Below, one piece after another: positions 1 to 64,000 of a stretch of DNA of 64,000 nt. Numbering within the stretch: position 1 is the first letter of the stretch; each line of letters opens with the position of its first letter. A program made the translations under genes and the position numbers. Under the pieces are notes generated by a model. It ran no database searches and had not been told where the DNA came from. It saw only the letters and a list, made by a program, of their open reading frames with translations. The stretch covers positions 2,108,001 to 2,172,000 of the forward strand of contig OY751487.1 in the NCBI GenBank assembly GCA_963565915.1. The letters run 5' to 3'. Source of the DNA: Entoloma clypeatum. Lineage: Eukaryota; Basidiomycota; Agaricomycetes; Agaricales; Entolomataceae.

Positions 1-48
1 TTCGCATTTCTTGACGAAGAGGTGTGTTCCCTCTTCACCCCCAAATAA

Positions 49-3790
<3,742 letters not shown>

Positions 3791-3821
3791 AGATCTGGCA
3801 GGGTGAAACCTCGTAATCACG

Positions 3822-6129
3822 TCAAAACCAATTCTTTGGATGAAATCCGAGTTTTTCCACTATGTCTTTTATGCTGCTGGGAACAAACGCCCCCAGCGCT
3901 TTAGAAAATTGAAGCTTGACCGGGATTCCAGCAATGTCCAATCTGGTACTCATCAAGATGTATTCTCCAAGTATTGTCGTATCGGCCACTCACATGAAAC
4001 TTGACTTTCCGTCAACCATGACCTCAAGGGACAGACTTGGCTTTTCAAAATCCATGGTATTGATTTCAATCGTCGACCTGTGGTTGATTGGAAACGTGAG
4101 GAAGGCAGGCTGATTGGCCAACTCGCCATTTGTAATTTCCTGCGGGGATGTATTTGACGACTTTCTCCACTGGGACATCTTGCAAGGTGCTGGTCGTTCT
4201 CATGCCGTTCTCTGTCAGTTCAACCTTTGTTCGATTTTTTCGAACGGTGAGGTCGCTTTGCAATCGCAAAGTCCGGACGAAGGGTATGTAGAACATACTC
4301 AAGGGACTGGTGGAGAACTCCCAAAGAGGGTGATGTGCTGGCTGTTCACCATTGAATTCGATGGCAGCGAACTCGTGGCGGTCTCCGGACAGAAGTATCA
4401 CATTTGGGACTGAGTGGAAAGCATCCAGGAGGATCTGCTTCTCTGAAGGGAATCCCGCCCATGAATCTGCTTGAGCATCGTGACCCCAAAGGGATGTGAA
4501 CGGTACGGAGGTTATTATGAATTTAAACACGGAAGTTCTGTTTACTTGCGACAGCCATGTTTGCAAAGATGCCAGCTGCTTGTCCCCTAACATGGTGCGA
4601 TCCACCACGCCGATATCCGTACGATGGCGACGAGTGTCCATGACAAAAAAGGCAGAATCACCATATTGAAAGTCGTAATAGTGTTCCCCAGGACTCGATG
4701 GATCATAGTTCGCGTCCGACTGGTAAGTTTTGAACGCACTGGCGGCATTGAGATATGGCGGAGTGGAGTCGTTGCTAGCAGCACCGAAATTGTTCGTGAA
4801 CTTCGAGAGTGTTAATAACCCTGTCAAGATGGCTATCCTTCTTCTCACCTCGTGGTCATCATACGCATGAAAGACGGCTGTGCATGGTGAACCAAGTATT
4901 CATTTTTTCGAAATCAACTTGTCTGGCCAGTGAAAGCAGTATCGACTCACGTAGGCGTTCATAGATTTTGCGAAAGCTGTCGCTTTGATAGTTACGACGA
5001 TAAAGGCGTCGGTAGGGTTCTTGGTGATCTCCAATGTAGACGGGTACATCTGCGTAGATGAAATCACCAAGGAACAGAAGGAACTCTGCTGGACCTTGGA
5101 GTTGCAATGGTTCGGCAGTAGGACTCGTTGTTATGTTCCGGTCCACCGAACTTTCAGTAGGCAATCCTTCATTGGCTGCTGTTTCTGGGTAGAGGTAGTT
5201 GGCTAGAAGGTCGAATCCTCTGATCGTCCTGTGATGCAGAGGGCCATTATAGGGATGGTTCGGTATCATACAGGATGATACAATAAATTTATAATGGTTT
5301 CCTGTGGGTAGTCGAGGATCGGGGAAGGTGTGAAAACGGATAGGAGAGGACCGGTGAGCCAGCAGCGTGTTATTAAGGGTAGATAGTGTATCTGGGGACG
5401 ACAGTCAAGTAAAAGAATATGAAAGCTGTGTTATGGAACTAACATTCATACGGAGTGTTGGGCCAAAGGCCAGTGAGGCGTTTGGTATCCACCCAATCGT
5501 TGTCTGCCTTGAAGTTCATGACTGGACCATCTGACCACGGATTGAAGTCGGGTTTAGGGTGCCTTATTTCGCGAAAGATGAGGCGTAGATGGAATTCCTG
5601 GTCTGTCGTGTTAAATTCCCTGTACCGGGCCAAGATCTTGACGCTGTCTGGATATACAGCACCAACTCGAGTGAAGACGACATCGGTTGCAGTATCGAGG
5701 AATGGAGTGAGGACAAAATCGACCGCAGCAACAAACAGCAATGTATTGATGAGGAGATTCGAAAGGCGGAGACGTTTTGAGCTTGTTGGCAGGGAGAAGA
5801 TAAGGGTTTGAAGCGGGCGTTCTTCGGGTACGAGCTAGCTGAACTGTGAGGGCAAAGAGGTTACAAGTCAAAGAAAGTCCATACAATAGATGTGTGGGCC
5901 TTTTCAGAAGAAGAGAGTGGTGAAGGCTGCGGTGTGAGCAGCCAGGATGCGAGGTGAGCTAGATAAAGAGGAGGCAACACAAACTGTGCTAGGCTGGTCG
6001 GAATCTGGGGAGGTGAATGATAGAGAGAGAGGAGAAGAAGAAAAGACTGACGATGCGAAGAAAGATATAGATTGCGAGACGGAAGAGAGATGAGAGCAAA
6101 GCGGGGAGGTATTTCAAGATGCCCATCAT
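3822..6129 (-). CDS. PhoD-like metallophosphatase, membrane-anchored
   Basis: Predicted PhoD-family metallophosphoesterase. Exons I can close in phase, from the 3' end: 3822-3942, 3994-4077, 4127-4800, 4849-4877 (29 nt), 4951-5391 and 5444 to about 5844; together about 580 codons. Family signatures in order: VSSCMIPNHPYNGP, FLGDFIYADVP, VFHAYDDHE, FFVMDTRRHR and LLSGDRHEFAA, which carry the metal-binding Asp/His residues expected of the fold. The N-terminus is hydrophobic: a segment at 5460-5800 (INTLLFVAAVDFVLTPFL) and, further upstream, ILKYLPALLSSLFRLAIYIF starting from ATG 6126 or 6129. I could not join these upstream exons to 5844 without ambiguity. The intron at 4078-4126 appears to use a GC donor (GCGAGT). 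The gene is tail-to-tail with PEX6. No substrate can be inferred. Confidence 0.82.
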
Positions 6130-6155
6130 AGGTGTAGTACAAAATGTAAACACTA

Positions 6156-7139
6156 CAGTCTTTTCACCACTCAGTGGGACACCCAAATCAAAAACGGCTT
6201 CGGCTTCAGCGACATGAGCCCGCTTCTCCAATCGGGCAGTACAATTAAGACTATATACACTAGAACTATACACTCGTTGACAATAATTAAGTATTGTAAG
6301 TGCTATGTCTTGGAATCAGTGCACAACTTCGTTATCAGCCAAAAACCACTCAGTGGGACACGTCACATCAGAGGTGACAAACCCAGTATAGCAGGACCCT
6401 TCAGGTCGGAGCGCTAAGCGATGGTCATGTTCCATCATCATCCATCTGCATCGAACAGCTTCGTTGTCAGTGCTGGCTCCTCCATCCTCCTCCTCCTCCT
6501 CCTCCTCCATCCTTGGTCTCGGTACTGGCGACTCAAGTGGAGGAAGTTTTGGCCTTGTCCACTGCGGTTTTCGGCGCTCCGCTTTCGCAGCCTTACATTT
6601 GTCTTCCCATGCCTTGATGGCATCGTGATGGATTTGTCGAACACGCTCATTGCAAGCCTTTCTTGCTGATTCATCCTTCATCCACTCAGCCACCATGATG
6701 CGTCGAGCTTTCGCCTTGGATTTTGTGTGTTGAGGCATTGAGAAAGGCAATAACCATTTAGGCACGGTGCCTACCTAAAATGGTGCAGATCTGGCTGCCG
6801 GAGATCACATCCATTTTGGTATGTGTGATGTGATGCTCTCGACAATCTCTCTGTGGCCTCATTCTTCCACAGTATATATCAAAGATCGGGCTCTTGATGT
6901 ATGTTGGAATCATACTACATAATGTTGATCATGAAAAAAATCTGGGAAAATTGATGTACCGCTTCGCAAAATGAAAATGTGCTTTTTTGCACATTGTTCA
7001 ACAGATTGAGGCAGTTGGGCTTGAATGACCTCAGATGAAGAATATATATTCATTCTTTCAATATGCATTCAAGTCTGAGGTAGATTAGGCCATGAGGATA
7101 GAGAAAAGATCAGGTGTTCCACTGAGTGGTGAAAGACTG
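6156..7139. mobile_element. 984-bp TIR element flanked by TA (Tc1/mariner-like or MITE)
   Basis: The left end (6156) and the reverse complement of the right end (7139) share CAGTCTTT(T)CACCACTCAGTGG, about 24 of 27 bases with one indel, and both ends abut TA (6154-6155 and 7140-7141). TA target duplication and a CAGT start fit Tc1/mariner-type elements. A third copy of the subterminal motif CCACTCAGTGGGACAC lies inside at 6346-6361. No DDE transposase is visible; the only sizeable ORF is at 6316-6765 on the minus strand. The rest of the element is AT-rich and empty. Confidence 0.7.
6316..6765 (-). CDS. Charged hypothetical protein inside the TIR element
   Basis: Open frame of 149 codons, with a plausible second start at MPQHTKSK about ten residues in. 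The N-terminal two thirds are rich in Lys, Arg, Glu and Ala (KAKARRIMVAEWMKDE), followed by a proline-rich stretch and a run of seven glutamates encoded by a CCT/AGG microsatellite near 6480-6510. The C-terminal part reads into the internal palindromic motif at 6346-6361. I do not recognise the family. It could be a first exon of an element-borne gene or chance coding. It lies wholly between the terminal inverted repeats. Confidence 0.35.
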   Translation of the reverse strand: MPKWLLPFSMPQHTKSKAKARRIMVAEWMKDESARKACNERVRQIHHDAIKAWEDKCKAAKAERRKPQWTRPKLPPLESPVPRPRMEEEEEEEDGGASTDNEAVRCRWMMMEHDHRLALRPEGSCYTGFVTSDVTCPTEWFLADNEVVH

Positions 7140-7178
7140 TATGTACTTATATATTACAAGCCAGACTTGTGTTCATAG

Positions 7179-8236
7179 TTATAGTAAAAACTCTTTATAT
7201 ATGATGTTGGTAGTCAGAGAATCTGTTGTACCCTTGAGAAACATTACTCTAGAATCAATTCGATTTTGAACACAAGCAAGGGCAGTGTATAATTGACCAT
7301 GAGCAAAAACTTCGCTGCGAAGGTCCAAGACTGTGCGATCAAGTGTGAGACCGACACAGCTATGAAAGGTGGTGGCATAAGCTAAGTGGAGAGGAAATTG
7401 GAGTTGTTGAATCATCCAGCTAGAGAATTTTGGGTTGAAGTCAAATCAGATGCGGGGAAGACAGAGAGGTTCTCCTAGGGTGCCCGTCAGGTTATCGATA
7501 ACATGAATTTGGATGAAGCGGCAATGTAACTGATTGATAATAAGCTGCGCATTTTTTACTAAATGGTTATGAATAGACATGTTCCTCATCAAACAACACA
7601 CAGCGCCTTCCTTCAGTTGTAGATCGTGAGGAGGAACCCCGTTATGCTTCAGAAGACTTAGAAAATCTAATGATGCTTCAGGTATGTCTTCAGAGGTGGT
7701 ATTTGTCTCATTTTCTTTTATGATGTCTGCACTGTAGAAAGAAGCTAGACAGAGAAGGTAAACTATGAATAAAAGTAGTACATGTGTGAGCAAATACCTC
7801 AGCAGTTATCAAGCACTTTCTCATTGAAGTTGTTGACATAGTGGTTTAGAGGACTGAGAAAAGCATGCATTAAACATGCTTGTGGTTGTGTAAGAATATC
7901 AGGGGGGAAAAGAAAATTCAATGTGTCGTCTTCGTTCATGACAGGTGATAGAATGTCAAGAGAAGGTTTTCGATGTTGATAGTCTTCACCAATGTAGTTG
8001 ACAAAAGCAGTGTATTCTGGATCAGATACACTTCAATGAGAGTGCCAGAGAGTGAATATTTTGAAGTATGTCCATAGATAGGATTTTTTGACAGATGCAA
8101 GTAAAGTGGCTGTCAGTCCTTGACCTTTAATGACCAGTGCAATTTGTTGGAAGTCTCCTATGCCAAGGAATGGCATGCCTCCAAATGGCCATTTGTTTTG
8201 TTTGATGAGTTGACAGACATTGTTGACACACTCCAT
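7179..8236 (-). pseudogene. Helitron-type (PIF1-like) helicase remnant
   Basis: Reading from 8236 downwards, broken frames give the C-terminal half of a PIF1-like helicase of the kind carried by Helitrons. GGMPFLGIGDFQQIA (8236-8033) is motif III. DPEYTAFVNYIGEDYQHR and the FLFPPDILTQPQACLMHAFLS segment occupy 8030-7800. LKEGAVCCLMRNMSI follows (7793-7446), and LAYATTFHSCVGLTLDR (7415-7179) is the motif VI region. At least three frameshifts or stops separate these pieces, and the Walker A end and Rep domain are missing. It abuts the TIR element on its left. The copy cannot be functional. Confidence 0.8.
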
Positions 8237-8763
8237 TGCAGCAACAAGCCCTATATGTAGTTTTGATATATATCAAATGACTGTAGCTACAGGTGAGCTG
8301 TGATACATGTGTGGCTGTAGTTACAGATCTGATATATCAAGGCCATGGATATATCAGACCCTCTGATGGGCTTCCTGGGGCTCTACACCTATACTTGGCC
8401 TTCCTTTGCCTGCTGGCTCATGCCTTTCCCACCTTGCCCGCCTGCACCTGAGATTTAGATTTCTGTACAGGCTATTTTTATTGTTGAACCATTGATAGGT
8501 CCTGTCAGATTCTCTGCATCTGCAACGTGTCAACAGTGTCATCAAACAGTGTTCCTCATAGAAAACATACATATACCCCTCCCATGAAAAACACTAATAA
8601 AAACATATCTCATAGGATAGAGCACCCTTCACCGTCCACTGTCCTGTGTTGTTGCTTCTCGCACCCCCACTGCATAGATAGGCTAAAGAATGGGGTGCGG
8701 CAAAAAAATCAAGAGTCTGTGCAAGAACAAGCAAGACCACGAAAGTTTAATCCTTCTCCACAA
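8237..8763. other. Non-coding interval with short palindromes
   Basis: No gene seen. Between about 8255 and 8360 there are repeated GATATATC-type palindromes and two TGTAG(C/T)TACAG palindromes. This may mark an old element end, but no terminal structure could be defined. The interval ends at the start of the Gypsy A LTR. Confidence 0.4.
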
Positions 8764-9285
8764 TGTCATAACCATACGATTCATATCCGACTTATCTGAT
8801 GACTCCGGCAATTTCTCCGATCCGACATCCGCTCCAATGACATTCTATTTATATTGATTATACTTCTACTACATAATATTTCAACCATACTTACAAGTAG
8901 ATATATGTTGTTTACTTTTCATTTGTTACTCTCCATACTTGGAATGTTCCGATGGTCAACTCCGATATCTGCACATCACTTATGGTAATACTGATCATTC
9001 TAGTTTACTATAAATAGTGTACCAAACCTGTTGTAGAACCTCAGTTCAAATATCTCATTGCATCAGCCTTTACTCGTCTTTGAGCCTGCTCTCCGTCACC
9101 ACTGCTCATCTGCACTTCCGCTCATCCGACATCTGCCTATCCAAAAATTGAGGACCACATCAAAGAGTGGGGCACAACATACAAGTTGAAGCCAGGTCCT
9201 TTCTGCCAGATGTCGCATCTGTCGCATCCGCTCATCCGCTACTCTGCTCCGACTCATCTGACGTTGAGAAAAACGCTATGTGACA
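8764..9285 (+). repeat. 5' LTR of Gypsy A
   Basis: Begins TGTCATAACC and ends TGTGACA. It aligns throughout with the two-part 3' LTR of Gypsy E (14455-14790 plus 27950-28161). At the site where E carries the Copia array, this LTR shows the uninterrupted sequence, which confirms the Copia insertion point and its TSD. Confidence 0.85.
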
Positions 9286-9774
9286 GTATATTTGAACTAC
9301 CACCATTCTTTGATTTACCCAACAACCTCTACCCACATGTCTCAAACCTGTAATACAGTTCAAACCACTAGGACTGCTCGTGCAGCAGCAGAACATTCAT
9401 CATCCACACCATGCTCTGCTTTCCTTTGAGGAACCCGCAAAGTAACTATCACTCCTCGAGGAGCCACAGCATCAACATCCGCTCCTACTCCTGGACCATC
9501 TGTTCCTCCGCCTTCTTCCAATTAGCCTCCACCACTTTCCCCCAGTCCTCCAAACCCACCAAGGGAACCCTCCGCACCTCCAAATTCTGGCTTATTTGGC
9601 AGACCTCCAGGAGGATCTCCTCCTCCCTCCAATGCTAGTTTACATGGAGATTTGGATGACTCTGATTCCAATCCAGATCAAGAACCCAATCTAGCAGAAG
9701 CTATTTTGCTTATGACCAAAGAGTTGAAACGTCGTGATACAAAGAAGAAAAAGTCATATGCCAACAAACCAGTA

Positions 9775-10283
9775 GTGTTCAAGGGTTCAGTCCAGTCTGG
9801 TTTTTTGACCAAAAAATTGATGAACTGGAGACTAGCAGTTCATTTTTTTCTCTCAAAGTCTGAAAAAACTGGATTGGACTGGTAAAATCCTCAACCATTT
9901 ATAAACCTATCAAAAGCCTGTTTTTTCAATCAAAAAGTTGAAAATATACTCAATTTGTTATCATTAACATGTTTCTCAAGTATTTAGGATACAAACTCTT
10001 GTAAAAATGATTGAAAACTGTATAAAAGAACATCATTGCCCATAAAAGTACAGCTTTTGAATGAATATATGATCAAAAACTAGAACCAGTTCATATTTTT
10101 CAGACCCAAAACTAGAACTGGGGGTGAACCAGTCCAATTTTTTTCCAAATTTGGAGAGACTGGAGACTGGTTGAGCTCAAAATCAGTGAGACCTGAACTA
10201 CCAGTTCAGGTCTCTTCCAGTCCAGTCCAGTCCAGTCCAGTTCAGGTTCATTTTCAAGTTCATAAGACTGAACCCTTGAACAC
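9775..10283 (+). mobile_element. MITE family 1, copy a (509 bp)
   Basis: Terminal inverted repeats GTGTTCAAGGGTTCAGT are flanked by TA on both sides (9773-9774 and 10284-10285). The interior is full of CCAGT/ACTGG motifs, including a pentamer run CCAGT near 10208-10240. It is inserted in gag of Gypsy A between codons for YANKP and EPDTFDG. It is homologous over its length, in inverted orientation, to the copies at 39819, 45872, 51840 and 57894. Confidence 0.88.
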
Positions 10284-10755
10284 TACGAACCAGATACCTT
10301 TGACGGATCCAATCCGCGCAAACTCTCCACATTCATTTTACAATGCAAACTCTACTTCTCCGACAATGACAACTTCGACTCAGAACATTCCAAAGTCAAC
10401 TTTGCTATGTCTTACTTCCGAGGCACAGCCCTTGAATTCTTTGAACCCTTCATTCTTGACAATAATAAACCCAATTGGCGGAGTTCTTTCCCTGACTTTG
10501 TCCGACTTCTCTGCTCCAAGTTTGGTACCATTGACCCTCAGGGCAAAGCCAAAGAACAATTGGACAACCTGCGGATGAAGGAAAATCAAAAGATTTTGAA
10601 GTACAATGTTGAATTTCAATGTCTTGCTACCAAGACTGACTGGGATGAAAACTCCCTCTGACACTGCTATTACGTTGGACTTCTGGATTGGATCAAGGAC
10701 ATCCTCTCCCAACAACCCAAGATCAAGTCCTTGCCAGACTTACGATCTGTGGCTC

Positions 10756-11520
10756 TGTTATATACCATTCTGGCTCCAACAACCTCTGATCATCTCCAAT
10801 CAATTCCAATCAATTCCGATCAATTCCGCTCCAATGATCTCCGATCAATTCCGATATTCCAGACATCTGTTACCTCTGCATCTCCACACATTGCCATTGT
10901 GCATTTCATATTCATAACTCCATATCTTTATGCATTTCATAGCCATATTCCCGTTTACTTATGCATCACCTTTTCCACATGGTCTATTGACCGACATCTC
11001 CGATGTTCGATACAGCCGCTGGCAACTTACGCCACAACTCCGGACCTACTCCAACCATCTCCGTAAAGTAATCACATTTAGATATTTAAGCTCATACCAT
11101 ACCTGTAGTTCCTCAGTTTAAATATCAACCAAGTTCACTCCTCTACTCTCAGTTCATGCCAGAGATCCTCGCCGTGGTACAATACACCAATGACATCATC
11201 ATCTTCTGCTCCTCCTCCATCGTTACCCTTTAACGAGCTCAGTACTGCGTCTGAGTCACAACTCCGATGTCGTCCGACCACTTCCACGTCAGCGTGTCCC
11301 TCACTGAGATCTCTCCGAGAACCTCCACACCTCCAACCTCTCCTCCAACCTCCTGAAATTGGGACATTTTATCCAACAAACAGCGGCGCAACACATACAT
11401 TGAAGCCACGTCCCTCCCCTTCGTCATTCCTCCGCATTTCTGGAGTTCTGCTCTGGTCTCAGTCCTATGTCCAACCTCCGACGGACTCCAATGAAGCTCC
11501 GACATTTCACCTACTTAACA
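10756..11520 (+). mobile_element. Solo LTR (765 bp) in Gypsy A gag, TSD GGCTC
   Basis: Starts TGTTATATACC and ends ACTTAACA. It is flanked by perfect 5-bp duplications GGCTC (10751-10755 and 11521-11525). Removing it and one TSD rejoins gag at the point shown intact in Gypsy E (ACCAGAC...ATTGACGC). The internal sequence is rich in AATTCCGATC motifs and resembles the LTR of Gypsy F. It is the product of LTR-LTR recombination of a complete element. Confidence 0.9.
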
Positions 11521-12018
11521 GGCTCAAACTATTGACACTCGCTACTGGGAACATCAACGAGAGAAATCCAGAACCAATAAACCCACTCCCAAGTCCAACA
11601 AGAAACCATCCACTCCGAACCAATCCACCACACAAACACCATCTTTGAAACCCTCTGCACCTGCTACCGCTTCTGCTTCCACTTCTGCTCTGAAACCTGA
11701 CCTCTCCAGTAAATTAGGCAAGGATGGCAAACTGACGTATCAAGAACACAAACATCATTTTGATAATAACCTTTGCTTATTCTGCATTAGCGTCAGACAC
11801 ACTGTCAAGGACTGTCCCAAGTCCACCTCCTCCACTTCCAAGGCTAAAGGGAAGGCTGCCCAAATCGGCACTCAAGCCAAGGATAAAGGTAGATCAAGTC
11901 AAAACAATAGGCAGTGGTCCTCATGAAGCATGGTCTGAGGACTGCATTGACTCTCTCCACACCTCTGCTCCCATCTGACTTAACGTGTCTGCTCTCTCTG
12001 ATCCGAACTCTTTACGTA

Positions 12019-12272
12019 GTGTTTCAAGGTCCAGTCTAAAGAAGAATGAGACCAGACTGAACCAGGGGGTGGTCCTGGTTCATCTTTTTTGAAAAACAAA
12101 GACCACCCCCCCTGGTTCTACCCAGTTCATAGGTTTGGACCGGTTTTTTGGCCAAAAAACCGGTTTAAACTGGTTCTGGTCTTAGCTTTTCAGAGAGACC
12201 ACTCACCTGGTCTTGGTCGCTGGTCTCAAAAACTTTAGACAAAAAACCGGACCAGACTGGATCTTGAAACAC
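12019..12272 (+). mobile_element. MITE family 2 (254 bp)
   Basis: Terminal inverted repeats GTGTTTCAAGGTCCAGTCT and AGACTGGATCTTGAAACAC are flanked by TA (12017-12018 and 12273-12274). The interior includes a strong inverted repeat around GGGGGTGGTCCTGGTTC / GACCACCCCCCCTGGTTC. The outer TIR resembles MITE family 1 but the interior differs. It is inserted just upstream of the protease coding part of Gypsy A. Confidence 0.85.
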
Positions 12273-12274
12273 TA

Positions 12275-12734
12275 TTTTTACATATCAATATCTCATCTTC
12301 TTTTTTCTCTTCAGATTCTGTCCCAGCACTTATTGATTCAGGATCTACCCATTGTTTTATTGACAATAACTTTTCCTCCACTTATGATCTTCCAACCTCC
12401 GCTATTCCACCTTTAGAACTAAAGCTTTTTGATGGTTCTTCTAATATGTTTATCACTCAAGTTGTAACAATACCTATATGTTTTCCTTCAGGTGAATCTT
12501 TTGAACAGGATTTTTATGTTACTCTGCCTGACTCTGCTTCTTCTGTGGTTCTTTGATACAACTGGCTCACCTGCCACAATCCTATGATTGACTGGGCATT
12601 GGGCAGTATCACTTTCTATCCACAGATGCAAAAAGAGCCGTTTCTGACATCAATGTCGACCCCCTCCCAAGGCAGGACAGCTACACTTCCTCCTCTGGAA
12701 CCTCCGATCATACCTCTGCAGATTTCACTCATTA
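12275..12734 (+). pseudogene. Protease fragment of Gypsy A pol
   Basis: Encodes a retropepsin-like aspartic protease segment with the catalytic motif [10 protein letters not shown], followed by DNNFSSTYDLPTSA. It closely matches the Gypsy E protease (32881 downwards). A TGA interrupts it near 12556 (CGA to TGA type change) and it ends at the junction with the LTR at 12735. No reverse transcriptase follows. Confidence 0.8.
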
Positions 12735-13028
12735 TGTTGAGGTGACACTAAGTCAGATGACATTGCGAGCCCAAACTTAGGAACTTAGGATGAGGAACAT
12801 GGAAAGATGAGGGGCTGTATTGCCAAGAGACCCAGCGGGAATCTCAAGAGAACAAGCTCTTGAATACAAGTGAAAGTATCCTACTTATATATGTAAATAC
12901 CATGAGGCTGCATTGAGGCAGTGTCATGCTGCGTGATTGATAAGATGTCCTCATGTACGATATGATGTAGATAAGATAAGATCAAAATAAGATGAGATAA
13001 AGTGAAAAGTGAAAATATGATCATAACA
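12735..13028 (-). repeat. 3' LTR of Gypsy C
   Basis: Ends are TGTTGAGG and CATAACA on the plus strand. It is homologous at both ends to the 371-bp solo LTR at 35709-36079 but shorter. On the minus strand it directly follows the purine-rich tract AGAACAGGGG and the pol end at 13040, so it is the 3' LTR of a minus-strand element. It contains several GATAAG-type motifs at 12975-13015. Confidence 0.8.
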
Positions 13029-13039
13029 TTACCCCTGTT

Positions 13040-13979
13040 CTAGATCTCGACTTCCAGGCGAGATATGATGTCATCCGGGGTGTCCATGAAATTCTCATAT
13101 GGTTTAAATTTCAATCCTTCAAAGATGTTTGCGCGTAAGCGCCGGGGTGCATTCAGGTTTAATTTAAAGAAGTCCTCCACCGCTTTCTTGGCATGTTCCA
13201 GGTGATCCCCAGGTTCCCACATGTTGTGGTCCAGAGTCAGACCTTCCCATTGCACTAAATATTCCAGCTTTCCTCTCTTCAACCTTGAGTCAATAACTTT
13301 AGCAACATCATACTCCTCTTCGCCATTGATAACTATGGGATTTGGTGCTTGCACCCTTTGCGATTTAAATAGTGGTTCCTTAAATAATTGGACCCATGAT
13401 ACATTGATAACCGGGTGGATTTTCCACGACTTTGGCAATTTAAGTTCCACAGCGTGTGATGAAATAATTTTGGTTATGGTATAGGGTCCAATCCATCGTT
13501 CAGCAAGTTTCTTTAAGGGTCGGTTCAACTTCAGGTCTTTAGTCGATAACCAAACTTTGTCGCTAACTTTGTAAACTGGTGCATCACTCCATTTCAGGTT
13601 CGCATACCGTTCCATCTCTTCTCGTGCTTTTACTAGCGCCGCTTCTGCCTCCTCGTGAATCTTCTTCATTCGCTCTGCAAATTCTTTTGCTGGTTCTGAC
13701 TTTTCTGCCCTCCGAGGTTCTACACCCATCCTAGGGTTGAATCCATAGTTTACATAGAACAGCGAAAACTGAGTTGCTGTGTGTATCTTATTATTGTAGG
13801 CGAACTCTGCGCTTGCCATCCATTTGGGCCAATCTGTTTGCCGATGGGAAATAAATGATCTTAGATACTGTTCCAACTCCTGGTTGATCTGTTCCGTTTG
13901 TCTGTCTGTTTGTGGATGGTATGCCATTGATAATTTGGTTGTAATCCCCAGGATCTTGTTTAGTTCTTTCATAAAAGTT
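13040..13979 (-). pseudogene. Gypsy C integrase C-terminal half with chromodomain
   Basis: An open frame of 310 codons from an internal Met gives the second half of a Ty3/Gypsy integrase. It contains LSMAYHPQTDRQTEQINQEL (catalytic Glu region), a conserved Pro-rich core (WIGPYTITKIISSHAVELKLP) and a C-terminal chromodomain (EEEYDVAKVIDSRLKRGKLEYLVQWEG). It is undamaged as far as it goes, but the rest of pol is missing upstream of about 13979. There the sequence switches to an integrase fragment on the opposite strand. Chromodomain integrases are known to target heterochromatin. Confidence 0.88.
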
Positions 13980-13989
13980 CATCAAAACA

Positions 13990-14059
13990 TGTGACGAAGT
14001 CTCAGCCGAGGGATTAGCTAAACTATATCGGGACGAAGTCTGGAAACTTCATGGATTAC
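13990..14059 (+). pseudogene. Integrase fragment, head-to-head with Gypsy C
   Basis: In the frame TCA GCC GAG this reads SAEGLAKLYRDEVWKLHGL, the integrase segment that normally lies about 30 residues before FMKELNKILG of Gypsy C. It is on the opposite strand to Gypsy C and is cut by the Gypsy F LTR at 14060. The segment is short but distinctive. Confidence 0.65.
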
Positions 14060-14454
14060 TGTTACATTCCGATCAATTCCAACGATTTCCGACCAATTCC
14101 GACACCTCCGACATTTTGACTAATACATATTATGCATACTTACTGTTATGAATCTCGTTACTACCTACATTACTTACATCTGACCATTTTACTTATGTTA
14201 AGAATCTCTGACAGCCACTCGTTATCCGACTCCGACAAAGCCACACATCCTCCGACATAGTATTTAAACTTATGTAGAATTGTGTATTAGCTTCAGTTTG
14301 AATATCAACTTAGATTTGACATCTTACCTCCCGTCCTCTTTCCGACTCTTAACTTGAGTCCGACCTCCAATCCTCCAATCCTCCGATCCTCCGAAATAAG
14401 GACACCGACAAATTAGCAAGGGCGCAACACACAAGTTGAAGCCAAGTCCTTGCC
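14060..14454 (+). repeat. 5' LTR of Gypsy F, first part
   Basis: Starts TGTTACATTCC and is rich in AATTCCGA motifs, like the solo LTR at 10756-11520. A TATA-like AGTATTTAAAC lies near 14260. It breaks at TTGCC (14450-14454), the TSD of Gypsy E, and continues at 34670. Confidence 0.82.
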
Positions 14455-14790
14455 TGTCATGTAGTGTTTTTCTCAACATCGGAAAATGTTGGACGAGTCG
14501 GAGCGGAGTAGTGGAGGAGCAGATGCGATAAGTGTGACGTTGGCAGAAAGGACCTGGCTTCAACTTGTGCATTGCGCCCCACTCTTTGACGTGGTCCTCA
14601 ATTTCGGATTGGCAGATGTTGGATGAGCAGATGAGCAGATGAGTGGAGGTGACGGAGAGAATGCTCAAAAGCAAGTAGAGACGGATGCGAATGAGGTGTA
14701 ACATATGATATTTGAACTGAGGTTCTATGACAGGTTTGTACACTATTAATAGTAGACTAGAATGACCAGCATTACTATAAGTGATGTGCA
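14455..14790 (-). repeat. 3' LTR of Gypsy E, distal part
   Basis: This is the end portion of the minus-strand 3' LTR. It aligns with 8977-9285 of the Gypsy A LTR. It ends at GTGCA (14786-14790), the left TSD of the Copia array. Confidence 0.85.
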
Positions 14791-15139
14791 TAATGATGTA
14801 TCCGACGTAGGCAGCCCAAAGGGCGCTCAAGACGTAGCGGTACGAAGGCATAGTGGAAGCTCAACTAACCTGGTTAAGAGTAACTAAAGGAAATCTAGAA
14901 GCTATACTAGCTTGTTAGTTAACTCAAAGAACTGGGGTGTTCAAGAAGTTAGGATTCATCGTACTAAATACATGGGTATTTATACTAATCCAATATGCGC
15001 ACGGACCATTGTACAAACAATACATAAACAAGTCATGCGTCCGTGGTTGTACCATAAACTCACATATATGGTAATAGTGACTTATAGTCACTTCCTGTGA
15101 CAAGCACATGGTGCGACATATCTGGCGATATGTTCAACA
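14791..15139 (-). repeat. Copia LTR 1 (outer, 3' end of array)
   Basis: 349 bp. On the minus strand it begins TGTTGAACATATCGCC and ends TACATCATTA, so the ends are TG...TA rather than TG...CA. It follows the polypurine tract at 15140-15151 (AGTGAGGGGGAG on the minus strand). Here the leader ATG inside the LTR runs on into flanking Gypsy sequence. Confidence 0.9.
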
Positions 15140-15146
15140 CTCCCCC

Positions 15147-18100
15147 TCACTTAGAATCCCGGGTAGGTTTCGTAAGTGGAGCATAAGGCTCTTTAAACTC
15201 CATTCGGAGTAGAGCACGGAATTTCTCAAATTCCTGGCGACCAAGTGGCTTGGTAAACATATCAGCCGGATTTTCTGTTCCCGGAACGAACCGTGGTTCG
15301 ATCAATCCATCTTGAACTCTATCGCGTATAGCAAAATGATGGATTGCCATATGTTTGGTTCTGCCTTCAGTGACTGGGTTTTGCGCATTGAAAATCGCGC
15401 CTTGGTTATCTACATGGAACGGCATTTTGGTAATGTCCTGTAGTCCAAGCTCTTTGAAGAGATGAGTAACCCATTCGCACTCCCGCGAACATTCACTGGC
15501 AGCAACCATTTCCGCCTCAGTGGACGAATGTGCCACTGTCTTTTGCTTGCGACTTTTCCAAAGAACAAGTCCTCCTGCAAGCTTAAGGAAATATCCCGAT
15601 TGGGACTTTCTATCAGATGGGTCTGATGCCCAGTCTGAATCTGTCCATGCTTCAAAGGAAGCTTTGGATCGACCATCATAGATTATAGAATAGTCTTGAG
15701 TACCGACAAGATATCTGATAATCCATAGAGCATATTTCTCATGCTCTTTGGAAGGGTTTGCAGACATTTGTGACATTTTTGCAACTGCAAAAGCAATGTC
15801 CGGTCTCGTTCCAATGGACAAGTACAACAACGATCCAATGATCATTTGGTACCTCGTTTTGAGTGTGGGATCCACCTCCCCCTCATTTGGTGCAGGGTAA
15901 TAACCCTTTGGGAGTGGAGTGTCAGCAGCCTTTGCATTTTCTAAGCCAAAGCGCTTAATGATCTTCTTCAGGTATTCTGACTGATCGATTGTTACGATCT
16001 GCTTTTCTGAATCTTGTCGTATTCTCATACGCAAGAATTCTTTAGCAATACCAAGATCACGACTTTCCCATTTATTTTTAAAGTCAGATTTTATCTTGCG
16101 AACAAGATCTGGGTTTGATCCCATGAACAGGCCATCATCAACATAGATCAAAGCGATTATCAAATCACCTGATTGTTTGTTGTGGTAAACAAAGACGCCT
16201 GAGTCAGTTCTACATCGAGTAAAACCTAGCTTCTCCATTGATGCATTGAGCGCGATCCACCACGCTCTTGCAGCCTGTTTAAGGCCATAGAGTGCTTTTA
16301 ATAAACGGATGACCTTCCGTTCTTGGCCTTTGACAACAAAGCCTTCGGGTTGATTCATATAGATTTCTTCATCGAGCTCTCCATAGAGAAAAGCTGATTT
16401 GACATCTACTCCTTCAATCACCCATCCTTCAAGCGCAGCTACGGCGAAGAGGATTCGGATAGTTTCGAAACGTATCACGGGTGAGAAGATCTCATCAAAA
16501 TCGATACCCTCGATCTGTGAGAAACCCTTGGCAACGAGTCGTGCCTTCTTTCGTCCGTCAGTTTTGACGTCGAATACCCATCGATTTCTGATGGTTTTAC
16601 GACCTTTAGGCAGGTCAACCAACTTAAAGACATTGCGCTTCCGGAGGGCTTCTAGTTCCTCACGGCATGCTGCTTTCCATTCAAGCTTTTCCTTTTCAGG
16701 TAGCTTATTTATGTCCTTCATTTGCCAAGACTTTGGGTCTTGTGGAATTTCGTCATATGCAGGGATTGCTTTAGATAGCAGGTGCGCAAGCATTTGTGAC
16801 TGTCCTCCCCCTTCCCTAATATAGAGTAATTCCTCCATATTTATATCCGGATTCGGATTGGAATTGTTCTGATACATCTGAGGATCAGCGGAGCTAGTTG
16901 ATGGAACAGCGCCAGATTGCTGGGGTCTGGTCTCCGATCGGGGATTATAGGCGTATCGCCGTGAATCCTCCTGAACGGTTCTGCTCCAATCACGCTGATT
17001 TTGACGCAAGGCCTCAGCCGGGTTGTTCCCGTAAACATTTCCAGGACGCTGGGGTATAACCCGAGTACGACGAGGACGATCAGTTTGTGGACGATAATCG
17101 CCTGGTAAGGTACGATCATCGTTTGGTGCATCTATGCGCACACGTTTCCCTGGATTGCGAGTCCGGGGAACCCACTGCTGATTCTCAGCGGTGTCCTGTC
17201 TGTTTGTTCCATCAGAAGTCTGATCGGAACCTTCGGGAAGCTGACCAGTTTGGTCGCTATTTGTATCAGGGAGGTTATGATTGTCATCATGGGTTCCTGG
17301 ATTAGACGGGTAATGTGAACCGCCAGGACCATGTGCATTATTATCTTCCGAATGGAAATCGTCGGTTGGTAAAACAGACGGGCCATCATGTCCATTTGCA
17401 TCATCGTTTCCCATATCGTCTGATGTTGGATCATGGTATTGTGTTATCGAAGGTATTTTGTTCATTGTAGAACATTTTGGGAACAGCTGTTCATCAAACA
17501 TTGCTGTGACACCTATGAAGACTACGTTGTTTGGAATTCGCATAAACCGGTAACCTTTAGTTCCAGTTTTAAATCCGATGAAGATCATCAGCTCGGATTT
17601 AGCGGTGGTAGTACGAATTTCTTTTGGAAGAAAGACGTAAGCTCCACATCCAAAAACGTGTAGGTTCGACACATCAGGCTTTTCCTTTTTAAGGGACTCA
17701 TACGGAGTAAGCCATCCATGTCTTTTCAATGGAGTTCGGTTATACAAGTGAAGTGCATGTTCTACCGCAAATTGAATCCATATTTCGGGTAGGCAAGCAT
17801 CATGCAACATAGCAAGTGCTTTATCCATTAAAGTTCTGTTAAAACGTTCTGCACGACCGTTTTGTTGTGGCTGGTGCGGCACAGTAACTTCACCCTGGAT
17901 TCCCATCTCACGCATATCTGCTTGGAAAGGGACAAACTCACCGCCGCCATCAAAACGCCAAGTTTTAATTGACGTATTGAATTGGTTTTTAACCATGGCA
18001 TTAAAATCACGAAGTGCAGAGTGTGCATCGGATTTTAGTCTCAATAAAGAGATCCAGGCGTGTGATGTGTAGTCATCAACAAAGCTGATATAATAATTAT

Positions 18101-20363
18101 ATTTGCTATAAGTCGCCCTCTTGAATTGCTTTAAATCCGAATGGATTAGCTCAAGAGGTGCTTTAGCGCGTGTCTGAGATGGTGGGAAAGATTTTGAAGG
18201 CATCTTTCCAAGAGCGCATCCTTTGCAGGGTCGCTCAGTGGACGGTTTGTCCACTCCATTGAAACCTTTGACATGTTTAGAAGCATGTCGCAGTACTTCA
18301 TGTGAAGGGTGTCCGAATCGCTTGTGCCAGGTGTCATAATCAACAGATTGTGAGACACTAAGGCTAACCAAGTGTATTCGTTCCTCTTTAATGATCGTGG
18401 CATTTAGCCAATAAATCGATTCATTTGCCTTATGAGGATAACACATAAACAAAGGAAGACCTGAATTGGTCTTTAGCGTGATCGAACCAAATCGTCCGCT
18501 AATTTCATTTCCTTGTTTAAGGATCTCGCCTACAGATAAAAGACGAACGTCTAAATCTGGTATATAATAAACGGGTGATAGACGAGTTATTTTATTTTGT
18601 TCTCGCCCGTTTTTCTTGATGGTGTGATTAATCAACACCGTCCCTTGTCCAAGGATCTGAATAGTGTGACCTTTCTGTGCAATTTGCACAGATTGACGAT
18701 CTTTTAATGGGGTATACTCAATGAAATCATTGATATCATAAGTAAAGTGCAATGATGCACCTGAATCAAGAATCCAGTTGGATTGATTCTGTTTCTTACA
18801 TTCAGCACAATTCGCATAATGAGAATTTATTTGCGCTATAAGCGCGTGTACAGCAGGTGATATAAATACATTGGACCGCCGTCCATTCACTCGTCTCCAA
18901 AAAGGCTTCTGTGAAGTATTTGTTAACTGCATTGTACGTGCTTTTGAATGTGAAACATACCCCATGTCGTCGTTGTTTCCATCACCACGGGAAACTTCAT
19001 ACTCCATATAGTCATTGACATATCCTTCATCGTAATAGCCCCTTATGGTGGGGGCTATGTCTTCTGTCTCCATCTCATCGGCCCAGCTGATTCTACTTGG
19101 CGTTTCTTCGAAAGCCGGAATGCGGTGATTCCGGGGGTCCATTGTCGGAGGCGCTGAGAGCGGCCTTGACGTTGCAGCTTCATTTCGTTGAAGTGCAGGG
19201 ACCTCGACGAGGCGAGTTAGATTCTGAGCTGTTGGAGGGACACCAATGCTATTAGCTAGTGTACGCGCTCCATCCAGGTCCGTGAAAGGGCCTGGGCCAG
19301 GAATATTACCAATCGCAAGCGATTGGTTGTTCCTTATCCTCCAGTCGGTGGATGATGAGGGGTGCGGAGTGAAGATAGACCCATTTCCGTAAATGACCGT
19401 GTTGGGTAAGGTCTGGATTGGAAGCTGCCCATCAGGGGCGCTATCCATGGCAGAGGAGGCAAAATGCGCCTTCTCTTTACCTTTCCAGGGTCCTTTGCCC
19501 TTGGTCTTCCCGGCAGAAGTTCCTCGTCCCTTGCCTTTCCAGGGCTTGGAGTGCTGATGCGAATGCTGCTGATTAGCAGCCGGTCCTTCCGAAAATCCCT
19601 GAGAGGGTCCAGTGCGAGGCTGGTACTTCGGGGGGTTGGGACGAGCGCGTTTTACTGCAGAGATTTTGTTCGCGTGAGCACTTCCTTGGGACTGTGGAGC
19701 GTGCGGGTTTTTACGGAAGTATTCCGAGCGTATTTGCTCGATTACCTTCCCGATTTCGAGTACTGTGGACTGATTGCCGCCAGGCGCCACATAGTGCACC
19801 GCATCAAAGAGGATGCTGTGTACTAGACCATCATAGCCCTGAGGCAGTCCATTCAGGATCATCATGATCCGGACGAACTTGGGGATGTCTATATGGTTGT
19901 GCTCAAGTCGTTGGAAGAGGGTCTGCATCTTATCGATGCCAGATAAAGGATCGGCGGGAGAAAGAGAGGTGCGGAGGAGTTGCTGGAAATCAGCAAAAAC
20001 GGTGGACGGGCCGACCGTAGACAGTTTAGTGGCGATCAGGTCCCACATCTCCTTGGAGGTTTTAGCTCCCTTGATGTGATGGACGAGAGAGTCCGAAATG
20101 GACATCTGGATTAGGCCCTGGGCCTGATCGTCCTGTTCATGCCAAGTGTTTAACTTGTCTTGGAAATCTGTCTCTTTAGGATCAGCCGGGAACTTTTTGT
20201 CGCCGGTGACGATCCTCCACACTTTAGCTGCCTTCAAGTAGGCGCTCATTTTCTCCTGATAGACGGAGAAGTTGGTGGTGGTGAGCTTGGGAACGGAGGA
20301 AGCGAGGTCGAGTTTTGAGTTTGAAGACATGATGATGCTGCGAAACATAAATAGAATCAGCAT
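15147..20363 (-). CDS. Copia Gag-Pol polyprotein, unit 1 (1738 codons, intact)
   Basis: A single uninterrupted Ty1/Copia polyprotein. The likely start is the Met in MSSNSKLDL (residue 12 of the open frame). Gag comes first (residues about 15-210, UBN2-like, with MWDLIATKLSTVGPSTVF), then a Lys/Gly-rich stretch (KPWKGKGRGTSAGKTKGKG) in place of a CCHC knuckle. The protease has WILDSGASLHF near 531. The integrase has an HHCC zinc site (HKRFGH...CKGCALGK) and catalytic Asp, Asp, Glu near 743, 805 and 839. Reverse transcriptase has YVDD near 1407, and RNase H has TDSDWASD near 1574 and SSTEAEMVA. The stop codon lies inside the polypurine tract. All catalytic motifs are present, so it looks competent. 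Confidence 0.96.
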   Translation of the reverse strand: MLILFMFRSIIMSSNSKLDLASSVPKLTTTNFSVYQEKMSAYLKAAKVWRIVTGDKKFPADPKETDFQDKLNTWHEQDDQAQGLIQMSISDSLVHHIKGAKTSKEMWDLIATKLSTVGPSTVFADFQQLLRTSLSPADPLSGIDKMQTLFQRLEHNHIDIPKFVRIMMILNGLPQGYDGLVHSILFDAVHYVAPGGNQSTVLEIGKVIEQIRSEYFRKNPHAPQSQGSAHANKISAVKRARPNPPKYQPRTGPSQGFSEGPAANQQHSHQHSKPWKGKGRGTSAGKTKGKGPWKGKEKAHFASSAMDSAPDGQLPIQTLPNTVIYGNGSIFTPHPSSSTDWRIRNNQSLAIGNIPGPGPFTDLDGARTLANSIGVPPTAQNLTRLVEVPALQRNEAATSRPLSAPPTMDPRNHRIPAFEETPSRISWADEMETEDIAPTIRGYYDEGYVNDYMEYEVSRGDGNNDDMGYVSHSKARTMQLTNTSQKPFWRRVNGRRSNVFISPAVHALIAQINSHYANCAECKKQNQSNWILDSGASLHFTYDINDFIEYTPLKDRQSVQIAQKGHTIQILGQGTVLINHTIKKNGREQNKITRLSPVYYIPDLDVRLLSVGEILKQGNEISGRFGSITLKTNSGLPLFMCYPHKANESIYWLNATIIKEERIHLVSLSVSQSVDYDTWHKRFGHPSHEVLRHASKHVKGFNGVDKPSTERPCKGCALGKMPSKSFPPSQTRAKAPLELIHSDLKQFKRATYSKYNYYISFVDDYTSHAWISLLRLKSDAHSALRDFNAMVKNQFNTSIKTWRFDGGGEFVPFQADMREMGIQGEVTVPHQPQQNGRAERFNRTLMDKALAMLHDACLPEIWIQFAVEHALHLYNRTPLKRHGWLTPYESLKKEKPDVSNLHVFGCGAYVFLPKEIRTTTAKSELMIFIGFKTGTKGYRFMRIPNNVVFIGVTAMFDEQLFPKCSTMNKIPSITQYHDPTSDDMGNDDANGHDGPSVLPTDDFHSEDNNAHGPGGSHYPSNPGTHDDNHNLPDTNSDQTGQLPEGSDQTSDGTNRQDTAENQQWVPRTRNPGKRVRIDAPNDDRTLPGDYRPQTDRPRRTRVIPQRPGNVYGNNPAEALRQNQRDWSRTVQEDSRRYAYNPRSETRPQQSGAVPSTSSADPQMYQNNSNPNPDINMEELLYIREGGGQSQMLAHLLSKAIPAYDEIPQDPKSWQMKDINKLPEKEKLEWKAACREELEALRKRNVFKLVDLPKGRKTIRNRWVFDVKTDGRKKARLVAKGFSQIEGIDFDEIFSPVIRFETIRILFAVAALEGWVIEGVDVKSAFLYGELDEEIYMNQPEGFVVKGQERKVIRLLKALYGLKQAARAWWIALNASMEKLGFTRCRTDSGVFVYHNKQSGDLIIALIYVDDGLFMGSNPDLVRKIKSDFKNKWESRDLGIAKEFLRMRIRQDSEKQIVTIDQSEYLKKIIKRFGLENAKAADTPLPKGYYPAPNEGEVDPTLKTRYQMIIGSLLYLSIGTRPDIAFAVAKMSQMSANPSKEHEKYALWIIRYLVGTQDYSIIYDGRSKASFEAWTDSDWASDPSDRKSQSGYFLKLAGGLVLWKSRKQKTVAHSSTEAEMVAASECSRECEWVTHLFKELGLQDITKMPFHVDNQGAIFNAQNPVTEGRTKHMAIHHFAIRDRVQDGLIEPRFVPGTENPADMFTKPLGRQEFEKFRALLRMEFKEPYAPLTKPTRDSK

Positions 20364-20419
20364 ATGAAATATCGAAAAAGCGCATCAGAAAATAAATAGA
20401 CGAGCTGCCTTGTCGATCA

Positions 20420-21256
20420 TCATTCTTCGTTCTCTGTTTGGTCTAGTGGTAGCATATGAAATGCCATCACTAGTTCTACCCAATCGTCATGTGCACCCTG
20501 AGTGCTGTGCTGCCCACAGGTGCAAGATCCTCCCTGAATAGGGAGCATGACTTCATTCGCTCTGTTCGCCGCCTCAATTAAGGGGTCATTATCCGGCAAC
20601 CAAATTTGTCGGGCCGGAGGCGAAAGAGGAGGTGCCCCGTGTGCTTCAGGGATGGTCCCATCATCAACATACACGGGCGGAGGATCCGTGGGATCTCCAT
20701 CTTGGGTAGGTACCGCAACAGGTACCTCAGTATGGCGATTACGCCGTCTGCGGTTTAGAACTCGAGTCCTGGCTGATCCTGCATCACACGTAGTACACGA
20801 GTAGTCAAAAGTGGTGTTGTCTATGCAATGCCTTGGGCAATGCTGACTGTCAACAACAAGTTGCCGACACACCCCGCATCGTGCAACGATGCGTCCATTG
20901 TCATCAAGACCTGAAGGGACTGAGCCCTGTGCCGTTGGCACCATATGGACTTGCTCTCGTGATACGATCATTGTAACAGGGATTCTCTCAAGCAATCGAT
21001 CAAGAATGGCCCATTGAAAGGTACATTCAATACCTCGAATGCTGCGAGGTTCACCGTCGAGGGAACCGTCGAGCTCGATGTACTCGATGCTGAGGAAACC
21101 AGTCTCCAGGGTAGCATACAAAGCGGATGCTGCCAATAGTAGCGCAAAAGCTAGGATGCTTAGAGCATGCGGCGCTAGGGCCGGGGCCCATAACCTAATG
21201 ATGTATCCGACGTAGGCAGCCCAAAGGGCGCTCAAGACGTAGCGGTACGAAGGCAT
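20420..21256 (-). CDS. Copia leader ORF, unit 1: predicted membrane, Cys-rich protein (278 codons)
   Basis: The ORF starts at ATG 21256 inside the shared LTR, crosses the LTR end and the primer-binding site, and stops 57 nt before the open frame of gag-pol. Two hydrophobic segments occupy residues 4-20 and 32-50 (LSILAFALLLAASALYA). A cysteine-rich core near 128-160 has the spacing CX2C-X9-CX3C-X9-CX2C (CGVCRQLV, CPRHC, CTTC). A basic stretch RRRRNR and an acidic tail follow. No stop interrupts it across 832 nt of leader. I recognise no family. It could be an acquired accessory gene, an env-like protein or an upstream ORF that tunes gag-pol translation. Confidence 0.65.
   Translation of the reverse strand: MPSYRYVLSALWAAYVGYIIRLWAPALAPHALSILAFALLLAASALYATLETGFLSIEYIELDGSLDGEPRSIRGIECTFQWAILDRLLERIPVTMIVSREQVHMVPTAQGSVPSGLDDNGRIVARCGVCRQLVVDSQHCPRHCIDNTTFDYSCTTCDAGSARTRVLNRRRRNRHTEVPVAVPTQDGDPTDPPPVYVDDGTIPEAHGAPPLSPPARQIWLPDNDPLIEAANRANEVMLPIQGGSCTCGQHSTQGAHDDWVELVMAFHMLPLDQTENEE
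21184..21195 (-). promoter_or_regulatory. Copia primer-binding site, unit 1 (half-tRNA-iMet type)
   Basis: Directly abuts the LTR end at 21196. The element-sense sequence GGTTATGGGCCC is complementary to GGGCCCAUAACC, the anticodon stem-loop of eukaryotic initiator tRNA-Met, and not to a tRNA 3' CCA end. Yeast Ty5 and Drosophila copia are known to prime from iMet half-tRNAs. Confidence 0.75.
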
Positions 21257-21544
21257 AGTGGAAGCTCAACTAACCTGGTTAAGAGTAACTAAAGGAAATC
21301 TAGAAGCTATACTAGCTTGTTAGTTAACTCAAAGAACTGGGGTGTTCAAGAAGTTAGGATTCATCGTACTAAATACATGGGTATTTATACTAATCCAATA
21401 TGCGCACGGACCATTGTACAAACAATACATAAACAAGTCATGCGTCCGTGGTTGTACCATAAACTCACATATATGGTAATAGTGACTTATAGTCACTTCC
21501 TGTGACAAGCACATGGTGCGACATATCTGGCGATATGTTCAACA
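21196..21544 (-). repeat. Copia LTR 2 (shared central LTR)
   Basis: 349 bp and identical by eye to the other two LTRs. It serves as the 3' LTR of the upstream unit (after the purine tract at 21545-21556) and as the 5' LTR of the downstream unit (before the PBS at 21184-21195). On the minus strand TATAAATA lies about 125 nt before the leader ATG, with ATTGG (inverted CCAAT) just upstream. Confidence 0.92.
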
Positions 21545-21551
21545 CTCCCCC

Positions 21552-24500
21552 TCACTTAGAATCCCGGGTAGGTTTCGTAAGTGGAGCATAAGGCTCTTTA
21601 AACTCCATTCGGAGTAGAGCACGGAATTTCTCAAATTCCTGGCGACCAAGTGGCTTGGTAAACATATCAGCCGGATTTTCTGTTCCCGGAACGAACCGTG
21701 GTTCGATCAATCCATCTTGAACTCTATCGCGTATAGCAAAATGATGGATTGCCATATGTTTGGTTCTGCCTTCAGTGACTGGGTTTTGCGCATTGAAAAT
21801 CGCGCCTTGGTTATCTACATGGAACGGCATTTTGGTAATGTCCTGTAGTCCAAGCTCTTTGAAGAGATGAGTAACCCATTCGCACTCCCGCGAACATTCA
21901 CTGGCAGCAACCATTTCCGCCTCAGTGGACGAATGTGCCACTGTCTTTTGCTTGCGACTTTTCCAAAGAACAAGTCCTCCTGCAAGCTTAAGGAAATATC
22001 CCGATTGGGACTTTCTATCAGATGGGTCTGATGCCCAGTCTGAATCTGTCCATGCTTCAAAGGAAGCTTTGGATCGACCATCATAGATTATAGAATAGTC
22101 TTGAGTACCGACAAGATATCTGATAATCCATAGAGCATATTTCTCATGCTCTTTGGAAGGGTTTGCAGACATTTGTGACATTTTTGCAACTGCAAAAGCA
22201 ATGTCCGGTCTCGTTCCAATGGACAAGTACAACAACGATCCAATGATCATTTGGTACCTCGTTTTGAGTGTGGGATCCACCTCCCCCTCATTTGGTGCAG
22301 GGTAATAACCCTTTGGGAGTGGAGTGTCAGCAGCCTTTGCATTTTCTAAGCCAAAGCGCTTAATGATCTTCTTCAGGTATTCTGACTGATCGATTGTTAC
22401 GATCTGCTTTTCTGAATCTTGTCGTATTCTCATACGCAAGAATTCTTTAGCAATACCAAGATCACGACTTTCCCATTTATTTTTAAAGTCAGATTTTATC
22501 TTGCGAACAAGATCTGGGTTTGATCCCATGAACAGGCCATCATCAACATAGATCAAAGCGATTATCAAATCACCTGATTGTTTGTTGTGGTAAACAAAGA
22601 CGCCTGAGTCAGTTCTACATCGAGTAAAACCTAGCTTCTCCATTGATGCATTGAGCGCGATCCACCACGCTCTTGCAGCCTGTTTAAGGCCATAGAGTGC
22701 TTTTAATAAACGGATGACCTTCCGTTCTTGGCCTTTGACAACAAAGCCTTCGGGTTGATTCATATAGATTTCTTCATCGAGCTCTCCATAGAGAAAAGCT
22801 GATTTGACATCTACTCCTTCAATCACCCATCCTTCAAGCGCAGCTACGGCGAAGAGGATTCGGATAGTTTCGAAACGTATCACGGGTGAGAAGATCTCAT
22901 CAAAATCGATACCCTCGATCTGTGAGAAACCCTTGGCAACGAGTCGTGCCTTCTTTCGTCCGTCAGTTTTGACGTCGAATACCCATCGATTTCTGATGGT
23001 TTTACGACCTTTAGGCAGGTCAACCAACTTAAAGACATTGCGCTTCCGGAGGGCTTCTAGTTCCTCACGGCATGCTGCTTTCCATTCAAGCTTTTCCTTT
23101 TCAGGTAGCTTATTTATGTCCTTCATTTGCCAAGACTTTGGGTCTTGTGGAATTTCGTCATATGCAGGGATTGCTTTAGATAGCAGGTGCGCAAGCATTT
23201 GTGACTGTCCTCCCCCTTCCCTAATATAGAGTAATTCCTCCATATTTATATCCGGATTCGGATTGGAATTGTTCTGATACATCTGAGGATCAGCGGAGCT
23301 AGTTGATGGAACAGCGCCAGATTGCTGGGGTCTGGTCTCCGATCGGGGATTATAGGCGTATCGCCGTGAATCCTCCTGAACGGTTCTGCTCCAATCACGC
23401 TGATTTTGACGCAAGGCCTCAGCCGGGTTGTTCCCGTAAACATTTCCAGGACGCTGGGGTATAACCCGAGTACGACGAGGACGATCAGTTTGTGGACGAT
23501 AATCGCCTGGTAAGGTACGATCATCGTTTGGTGCATCTATGCGCACACGTTTCCCTGGATTGCGAGTCCGGGGAACCCACTGCTGATTCTCAGCGGTGTC
23601 CTGTCTGTTTGTTCCATCAGAAGTCTGATCGGAACCTTCGGGAAGCTGACCAGTTTGGTCGCTATTTGTATCAGGGAGGTTATGATTGTCATCATGGGTT
23701 CCTGGATTAGACGGGTAATGTGAACCGCCAGGACCATGTGCATTATTATCTTCCGAATGGAAATCGTCGGTTGGTAAAACAGACGGGCCATCATGTCCAT
23801 TTGCATCATCGTTTCCCATATCGTCTGATGTTGGATCATGGTATTGTGTTATCGAAGGTATTTTGTTCATTGTAGAACATTTTGGGAACAGCTGTTCATC
23901 AAACATTGCTGTGACACCTATGAAGACTACGTTGTTTGGAATTCGCATAAACCGGTAACCTTTAGTTCCAGTTTTAAATCCGATGAAGATCATCAGCTCG
24001 GATTTAGCGGTGGTAGTACGAATTTCTTTTGGAAGAAAGACGTAAGCTCCACATCCAAAAACGTGTAGGTTCGACACATCAGGCTTTTCCTTTTTAAGGG
24101 ACTCATACGGAGTAAGCCATCCATGTCTTTTCAATGGAGTTCGGTTATACAAGTGAAGTGCATGTTCTACCGCAAATTGAATCCATATTTCGGGTAGGCA
24201 AGCATCATGCAACATAGCAAGTGCTTTATCCATTAAAGTTCTGTTAAAACGTTCTGCACGACCGTTTTGTTGTGGCTGGTGCGGCACAGTAACTTCACCC
24301 TGGATTCCCATCTCACGCATATCTGCTTGGAAAGGGACAAACTCACCGCCGCCATCAAAACGCCAAGTTTTAATTGACGTATTGAATTGGTTTTTAACCA
24401 TGGCATTAAAATCACGAAGTGCAGAGTGTGCATCGGATTTTAGTCTCAATAAAGAGATCCAGGCGTGTGATGTGTAGTCATCAACAAAGCTGATATAATA

Positions 24501-26768
24501 ATTATATTTGCTATAAGTCGCCCTCTTGAATTGCTTTAAATCCGAATGGATTAGCTCAAGAGGTGCTTTAGCGCGTGTCTGAGATGGTGGGAAAGATTTT
24601 GAAGGCATCTTTCCAAGAGCGCATCCTTTGCAGGGTCGCTCAGTGGACGGTTTGTCCACTCCATTGAAACCTTTGACATGTTTAGAAGCATGTCGCAGTA
24701 CTTCATGTGAAGGGTGTCCGAATCGCTTGTGCCAGGTGTCATAATCAACAGATTGTGAGACACTAAGGCTAACCAAGTGTATTCGTTCCTCTTTAATGAT
24801 CGTGGCATTTAGCCAATAAATCGATTCATTTGCCTTATGAGGATAACACATAAACAAAGGAAGACCTGAATTGGTCTTTAGCGTGATCGAACCAAATCGT
24901 CCGCTAATTTCATTTCCTTGTTTAAGGATCTCGCCTACAGATAAAAGACGAACGTCTAAATCTGGTATATAATAAACGGGTGATAGACGAGTTATTTTAT
25001 TTTGTTCTCGCCCGTTTTTCTTGATGGTGTGATTAATCAACACCGTCCCTTGTCCAAGGATCTGAATAGTGTGACCTTTCTGTGCAATTTGCACAGATTG
25101 ACGATCTTTTAATGGGGTATACTCAATGAAATCATTGATATCATAAGTAAAGTGCAATGATGCACCTGAATCAAGAATCCAGTTGGATTGATTCTGTTTC
25201 TTACATTCAGCACAATTCGCATAATGAGAATTTATTTGCGCTATAAGCGCGTGTACAGCAGGTGATATAAATACATTGGACCGCCGTCCATTCACTCGTC
25301 TCCAAAAAGGCTTCTGTGAAGTATTTGTTAACTGCATTGTACGTGCTTTTGAATGTGAAACATACCCCATGTCGTCGTTGTTTCCATCACCACGGGAAAC
25401 TTCATACTCCATATAGTCATTGACATATCCTTCATCGTAATAGCCCCTTATGGTGGGGGCTATGTCTTCTGTCTCCATCTCATCGGCCCAGCTGATTCTA
25501 CTTGGCGTTTCTTCGAAAGCCGGAATGCGGTGATTCCGGGGGTCCATTGTCGGAGGCGCTGAGAGCGGCCTTGACGTTGCAGCTTCATTTCGTTGAAGTG
25601 CAGGGACCTCGACGAGGCGAGTTAGATTCTGAGCTGTTGGAGGGACACCAATGCTATTAGCTAGTGTACGCGCTCCATCCAGGTCCGTGAAAGGGCCTGG
25701 GCCAGGAATATTACCAATCGCAAGCGATTGGTTGTTCCTTATCCTCCAGTCGGTGGATGATGAGGGGTGCGGAGTGAAGATAGACCCATTTCCGTAAATG
25801 ACCGTGTTGGGTAAGGTCTGGATTGGAAGCTGCCCATCAGGGGCGCTATCCATGGCAGAGGAGGCAAAATGCGCCTTCTCTTTACCTTTCCAGGGTCCTT
25901 TGCCCTTGGTCTTCCCGGCAGAAGTTCCTCGTCCCTTGCCTTTCCAGGGCTTGGAGTGCTGATGCGAATGCTGCTGATTAGCAGCCGGTCCTTCCGAAAA
26001 TCCCTGAGAGGGTCCAGTGCGAGGCTGGTACTTCGGGGGGTTGGGACGAGCGCGTTTTACTGCAGAGATTTTGTTCGCGTGAGCACTTCCTTGGGACTGT
26101 GGAGCGTGCGGGTTTTTACGGAAGTATTCCGAGCGTATTTGCTCGATTACCTTCCCGATTTCGAGTACTGTGGACTGATTGCCGCCAGGCGCCACATAGT
26201 GCACCGCATCAAAGAGGATGCTGTGTACTAGACCATCATAGCCCTGAGGCAGTCCATTCAGGATCATCATGATCCGGACGAACTTGGGGATGTCTATATG
26301 GTTGTGCTCAAGTCGTTGGAAGAGGGTCTGCATCTTATCGATGCCAGATAAAGGATCGGCGGGAGAAAGAGAGGTGCGGAGGAGTTGCTGGAAATCAGCA
26401 AAAACGGTGGACGGGCCGACCGTAGACAGTTTAGTGGCGATCAGGTCCCACATCTCCTTGGAGGTTTTAGCTCCCTTGATGTGATGGACGAGAGAGTCCG
26501 AAATGGACATCTGGATTAGGCCCTGGGCCTGATCGTCCTGTTCATGCCAAGTGTTTAACTTGTCTTGGAAATCTGTCTCTTTAGGATCAGCCGGGAACTT
26601 TTTGTCGCCGGTGACGATCCTCCACACTTTAGCTGCCTTCAAGTAGGCGCTCATTTTCTCCTGATAGACGGAGAAGTTGGTGGTGGTGAGCTTGGGAACG
26701 GAGGAAGCGAGGTCGAGTTTTGAGTTTGAAGACATGATGATGCTGCGAAACATAAATAGAATCAGCAT
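21552..26768 (-). CDS. Copia Gag-Pol polyprotein, unit 2 (1738 codons, intact)
   Basis: Identical in amino-acid sequence to unit 1 (15147-20363), with the same domain order Gag, protease, integrase, reverse transcriptase and RNase H. It is driven from LTR 3 (27601-27949). The complete identity of both units means either a very recent event or an assembly duplication, but there is no gap between them. Confidence 0.96.
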   Translation of the reverse strand: MLILFMFRSIIMSSNSKLDLASSVPKLTTTNFSVYQEKMSAYLKAAKVWRIVTGDKKFPADPKETDFQDKLNTWHEQDDQAQGLIQMSISDSLVHHIKGAKTSKEMWDLIATKLSTVGPSTVFADFQQLLRTSLSPADPLSGIDKMQTLFQRLEHNHIDIPKFVRIMMILNGLPQGYDGLVHSILFDAVHYVAPGGNQSTVLEIGKVIEQIRSEYFRKNPHAPQSQGSAHANKISAVKRARPNPPKYQPRTGPSQGFSEGPAANQQHSHQHSKPWKGKGRGTSAGKTKGKGPWKGKEKAHFASSAMDSAPDGQLPIQTLPNTVIYGNGSIFTPHPSSSTDWRIRNNQSLAIGNIPGPGPFTDLDGARTLANSIGVPPTAQNLTRLVEVPALQRNEAATSRPLSAPPTMDPRNHRIPAFEETPSRISWADEMETEDIAPTIRGYYDEGYVNDYMEYEVSRGDGNNDDMGYVSHSKARTMQLTNTSQKPFWRRVNGRRSNVFISPAVHALIAQINSHYANCAECKKQNQSNWILDSGASLHFTYDINDFIEYTPLKDRQSVQIAQKGHTIQILGQGTVLINHTIKKNGREQNKITRLSPVYYIPDLDVRLLSVGEILKQGNEISGRFGSITLKTNSGLPLFMCYPHKANESIYWLNATIIKEERIHLVSLSVSQSVDYDTWHKRFGHPSHEVLRHASKHVKGFNGVDKPSTERPCKGCALGKMPSKSFPPSQTRAKAPLELIHSDLKQFKRATYSKYNYYISFVDDYTSHAWISLLRLKSDAHSALRDFNAMVKNQFNTSIKTWRFDGGGEFVPFQADMREMGIQGEVTVPHQPQQNGRAERFNRTLMDKALAMLHDACLPEIWIQFAVEHALHLYNRTPLKRHGWLTPYESLKKEKPDVSNLHVFGCGAYVFLPKEIRTTTAKSELMIFIGFKTGTKGYRFMRIPNNVVFIGVTAMFDEQLFPKCSTMNKIPSITQYHDPTSDDMGNDDANGHDGPSVLPTDDFHSEDNNAHGPGGSHYPSNPGTHDDNHNLPDTNSDQTGQLPEGSDQTSDGTNRQDTAENQQWVPRTRNPGKRVRIDAPNDDRTLPGDYRPQTDRPRRTRVIPQRPGNVYGNNPAEALRQNQRDWSRTVQEDSRRYAYNPRSETRPQQSGAVPSTSSADPQMYQNNSNPNPDINMEELLYIREGGGQSQMLAHLLSKAIPAYDEIPQDPKSWQMKDINKLPEKEKLEWKAACREELEALRKRNVFKLVDLPKGRKTIRNRWVFDVKTDGRKKARLVAKGFSQIEGIDFDEIFSPVIRFETIRILFAVAALEGWVIEGVDVKSAFLYGELDEEIYMNQPEGFVVKGQERKVIRLLKALYGLKQAARAWWIALNASMEKLGFTRCRTDSGVFVYHNKQSGDLIIALIYVDDGLFMGSNPDLVRKIKSDFKNKWESRDLGIAKEFLRMRIRQDSEKQIVTIDQSEYLKKIIKRFGLENAKAADTPLPKGYYPAPNEGEVDPTLKTRYQMIIGSLLYLSIGTRPDIAFAVAKMSQMSANPSKEHEKYALWIIRYLVGTQDYSIIYDGRSKASFEAWTDSDWASDPSDRKSQSGYFLKLAGGLVLWKSRKQKTVAHSSTEAEMVAASECSRECEWVTHLFKELGLQDITKMPFHVDNQGAIFNAQNPVTEGRTKHMAIHHFAIRDRVQDGLIEPRFVPGTENPADMFTKPLGRQEFEKFRALLRMEFKEPYAPLTKPTRDSK

Positions 26769-26824
26769 ATGAAATATCGAAAAAGCGCATCAGAAAATAA
26801 ATAGACGAGCTGCCTTGTCGATCA

Positions 26825-27661
26825 TCATTCTTCGTTCTCTGTTTGGTCTAGTGGTAGCATATGAAATGCCATCACTAGTTCTACCCAATCGTCATGTGCA
26901 CCCTGAGTGCTGTGCTGCCCACAGGTGCAAGATCCTCCCTGAATAGGGAGCATGACTTCATTCGCTCTGTTCGCCGCCTCAATTAAGGGGTCATTATCCG
27001 GCAACCAAATTTGTCGGGCCGGAGGCGAAAGAGGAGGTGCCCCGTGTGCTTCAGGGATGGTCCCATCATCAACATACACGGGCGGAGGATCCGTGGGATC
27101 TCCATCTTGGGTAGGTACCGCAACAGGTACCTCAGTATGGCGATTACGCCGTCTGCGGTTTAGAACTCGAGTCCTGGCTGATCCTGCATCACACGTAGTA
27201 CACGAGTAGTCAAAAGTGGTGTTGTCTATGCAATGCCTTGGGCAATGCTGACTGTCAACAACAAGTTGCCGACACACCCCGCATCGTGCAACGATGCGTC
27301 CATTGTCATCAAGACCTGAAGGGACTGAGCCCTGTGCCGTTGGCACCATATGGACTTGCTCTCGTGATACGATCATTGTAACAGGGATTCTCTCAAGCAA
27401 TCGATCAAGAATGGCCCATTGAAAGGTACATTCAATACCTCGAATGCTGCGAGGTTCACCGTCGAGGGAACCGTCGAGCTCGATGTACTCGATGCTGAGG
27501 AAACCAGTCTCCAGGGTAGCATACAAAGCGGATGCTGCCAATAGTAGCGCAAAAGCTAGGATGCTTAGAGCATGCGGCGCTAGGGCCGGGGCCCATAACC
27601 TAATGATGTATCCGACGTAGGCAGCCCAAAGGGCGCTCAAGACGTAGCGGTACGAAGGCAT
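26825..27661 (-). CDS. Copia leader ORF, unit 2 (278 codons)
   Basis: Identical to the unit 1 leader ORF: the ATG lies inside LTR 3, the first 20 codons are LTR-encoded, the next four cover the primer-binding site, and the rest fills the leader up to gag-pol. Two N-terminal hydrophobic segments, a Cys-rich centre and a basic patch are present. As a non-tandem 5' leader, this copy shows the arrangement a single element would have. Confidence 0.65.
   Translation of the reverse strand: MPSYRYVLSALWAAYVGYIIRLWAPALAPHALSILAFALLLAASALYATLETGFLSIEYIELDGSLDGEPRSIRGIECTFQWAILDRLLERIPVTMIVSREQVHMVPTAQGSVPSGLDDNGRIVARCGVCRQLVVDSQHCPRHCIDNTTFDYSCTTCDAGSARTRVLNRRRRNRHTEVPVAVPTQDGDPTDPPPVYVDDGTIPEAHGAPPLSPPARQIWLPDNDPLIEAANRANEVMLPIQGGSCTCGQHSTQGAHDDWVELVMAFHMLPLDQTENEE
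27589..27600 (-). promoter_or_regulatory. Copia primer-binding site, unit 2
   Basis: The same 12-nt match to the initiator tRNA-Met anticodon arm as at 21184-21195, immediately next to LTR 3. The match ends after GGGCCC; the next base differs from the tRNA complement. Confidence 0.75.
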
Positions 27662-27949
27662 AGTGGAAGCTCAACTAACCTGGTTAAGAGTAACTAAAGG
27701 AAATCTAGAAGCTATACTAGCTTGTTAGTTAACTCAAAGAACTGGGGTGTTCAAGAAGTTAGGATTCATCGTACTAAATACATGGGTATTTATACTAATC
27801 CAATATGCGCACGGACCATTGTACAAACAATACATAAACAAGTCATGCGTCCGTGGTTGTACCATAAACTCACATATATGGTAATAGTGACTTATAGTCA
27901 CTTCCTGTGACAAGCACATGGTGCGACATATCTGGCGATATGTTCAACA
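27601..27949 (-). repeat. Copia LTR 3 (outer, 5' end of array)
   Basis: 349 bp, with the same ends as the other LTRs. The TATA motif is TATAAATA on the minus strand (plus 27786-27793). It abuts the right TSD GTGCA at 27950-27954. Confidence 0.92.
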
Positions 27950-28161
27950 GTGCAGATATCGGAGTTGACCATTGGAACATTCAGAGTACGGAGAGTAGCA
28001 AATGAAAAGTGAACAACATATGTCTACTTGTAAGTATGGTTGAGATGTTACGTAGTAGAAGTATAATCAAATATAAATAGAATGTTGTTGGAGCGGATGT
28101 CAGAGCGGATGAATCGTCGGAGTCGTTGGATAAGTCGGATGTGAATTGTATGGTTATGACA
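27950..28161 (-). repeat. 3' LTR of Gypsy E, proximal part
   Basis: On the minus strand it begins TGTCATAACC at 28161 and runs to the Copia TSD. It is immediately preceded (28162-28178) by the purine tract AAGAGGGAAA, as expected of a 3' LTR. It aligns with 34461-34664. Confidence 0.88.
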
Positions 28162-28292
28162 GTATTTCCCTCTTAGGGCCGAACCCTGAGGCCCAGATGA
28201 GGTAATCCACGTGACCGTTGGTTGAAAAGCTTTGCACGTGATTTTTCTCTCTTGTCACCCAACCACAACATCTATCCCGTCGCCTATCCGCT

Positions 28293-29257
28293 ATGTCCGC
28301 TGAGAACTCACCCCTCGCCACTCTTCGTGCTGAAAGGGAGCGCCAGAAGAAGGTCACTGAAGAGTTGGAGAGGAAGCTGCAGGAGGCAGAGGAGCACATG
28401 AAGGAAGATGCAGAGCGCGTGGAGGCGAAAAGGGTGGCAAAAGAGTGGAGACGAGCAGAGAGGAAGGCAGAGAAAGCAAAGGCGAAGGAACCGGTTGCGG
28501 GTGCGGATGCGGATGCGGCGAATGCAGAGATGAAGAAGGTCCGGCTGCAGGGGGTTTTCAAGGATATGCCTGCGAGTTATGAGCAGGGGAAGGAGGATTG
28601 CACCTCCTGCTTGAAAGCGGGGGACTTGTGTTTTTGGCCATCAGAGTGAATTTTTTCTATTTCTTTATACGCTTTGTTATTAACTTGTTCTTTAGGAATG
28701 ACAACGCTTCGTCGTGCTGGCGGTGCCAGCGTTTAAAACAAAGCTGCAGAACGGGAGCGGAAGCGGAGTCGGAGGTGAAGCGGAGGATGACCAAGGTGGT
28801 GAGGGTTGGAAAGGCTAAGGTGGCAGGTGGTGCGACGAAGAACATGAAGGTGGGATCGTCCAAGGGAGAGGGGACCGCGGAGGGATCGCGGATAGCCGCA
28901 GCGTCGGAGGAGCCAGAGTTCATGCTGGAGGGGTTTGGTCCGCCGGAGGTGGTCATAGGCACGGAGGTGGTGAGAGGACTTAGGAGCATGATAAGGGAGA
29001 TGCAGCTAATAAAGGCAGAGTTGAAGGAATTGCGGGAAATCAAGGAGCTTCTGACGGTTATCATGTGGAGGGAGGATTCAGAGGCTTTGGAAGAGGGATC
29101 TGATGAGGACGAGGATGCGGAGGAGTATGATAGGATATTGGAGGAGTTGGCAAAGGAGGTAGAAGAAGGAAGAAGAAACAAAGAAGCGGAAGAGAAATCC
29201 AGATCGGAGTGGAATGAGGAGACAGAGGGGGTATCTAACAAAAAACAGCGAAAGTAG
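28293..29257 (+). CDS. Zn2Cys6-pattern protein encoded antisense inside Gypsy E (2 exons, 304 aa)
   Basis: Exon 1 is 28293-28645 and exon 2 is 28696-29257; the 50-nt intron is GTGAAT...TTTAG and the phase closes to 304 codons. Residues 27-90 are a Lys/Glu/Ala-rich probable coiled coil. Cys 103, 106, 113, 125, 128 and 135 give CX2C-X6-C-X11-CX2C-X6-C, the spacing of fungal Zn2Cys6 clusters, and the intron falls between the two halves. The tail holds KELREIKELL and a strongly acidic stretch (EGSDEDEDAEEYD). The first loop lacks the usual basic residues, so DNA binding is not assured. The gene lies between pol (ends 29303) and the purine tract and 3' LTR of Gypsy E, on the opposite strand. Function unknown; it could regulate the element or be cargo. 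Confidence 0.78.
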
Positions 29258-29302
29258 TTTTTTTGTTAGTATAAAATATTAATAGATTTTCTTTTCTTCT
29301 TG

Positions 29303-32300
29303 TTACAAGCGCGATAAGGGGCCTGGCTTAGCTGGTTGAGCGGAGTGGAAGTCCGCTACCGTATCCACTGCATGTTCAAGCTCGGATGTGGGTAACCAAG
29401 AAAACTCTTCACTGGTGTCTTCATAACCTAACCAGCGGACGAGGTAAAGGAGTTTGCATCATTGTCTTTTATCAATCTTTGAGTCGACGATTTCTGCAAT
29501 TTCATATTTGGTTTCTCCTTCGATCTCGAGTGGAGACAGAGGAGATTGTGTCTGATTTGGAATCTTGTTAGGAGTTGCTGGTTCAAGCATGGATATGTGG
29601 AAGACGGGGTGTATAGCATGCATAGTGTTGGGTAGATGTAGTGTAAAGGAGTGTGTGCCGGGTTGGGCTATGATTTCAAATGGGCCAGCATATTTGTCGG
29701 ATAACTTTTGGGTGGGTCGTGTGGTGCGGAAGAACTTGGCTTTAACAAAGACTTCTTGTCCGATGCGGAGCGGAGGAGGCGGAGAACGTCGGACATCTGC
29801 AGGGCCTTGATAACGTTGTTGTGCCTCTGCAACAGCAGTCTTTAGTTCTTGATGTAATTCATCTAAGTCGACGATGTATTGTCGAGCTTTATCGGATGCT
29901 AGATCACATTCCGGATGGAGTGTAATGTCGGGATGATAACCTTTGTTGGCGAAGAATGGTGATACACCAGTAGTGGCACTCGGAGTGTTGTTGTAAGCGA
30001 ACTCCGCAAGCGGAAGCAAAGCGGACCAGTTGTCTTGCTGGTAGTTGCAGAAGATGCGGAGGTATTGTTCGAGTGTTTGGTTGGTGCATTCGGTTTGACC
30101 ATCACCTTCAGGGTGATATCCAGAAGTGAAGTGAAGTCTCATGTTGAGGGCTTTTGCAAGAGAGTGGAAAAAGCGGGAGACGAATTCAGGTCTGCGATCG
30201 GATGTGACATTTTGCGGAACTCCGTGCTTGGAAAAGACATGAAGCATGAAAAGGTTTGCTAGGTCTTCGGATGTGCAATTAATGGTGGTAGGAATGAAGA
30301 TGCCTTGTTTAGTGAGGCGGTCTACAATGACCAGAATCGCATCGGAGCCAGCGGATGTCGGAAGGGGTTCAATGAAATCCATGGAAATAGAATGCCAGGG
30401 ACGTTCAGGAATAGGGAGTTGTTTAAGCAGACTGTAGGGTTTATGATGTTATGGTTTGGCGTGCATACAAGTGGTACATGACTTGCAATACTTTTTGACG
30501 AAGTCGCGCATTCCAGGCCAAGTGTATTCTCGTTGGATAAGACTAATAGTCTTATTTTGACCAGGGTGTCCAGCGAGGATATGGTCGTGCTTATTGCGGA
30601 GGATGCGGAGACGGAGGTCGGATGAGTCGGGAACGTAGATACGTCCATTGTGGAGTAGATAACCTGCTTCATTCACGATCCAGCGTGGATTAGGATTGTC
30701 GAGGAAAGAGGTATAAATGGGATCGGTCGGAAGAGCGGAGAGGATGTCAGAGCGGAGCTGATCTGTATCCATGATGATTGTGGCACGGAGGACGGGTGTA
30801 TATAACTCTGTTGCGCGAAGTGAAGTGGTGAGCTGTTCTTGTGTGAAGATGGGTTTGAAGTTGCTTGGGTTGATGGACGAATAGTCGCTATTTCCCTCTT
30901 TAGGGTAGACGTCCCATCGTCTACTTAAAAGATCGGGCCTCGTACCTAAACGGCCAGGGCGGAAGCAGATGACGAGATTGAACTGGCAGAGGTATTCAGA
31001 CCAACAAGCTTGTCGACGTGATAAAATCTTGGTAGTAGAAAAGTACTCAAGATTTTTGTGGTCCGTTACGACATCGATCGGAGCAGCGGAGCCTTCAAGG
31101 TAGTGACGCCAAACCTTGAATGCATCATGGATCACTGATAGTTCTTTGTCATGGGTGTCATAGTTTAACTCAGGAGGTGTAAAGGTGCGGGAGTGGAAAG
31201 CGACCGGATGGATTTCATTGTCGGAGGTGCGGATGGAGAGGATCACACCCAAAGCATAGTCGGAGGCATTGGTTTCAACAATAATAGGGCTGTCGGGAAT
31301 CCAATGTGTAAGAACAGGTGCCGTGGTAAAGGCTTTCTTCAAGGTGTTGAAAGATTTGAGAGCGGAGTCGGAGAAGTGCCATTGTGTGTTTTTGCGGGTG
31401 AGTTCAGTGAGCGGAACAGTGATTTCGGAGTAGTAAGGAATGAATTGTCGATAAAAATTGGCAAAACCTAGGAAAGATTGTATATCTTTGACCTTCCTTG
31501 GTTCAGGCCAATCTTGAATAATTTTGACTTTCTTATCCGACATCCGGAGGCCTGTCGGAGAGAGGATAAAGCCAAGGTATTCAACAGTATCCGTAGAAAA
31601 CTCGCATTTGTCTGCGCGCACATATAAGCCATGTTGTCAGAGGACTTCACGGACATGCTTCCAATGCTCGGAGGGAGAGTCGGAGTAGATGAGGATGTTG
31701 TCAAGATATATGGTAACATACTTATCAAGCAGGCCGTGGAAGATGTCGTTCATGAAGCGTTGAAAAACGGCTGGGAAGTTGGTGAGTCCAAATGGCATGA
31801 CAAGCCATTCAAAAGACCCATAGCGCATGCGGAAGGAAGTTTTCCATTCATCTCCTTCCGCTATGCAGACGAGGTGATAGGCATGTTGGAGGTCAAGAGC
31901 CATATAAACACTGGCTTTTCCAGCGGTCTGGAGAAGGTCGGATATGAGCGGAAGCGGATATCGGTCCTTCTTTGAGATTTTGTTAAGACCACGGAAATCG
32001 ACGCAAAGACGAAGGGAGCCATCCTTTTTACGAACGAAAAGGACGGGAGCACCGTGCGGGGAGGAAGAGGGTTGGATGAATCCAATGGTGAGGTGTTCGT
32101 CAATGAATTCACGGAGGGCATTGAGTTCGGTTTGTGAAAGGGAGTAGATCGGACCGAACGGAGGAGCGGAGCCCTGTTCAAGTTCGATTTTGAGGTCATA
32201 GGGACAGTGGGGTGGAAGAGTGTCTGCTTTTCCTTTACTGAAGACGTCAGCATAGTCGTGGTATTCTTCGGGTACGTTTGTCAAGTCGGGGGTGTCGGAA

Positions 32301-32965
32301 GCGGATGCGGAGTGAGCGGAAACGGAGGGAGTCGAAAGGTGAAGTCGAAAGGATTGTGTACCAGGCAATTTGCATGCCCTCATAAATGCGGCTGCGTTAA
32401 TGAGTGAAATCTGCGGAGGTACGATCAGAGGTTCCGGAGGAGGAAGCGTAGCTGTCCTACCTTGGGAGGAGGTCGACGTCGATGTCGGAAACGGCTCTTT
32501 TTGCATCTGTGGACGGAAAGTGATACTGCCCAATACCCAGTCAATCATAGGATTGTGGCGGGTGAGCCAGTTGTATCCAAGAACCACGGAAGAAGCGGAG
32601 TTGAGCGGAGTAACATAAAAATCCTGTTCAAAAGGTTCACCTGAAGGAAAACATATAGGTATTGTTACAACTTGAGTGATAAATGCGTTAGAAGAACCAT
32701 CGAAAAGCTTTAGTTCTAAGGGTGGAATAGCGGAGGTCGGAAGATCATAGGTGGAGGAAAAGTTATTGTCAATAAAACAGTGGGTAGATCCTGAATCAAT
32801 AAGTGCTGGGACAGAATCTGAAGAGAAAAAAGAAGATGAGATATTGATACGTAAAGAGTTCGGATCGGAGAGAGCAGACACGTTAAGTCGGATGGGAGTG
32901 GAGGCACAGAGAGAGTCAACACAGTCCTCAGACCATGCTTCATGAGGACCACTGCCTATTTTTTT
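29303..32965 (-). pseudogene. Pol of Gypsy E (protease, RT, RNase H, integrase, chromodomain) with three nonsense codons
   Basis: One continuous frame, -1 relative to gag, interrupted only by TGA at 31637-31639, TAA at 30449-30451 and TGA at 29459-29461. Domains in order: protease with [10 protein letters not shown], and reverse transcriptase with VDFRGLNKI and an active site YLDN at 31697-31705 where YLDD is expected. RNase H has VETNASDYALG, the integrase zinc site has HAGHPGQ-type and CKSCTTC motifs, the integrase core has GDGQTECTNQTL, and the chromodomain is LYLVRWLGYEDTSEEFSWL. The missing catalytic Asp and the stops make it inactive. Several lesions are C-to-T type changes. Confidence 0.9.
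32959..32965 (-). promoter_or_regulatory. Probable programmed -1 frameshift site of Gypsy E
   Basis: In gag frame the sequence is TCA AAA AAA TAG, giving the slippery heptamer A AAA AAA just before the gag stop. Pol is open in the -1 frame across this point with no ATG start. Nine nt downstream of the heptamer, GTCCTCA and TGAGGAC can form a perfect 7-bp stem with a 12-nt loop. The same layout occurs in Gypsy F. Confidence 0.72.
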
Positions 32966-33801
32966 GACTCGATCTCCTTACTTTTTTCCTTGGCTTGAGT
33001 GCCAACTTGGGTGGCTTTCCCTCTAGCCTTGGAAGCGGAGGAGGTGGACTTGGGACAGTCCTTGACAGCATGTCCGACGCTACTGCAGAATAAGCAAAGG
33101 TTATTATCAAAACGACGTTTGCGTTCTTGATACGTCAGTTTGCCGTCTTTGCCTAATTTACTGGAGAGGTCGGGTTTCGGAGCGGATGTGGAAGCGGAAG
33201 TGGTAGCGGGAGCGGAGGGTTTGGTTGATGATGTTTGTGCAGTGGATTGGTTTGGAGCAGATTGGTTTCTTGTCGGACTTGGGAGTGGGTTTATCGGTTC
33301 TGGATTTCTCTCGTTGACGTTCCCAGTACCAAGCGTCAATAGTATGAGCTGCATGCAGATCATAGGTCTGGTAAAGACTTGATCTTGGGTTGTTAAGAGA
33401 GGATGTCCTTGATCCGATCCGGAAGTCCGACGTAGTAGCAGTGTCAGAGGGAGTTTTCATCCCAGTCAGTCTTGGTAGCAAGATGTTGGAATTCAACATT
33501 GTACTTCAATATCTTTTGATTTTTCTTCATCCGTAGGTTGTCCAACTGTTCTTCGGCTTCGCCCTGAGGGTCAATGGTACCAAACTCGGAGCGGAGAAGT
33601 CAGACAAACTCGGGGAAAGAACCCCGCCAATTGGGTTCATCATCATCAAGAATGAAGGGTTCAAAAAATTCGAGTGCTGTGCCTCGGAAGTAAGACATGG
33701 CAAAGTTGACTTTGGAATGTTCTGAGTCAAAGTTGTCGTTGTCGGAGAAGTAAAGTTTGCATTGTAAAATGAATCTGGAGAGTTTGCGTGGATCAGATCC
33801 T

Positions 33802-34258
33802 GTTATGGTTGACAAACCCATGCGATGCTTAGGCAGAGAGGCTTAAATAGCAAAGGCAGATACCAAGGTGATTGCTAGATCTGGGGAATACATGCAATGT
33901 ATGTACCCTATATATACTAGAAGGTCGAGTCATCTAGATGACTCTAGAGCGGTTCCGGTCTGACTCCAGAAGCGGACCCGGAGTAGGTGTCTATGGTAAC
34001 TGCTGCGGCGTGAGTCAGAGTATCTAAGTATAGTCCAATAAGTAACACGATGTCAAGGATGTGTGAGAGTAACCATCTAGATATGGTAACGATGACCATA
34101 CTGTAGTGAGTAAGCGGAGGCCGGGGCCCGAATGATGTAAAAGTGAATAGTAAGCATGAAACCAATAGATAAGATGAAACTGGCCATTAATCAGATAAGG
34201 CCTCTATGTCTTGTATCTTGTCCAAGCGATCAATGCCATGGATAGTGAATCCATAACA
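33802..34258. mobile_element. Solo LTR (457 bp) in Gypsy E gag, TSD GATCC
   Basis: Starts TGTTATGGTTG and ends TCCATAACA, with perfect duplications GATCC at 33797-33801 and 34259-34263. Removing it restores the gag reading ...FNGS-DPRKLSRF. The LTR differs from the others in the window. It contains a TATATATA motif near 33910 and the palindrome AGTCATCTAGATGACT near 33927. Confidence 0.9.
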
Positions 34259-34460
34259 GATCCGTTGAAGGTATCCAGTTTGTTGGCATACGACTTTTTC
34301 TTCTTTGTATTACGACGTTTCAACTCTTTGGTCATGAGCAGAATGGCTTCAGCTAGATTGGGTTCCTGATCTGGATTGGAATCGAAGTCGTCCAAATCTC
34401 CATGTAAACTACCGTCGGAAGGAGGAGGAGATCCTCCTGGAGGTCCACTGAATAAGCCAG

Positions 34461-34664
34461 ATCGGAGTTGACCATCGGAACATTCGGAGTACGGAGAGTA
34501 GCAAATGAAAAGTGAACAACATATGTCTACTTGTAAGTATGGTTGAGATGTTACGTAGTAGAAGTATAATCAAATATAAATAGAATGTTGTTGGAGCGGA
34601 TGTTGGAGCGGATGAATTGTCGGAGTCGTCGGATAAGTCGGATGTGAATCGTTTGGTTATGACA
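34461..34664 (-). repeat. 5' LTR of Gypsy E (truncated)
   Basis: On the minus strand it begins TGTCATAACC at 34664 and runs 204 nt before joining gag directly. The rest of the LTR, the primer-binding site and the gag start are deleted. It abuts the TSD TTGCC at 34665-34669. Confidence 0.87.
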
Positions 34665-34669
34665 TTGCC

Positions 34670-34754
34670 CCTACGTTGCACGCGCTCCGACCACCCTCCG
34701 ACCCTCCGACATGTCCGACGTAGCTCCGACGTTTTTGTCGATCAGTTCTTAACA
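34670..34754 (+). repeat. 5' LTR of Gypsy F, second part
   Basis: Continues the LTR from 14454 after the Gypsy E insertion and ends CTTAACA, like the solo LTR ending at 11520. It is followed by GTATATTCAAACTGCC, which corresponds to GTATATTTGAACTACC after the Gypsy A LTR, so this is the conserved leader start. Confidence 0.82.
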
Positions 34755-35708
34755 GTATATTCAAACTGCCACTCACTTATCCGTATTTCAAATTCCAGTT
34801 ATGGCAGCCCGCACCACTCAGAACTCCCACACAGCAGCAGCGGCAGAAGCTTCAAACCTGCAGGACACCAGGGCGTCATTTCTCCATATGTTCCAAGATC
34901 TTTCTGCAGAACCCAAACCTGACCCCATATCTCCGACACCACGTCCCCGAACACCTCAGACATTGGGACCTCCGATCCCTGAAGGATCCCATCATTCCCA
35001 CAAATCTCCAACTTCTCCTTTCGATGACAACAATCCTTTCCGTCATGAGCAAACTCCAAACCTTGCCGAAGCAATTATGCTTATGACGCAGGAGCTCCGA
35101 CATAGAGAGACTCTGAAGACTCCAAAAAAGAAGTCGAAGGAACCCAACACTTTTGACGGTTCTGACTCTCGGAAACTCACCAGTTTCCTTGCACAATGCA
35201 CACTATATTTCCGAAACAACCCCGCTTTTGACAACGATGATAACAAAGTCAGTTTTGCTCTGTCGTACCTCTGAGGAACCGCACCCAAATGGTTTGAGCC
35301 CACCCTCTTGGGAGAGTCCGACGACGACTCTGTCTGGCTGGATGACTGGTCTGCCTTTGTGCACATCCTCCGATCTGAATTTGGACCTATCGATCCGACC
35401 GGAGAAGCAGAGGATAGCCTGGATCACCTTCGGATGTGGGACAATCAGAAGATCCTATGTTACAACGTGGACTTCAAATGTCTTTCCACTCACACGCAGT
35501 GGGATGATGGCACACTCCGATATCGGTACTATACCGGTTTAGTGGAACACATCAAGGATGTTTTAGGGACTTTTCCCAAACCAAAGACTCTCGCTGAGTT
35601 AAAAGTAATGGCCCATAACATTGATGCTTGCTACTGGGAACATCAACATGAGAAATCACGCTCCTCCGACAAATCCGACAAAAAACAGACCCCCGCTTCA
35701 TCATCCTC

Positions 35709-36079
35709 TGTTGAGGCGACATGTGAGTCTGACGACTACATCCACAGGCCCAAACATAAAACGCGCAAGAAGAGGGGATACGATACCATCAAGACAAAGG
35801 AGCGATGCTGACCATTGACCCACATGGGATCTCAAGAGAACAAGCTACAGAATACAAAGGAAAGTAGGCTACTTATATATGTAAATACCATGAGGCATAA
35901 ATGAGGTGCACAGTAAATAAGACTGTTCTAGAATAACATGTGTCTAACATGAGGTAGGATAAGATAAAGGTTTCAGATAAGATAGGATAAGATCAAGAGA
36001 TAGGATAAGATGAGATAAGATAAAGAGATAAGATAAAGATGAGATTAGATATTAGGATAAGATAAGAGCGATCATAACA
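35709..36079. mobile_element. Solo LTR (371 bp), GATA-rich, in Gypsy F gag, TSD TCCTC
   Basis: Starts TGTTGAGGCGAC and ends GATCATAACA, with perfect TCCTC duplications at 35704-35708 and 36080-36084. Same family as the Gypsy C LTR. The right half (35945-36070) holds about eight GATAAG and three GATAAA motifs in tandem-like array. A second copy begins immediately after the gap at 47731. Confidence 0.9.
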
Positions 36080-36351
36080 TCCTCCAACAACAACTCCTCA
36101 TCGTCTAAACCCAACTCGCAACAACAAAAATCATCACCCACCTCCCCGAAATCCGCCCTCTCCGACAAACTTGGCAAAAATGGGAAATGAACTCCCCAAG
36201 AACGCCAACGACGATTTGACAATAATTTATGCATGTTTTGCGGCAACGTGGGTCATTGGGCATCTGACTGCTCAAAGAAGTCATCTTCTAATGCCAAAGC
36301 AAAGGCCCACACGGCCCAAGCTGAGGACAAATTGGAGAAGACGACTGAGTC

Positions 36352-36358
36352 AAAAAAA
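36352..36358 (+). promoter_or_regulatory. Probable programmed -1 frameshift site of Gypsy F
   Basis: A AAA AAA in gag frame, immediately followed by TAG; the -1 frame leads into pol. Eight nt downstream, AGTCCTCAG can pair with CTGGGGATT (9 bp including two G-U pairs). The arrangement matches the site in Gypsy E although the stem sequence has changed. Confidence 0.68.
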
Positions 36359-36361
36359 TAG

Positions 36362-38700
36362 TAAGCAGTCCTCAGATTCCAGCACGTACTGGGGATTGCG
36401 TTGACTCCTTTCGTGCACCTTTGGAAACCCTCTGACTCAATGTGTCTGCTCTCTCAAATCCGAACTCTCTATGTATTGATTTGATATCTCCGACCTTTTC
36501 TGATTCTCTTCCGATAAAGACTCTTATTGATTCTGGTTCTACACATTGCTTCGCAGATACCAGGTTTATTTCTTCTTTAAACTTATCTCCGACTCCAATT
36601 CCTTCACCTATGGTTTTGAAACTTTTTGACGCTTCTTCAAATACTTATATCACGCAATCTATCCATCTTCCTCTCCGATTTCCTTCCGGTGAACTTCTGA
36701 CCGTCGCATTTTATGTGACAACCCTCGATTCGTCTTGTAATTTGGTTCTAGGACACAACTGGCTCACCCGCTACAATCCATTGATTGACTGGGTATTGGG
36801 CAGTATCTTATTCCATTCTATGTTACCCAACACTCCGAGTCCGAGTCCGAGTCCGACGCCGACAAGTGCGACTTCTCTGCCAAAACTGTAGAATATCTTG
36901 GATTTATCCTTTCTCCTGACGGACTCAAAATGTTGGAAGCGAAAGTCAAGATTATTCAGGATTGGCCTGAACTGCACAGAGTGAAGGACGTCCAGTCCTT
37001 TTTAGGTTTTGCAAACTTTTACCGACATTTCATTCCATTCTATTCCAACATCACTATTCCACTCACTCGTTTAACCAGGAAACATGCCACTTGGCTGTTC
37101 TCCGACAATGCTCGAACCACTTTTAATGACCTGAAAAAGGCATTTACCACTGCTCCGATCCTGACACACTGGATTCCTGACTCTCCGATAATTGTCAAAA
37201 CCAACACATCCGACTATGCCCTAGCGGCTATTTTGTCAATTGTCACCTCTGACAATGAAGTCCACCCCATCGCATTCCATTCCCGCACCTTTACGGCCCC
37301 TGAAGTAAACTATGACACCCATGATAAGGAACTTCTTGCCATCTACGAAGCGTTTAAAATTTGGCACCATTATCTTGAAGGCTCTGGTACTTCAATTGAC
37401 ATTGTTACCGACCACAAAAATCTCGAGTATTTTGCCACCACCAAAGTTCTTTCATGCCGACAAGTCCGATGGTCGGAATACCTTTCTCAGTTCAACCTCG
37501 TCATCCGATTCCGCCCCAGCCGATTGGGAACTAAACCCGACTCTCTAACCAGACGTTGGAATGTCTACCCTAAAGGGGGAAATAGTGACTATGTCAACAT
37601 CAATCTGACCAACCTCCGACCAGTCTTTTCGCAAGAACAGCTCTCCGCTTCAGTTCGCGTGACTCAACTCCTTGAGCCCATCCTCCGTGCAACCATTATC
37701 ATGGACACAGAGAAGCTTCACCATGACATACTCACAGCACTCCCTTCCGACACTCTTTATGACACTCTTTCCAAAGATCCTAAACCCCGCTGGTCTCTTG
37801 ACCCCGATGGTTTCCTCTGACATGCCAATCAGATATAGCCTGGAATATAAGATTTCGTCAAACACTATTGCAAGTCATGTACCACTTGCATGCAATTGAA
37901 GCCACAAAGACACAAGCCTTACGGCCTACTCAAACAGCTTCTGATCCCTGAACATCCTTGGAATTCTATCTCAATGGATTTCATCGAGACCCTTCCAACC
38001 TCTGACAACTTTGACTCCATCCTCATTATTGTTGACTGATTAACGAAGCAAAGTATCTTCATTCTGACAACCATTCACTGCACCTCTGAAGACCTTGCCA
38101 TACTCTTTGTATTACATGTCTTCTCTAAACATGGCGTCCCCAAACATGTCACCTCCGACCGCAGCCCCAAATTCGTCTCCCAATTCTTCCAATCTCTCAG
38201 AAAGGCTCTAAACATGACCCTCCACTTCACCTCCGGTTACCACCCCAAAGGCGATGGCCAAACCGAACGCACTAACCAGACCCTCAAACAGTACTTGTGG
38301 ATATTCTGCAACTACCAACAGGACAACTGGTCCGCTCTCCTTCTGATTGCAGAGTTTGCGTACAACAACGCACCTAGTGCTACCACTGGCATATCTCCCT
38401 TCTTTGCTAACAAGGGTTACCATCCAAACATTACTGTTCACCCAGAACAAGACCTTGCCTCTTCCTGAGCCCAATCCTTCATGACTGACTTAGACGAACT
38501 TCACCAAGAACTGAAATCCACCATCTCCGATGCTCAACGATGTTACCAAAAGTCCTCCGACAACAATCGGATTGCAGCTCCAACGTTATCTGTCGGACAA
38601 CAGGTTTTCGTCAAAGCACAGTTCTTCCGCACAACACGCCCATCCAAGAAACTCTCAGAAAAGTACTTGGGACCATATGAGATCATTGCACAATCAGGCA
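36362..38700 (+). pseudogene. Pol of Gypsy F with internal RT deletion
   Basis: The protease is present ([15 protein letters not shown]). Near 36860, inside a CCGAGT repeat, the sequence jumps directly to the RT end ([16 protein letters not shown]), so the catalytic palm is missing. RNase H (TSDYALAAILS...) and an integrase core follow, including TSDRSPKFVSQF and GDGQTERTNQTL, with stops at 37818, 38038 and 38466. It ends in the integrase C-terminus (YLGPYEIIAQSGN) near 38700, where a minus-strand fragment of another family is joined. Non-autonomous. Confidence 0.85.
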
Positions 38701-39816
38701 ACATCGATCCCTATGTCTTCCCATGGGTGACTTGGTAGTGCATGGGGATGTAGCGGAGCATGTCGCTTCTGTCGGTTGATCTTGTTGCATTGACAAGTGT
38801 CGCAACCTTTCACATACTTCTTCACATCATGCAGGATGGTAGGCCACCAGTAGGTGCAAGTGAGGAGTTCATGCATTCGGTACTGTCCTGGATGTCCAGC
38901 CACTGGTGTATCGTGTGATTCGAACATCAATTCTTGTCGTAATTGTGGATCTGGCGGGACATAGACTCATTCTCCTGCATAGGTGATCCATTTTCCTGCT
39001 GATACCAATGATGATTCTTCTTCAGACCTTGGGTCACTTCTGTCTCCATGCGGTTTGAAGCTCTGATGCATGTGATTCACAGATTTTTGATGGTTGTGAT
39101 GTTTCTAATTTTGGCAGAATCAGATGTTTCACCCCCTTCAAAGAATTGTTCCTCTGTGAACATCTCCATTTGTACCACATCTTCTGATTCCAATCGTTTC
39201 AAGAATAATCCCTCCTTGAGCATCTGGTCGCTATCCTGCGGTTCGAGTTCTGTTTCATACCAGGGTAAGTGCAACAGGATGTCTGCTTTTGCATGGGTCT
39301 TGCCGGGCACATGCCATAGTTTGAAGTCATAATCTTGTAACTTCATCTTCCAGTGCCGCTGTCATTGATTTAGGTCCTGAGGACAACGGAAATATTCCAG
39401 GTTCTTGTGATTGGTCAAGATCTCAAAACGTTCCCTGGCTTCAAGTAGATAGTGTCTCCAATCTTTCAATGCTTCCATGACCGCCAGGAGTTCCTTGTCA
39501 TATATCTCGTAATTCTGTTCGGCCGCGGACATGGTCTGTGACAAGAACGCAATGGGATGCTATTTGTCATCTTGCTTCTGAGAGAGTACCGCTCCAATGG
39601 CATAGCCCGATGCATCGGTTTCAACCCTGAACTGTCCATCTGGTTTTGGTAATGCCAGGATGGTGCTGATGTAATTGCCTGTATGAGACCTTCAAAGGCT
39701 TGCTGCTCTGTTGGTCCCCAAGTAAATGCTGTACCGCCTGTGAGCATGGTGAGAGGTTTCGCAATGTTTGAGTACCCTTCAATAAAACGTCAATAGAAGT
39801 TAGCAAATCCAAGGAA
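38701..39816 (-). pseudogene. Gypsy G fragment: RT end, RNase H, integrase zinc domain
   Basis: Reading down from 39816: FLGFANFY, then MLTGGTAFTWGPTEQQAFEGL (RT thumb), ASGYAIGAVLSQKQD and NYEIYDKELLAVMEAL (RNase H), WHVPGKTHAKADIL, and the integrase zinc site GHPGQYRMHELL...VKGCDTCQCNK. It ends at SHPWEDIGID. There are several stops. The same family as fragment H on the opposite strand, in which these regions are also preserved. Confidence 0.82.
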
Positions 39817-39818
39817 TA

Positions 39819-40357
39819 GTGTTTGAGGGTTCAGTCTTATGAACTGGAAAATGAACCTGAACTGGACTGGACTGGACTGGACTGGAAGAGACCTGAACTG
39901 GCAGTTCAGGTCTCACTGATTTTGAGCTCAACCAGTCTCCAGTCTCTCCAAATTTGGAAAAAAAAATTGGACTGGTTCACCCCCAGTTCTAGTTTTGGGT
40001 CTGAAAAATATGAACTGGTTCCAGTTTTTGACCATATATTCATTCAAAAACTGTACTTTTATAGGCAACAATGTTCTTTCATATAGTTTTGAATCATTTT
40101 TACAAGAGTTTATATCCAAAATGCTTGAGAAATATATTATTGATAACAAATTGAGTATATTTTCAAGTTTTTGATTGAGACAACAGGCTTTTGGTAGGTT
40201 TATAAATGGTTGAGGATTTTACCAGTTTAAACTGGTTTAAACCAGTCTTTACCAGTCCAGTCCAGTTTTTTCAGACTTTGAGAAAAAAATGAACTGCCAG
40301 TCTCCAGTTTATCAATTTTTTGGTCAAAAAACCGGACTGGACTGAACCCTTTAACAC
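39819..40357 (-). mobile_element. MITE family 1, copy b (539 bp)
   Basis: Ends are GTGTTTGAGGGTTCAGTC and GGACTGAACCCTTTAACAC, flanked by TA (39817-39818 and 40358-40359). The interior has ACTGG pentamer runs, a TTGGTCAAAAAACCGG motif and a TTTAAACTGGTTTAAACCAG palindrome. It interrupts or borders fragment G at FLGFANFY. Confidence 0.88.
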
Positions 40358-40380
40358 TAGTAATAGAGCCACATCCAGCT

Positions 40381-40962
40381 TTAGAAAAGAAGGAGGAGAA
40401 TGTACATATCAGGAGACCATATACATAGCGCAAGAATGATGATAATCATGAGCAGGCATATATGCCTTTCAAGAATACAAGGGTGTGGTTTAATTACTAC
40501 CCTCAAAGCTGGATGGAAATTTAGCAGTAAAGAGACGTGATCAAGCATTACATACTGGAACAGTGTGTTTTCATGGGCAAAGGTGTAGTTTTTACTGGGT
40601 GTGACAAAACAATGTTCAGCTAGCCAAGCAGGGGTATAAGCATTTTCCAGTAATTTGTTCACAAAGATATCCTGGCTGCTGTATTGCAATGACTCTGGAT
40701 CATGTTTCTGTTTGCAGGGGAAATCACCTTGTGAAGGACTGCCAGATCTACACTTCAGAATATGCATCCGGTCAATCATGCAAAACCAATCCCTTAACTT
40801 GGGATCCTGAAATTTAGGCAAAAGAACGTGATATTCGGGATCTAGGGCCTGGCCGCTGTGGTCGCACACAGCATCTTTGTAATCAGATTCATCACTCGAC
40901 ATTCCAGCAACCCCGAATTTCCAAATGATTGAGACATGTTTCCTGAGCTGGGGAATGGCCAT
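40381..40962 (-). pseudogene. Repetitive agaricomycete ORF fragment (GMSSDESD motif)
   Basis: Open frame of 193 codons: LRKHVSIIWKFGVAGMSSDE, then YHVLLPKFQDPKLRDWFCMID and KLLENAYTPAWLAEHCFV. From memory this resembles a large family of uncharacterised, transposon-associated agaricomycete proteins with a GMSSDE(S/D) motif. The likely continuation upstream on the same strand is near 41270-41400, where LHLIGEKGNLGNQTVADADT can be read. The C-terminal tail (ICLLMIIIILALCIW) is probably read-through beyond the true exon. No function is known to me. Confidence 0.5.
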
Positions 40963-43607
40963 TCAGATTCTTAGCCGCCTATTGTAAAGCTATGGACAAA
41001 GGTTAGATGGGAAAATATTGTTGAAGCACAACTGGGGGACAGACATTTGATTTCCTTGCATCATGTCTTCGTCATTGAGCAAGTAGTTTGGGGTCTTTCC
41101 GACTCAGAAGGTCCCACCGCATACTTTTCATCCTTACAAAGAAGGCTCAAATCAAGTCATCATATAGTTGCTGACTGGTTGGTGGAAGATCATGATAAGG
41201 GACAAAACTGGCGGCAAACATCTTTGCCACGGATCTGTTGGTCAATTTTGAAGTTTTCTTCAGTACAGCATGGGCCACTAGTTTCTTCTCTGTATTGATT
41301 GACTGTCCTTGCAAATGCTAGAGTGTCAGCATCAGCGACAGTCTGATTGCCCAAGTTCCCTTTTTCACCAATGAGATGCAGGAGATATTTCCAGATTTTG
41401 CTCTGCGAAGCAAATGAACTTTTTCAATGACAATGAAGTGGCCAAACTTAACTTACACTCATTTGATTCTTCTCAGCTGAATGACAAACTGGAAGGCCCC
41501 TAGGCTTGGGACTTGGACATTGAGGAAAGGGACCTGCATCGGGGCGCAAGGAGTTATAGAAATTGTGGTTGTAATTTTGCGATGTGAGAGAGGAGAAACC
41601 ATCAACCACAGCCTTTGTCAATATCTGGATATCTTTCTGAGTTGCACGTTCCTGCTCGGATGCATAAGATGTGAAGAATGGCCTAAATAAACACTTACTT
41701 GCTGTGCAAAGTATCTAAGATGATTTTTGAAGTCTTTCCAATTGAATTCATTGTGTTCAGGTGGATCCTGGCCATCTCACATGGTCAGCAATTGGTGGGT
41801 TCAGAGAGAAGCACCTACACTCTCGTCATCAGCAAGTCCCTCTTTACCTAAGTCTTCTTCACCCAGCGGGCCACCAAAATTCCATTTTTCACCTTCCTCA
41901 CTTTCATCAGGATGATAGTCCAAGGTATGAGACTCTTGACGAGATGGTAGTGCCTACCACCACAGGTGTGTTGACATCCCACCTCATCCTCATCATCCAA
42001 AATATCATTATCATGATAGTCAGAGGCACGAGAAGAGTGATCATGGCCACGATAGCCATGCAACCCAACTTCCTTGGGTATGGTAGTGGTAGTGCCATCA
42101 TCGCCCATATCAATATCCTAAAACTGTTCAGCCCCAAATCATTCCATTGATCAACCAAATAATGTACGTGAACTATCAAGGAAGGTGGAAATATGGCCTG
42201 AGAGCCTTGTACACCCAAAGTGTTTGGCTGTTCAACAGAGATGGAACCTGCTTCTGACCCATTGTCCTGAGCAAAATGAAAAACTCTACCAGCACTCAAA
42301 TCCAGAGAAACTGCATACATGGTGTAGACGAGGATTCTCAAACCAACACTTTTTCCCTTTGACCTGTTCCTTCCCTTTTCCTTTTGGTTGATGTGTGGAG
42401 TCCACCCCATCCAAAAGCATGCTTGGTTCGGACTGAGTGGGAGGGAAATCGCCTGCTCCAAATCCCAACAGTGATAAAACTGACTCTTCATCAGGTAAGA
42501 GGAGCTCTACTTATGTGTTTTAGCATGTTAACTAATGGTGCAAAAAGCTTACAGGTTGGCGGCCCTCCGGTAGAGAAATACTCACTGTGTTCTGTTGATC
42601 CTTGTGATGATATTTGCAGTGCTGGTGAACTGCTTCCTGTGTCGATGCAGTGGAGAATCACTTGCGAGGAGATCCTGGATGATGTAAATTGGTGTGAAAT
42701 ACATTTCAAAGTACTTCTATTCTCACCCAAAGGAGAGAATTCCTGGCGACTTCTGTCGTCACTGAGATACTTCTTACGAAGACCAGGGCTGAAATTTGGG
42801 GTAATGGCTGCAACAAATTAGATAGTTGAATTTGCAAAACAGGAGATTGGCTCCCCACTGAATGAATTTTTTGCCATTCATCTGGTATGCCCAGCAGGTC
42901 CGACGTCTGAAGCAGAGGGAGACTGATCTTGTAGCCCATACTTGTTCCTAATGCTTGGGCTCAATTGTGCCGGAGTAGCTGCATGCAGAGTCATTCATCA
43001 ATATTTGGTATGCAGAACCAAAACTGTAACTTGCCTGACATGCTTCTGGCCTGACAGGTATACCTATGCCAACTGAACAGCCTTTGTCTTTTCAAACATT
43101 TATTGGTATCCATGTATAGTGCATTCTTTTAAGCAGGATTAAGAGACACACTGCGCTGCAGGGGAGGCTTTTCCAAAACAAATCTTGGTGGTTCAGACAT
43201 GCAGTGTATCTATCTCCAGTGCAGTTAACGGACAAAGAAATCTGACCGATTTTTTGCTCTGTTCAGTCAGTGAAAATGTGGTAATATAGCCAAAACAAAT
43301 GTGGTCAACACACATGAGGCTGGATGTGTAGAATCAGGATCTAAATCCTCTCAAATCAGGCATAAGTGATTGATGCATGAGGGTCAACAGCTCTCTCTGT
43401 TCCGACCCAACCCACACACACCTCCTTTCTTATGAAGTGACAACCAACGCTCCACATGCGAGCTCAGAAACTTTATTATTTCTTTCTTCATTACCCGGGG
43501 AGCGAGGCTGTCCCAATCTTCTTAGCCATCCCGCATTCTGGGTTGAACATATATCCATATTTGAACTATGCTGGGTTCCTTTGAGCTGTCCTCACTGGAA
43601 AAAACAT
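40963..43607 (-). other. Degenerate gene-like interval
   Basis: No intact gene. On the minus strand, short frames at 41270-41400 and 41850-42110 (including DYHDNDILDDEDEV and HPDESEEGEKWNFGG) may be exons of the same degenerate ORF as 40381-40962. From about 42940 to 43600 I see nothing coding. Frames on the plus strand here look like shadows. Confidence 0.35.
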
Positions 43608-45720
43608 GTTGCTAACTTCTATTGACACTTTATTGAAGGGTACTCAAACATTGCAAAACCTCTCACCGTGCTCACAGGCGACACTATGTTTACTTGGGGA
43701 CCAACAGAACATAAGGTGTTTGAAGGTCTCATACAGGTGATCACATCAGCACCAGTCTTGGCACTATCAAAACCAGATGGGCAGTTCTGGGTCGAAACCA
43801 ATGCATCAGACTATGCAATTGGAGCGGTACTCTCTCAGAAACAGGACAACAAGTGGTGTTCTTGTCATGGACCATGTCCGTGACCAAACAAAATTACGAG
43901 ATATACAACAAAGAGCTCTTGGCAGTTATGGAAGCACTGAAAGATTGGAGACACTATCTGTTTGAAGCCAGAGAACGCTTTGAGATCTTAACTGATTACA
44001 AGAACCTGGAGTATTTCTGCCATCCTCAGGACCTAAATCAATGACAAATACACTGGAAGATGAAGTTACAAGACTATGACTTCGAATCACGGCACGTGCC
44101 TGGCAAGACAAATGCAAAAGCAGACATCTTGTTGCCCTTACCCTGGTATGAAACGGAACTCGAACCACAAGACAGCAACCAAATGCTCAAGGAGGGACTC
44201 TTCTTGAAATGATTGGAATCAGAAGATGTGGTACAGATGGAGATGTTTATGGAGGAACAATTCTTTGAAGGGGGTGAAACATCTGATTCCATCAAGATTG
44301 GAAACATCACAACCATTGAAAATCCGTGGATCGCACACATCAAGGGTTCAAACTGCATGGAGACAGAAGTAGCCCAGGGTCTGAAGAAGAATCCTCACTG
44401 GTACCAACAGGAAAACAGCATCATCTATGCAGGCAAACGAGTCTATGTTCCACCAGACCCACAACTGTATCAAGAACTGATGTTTGAGTCACACAATGCA
44501 CCAGTGGCTGGACATCCAGGACAGTATTGGACACACGAACTCCTTGCTTGTACCTACTGGTGGCCTACCATCTTGCATGATGTGAAGAAGTATGTGAAGG
44601 GTTGTGACACCTGTCAACACAACAAAATCAACAGACAGAAACGACATGCTCTGCTACACCCCCATGCAGCACCAAGTCATCCATGGGAAGACAGGGATTG
44701 ACATCATGGGACCGATACCAGAGTCCGACAGAAAGAATGTGATTCTGGTCATCACAGATAGACATTCAAAGATGCTTCATCTCATTCTGACAACCGTGGA
44801 ATTATCAGCTGAAGGATTAGCCAAGATCTATTGGAATCAGATATGGAAGCTTCATGGGATCCCCAAGAGGATCATCAGTGATAGGGGACTGCAGTTTGCC
44901 ACGAAGTTCATGGAGATACTTTGCCGCATGTTAGGGATCAAAAGGAATCTGTCCACTGCATACCATCCACAGACCGATGGACAGGCTGAACGATCACATC
45001 AGGAAACAGAAGTGTTCTTACGAAACTTTGTCAACCATTTGCAAGATGATTGGATCACAATTGCTGAATTCCAGTACAATGACAAAGAACATCAGGCGAC
45101 GAAGCACACACCATTCTACCTTAACTATGGTTTACATCCTTGGAAGGGAGAACTTGTGTTGGAAGACACCAACCCAGCTGCCAACGACTTCTTGAAAAAA
45201 CTCAAACAGGCACAAGAAGAAGCCAATGCAGCGCTGAAACAGGCACAGGATCAGATGAAGAAGACAGTTGACACATGACAGAGTCCACATCAGAGACAAG
45301 GTGTGGCTGGAAGGGACTAACATCAGGACCAACCGTCCCTCAAAGAAACTCAATGCACTCCAACATGGACCATTCAAGGTCCTAAAAAAGAAAGGGACTA
45401 GCATGTACCTTCTTGATCTTCCAAAGACTTGGAAGATGATTCATCCTGTGTTCAATGAGACCCTGTTGTCACCATACAAAACCCCAAAGTACGCCATCCA
45501 GAAGAAGAAGCCAGCCCCTGATCTGATCATCATTGAAGGACAAGAAGAGTACCATGTTTCCACAATCCTGGACTCTCAGAAATTCCACAGAAAGATCCAA
45601 TACCTTGTCCAATGGGAAGGGTATGGCTCAGAGAGAATACATGGGAACTGTGGACTAATGTTCAGAATGCTCAAGACTTGATCCATGATTTCCATCGGCA
45701 GAACCCATCATGTCCATGAT
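43608..45720 (+). pseudogene. Gypsy H fragment: RT end to chromodomain
   Basis: Starts at ANFY-HFIEGYSNIAKPL and runs through RNase H (VETNASDYAIGAVLSQKQ, NYEIYNKELLAVMEALKDW). The integrase zinc site is VAGHPGQYWTHELL...VKGCDTCQHNK, and the core has catalytic residues in VITDRHSK, ISDRGLQFA and DGQAERSHQETE. The chromodomain is EYHVSTILDSQKFHRKIQYL. Stops or shifts occur at about 43882, 44042, 44210, 44699 and 45277. A one-base deletion near 45632 breaks the chromodomain in this copy but not in the second copy. Same family as fragment G. Confidence 0.85.
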
Positions 45721-45871
45721 AAAAGATAACTTCAGAACCCATAACAGCATTGACCTCATCAGTCAACCAATCCACCGAGTTCCCTGCTCTAGTCTTCTGC
45801 CCAACACGCCTTTCTTTCCAACATCCTCTCCAGCATGTCCAATGTCACCACTGCTTCCACCTCCACTGTTA

Positions 45872-46407
45872 GTGTTTGAGGGTTCAGTCTTATGAACTGG
45901 AAAATGAACCTGAACTGGACTGGACTGGACTGGAAGAGACCTGAACTGGCAGTTCAGGTCTCACTGATTTTGAGCTCAACCAGTCTCCAGTCTCTCCAAA
46001 TTTGGAAAAAAAAATTGGACTGGTTCACCCCCAGTTCTAGTTTTGGGTCTGAAAAATATGAACTGGTTCCAGTTTTTGACCATATATTCATTCAAAAACT
46101 GTACTTTTATGGGCAAAGATGTTCTTTTATACAGTTTTCAATCATTTTTACAAGAGTTTATATCCAAAATGCTTGAAAAACATATTATTGATAACAAATT
46201 CAGTATATTTTCAAGTTGTTGATTGAAAAAAACAGGCTTTTGGTAGATTTATAAATGGCTGAGAATTTTACCAGTTTAAACTGGTTTAAACCAGTCTTTA
46301 CCAGTCCAGTCCAGTCTTTTCAGACTTTGAGAAAAAAAGTGAACTGCCAGTCTGCAGTTCATCAATTTTTTGGTCAAAGAACCGGACTGGACTGAACCTT
46401 CAAACAC
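45872..46407 (-). mobile_element. MITE family 1, copy c (536 bp)
   Basis: Ends are GTGTTTGAGGGTTCAGTC and GGACTGAACCTTCAAACAC, flanked by TA (45870-45871 and 46408-46409). It differs from copy b by scattered substitutions, so it is a separate insertion. It lies just downstream of the H chromodomain. Confidence 0.88.
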
Positions 46408-46491
46408 TAGTGGCCAGCGGCCTCCTCACATGCATCACTTCATTCTTGTATTGTTATTTGTTTTTTGACACCAATATATATATTCTTATGA

Positions 46492-46654
46492 TATGACACC
46501 ACAAAGCTGGCTTGAGCCAGCTTGTAAGCAGCTCCGGAGCTGGAGCAAGCCGGACACATGGCTTGGCTCAGCTTGGTGAGCCGATCACCCAGCTTGATCC
46601 AGCTCAGCTAGCCAAATATCTGGCTAGCCAAGCCGTGGCGATACTAGTGGTGTC
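46492..46654. repeat. AGCT-rich palindromic repeat (possible MITE)
   Basis: Bounded by GACACCAC (46494-46501) and GTGGTGTC (about 46647-46654). Inside are several nested palindromes: AAGCTGGCTTGAGCCAGCTT, AGCTCCGGAGCT and GGCTAGCCA...TGGCTAGCC. Dense AGCTTGG/CCAAGCT words suggest a foldback or MITE-like element. No TSD could be fixed. Confidence 0.5.
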
Positions 46655-47530
46655 TACCTCCAATGTTGCTGGAACGTCGGAGCAAGCAGAAGACAAACAA
46701 GAGGATTTTCCCCCTGACAACCCCGACTCCAAAAGTGGGAACAATGACTCCCGAAAAAATACATCCTGGCCTCCAATGGCCTCTGACAACGCTATTGAAT
46801 TAGATGTTGTTCTGGAGACAATGAATACCTTGGACCTATGGATTTCTCATCTCATCTGTTCATATTTGGACTCTGTTTCCATGCCTCATATATACATTCT
46901 GTATCCTCTTGTCATCGTCTACATCATCTTATACCACTTTGTTCTCTGCTGTCTGTCATCTGTTTCACCTGGCCAACAGGTTATGGGCCTCCATTAGACA
47001 CTTTAGGCAACATTTCATGGCAGCACCAGCTCTTTCAAGGCTGGATTCATTCTTTTTCATCTGGATAACACTCTTTCTGCACTAGTCTTTGTTGTTTTTT
47101 GGCACTATGACTTTGGCATTCCCCCAGTAGCTTTCATGCTCTGGCCTCACAAACCAACTTGTCATATATCTGCCACAAGAGCCCTTTCATGCCTTGCCTC
47201 ACGGACTCTCTCTCTGTTTTTTTGCCAGTGTTTCAATCATGGCCAAATTTTTTATTCTTTGACATTGTGAACTTGACCAAGATGTCAGTGGTTCCGCCCT
47301 CACCAGTTTTGTATACCACCCTCTCGCATATCTGTCAACAAGGAACTGTTTCACTGGTTTCCAATCCCTAAGTTCTGGCAGGTCACGTCTTCATGGTTAC
47401 TATCCTCTACATCATACCCACCAGATGGCTTCTTCATGACAGGAAAATAGTGCCCTACACCTTCTTGATGGCATCCACTAATCTCACAGTAAGGTCGACA
47501 ACCATATTTGCCACTGTGACCAACCATCCC
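46655..47530. other. Interval before the gap, no clear gene
   Basis: Only short frames are present. The last 150 bases (47380-47530) correspond to the C-terminal part of the Tnp2 fragment better seen at 59376 onwards, with one-base indels relative to that copy. Confidence 0.5.
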
Positions 47531-47730
47531 NNNNNNNNNNNNNNNNNNNNNNNNNNNNNNNNNNNNNNNNNNNNNNNNNNNNNNNNNNNNNNNNNNNNNN
47601 NNNNNNNNNNNNNNNNNNNNNNNNNNNNNNNNNNNNNNNNNNNNNNNNNNNNNNNNNNNNNNNNNNNNNNNNNNNNNNNNNNNNNNNNNNNNNNNNNNNN
47701 NNNNNNNNNNNNNNNNNNNNNNNNNNNNNN
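47531..47730. other. Assembly gap (200 N)
   Basis: Exactly 200 undetermined bases. The sequence to its left equals the sequence ending at 59554, and the sequence to its right equals the sequence starting at 35710. The gap therefore sits exactly at the junction of two near-identical 11.8-kb blocks. Confidence 0.99.
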
Positions 47731-48100
47731 GTTGAGGCGACATGTGAGTCTGACGACTACATCCACAGGCCCAAACATAAACGCGCAAGAAGAGGGGATA
47801 CGATACCATCAAGACAAAGGAGCGATGCTGACCATTGACCCACATGGGATCTCAAGAGAACAAGCTACAGAATACAAAGGAAAGTAGGCTACTTATATAT
47901 GTAAATACCATGAGGCATAAATGAGGTGCACAGTAAATAAGACTGTTCTAGAATAACATGTGTCCTAACATGAGGTAGGATAAGATAAAGGTTTCAGATA
48001 AGATAGGATAAGATCAAGAGATAGGATAAGATGAGATAAGATAAAGAGATAAGATAAAGATGAGATTAGATATTAGGATAAGATAAGAGCGATCATAACA

Positions 48101-50721
48101 TCCTCCAACAACAACTCCTCATCGTCTAAACCCAACTCGCAACAACAAAAATCATCACCCACCTCCCCGAAATCCGCCCTCTCCGACAAACTTGGCAAAA
48201 ATGGGAAATGAACTCCCCAAGAACGCCAACGACGATTTGACAATAATTTATGCATGTTTTGCGGCAACGTGGGTCATTGGGCATCTGACTGCTCAAAGAA
48301 GTCATCTTCTAATGCCAAAGCAAAGGCCCACACGGCCCAAGCTGAGGACAAATTGGAGAAGACGACTGAGTCAAAAAAATAGTAAGCAGTCCTCAGATTC
48401 CAGCACGTACTGGGGATTGCGTTGACTCCTTTCGTGCACCTTTGGAAACCCTCTGACTCAATGTGTCTGCTCTCTCAAATCCGAACTCTCTATGTATTGA
48501 TTTGATATCTCCGACCTTTTCTGATTCTCTTCCGATAAAGACTCTTATTGATTCTGGTTCTACACATTGCTTCGCAGATACCAGGTTTATTTCTTCTTTA
48601 AACTTATCTCCGACTCCAATTCCTTCACCTATGGTTTTGAAACTTTTTGACGCTTCTTCAAATACTTATATCACGCAATCTATCCATCTTCCTCTCCGAT
48701 TTCCTTCCGGTGAACTTCTGACCGTCGCATTTTATGTGACAACCCTCGATTCGTCTTGTAATTTGGTTCTAGGACACAACTGGCTCACCCGCTACAATCC
48801 ATTGATTGACTGGGTATTGGGCAGTATCTTATTCCATTCTATGTTACCCAACACTCCGAGTCCGAGTCCGAGTCCGACGCCGACAAGTGCGACTTCTCTG
48901 CCAAAACTGTAGAATATCTTGGATTTATCCTTTCTCCTGACGGACTCAAAATGTTGGAAGCGAAAGTCAAGATTATTCAGGATTGGCCTGAACTGCACAG
49001 AGTGAAGGACGTCCAGTCCTTTTTAGGTTTTGCAAACTTTTACCGACATTTCATTCCATTCTATTCCAACATCACTATTCCACTCACTCGTTTAACCAGG
49101 AAACATGCCACTTGGCTGTTCTCCGACAATGCTCGAACCACTTTTAATGACCTGAAAAAGGCATTTACCACTGCTCCGATCCTGACACACTGGATTCCTG
49201 ACTCTCCGATAATTGTCAAAACCAACACATCCGACTATGCCCTAGCGGCTATTTTGTCAATTGTCACCTCTGACAATGAAGTCCACCCCATCGCATTCCA
49301 TTCCCGCACCTTTACGGCCCCTGAAGTAAACTATGACACCCATGATAAGGAACTTCTTGCCATCTACGAAGCGTTTAAAATTTGGCACCATTATCTTGAA
49401 GGCTCTGGTACTTCAATTGACATTGTTACCGACCACAAAAATCTCGAGTATTTTGCCACCACCAAAGTTCTTTCATGCCGACAAGTCCGATGGTCGGAAT
49501 ACCTTTCTCAGTTCAACCTCGTCATCCGATTCCGCCCCAGCCGATTGGGAACTAAACCCGACTCTCTAACCAGACGTTGGAATGTCTACCCTAAAGGGGG
49601 AAATAGTGACTATGTCAACATCAATCTGACCAACCTCCGACCAGTCTTTTCGCAAGAACAGCTCTCCGCTTCAGTTCGCGTGACTCAACTCCTTGAGCCC
49701 ATCCTCCGTGCAACCATTATCATGGACACAGAGAAGCTTCACCATGACATACTCACAGCACTCCCTTCCGACACTCTTTATGACACTCTTTCCAAAGATC
49801 CTAAACCCCGCTGGTCTCTTGACCCCGATGGTTTCCTCTGACATGCCAATCAGATATAGCCTGGAATATAAGATTTCGTCAAACACTATTGCAAGTCATG
49901 TACCACTTGCATGCAATTGAAGCCACAAAGACACAAGCCTTACGGCCTACTCAAACAGCTTCTGATCCCTGAACATCCTTGGAATTCTATCTCAATGGAT
50001 TTCATCGAGACCCTTCCAACCTCTGACAACTTTGACTCCATCCTCATTATTGTTGACTGATTAACGAAGCAAAGTATCTTCATTCTGACAACCATTCACT
50101 GCACCTCTGAAGACCTTGCCATACTCTTTGTATTACATGTCTTCTCTAAACATGGCGTCCCCAAACATGTCACCTCCGACCGCAGCCCCAAATTCGTCTC
50201 CCAATTCTTCCAATCTCTCAGAAAGGCTCTAAACATGACCCTCCACTTCACCTCCGGTTACCACCCCAAAGGCGATGGCCAAACCGAACGCACTAACCAG
50301 ACCCTCAAACAGTACTTGTGGATATTCTGCAACTACCAACAGGACAACTGGTCCGCTCTCCTTCTGATTGCAGAGTTTGCGTACAACAACGCACCTAGTG
50401 CTACCACTGGCATATCTCCCTTCTTTGCTAACAAGGGTTACCATCCAAACATTACTGTTCACCCAGAACAAGACCTTGCCTCTTCCTGAGCCCAATCCTT
50501 CATGACTGACTTAGACGAACTTCACCAAGAACTGAAATCCACCATCTCCGATGCTCAACGATGTTACCAAAAGTCCTCCGACAACAATCGGATTGCAGCT
50601 CCAACGTTATCTGTCGGACAACAGGTTTTCGTCAAAGCACAGTTCTTCCGCACAACACGCCCATCCAAGAAACTCTCAGAAAAGTACTTGGGACCATATG
50701 AGATCATTGCACAATCAGGCA
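48101..50721 (+). pseudogene. Gypsy F gag end and deleted pol, second copy
   Basis: Repeats 36080-38700: nucleocapsid knuckle, slippery A-run at 48373-48379, protease, the RT-deletion junction near 48881, RNase H and integrase, with the same stops. It adds no independent evidence for the frameshift site. Confidence 0.85.
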
Positions 50722-51837
50722 ACATCGATCCCTATGTCTTCCCATGGGTGACTTGGTAGTGCATGGGGATGTAGCGGAGCATGTCGCTTCTGTCGGTTGA
50801 TCTTGTTGCATTGACAAGTGTCGCAACCTTTCACATACTTCTTCACATCATGCAGGATGGTAGGCCACCAGTAGGTGCAAGTGAGGAGTTCATGCATTCG
50901 GTACTGTCCTGGATGTCCAGCCACTGGTGTATCGTGTGATTCGAACATCAATTCTTGTCGTAATTGTGGATCTGGCGGGACATAGACTCATTCTCCTGCA
51001 TAGGTGATCCATTTTCCTGCTGATACCAATGATGATTCTTCTTCAGACCTTGGGTCACTTCTGTCTCCATGCGGTTTGAAGCTCTGATGCATGTGATTCA
51101 CAGATTTTTGATGGTTGTGATGTTTCTAATTTTGGCAGAATCAGATGTTTCACCCCCTTCAAAGAATTGTTCCTCTGTGAACATCTCCATTTGTACCACA
51201 TCTTCTGATTCCAATCGTTTCAAGAATAATCCCTCCTTGAGCATCTGGTCGCTATCCTGCGGTTCGAGTTCTGTTTCATACCAGGGTAAGTGCAACAGGA
51301 TGTCTGCTTTTGCATGGGTCTTGCCGGGCACATGCCATAGTTTGAAGTCATAATCTTGTAACTTCATCTTCCAGTGCCGCTGTCATTGATTTAGGTCCTG
51401 AGGACAACGGAAATATTCCAGGTTCTTGTGATTGGTCAAGATCTCAAAACGTTCCCTGGCTTCAAGTAGATAGTGTCTCCAATCTTTCAATGCTTCCATG
51501 ACCGCCAGGAGTTCCTTGTCATATATCTCGTAATTCTGTTCGGCCGCGGACATGGTCTGTGACAAGAACGCAATGGGATGCTATTTGTCATCTTGCTTCT
51601 GAGAGAGTACCGCTCCAATGGCATAGCCCGATGCATCGGTTTCAACCCTGAACTGTCCATCTGGTTTTGGTAATGCCAGGATGGTGCTGATGTAATTGCC
51701 TGTATGAGACCTTCAAAGGCTTGCTGCTCTGTTGGTCCCCAAGTAAATGCTGTACCGCCTGTGAGCATGGTGAGAGGTTTCGCAATGTTTGAGTACCCTT
51801 CAATAAAACGTCAATAGAAGTTAGCAAATCCAAGGAA
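50722..51837 (-). pseudogene. Gypsy G fragment, second copy
   Basis: Repeats 38701-39816, including the same in-frame stops and the same opposite-strand junction with Gypsy F. Confidence 0.82.
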
Positions 51838-51839
51838 TA

Positions 51840-52378
51840 GTGTTTGAGGGTTCAGTCTTATGAACTGGAAAATGAACCTGAACTGGACTGGACTGGACTG
51901 GACTGGAAGAGACCTGAACTGGCAGTTCAGGTCTCACTGATTTTGAGCTCAACCAGTCTCCAGTCTCTCCAAATTTGGAAAAAAAAATTGGACTGGTTCA
52001 CCCCCAGTTCTAGTTTTGGGTCTGAAAAATATGAACTGGTTCCAGTTTTTGACCATATATTCATTCAAAAACTGTACTTTTATAGGCAACAATGTTCTTT
52101 CATATAGTTTTGAATCATTTTTACAAGAGTTTATATCCAAAATGCTTGAGAAATATATTATTGATAACAAATTGAGTATATTTTCAAGTTTTTGATTGAG
52201 ACAACAGGCTTTTGGTAGGTTTATAAATGGTTGAGGATTTTACCAGTTTAAACTGGTTTAAACCAGTCTTTACCAGTCCAGTCCAGTTTTTTCAGACTTT
52301 GAGAAAAAAATGAACTGCCAGTCTCCAGTTTATCAATTTTTTGGTCAAAAAACCGGACTGGACTGAACCCTTTAACAC
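51840..52378 (-). mobile_element. MITE family 1, copy b repeated
   Basis: Counterpart of 39819-40357, identical by eye, with the same TA flanks. Confidence 0.88.
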
Positions 52379-52401
52379 TAGTAATAGAGCCACATCCAGC
52401 T

Positions 52402-52983
52402 TTAGAAAAGAAGGAGGAGAATGTACATATCAGGAGACCATATACATAGCGCAAGAATGATGATAATCATGAGCAGGCATATATGCCTTTCAAGAATACA
52501 AGGGTGTGGTTTAATTACTACCCTCAAAGCTGGATGGAAATTTAGCAGTAAAGAGACGTGATCAAGCATTACATACTGGAACAGTGTGTTTTCATGGGCA
52601 AAGGTGTAGTTTTTACTGGGTGTGACAAAACAATGTTCAGCTAGCCAAGCAGGGGTATAAGCATTTTCCAGTAATTTGTTCACAAAGATATCCTGGCTGC
52701 TGTATTGCAATGACTCTGGATCATGTTTCTGTTTGCAGGGGAAATCACCTTGTGAAGGACTGCCAGATCTACACTTCAGAATATGCATCCGGTCAATCAT
52801 GCAAAACCAATCCCTTAACTTGGGATCCTGAAATTTAGGCAAAAGAACGTGATATTCGGGATCTAGGGCCTGGCCGCTGTGGTCGCACACAGCATCTTTG
52901 TAATCAGATTCATCACTCGACATTCCAGCAACCCCGAATTTCCAAATGATTGAGACATGTTTCCTGAGCTGGGGAATGGCCAT
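52402..52983 (-). pseudogene. GMSSDESD-motif ORF fragment, second copy
   Basis: Counterpart of 40381-40962 with identical translation. The following 52984-55628 repeats the degenerate interval 40963-43607. Confidence 0.5.
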
Positions 52984-55628
52984 TCAGATTCTTAGCCGCC
53001 TATTGTAAAGCTATGGACAAAGGTTAGATGGGAAAATATTGTTGAAGCACAACTGGGGGACAGACATTTGATTTCCTTGCATCATGTCTTCGTCATTGAG
53101 CAAGTAGTTTGGGGTCTTTCCGACTCAGAAGGTCCCACCGCATACTTTTCATCCTTACAAAGAAGGCTCAAATCAAGTCATCATATAGTTGCTGACTGGT
53201 TGGTGGAAGATCATGATAAGGGACAAAACTGGCGGCAAACATCTTTGCCACGGATCTGTTGGTCAATTTTGAAGTTTTCTTCAGTACAGCATGGGCCACT
53301 AGTTTCTTCTCTGTATTGATTGACTGTCCTTGCAAATGCTAGAGTGTCAGCATCAGCGACAGTCTGATTGCCCAAGTTCCCTTTTTCACCAATGAGATGC
53401 AGGAGATATTTCCAGATTTTGCTCTGCGAAGCAAATGAACTTTTTCAATGACAATGAAGTGGCCAAACTTAACTTACACTCATTTGATTCTTCTCAGCTG
53501 AATGACAAACTGGAAGGCCCCTAGGCTTGGGACTTGGACATTGAGGAAAGGGACCTGCATCGGGGCGCAAGGAGTTATAGAAATTGTGGTTGTAATTTTG
53601 CGATGTGAGAGAGGAGAAACCATCAACCACAGCCTTTGTCAATATCTGGATATCTTTCTGAGTTGCACGTTCCTGCTCGGATGCATAAGATGTGAAGAAT
53701 GGCCTAAATAAACACTTACTTGCTGTGCAAAGTATCTAAGATGATTTTTGAAGTCTTTCCAATTGAATTCATTGTGTTCAGGTGGATCCTGGCCATCTCA
53801 CATGGTCAGCAATTGGTGGGTTCAGAGAGAAGCACCTACACTCTCGTCATCAGCAAGTCCCTCTTTACCTAAGTCTTCTTCACCCAGCGGGCCACCAAAA
53901 TTCCATTTTTCACCTTCCTCACTTTCATCAGGATGATAGTCCAAGGTATGAGACTCTTGACGAGATGGTAGTGCCTACCACCACAGGTGTGTTGACATCC
54001 CACCTCATCCTCATCATCCAAAATATCATTATCATGATAGTCAGAGGCACGAGAAGAGTGATCATGGCCACGATAGCCATGCAACCCAACTTCCTTGGGT
54101 ATGGTAGTGGTAGTGCCATCATCGCCCATATCAATATCCTAAAACTGTTCAGCCCCAAATCATTCCATTGATCAACCAAATAATGTACGTGAACTATCAA
54201 GGAAGGTGGAAATATGGCCTGAGAGCCTTGTACACCCAAAGTGTTTGGCTGTTCAACAGAGATGGAACCTGCTTCTGACCCATTGTCCTGAGCAAAATGA
54301 AAAACTCTACCAGCACTCAAATCCAGAGAAACTGCATACATGGTGTAGACGAGGATTCTCAAACCAACACTTTTTCCCTTTGACCTGTTCCTTCCCTTTT
54401 CCTTTTGGTTGATGTGTGGAGTCCACCCCATCCAAAAGCATGCTTGGTTCGGACTGAGTGGGAGGGAAATCGCCTGCTCCAAATCCCAACAGTGATAAAA
54501 CTGACTCTTCATCAGGTAAGAGGAGCTCTACTTATGTGTTTTAGCATGTTAACTAATGGTGCAAAAAGCTTACAGGTTGGCGGCCCTCCGGTAGAGAAAT
54601 ACTCACTGTGTTCTGTTGATCCTTGTGATGATATTTGCAGTGCTGGTGAACTGCTTCCTGTGTCGATGCAGTGGAGAATCACTTGCGAGGAGATCCTGGA
54701 TGATGTAAATTGGTGTGAAATACATTTCAAAGTACTTCTATTCTCACCCAAAGGAGAGAATTCCTGGCGACTTCTGTCGTCACTGAGATACTTCTTACGA
54801 AGACCAGGGCTGAAATTTGGGGTAATGGCTGCAACAAATTAGATAGTTGAATTTGCAAAACAGGAGATTGGCTCCCCACTGAATGAATTTTTTGCCATTC
54901 ATCTGGTATGCCCAGCAGGTCCGACGTCTGAAGCAGAGGGAGACTGATCTTGTAGCCCATACTTGTTCCTAATGCTTGGGCTCAATTGTGCCGGAGTAGC
55001 TGCATGCAGAGTCATTCATCAATATTTGGTATGCAGAACCAAAACTGTAACTTGCCTGACATGCTTCTGGCCTGACAGGTATACCTATGCCAACTGAACA
55101 GCCTTTGTCTTTTCAAACATTTATTGGTATCCATGTATAGTGCATTCTTTTAAGCAGGATTAAGAGACACACTGCGCTGCAGGGGAGGCTTTTCCAAAAC
55201 AAATCTTGGTGGTTCAGACATGCAGTGTATCTATCTCCAGTGCAGTTAACGGACAAAGAAATCTGACCGATTTTTTGCTCTGTTCAGTCAGTGAAAATGT
55301 GGTAATATAGCCAAAACAAATGTGGTCAACACACATGAGGCTGGATGTGTAGAATCAGGATCTAAATCCTCTCAAATCAGGCATAAGTGATTGATGCATG
55401 AGGGTCAACAGCTCTCTCTGTTCCGACCCAACCCACACACACCTCCTTTCTTATGAAGTGACAACCAACGCTCCACATGCGAGCTCAGAAACTTTATTAT
55501 TTCTTTCTTCATTACCCGGGGAGCGAGGCTGTCCCAATCTTCTTAGCCATCCCGCATTCTGGGTTGAACATATATCCATATTTGAACTATGCTGGGTTCC
55601 TTTGAGCTGTCCTCACTGGAAAAAACAT

Positions 55629-57741
55629 GTTGCTAACTTCTATTGACACTTTATTGAAGGGTACTCAAACATTGCAAAACCTCTCACCGTGCTCACAGGC
55701 GACACTATGTTTACTTGGGGACCAACAGAACATAAGGTGTTTGAAGGTCTCATACAGGTGATCACATCAGCACCAGTCTTGGCACTATCAAAACCAGATG
55801 GGCAGTTCTGGGTCGAAACCAATGCATCAGACTATGCAATTGGAGCGGTACTCTCTCAGAAACAGGACAACAAGTGGTGTTCTTGTCATGGACCATGTCC
55901 GTGACCAAACAAAATTACGAGATATACAACAAAGAGCTCTTGGCAGTTATGGAAGCACTGAAAGATTGGAGACACTATCTGTTTGAAGCCAGAGAACGCT
56001 TTGAGATCTTAACTGATTACAAGAACCTGGAGTATTTCTGCCATCCTCAGGACCTAAATCAATGACAAATACACTGGAAGATGAAGTTACAAGACTATGA
56101 CTTCGAATCACGGCACGTGCCTGGCAAGACAAATGCAAAAGCAGACATCTTGTTGCCCTTACCCTGGTATGAAACGGAACTCGAACCACAAGACAGCAAC
56201 CAAATGCTCAAGGAGGGACTCTTCTTGAAATGATTGGAATCAGAAGATGTGGTACAGATGGAGATGTTTATGGAGGAACAATTCTTTGAAGGGGGTGAAA
56301 CATCTGATTCCATCAAGATTGGAAACATCACAACCATTGAAAATCCGTGGATCGCACACATCAAGGGTTCAAACTGCATGGAGACAGAAGTAGCCCAGGG
56401 TCTGAAGAAGAATCCTCACTGGTACCAACAGGAAAACAGCATCATCTATGCAGGCAAACGAGTCTATGTTCCACCAGACCCACAACTGTATCAAGAACTG
56501 ATGTTTGAGTCACACAATGCACCAGTGGCTGGACATCCAGGACAGTATTGGACACACGAACTCCTTGCTTGTACCTACTGGTGGCCTACCATCTTGCATG
56601 ATGTGAAGAAGTATGTGAAGGGTTGTGACACCTGTCAACACAACAAAATCAACAGACAGAAACGACATGCTCTGCTACACCCCCATGCAGCACCAAGTCA
56701 TCCATGGGAAGACAGGGATTGACATCATGGGACCGATACCAGAGTCCGACAGAAAGAATGTGATTCTGGTCATCACAGATAGACATTCAAAGATGCTTCA
56801 TCTCATTCTGACAACCGTGGAATTATCAGCTGAAGGATTAGCCAAGATCTATTGGAATCAGATATGGAAGCTTCATGGGATCCCCAAGAGGATCATCAGT
56901 GATAGGGGACTGCAGTTTGCCACGAAGTTCATGGAGATACTTTGCCGCATGTTAGGGATCAAAAGGAATCTGTCCACTGCATACCATCCACAGACCGATG
57001 GACAGGCTGAACGATCACATCAGGAAACAGAAGTGTTCTTACGAAACTTTGTCAACCATTTGCAAGATGATTGGATCACAATTGCTGAATTCCAGTACAA
57101 TGACAAAGAACATCAGGCGACGAAGCACACACCATTCTACCTTAACTATGGTTTACATCCTTGGAAGGGAGAACTTGTGTTGGAAGACACCAACCCAGCT
57201 GCCAACGACTTCTTGAAAAAACTCAAACAGGCACAAGAAGAAGCCAATGCAGCGCTGAAACAGGCACAGGATCAGATGAAGAAGACAGTTGACACATGAC
57301 AGAGTCCACATCAGAGACAAGGTGTGGCTGGAAGGGACTAACATCAGGACCAACCGTCCCTCAAAGAAACTCAATGCACTCCAACATGGACCATTCAAGG
57401 TCCTAAAAAAGAAAGGGACTAGCATGTACCTTCTTGATCTTCCAAAGACTTGGAAGATGATTCATCCTGTGTTCAATGAGACCCTGTTGTCACCATACAA
57501 AACCCCAAAGTACGCCATCCAGAAGAAGAAGCCAGCCCCTGATCTGATCATCATTGAAGGACAAGAAGAGTACCATGTTTCCACAATCCTGGACTCTCAG
57601 AAATTCCACAGAAAGATCCAATACCTTGTCCAATGGGAAGGGTATGGCTCAGAAGAGAATACATGGGAACTGTGGACTAATGTTCAGAATGCTCAAGACT
57701 TGATCCATGATTTCCATCGGCAGAACCCATCATGTCCATGA
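55629..57741 (+). pseudogene. Gypsy H fragment, second copy (chromodomain intact)
   Basis: Counterpart of 43608-45720. Here the chromodomain frame is whole to its natural end: WEGYGSEENTWELW, then DLIHDFHRQNPSCP and a stop at 57739-57741. This gives the better reading of the locus; the one-base deletion in the first copy is probably a sequencing error. Confidence 0.85.
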
Positions 57742-57893
57742 TAAAAGATAACTTCAGAACCCATAACAGCATTGACCTCATCAGTCAACCAATCCACCGA
57801 GTTCCCTGCTCTAGTCTTCTGCCCAACACGCCTTTCTTTCCAACATCCTCTCCAGCATGTCCAATGTCACCACTGCTTCCACCTCCACTGTTA

Positions 57894-58430
57894 GTGTTTG
57901 AGGGTTCAGTCTTATGAACTGGAAAATGAACCTGAACTGGACTGGACTGGACTGGAAGAGACCTGAACTGGCAGTTCAGGTCTCACTGATTTTGAGCTCA
58001 ACCAGTCTCCAGTCTCTCCAAATTTGGAAAAAAAAATTGGACTGGTTCACCCCCAGTTCTAGTTTTGGGTCTGAAAAATATGAACTGGTTCCAGTTTTTG
58101 ACCATATATTCATTCAAAAACTGTACTTTTATGGGCAAAGATGTTCTTTTATACAGTTTTCAATCATTTTTACAAGAGTTTATATCCAAAATGCTTGAAA
58201 AACATATTATTGATAACAAATTCAGTATATTTTCAAGTTGTTGATTGAAAAAAACAGGCTTTTGGTAGATTTATAAATGGCTGAGAATTTTACCAGTTTA
58301 AACTGGTTTAAACCAGTCTTTACCAGTCCAGTCCAGTCTTTTCAGACTTTGAGAAAAAAAAGTGAACTGCCAGTCTGCAGTTCATCAATTTTTTGGTCAA
58401 AGAACCGGACTGGACTGAACCTTCAAACAC
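57894..58430 (-). mobile_element. MITE family 1, copy c repeated
   Basis: Counterpart of 45872-46407, one base longer in an A-run. TA flanks at 57892-57893 and 58431-58432. Confidence 0.88.
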
Positions 58431-59375
58431 TAGTGGCCAGCGGCCTCCTCACATGCATCACTTCATTCTTGTATTGTTATTTGTTTTTTGACACCAATAT
58501 ATATATTCTTATGATATGACACCACAAAGCTGGCTTGAGCCAGCTTGTAAGCAGCTCCGGAGCTGGAGCAAGCCGGACACATGGCTTGGCTCAGCTTGGT
58601 GAGCCGATCACCCAGCTTGATCCAGCTCAGCTAGCCAAATATCTGGCTAGCCAAGCCGTGGCGATACTAGTGGTGTCTACCTCCAATGTTGCTGGAACGT
58701 CGGAGCAAGCAGAAGACAAACAAGAGGATTTTCCCCCTGACAACCCCGACTCCAAAAGTGGGAACAATGACTCCCGAAAAAATACATCCTGGCCTCCAAT
58801 GGCCTCTGACAACGCTATTGAATTAGATGTTGTTCTGGAGACAATGAATACCTTGGACCTATGGATTTCTCATCTCATCTGTTCATATTTGGACTCTGTT
58901 TCCATGCCTCATATATACATTCTGTATCCTCTTGTCATCGTCTACATCATCTTATACCACTTTGTTCTCTGCTGTCTGTCATCTGTTTCACCTGGCCAAC
59001 AGGTTATGGGCCTCCATTAGACACTTTAGGCAACATTTCATGGCAGCACCAGCTCTTTCAAGGCTGGATTCATTCTTTTTCATCTGGATAACACTCTTTC
59101 TGCACTAGTCTTTGTTGTTTTTTGGCACTATGACTTTGGCATTCCCCCAGTAGCTTTCATGCTCTGGCCTCACAAACCAACTTGTCATATATCTGCCACA
59201 AGAGCCCTTTCATGGCCTTGCCTCACGGACTCTCTCTCTGTTTTTTTGCCAGTGTTTCAATCATGGCCAAATTTTTTATTCTTTGACATTGTGAACTTGA
59301 CCAAGATGTCAGTGGGTTCCGCCCTCACCAGTTTTGTATACCACCCTCTCGCATATCTGTCAACAAGGAACTGTT

Positions 59376-60302
59376 TCACTGGTTTCCAATCCCTAAGTTC
59401 TGGCAGGTCACGTCTTCATGGTTACTATCCTCTACATCATACCCACCAGATGGCTTCTTCATGACAGGAAAATAGTGCCCTACACCTTCTTGATGGCATC
59501 CACTAATCTCACAGTAAGGTCGACAACCATATTTGCCACTGTGACCAACCATCCCAGACATTGTGGAAGCACCAGGTCCATCAGCTGTTGCTACGATAAT
59601 GGTAGGTATTGAGCATGGAATTATGCAGTCGCGAGATGCATCCCAGATTTTTAGACCCTCGTTCTGAAGCGCACTAATGTGATGCAGAGAAGGAAGTAGG
59701 AAGGGATTGAGCTGCTTGGGCTTCTTCAACCCTGGGACAATCGCACCAGGGATAACAAAGGCTTTCATGTAGCGACCATCAGGGGCTATATTATGAACAA
59801 TCCAAATAAAAATCCAGCAGTCCGATTCTTTATCTCGTTAGAGTTGTACACCGTCAATGGAAAGTTGCAATGCAATGCCATCTTTGATGAAGTCTCCTGA
59901 TTGCCACACATCAAGCAACTCCCTTGAACAGGCTGTGTCATCCCACGCGCTCATATCCCCATTGTGAGCCTGAGCATAGGCCATAAGATCAACAAGTCTC
60001 TTCTCAAGGTAATGCATCTTCTGGGCCATCTCACGAGAACCATAGAAGCATTGTAAGATTTGGCTGAGAGGAATTGTTGTAAACTGTTGCATGGGCTCAT
60101 GGGTTCCTGGATGGTATTGCACCTTTGAATAGATTGGGCACTTGTCTAGCTTAGTTAGAATAAGGCCCTGTAAATGCAATGCAAGTATCGGGACGCATGT
60201 CATGGTGTAAAGGGACCAAGGGGGTGGCAGAACCAGAATCCCAGACCTGGGGTAGGGGGGGGGGGAGTCCCACCCAGAGAAAAAAAAAAGTTGCACACCC
60301 AA
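59376..60302 (-). pseudogene. CACTA transposase (Tnp2 family) fragment with one nonsense codon
   Basis: From 60302 downwards one frame reads LSQILQCFYGSREMAQKM, WQSGDFIKDGIALQLSIDGV, a TAA at 59838-59840, then SDCWIFIWIVHNIAPDGRY, PGLKKPKQLNPFL and GMVGHSGKYGCRPYC. This is the core of agaricomycete Tnp2 (En/Spm, CACTA) transposases. Codons before and after the TAA are in the same frame, so a single base change (probably Tyr to stop) disrupts this part. The N-terminal and C-terminal ends are not identifiable, and no CACTA termini were found. The end of this fragment is duplicated at 47380-47530. Confidence 0.85.
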
Positions 60303-61060
60303 AATTATGACATAATCCTACCAAAAATGGCAGTCCCACACAAGCACCGAACCCTTTGCCCAGTGTGCAGATGGAAGGTGACCTGCCTGGCTCATCTTCC
60401 GATGGTTCTTCTGTGCTCCACCCTGCCGGCACCTTGTCAGACCCACACACTGCGGGCATTGGCTTCTATATCCCATGAGCTTATGTGAAATAAACATGAA
60501 ACAAATAATTGTTTTATTTTGCCATGAATCCAGGGCATAAAAGGGAGAACAAATTCACTATGTTGATTATCATAAGTTTGGCCATGTGTTCTGGGCTCAA
60601 ATTCCTGGTTTGAACATCTTCTGTTCATGGAATATATGGCCAAACAAATTAAAAGTATATTCACCATAGGAAGGAAGCACAAATTGTGAAACAAATAGTG
60701 GAACTTTTTTCAAAAATGAGTCAGATGTATATTAGAAAAATTCTTCATGATGTATGCTGCAGTCAAAGAGGAATCATGTTTGATATATTCTCCATAGTGT
60801 GTTCCCCCATTTGCATTGTGCAAATACAGTGATCATATTTGAAAATAGATCCTTGATATGCCTTGGTGTATATTCCATGAGGTCATTTTTATTTTGCACA
60901 GTGATCATACTGGCAGAAAAAATGTGGGTCAGATTTTTATTGACACCCCAGTTTGCTCCTGGAACATATTGTGAAGTAAATGCATAGTCACATGACTTAC
61001 TGGCCCTGCCCAACAGCTGACCCTCATGCCCAACAATCTCCACTCGTGCCCAACACATCT
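60303..61060. other. Non-coding interval
   Basis: No gene seen. A G-run of 12 at about 60256-60267 and an A-run of 10 nearby make the region just inside 60302 low-complexity. The remainder is AT-rich and featureless. Confidence 0.4.
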
Positions 61061-61079
61061 CTCATCACCACATCAGCAA

Positions 61080-61320
61080 ACTCTGATTTGGGCTCATAGC
61101 AAACTGTAGCAAACACTCCCAAACATGTAGTGTGGTGTAGTGCCATAGCATGTTATAGCAGTGTAACTGAGGGCTGTAGCATGATATAGCAAGATGTAGT
61201 CTTGTAACATAGAACTGCCTAAGTATTGTAGTACTCTAGTAAGCCATAGCCATGTAATACTTCATAACATAGAACTGCCATATCATCATAGTAACCTAGT
61301 AAGCCATACTCACCAATCAG
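61080..61320. repeat. Degenerate GTAGC/ATAGC repeat tract
   Basis: Repeated short words TGTAGC, ATAGCA and TAGTGT. There is a longer imperfect repeat AACATAGAACTGCC plus CTAGTAAGCCATA, seen at 61208-61250 and again at 61266-61310. Confidence 0.55.
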
Positions 61321-61477
61321 TCCTCATGCTTGGGTTTTCATACATCCAAATGCATCTGAATAGCACGAGAATACGAAAAAGGACATGAATTACAATATGA
61401 AAGTGAGGGCCCTCATTGAAAAATGTGCGAAGAGTGATGTACATATGCTCCTCGTCCTCCCCCCTCCCCCCCCCTCC

Positions 61478-62750
61478 CCACCGCCATTGTTTTCTCCGTT
61501 AGTGTGACAGGTGTGGCACAGCAGGATGCTGTCCCCCACCCTCGCCACGTCCCCTCACGCCATCCCGCCATTCTTAGGCATGTGTCCCACGTGTCCCTCG
61601 GCAGGCGTGGCCACATTCTCTCATGCCCTCACATGTCCCGCCGTTTTTGTGCATATCCCGCCCTTCCCCCTGTCATTTTTGTGCATGTCCCGCCCTTCCC
61701 CCCACCATTCTTAGACATGTCCCGCCCCACACATCTCTCGGCAGGCGTGGCCACATTCACTCGCACCCTCACATGTTCTCGTGTATGTCCCGCCCTTCGC
61801 CCTGCTGTTCTTCTGCTGTGGCCGTTGCAACAGCCCTCTACCCCACTGTCGCCCACCGCTATTGTGTTCTGTCAGTATGTGTGGTGTGTGGCACAGCAGG
61901 GTGCTCACCGGTAGTACGGCCTGCACAGCCGTCATGTGAATGAAGAGAGGAGGGTTTGACGAGGAGGAGGGGAGGGAGCAGACACAAGGGAGATGGGGGG
62001 ACTTAAAGGGATGTTGAACTTTGGCAATTGTTCGACTTTCGGCCATGTGACCAGAACTTACCGACCCCGGCAACATCCGAAAGTTGAACAATAGCCAAAG
62101 TCCATCAACATCCCTTTAACTTCCTCCCTCCATCACCCTCGTGTCTGATCCCTCCCCCCATCCTCTTTGTCAACCCCTCCTCTCTCCGTTCGCATGATGG
62201 CCGTGCAGGCCACACTACCGGTGAGCACCCCACTGTGCCACACCACACATACTAACAGAACAGCAGGGGACATATGAAGGAGAACACGACGGCGGTGGGC
62301 GACGGTGGGGGGAGGGCTACTGCAATGACCACAGCAGAAGAACGGCGGGGGGAAGGGCAGGACATGCGAGGGCGCAAGGAATTGTGGCTACGCCTGCCGA
62401 GGGACGCGTGGGGCCTAAGAACGTGGGATGGCATGGGACATGGCATGTCCATCACACTAACGGAGAACACAACGGTGGTGGGGGTGGTGGGGAGGGGTAC
62501 TGAGACAGTCACTGCAGAAGAACGGCGGGGCGAAGGGCGGGACATGTGAATAAGGCACAAGCAAACATGGCAACGCACCACCGAGGGACACTTGGGGCGG
62601 GGGGAGTTTTCTCCAGCGGGACATACGAATAGGCCCCAAGGACGTGGTAATGCCCGCTGAGAGATGCACGGAAATGTACCGTTGAGGGACGCGTGAGGCG
62701 GGGGGGACTTGTCTTGGGTTTGGCATGACATTCGGTATCTCTTTTCATTT
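61478..62750. repeat. Long inverted repeat (about 0.6-kb arms, 35-nt loop)
   Basis: The left arm (61478-62042) matches the reverse complement of the right arm (62078-62750) with scattered mismatches and indels. The innermost stem pairs 62003-62042 with 62078-62118 around a 35-nt loop. Other matched points are GTGCTCACCGGTAGT at about 61901 with its complement near 62210-62228, and TTCTCCGTTAGTGTGA at about 61491 with its complement near 62450-62470. The arms are GC-rich and contain diverged tandem units with CTCGGCAGGCGTGGCCACATT-like cores. No ORF here looks real. A transcript through it would form a long double-stranded hairpin. Confidence 0.8.
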
Positions 62751-62874
62751 TCGTAGCCTTGTAGAATTTGCTTTCAAATGGAAATGATTTTTGATACTAC
62801 CACTTTCGCGTGTTACAAGTGAATCTGATGAATGAGCCAATATTATGGCAATTCATAGCATTGAAGAAACACAG

Positions 62875-63030
62875 TCTGTAGTGATACATAGTCATGAGAG
62901 GTTGCTCTGTAGCACTACAGAGTGATGGCAGCTTGCTACAGAGTGCTACAGAGTGATGGCAGGTTGCTACAGAGCGCTCTCAAATCATAACCCTTTGCTA
63001 CAGCGCTATGAAGCTCCAGAGCGCTCTGGA
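62875..63030. repeat. CTACAGAG/GTAGC short repeat cluster
   Basis: Four or more copies of TTGCTACAGAG and GCTACAGAGTGATGGCAG, plus GAGCGCTC palindromes. Similar words occur at 61080-61320 on the other side of the long inverted repeat. Confidence 0.55.
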
Positions 63031-63110
63031 CACTCCCCAGCATCTCCAGATTTTGCTGATGCAACAGCCTCCCCTTGTCCCCAACGACCACCCCTCATGC
63101 CCAACAGCTA

Positions 63111-63340
63111 GTGTTTCAAGGTTCAGTCCAATGGGACTGGAACCAGACCAACCAAAAAATGATAAAATAGACCAAGACCATGGTATACTGGCCAAAGTCC
63201 AGTTCGGTTCAGGTTCAGGCACTTTTTGGCCGAATTTGAACCTGGACCTGCGGTCAAGTTTGGGCATCCCTAGAACTCAAACTTGAACCAGGTTCTCAGG
63301 TTCGGACCAGGTTCGGGTGCCAAACAAGACCAATTTTTCA
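63111..63340 (+). mobile_element. MITE family 2-like fragment
   Basis: Starts at TA then GTGTTTCAAGGTTCAGTCC, matching the terminal repeat of the element at 12019-12272. The interior has repeated GGTTCAGGTTC and GGACCAGGTTCGG words. The opposite end could not be found, so this is one end only or a diverged relative. Confidence 0.45.
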
Positions 63341-63605
63341 CCCATCCAATAATCTTTTGAGCCCAGCCTGCCTACTGGAATTTTTGGCTCAACTGAGTTG
63401 ACCTGCAGGTCTAAAGGGATACTGAACAATGTTTGAATACATCTATGCAGTGATATACTACTTCTATAATGATAATATTGGTAGATATATCACTGAATTG
63501 TGAAAAAAGCGCATCTTAATAGAAAATGAACCACATCACAGATGTCTCTCGTTTTTTGGAGGATTGAAATAGACATATATTCGATTGATTCCACCGAAGG
63601 AATAG

Positions 63606-63838
63606 CTAAAATAATGCCTGGGTTAATAGGTAGACACCAATCTCATCAAAACTTTGGAAGTGCCACAAAATCATTAATATTGGCACATCCGTGGAACAGT
63701 TTGATATCGTCTTTCTTTTACCTTGTTTGGTTTGCATATGGGTGGACTTTCCCTGAGGCAATAAGGTGTATGATGCCTGGATCAGTAGGCAGGTCCTAAT
63801 CTCATCAAAGCCAAAACACCACAGAATCATGAATTCCA
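63606..63838 (+). repeat. Direct repeat pair, about 65 bp, spaced 158 bp
   Basis: The segment beginning near 63615 with ATGCCTGG, followed by AATCTCATCAAA and CACAAAATCAT, recurs near 63773 with about 75% identity. The remaining sequence to 64000 shows nothing recognisable. Confidence 0.6.
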
Positions 63839-64000
63839 CCACAACTGCTGCACAGATCCTTTAGTCTCTTTTGCTCCTTTTTAAGTATGTATATGACTGT
63901 ATTTGTACCATAGGAATAACATGGGTGATGTCTAATTCCAATTCTACATCATAGCCCTCTCAAAACCCCAAAGCACACAAAAGGCAATTTATTTCAGCAC

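Follow-up and report, generated by a model that had tools for sequence, protein, structure and literature searches.

An antisense two-exon gene with a zinc-cluster-like cysteine pattern in Gypsy retrotransposons of Entoloma clypeatum, and its possible link with mostly one-oriented CGGA arrays

What could be the role of a gene that lies between pol and the 3' LTR of a retrotransposon, on the strand opposite to the genomic RNA, and that is interrupted by an intron? The function of antisense accessory genes in LTR retrotransposons is presented as an open question in PMC7264820. The window analysed here, i.e., the whole stretch of 64,000 nucleotides from the basidiomycete Entoloma clypeatum, raises this question through a gene located at 28293-29257 (+), which has two exons, encodes 304 aa and is opposite in strand to pol of the surrounding Gypsy element. 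Exon 1 (28293..28645, +) includes the start ATG, a charged N-terminal region and a first CX2CX6C half. Exon 2 (28696..29257, +) encodes a basic second CX2CX6C half, a helix-like stretch, an acidic tail and the terminal residues NKKQRK. The intron (28646..28695, +) has 50 nt, is in phase 2, is bordered by GT..AG with the donor GTGAAT in the window copy, and separates the two cysteine halves, residues 103-135 reading CX2CX6C-X11-CX2CX6C. The 131 bp between the 3' LTR and the ATG (28162..28292, +) are the presumed promoter and leader of the gene; CACGTG is present in this stretch (the scan being made in another copy, L035), which also contains, on the opposite strand, the polypurine tract of the Gypsy element (about 28162-28178). 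The gene model of the earlier note on this DNA, a spliced gene antisense to pol whose 50-nt intron splits a six-cysteine cluster, was thus verified, and its observation that the gene lies inside a Gypsy element is confirmed.

The limits of the element were also read as proposed. The target site duplication (TSD) TTGCC is found at 14450-14454, where it precedes TGTCATGTAG, and at 34665-34669, where it follows ..TATGACA. The left copy is distant because a tandem pair of Ty1/Copia elements is nested in the Gypsy 3' LTR, which is thereby split into an internal-side part (27950..28161, -), whose positions 27950-27954 were duplicated as target when the Copia pair inserted, and an outer part (14455..14790, -) ending at the TSD. 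The Copia pair (14791..27949, -) consists of two identical 6754-bp repeats with common LTRs, i.e., three LTRs for two tandem elements (14791-15139, 21196-21544 and 27601-27949). Its target duplication GTGCA is read at 14786-14790 and 27950-27954, it contains one 1745-aa open frame at 21552-26789, and it is a very recent insertion. The pol of this Gypsy copy (29303..32977, -) is broken: it is made of three adjoining open frames parted by stops, with a chromodomain-like tail in another frame. The gag region (32956..34460, -) is split by an insertion, and the 5' LTR is a remnant of 204 bp (34461..34664, -; 533 bp in L035), 96% identical to the partner LTR and followed by the TSD.

Other features of the window are recorded here in their own right. 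The gag insertion (33801-34258; 458 bp, TGTTATGG..CCATAACA, with GATCC on both sides) is probably a solo LTR or a short element. A 281-aa frame with CX2C motifs (26825-27670, -), which lies between the Copia polyprotein and its LTR, might be an accessory ORF of this Copia, and a stretch resembling it (..CCGRCQQLIVDSQHC..) is found in the genomic stretch L051 beside a Gypsy element of another family (family B, see below). Furthermore, positions 35710-47530 and 47731-59555 form an 11.8-kb repeat with 99.95% identity; between the two copies, 200 bases (47531-47730) do not align and are rendered as X in translation. This repeat is either an assembly artefact or a very recent tandem duplication.

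The gene is not restricted to this copy. In the 60-Mb, 20-contig assembly, the antisense protein gives at least 140 matches, corresponding to at least 112 loci once exons are merged (only the best candidates being scored). For 75 of the 85 listed pol 3' ends of the same family (hereafter family A; pol ends listed at 90% identity or more, gene and pol listings both being lower bounds), a match to the antisense gene lies no more than 1.5 kb away on the other strand; the distance to pol is exactly 51 bp in 38 of these 75 copies. Among the ten remaining pol 3' ends, five have a match 2-7 kb away and five have none among those listed. An empty spacer between pol and LTR is therefore not the rule. 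Twenty stretches of 9 kb were taken from the genome: an LTR pair occurs at the expected places in 13 of them (partially in L041), and exact 5-bp TSDs were read in eight of these 13 (L035, L036, L040, L042, L043, L044, L045 and L050). The gene thus moves with the LTRs when the element is copied and is part of this element, as the earlier note had it, rather than being a separate host gene or a one-off capture, and is present in most of the listed copies. The LTRs are 100% identical in four copies (L035, L043, L044 and L045), indicating that family A moved recently. In one stretch, L047, two family-A antisense genes are inverted about 5 kb apart, and the one read is disrupted.

The copy L035 gives the best view of the complete element. 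It is 7278 bp long with LTRs of 533 bp, and its antisense gene starts 131 bp internal to the 3' LTR. Its pol, in three pieces, matches RVP_2, RVT_1, RT_RNaseH, Integrase_H2C2, rve and Chromo, all above the Pfam cut-off; family A is thus a chromodomain Gypsy with protease, reverse transcriptase, RNase H, integrase and chromodomain. Among the first bases downstream of the 5' LTR is ATATTTGAACT, whose complement is at LTR position 279, about 33 bp after a TATAAATA box. This complementarity is reminiscent of Tf1-type self-priming. By its relatives, pol fits an agaric-type mushroom: among the 120 listed, the named ones above 60% identity are from Leucocoprinus birnbaumii (72%), Coprinellus aureogranulatus (71%) and Pleurotus djamor (69% and 68%); a match from the ascomycete Berkeleyomyces rouxiae reaches 42%, and other listed relatives reach up to 79%.

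The intron is a constant feature of these genes. In the 30 top-scoring family-A copies, which include that of the window, it always has 50 nt and GT..AG borders. Over all the family-A copies matched, the donor is GTGAGT outside the window, except in L048 and L049, which have GTAAGT. The ATG is kept in 29 of the 30 (L029 has no 5' end), and the spliced frame is open in 26, L001, L002 and L005 being disrupted and L029 truncated; this intact share is biased upward because the copies are the best matches. Among four more divergent copies, L049 is intact, L047 and L048 are disrupted, and L050 is not matched by the intron pattern. Furthermore, no intron-less exon-exon junction of family A was found in the genome at up to two mismatches. 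Because the gene is antisense, its intron would never be removed from the genomic RNA and would be inherited with the element, as previously suggested; the lack of intron-less junctions fits such a gene, whose splicing is itself predicted.

The antisense gene is under purifying selection within family A. The more diverged pairs give a dN/dS of 0.27 (window-L035) and 0.29 (L035-L049), and the 21 pairs formed by seven intact copies extend from 0.21 to 0.49. For pol, the 28 pairs computed lie between 0 and 0.54. When the same base changes and CpG classes are placed at random, nonsynonymous changes are depleted (30 observed vs 43.2 expected, 50 vs 65.6 and 67 vs 85.8; z -3.9, -3.7 and -3.9, in three pairs that have sequences in common and thus do not count as independent).

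Two further Gypsy families, B and C, also have such an antisense gene in the interval from pol to the 3' LTR. Fragments of family B occur in the window (36146-38700 and 48167-50721), and the pol of family C is 73-74% identical to that of B over a 319-aa segment. The spliced proteins, all in open frames, have 304 aa in A, 296 aa in B (L053) and 287 aa in C (L054). The introns have 50 nt in A, 49 nt in B and 52 nt in C (46 nt in the divergent C copy L055), the value for C depending on the choice of a TAG acceptor, since an AG located 9 nt upstream would give 43 nt and also keep the frame. In the three families the intron is in phase 2 and always lies between the two cysteine halves. The numbers of listed matches are at least 153 (exon 1) and at least 143 (exon 2) for the C gene, and at least 150 for a short form of the B gene used as query. 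In a B copy (L051:159-485, -), an internal deletion removed the intron and the zinc cluster, leaving a frame of about 100 aa that keeps both ends; a family B devoid of cluster, considered from L051, was rejected, as the B copy L053 has the cluster.

The three proteins are only 24-33% identical, depending on the alignment, yet the six cysteines are invariant and both halves are exactly CX2CX6C. Between A (L035) and B, dN is 0.21 for pol (B fragment of the window) and 0.70 for the antisense genes (L053); the antisense gene thus evolves about three times faster than pol while its frame is kept. These data bear on the possibility that the antisense RNA matters rather than the protein, through dsRNA and siRNA or antisense interference. 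Such a role was raised for plant antisense ORFs (PMC7264820), but the purifying selection on codons and the invariance of the cysteines at such low identity make it very improbable here.

What kind of protein is conserved in this way is less straightforward. The Zn_clus spacing is C-X2-C-X6-C-X5..12-C-X2-C-X6..9-C, and the linkers between the two halves, 11, 8 and 10 residues in A, B and C, agree with it; the linker of C is counted with the TAG acceptor and would have 13 residues with the CAG located 9 nt upstream. However, no Pfam model reaches its cut-off with the full A, B and C proteins, and fragments score 15.9, 13.1 and 8.9 bits on Zn_clus (PF00172), whose gathering score is 21 bits. Membership of the Pfam family was therefore rejected: of the Zn2Cys6 label initially given to the gene, the spacing stands and the family assignment does not. 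In Gal4, a Zn2Cys6 protein, basic recognition residues are in the first half. The net charges of the first and second halves are 0/+3 in A, 0/+4 in B and -1/+3 in C, a polarity that is plainly the reverse of that of Gal4 in all three families. The best Zn_clus stretches also appear in swapped order (residues 26-39 of A with profile positions 2-15; residues 2-18 of B with positions 19-35), and doubled queries reach 24.4, 19.3 and 19.4 bits for A, B and C. Among seven cysteine-preserving shuffles of doubled queries, four were reported (20.3, 25.2, 13.6 and 11.3 bits) and three were not. Since shuffles score as high, spacing alone can suffice, and the circular permutation of the Zn_clus halves remains a suggestion.

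The metal site could also be a GATA or treble-clef-like finger (C-X2-C-X15..18-C-X2-C) with two extra cysteines, and no Zn2Cys6 cluster. The fragment of C matches the GATA1-like ADD_DNMT3 model (E 0.0034, 17.7 bits for a cut-off of 26; 15.1 bits with the full C protein), and once doubled it reaches 27.3 bits, above this cut-off and higher than Zn_clus on the same string. However, neither the proteins nor the fragments of A and B match ADD_DNMT3 in the Pfam search, and six invariant cysteines arranged in exact CX2CX6C halves in three families would have to be accounted for, so that this finger is considered unlikely.

Other traits of the proteins, whose length in this lineage is about 290-320 aa, are a charged N-terminus, short basic stretches resembling nuclear localization signals in A, B and C, and a last part of 110 residues with a net charge of -14, -13 and -21, respectively. 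Among 5.8 billion predicted proteins, no relative was found at E 0.001 with a single sequence or at E 1 with the alignment A1, whereas all 7961 candidates scored in this set with pol of the element are relatives of it (120 listed). This lack of relatives says little, because word matching readily overlooks a protein that is spliced and evolves fast. A scan of IMG/VR with pol gave no match, and a PDB sequence search with the A cluster gave one irrelevant match at E 1.5.

Besides the gene, the elements display an unusual abundance of one tetramer. The gene strand of L035 contains 189 CGGA vs 34 TCCG in its 7278 bp, for 34.5 (mononucleotide) or 47.8 (dinucleotide) CGGA expected. On the genomic-RNA strand of the LTR stretches, the TCCG:CGGA counts are 22:0 in A, 21:0 in B and 28:5 in C, for dinucleotide expectations of 3.1, 3.6 and 6.9 TCCG, only one LTR being taken for B and for C with its far end estimated. 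No tetramer is more over-represented than TCCG in the LTR stretches of the three families and in gag-pol of A. In the pol of A, 88 TCCG are observed vs 46.1 +- 4.4 over synonymous shuffles, distributed among the three codon frames (36, 27 and 25); in the same way, 26 are observed vs 14.9 expected in gag, and 15 vs 8.7 in the pol fragment of B, whereas the Copia ORF used as control shows no excess (22 vs 23.9). Protein coding thus does not explain the excess of TCCG. By these counts, CGGA is dense in both the LTRs and the coding regions of the three gene-bearing families, with a strong, though not everywhere strict, preference for one orientation.

The motif comparison concerned five families, i.e., A, B and C plus two comparison families, Copia and Gypsy D. 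The Gypsy D copies of the window were discarded as motif control on account of their CpG depletion (o/e 0.06-0.31), and an intact piece, L056, was used instead. It has 15 TCCG vs 7.1 expected in 1301 bases, and its pol part has 7 vs 4.7 by synonymous shuffling. This mild excess indicates that the motif is not strictly exclusive to gene-bearing families, no antisense CX2CX6C gene being found after pol in the stretches of Gypsy D examined. Gypsy D is abundant, with at least 150 matches listed. L056, which has a long open pol, carries a frame of about 120 aa in sense orientation after pol (MSNITAASTDASDIN..), and no LTR like that of Gypsy D in the window was found in it; in the two window copies, pol and LTR are just about 150-190 bp apart.

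The individual sites are labile. Over 2494 aligned bases of pol, 9 sites are common to A and B, 42 are found only in A and 16 only in B; sites therefore turn over while the density of the array stays. The base before CGGA is G in 47% and T in 38% of cases in A, vs 20% and 72% in B; the array word of B is mostly GTCGGAG, and A has a mixed G or T before CGGA. Such arrays could be a mutational by-product, if reverse transcription produced short tandem duplications that multiplied a tetramer devoid of function. Indeed, 94 of the 188 successive CGGA spacings in L035 are of 5-12 bp, and array length varies a little, with 20-25 LTR sites in L032, L035, L036, L040, L042 and L049 and 13 in L050. However, pol also shows the excess, with almost twice the synonymous expectation and sites in each of the three frames, and a word containing CpG should decay by methylation, yet the young copy L035 has a CpG o/e of 1.25; a purely mutational origin appears distinctly improbable. 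As to protection of the motif CpGs, their loss is slightly lower than that of other CpGs in seven of nine older copies and higher in two, which gives no clear sign.

The arrays might also act in RNA: UCCG would be recognized by Gag or by a host protein and would direct packaging, export or stability, a single orientation being required since only one strand of the RNA counts. The complete strand bias in the LTR stretches of A and B agrees with this, and so does the orientation across the antisense gene of L035, which follows the genomic RNA strand (31:5). Within the antisense gene itself, CGGA exceeds synonymous shuffles only slightly (z 0 in the window copy and 2.4 to 2.6 in L035, B and C), and the C gene has 7 reversed sites vs 2.6 expected (z 4.2). 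On the other hand, 9 of the 22 LTR sites of A lie upstream of position 279, before the presumed RNA start, even if this part of the LTR is also copied at the RNA 3' end, and the targets of the plant protein VANC, which are read as DNA, are one-oriented too (PMC5735166). A role restricted to RNA is thus regarded as quite unlikely.

A function that would link the protein and the arrays can be proposed. The antisense transcript would start near the 3' LTR and be spliced, and the resulting mRNA would encode a predicted nuclear zinc-cluster DNA-binding protein. This putative protein would bind the CGGA arrays of its own family, which contain the CGG half-site, and such binding might keep the element transcribable, the protein being either a transactivator or a sequence-specific anti-silencing factor. 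The proposal derives from the recognition of CGG by Zn2Cys6 proteins, the arrays targeted by VANC and the anti-silencing genes proposed for mushroom transposons, and the link between protein and motif is one of co-occurrence in three related families, set against two comparison families. By analogy with these systems, we give an even chance to a nuclear protein acting on the CGGA arrays of its own family to keep the element transcribable. The fuller version is more tentative: a self-targeting system in which an antisense spliced gene would encode a zinc-cluster protein of reversed polarity, possibly permuted, that would bind one-oriented CGGA arrays in LTRs and coding regions and shield the element from silencing, protein and word drifting together between families.

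The protein may of course be real and nuclear and have another job, such as import of the pre-integration complex, choice of the integration site or binding of Gag or RNA, the arrays being unrelated to it. The antisense product of the plant element Grande is nuclear and of unassigned function (PMC7264820), the cluster of the present protein is assigned by spacing only, and Gypsy D shows its mild motif excess without an antisense CX2CX6C gene in the stretches examined. However, CGG is the classical half-site of the very cluster type to which the cysteine spacing points, and the strongest motif excess among the five families compared is that of the three gene-bearing ones. Such an unrelated function is possible, though on the unlikely side. 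The proposed binding of the arrays by the protein has the advantage that one protein and one tetramer array make it concretely testable.

Several known systems resemble the present one. Boty / BcGypsy1 brtn was reportedly studied by Zhao et al. in 2011. This extra gene of elements from Botrytis cinerea and Sclerotinia is antisense between pol and the 3' LTR (PMC7264820, PMC8365987). The earlier note had cited antisense ORFs at this position from plant Gypsy lineages and considered a fungal Zn2Cys6-like one as new; an antisense gene at this position was in fact already known in fungi, as brtn, also from a fungal Gypsy, shares position and orientation with the present gene (PMC7264820). The host of brtn is nevertheless an ascomycete, and the descriptions by which the two are compared name neither a zinc cluster nor an intron nor motif arrays. 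No zinc-cluster antisense gene of fungal or basidiomycete Gypsy elements was found described in the titles and abstract beginnings of open-licence PMC articles.

In plants, the aORF-3R genes (Grande gene23, RIRE2 and the TRP28 ORF of Retand) are likewise antisense, located between pol and the 3' LTR and present in most copies. The Grande product is nuclear and TRP28 is predicted to bind DNA (PMC7264820, PMC11963269), and tandem repeats occupy this region in about half of the recent Retand elements (PMC11963269). By its position, its opposite strand, its presence in most copies and its coding conservation, the present gene resembles the aORF-3R type; its antisense transcription from an own promoter is predicted. 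As far as the descriptions go, no zinc cluster is reported for the plant genes, whereas the fungal intron splits the cysteine cluster; the words zinc and intron are absent from the Retand update (PMC11963269). Further sources of prior art are PMC4227169 and PMC5987419. Antisense accessory genes are therefore already known, with brtn and Grande, and the zinc-cluster-like form with an intron appears to be a new variation.

As for the protein, Zn2Cys6 factors typically bind, as coiled-coil dimers, CGG triplets that are inverted, direct or everted relative to each other (PMC5559640). The present protein shares with Gal4-type factors two CX2CX6C halves, an acidic region, a possible downstream helix and the CGG half-site, but it differs from them by a score below the curated cut-off, a basic second half, an intron between the halves and its retrotransposon origin. 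Concerning escape from silencing, TET/JBP dioxygenase genes carried by mushroom DNA transposons were proposed to allow escape from silencing by DNA methylation (PMC12730594); these encode an enzyme in DNA transposons, whereas the present gene encodes a DNA-binding-type protein in an LTR retrotransposon.

A likeness in arrangement also exists with VANDAL, a DNA transposon. VANC21 of Arabidopsis binds a short motif that is dense and one-oriented in its own VANDAL family; VANC motifs differ between related families, and VANC induces a loss of DNA methylation (PMC5735166). In both cases a transposon-encoded protein with variable regions accompanies a short and dense motif, mostly in one orientation, that varies between related families (PMC5735166). 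However, VANC motifs are mainly non-coding while the fungal arrays are also found in coding regions; no homology is claimed, and binding and demethylation by the fungal protein are putative. The present families bring together, in one genome, a DNA-binding-type cysteine module, selection, three diverged homologues and a candidate target word. If the proposal is true, LTR retrotransposons would have a sequence-specific self-recognition comparable to that of the plant VANC proteins.
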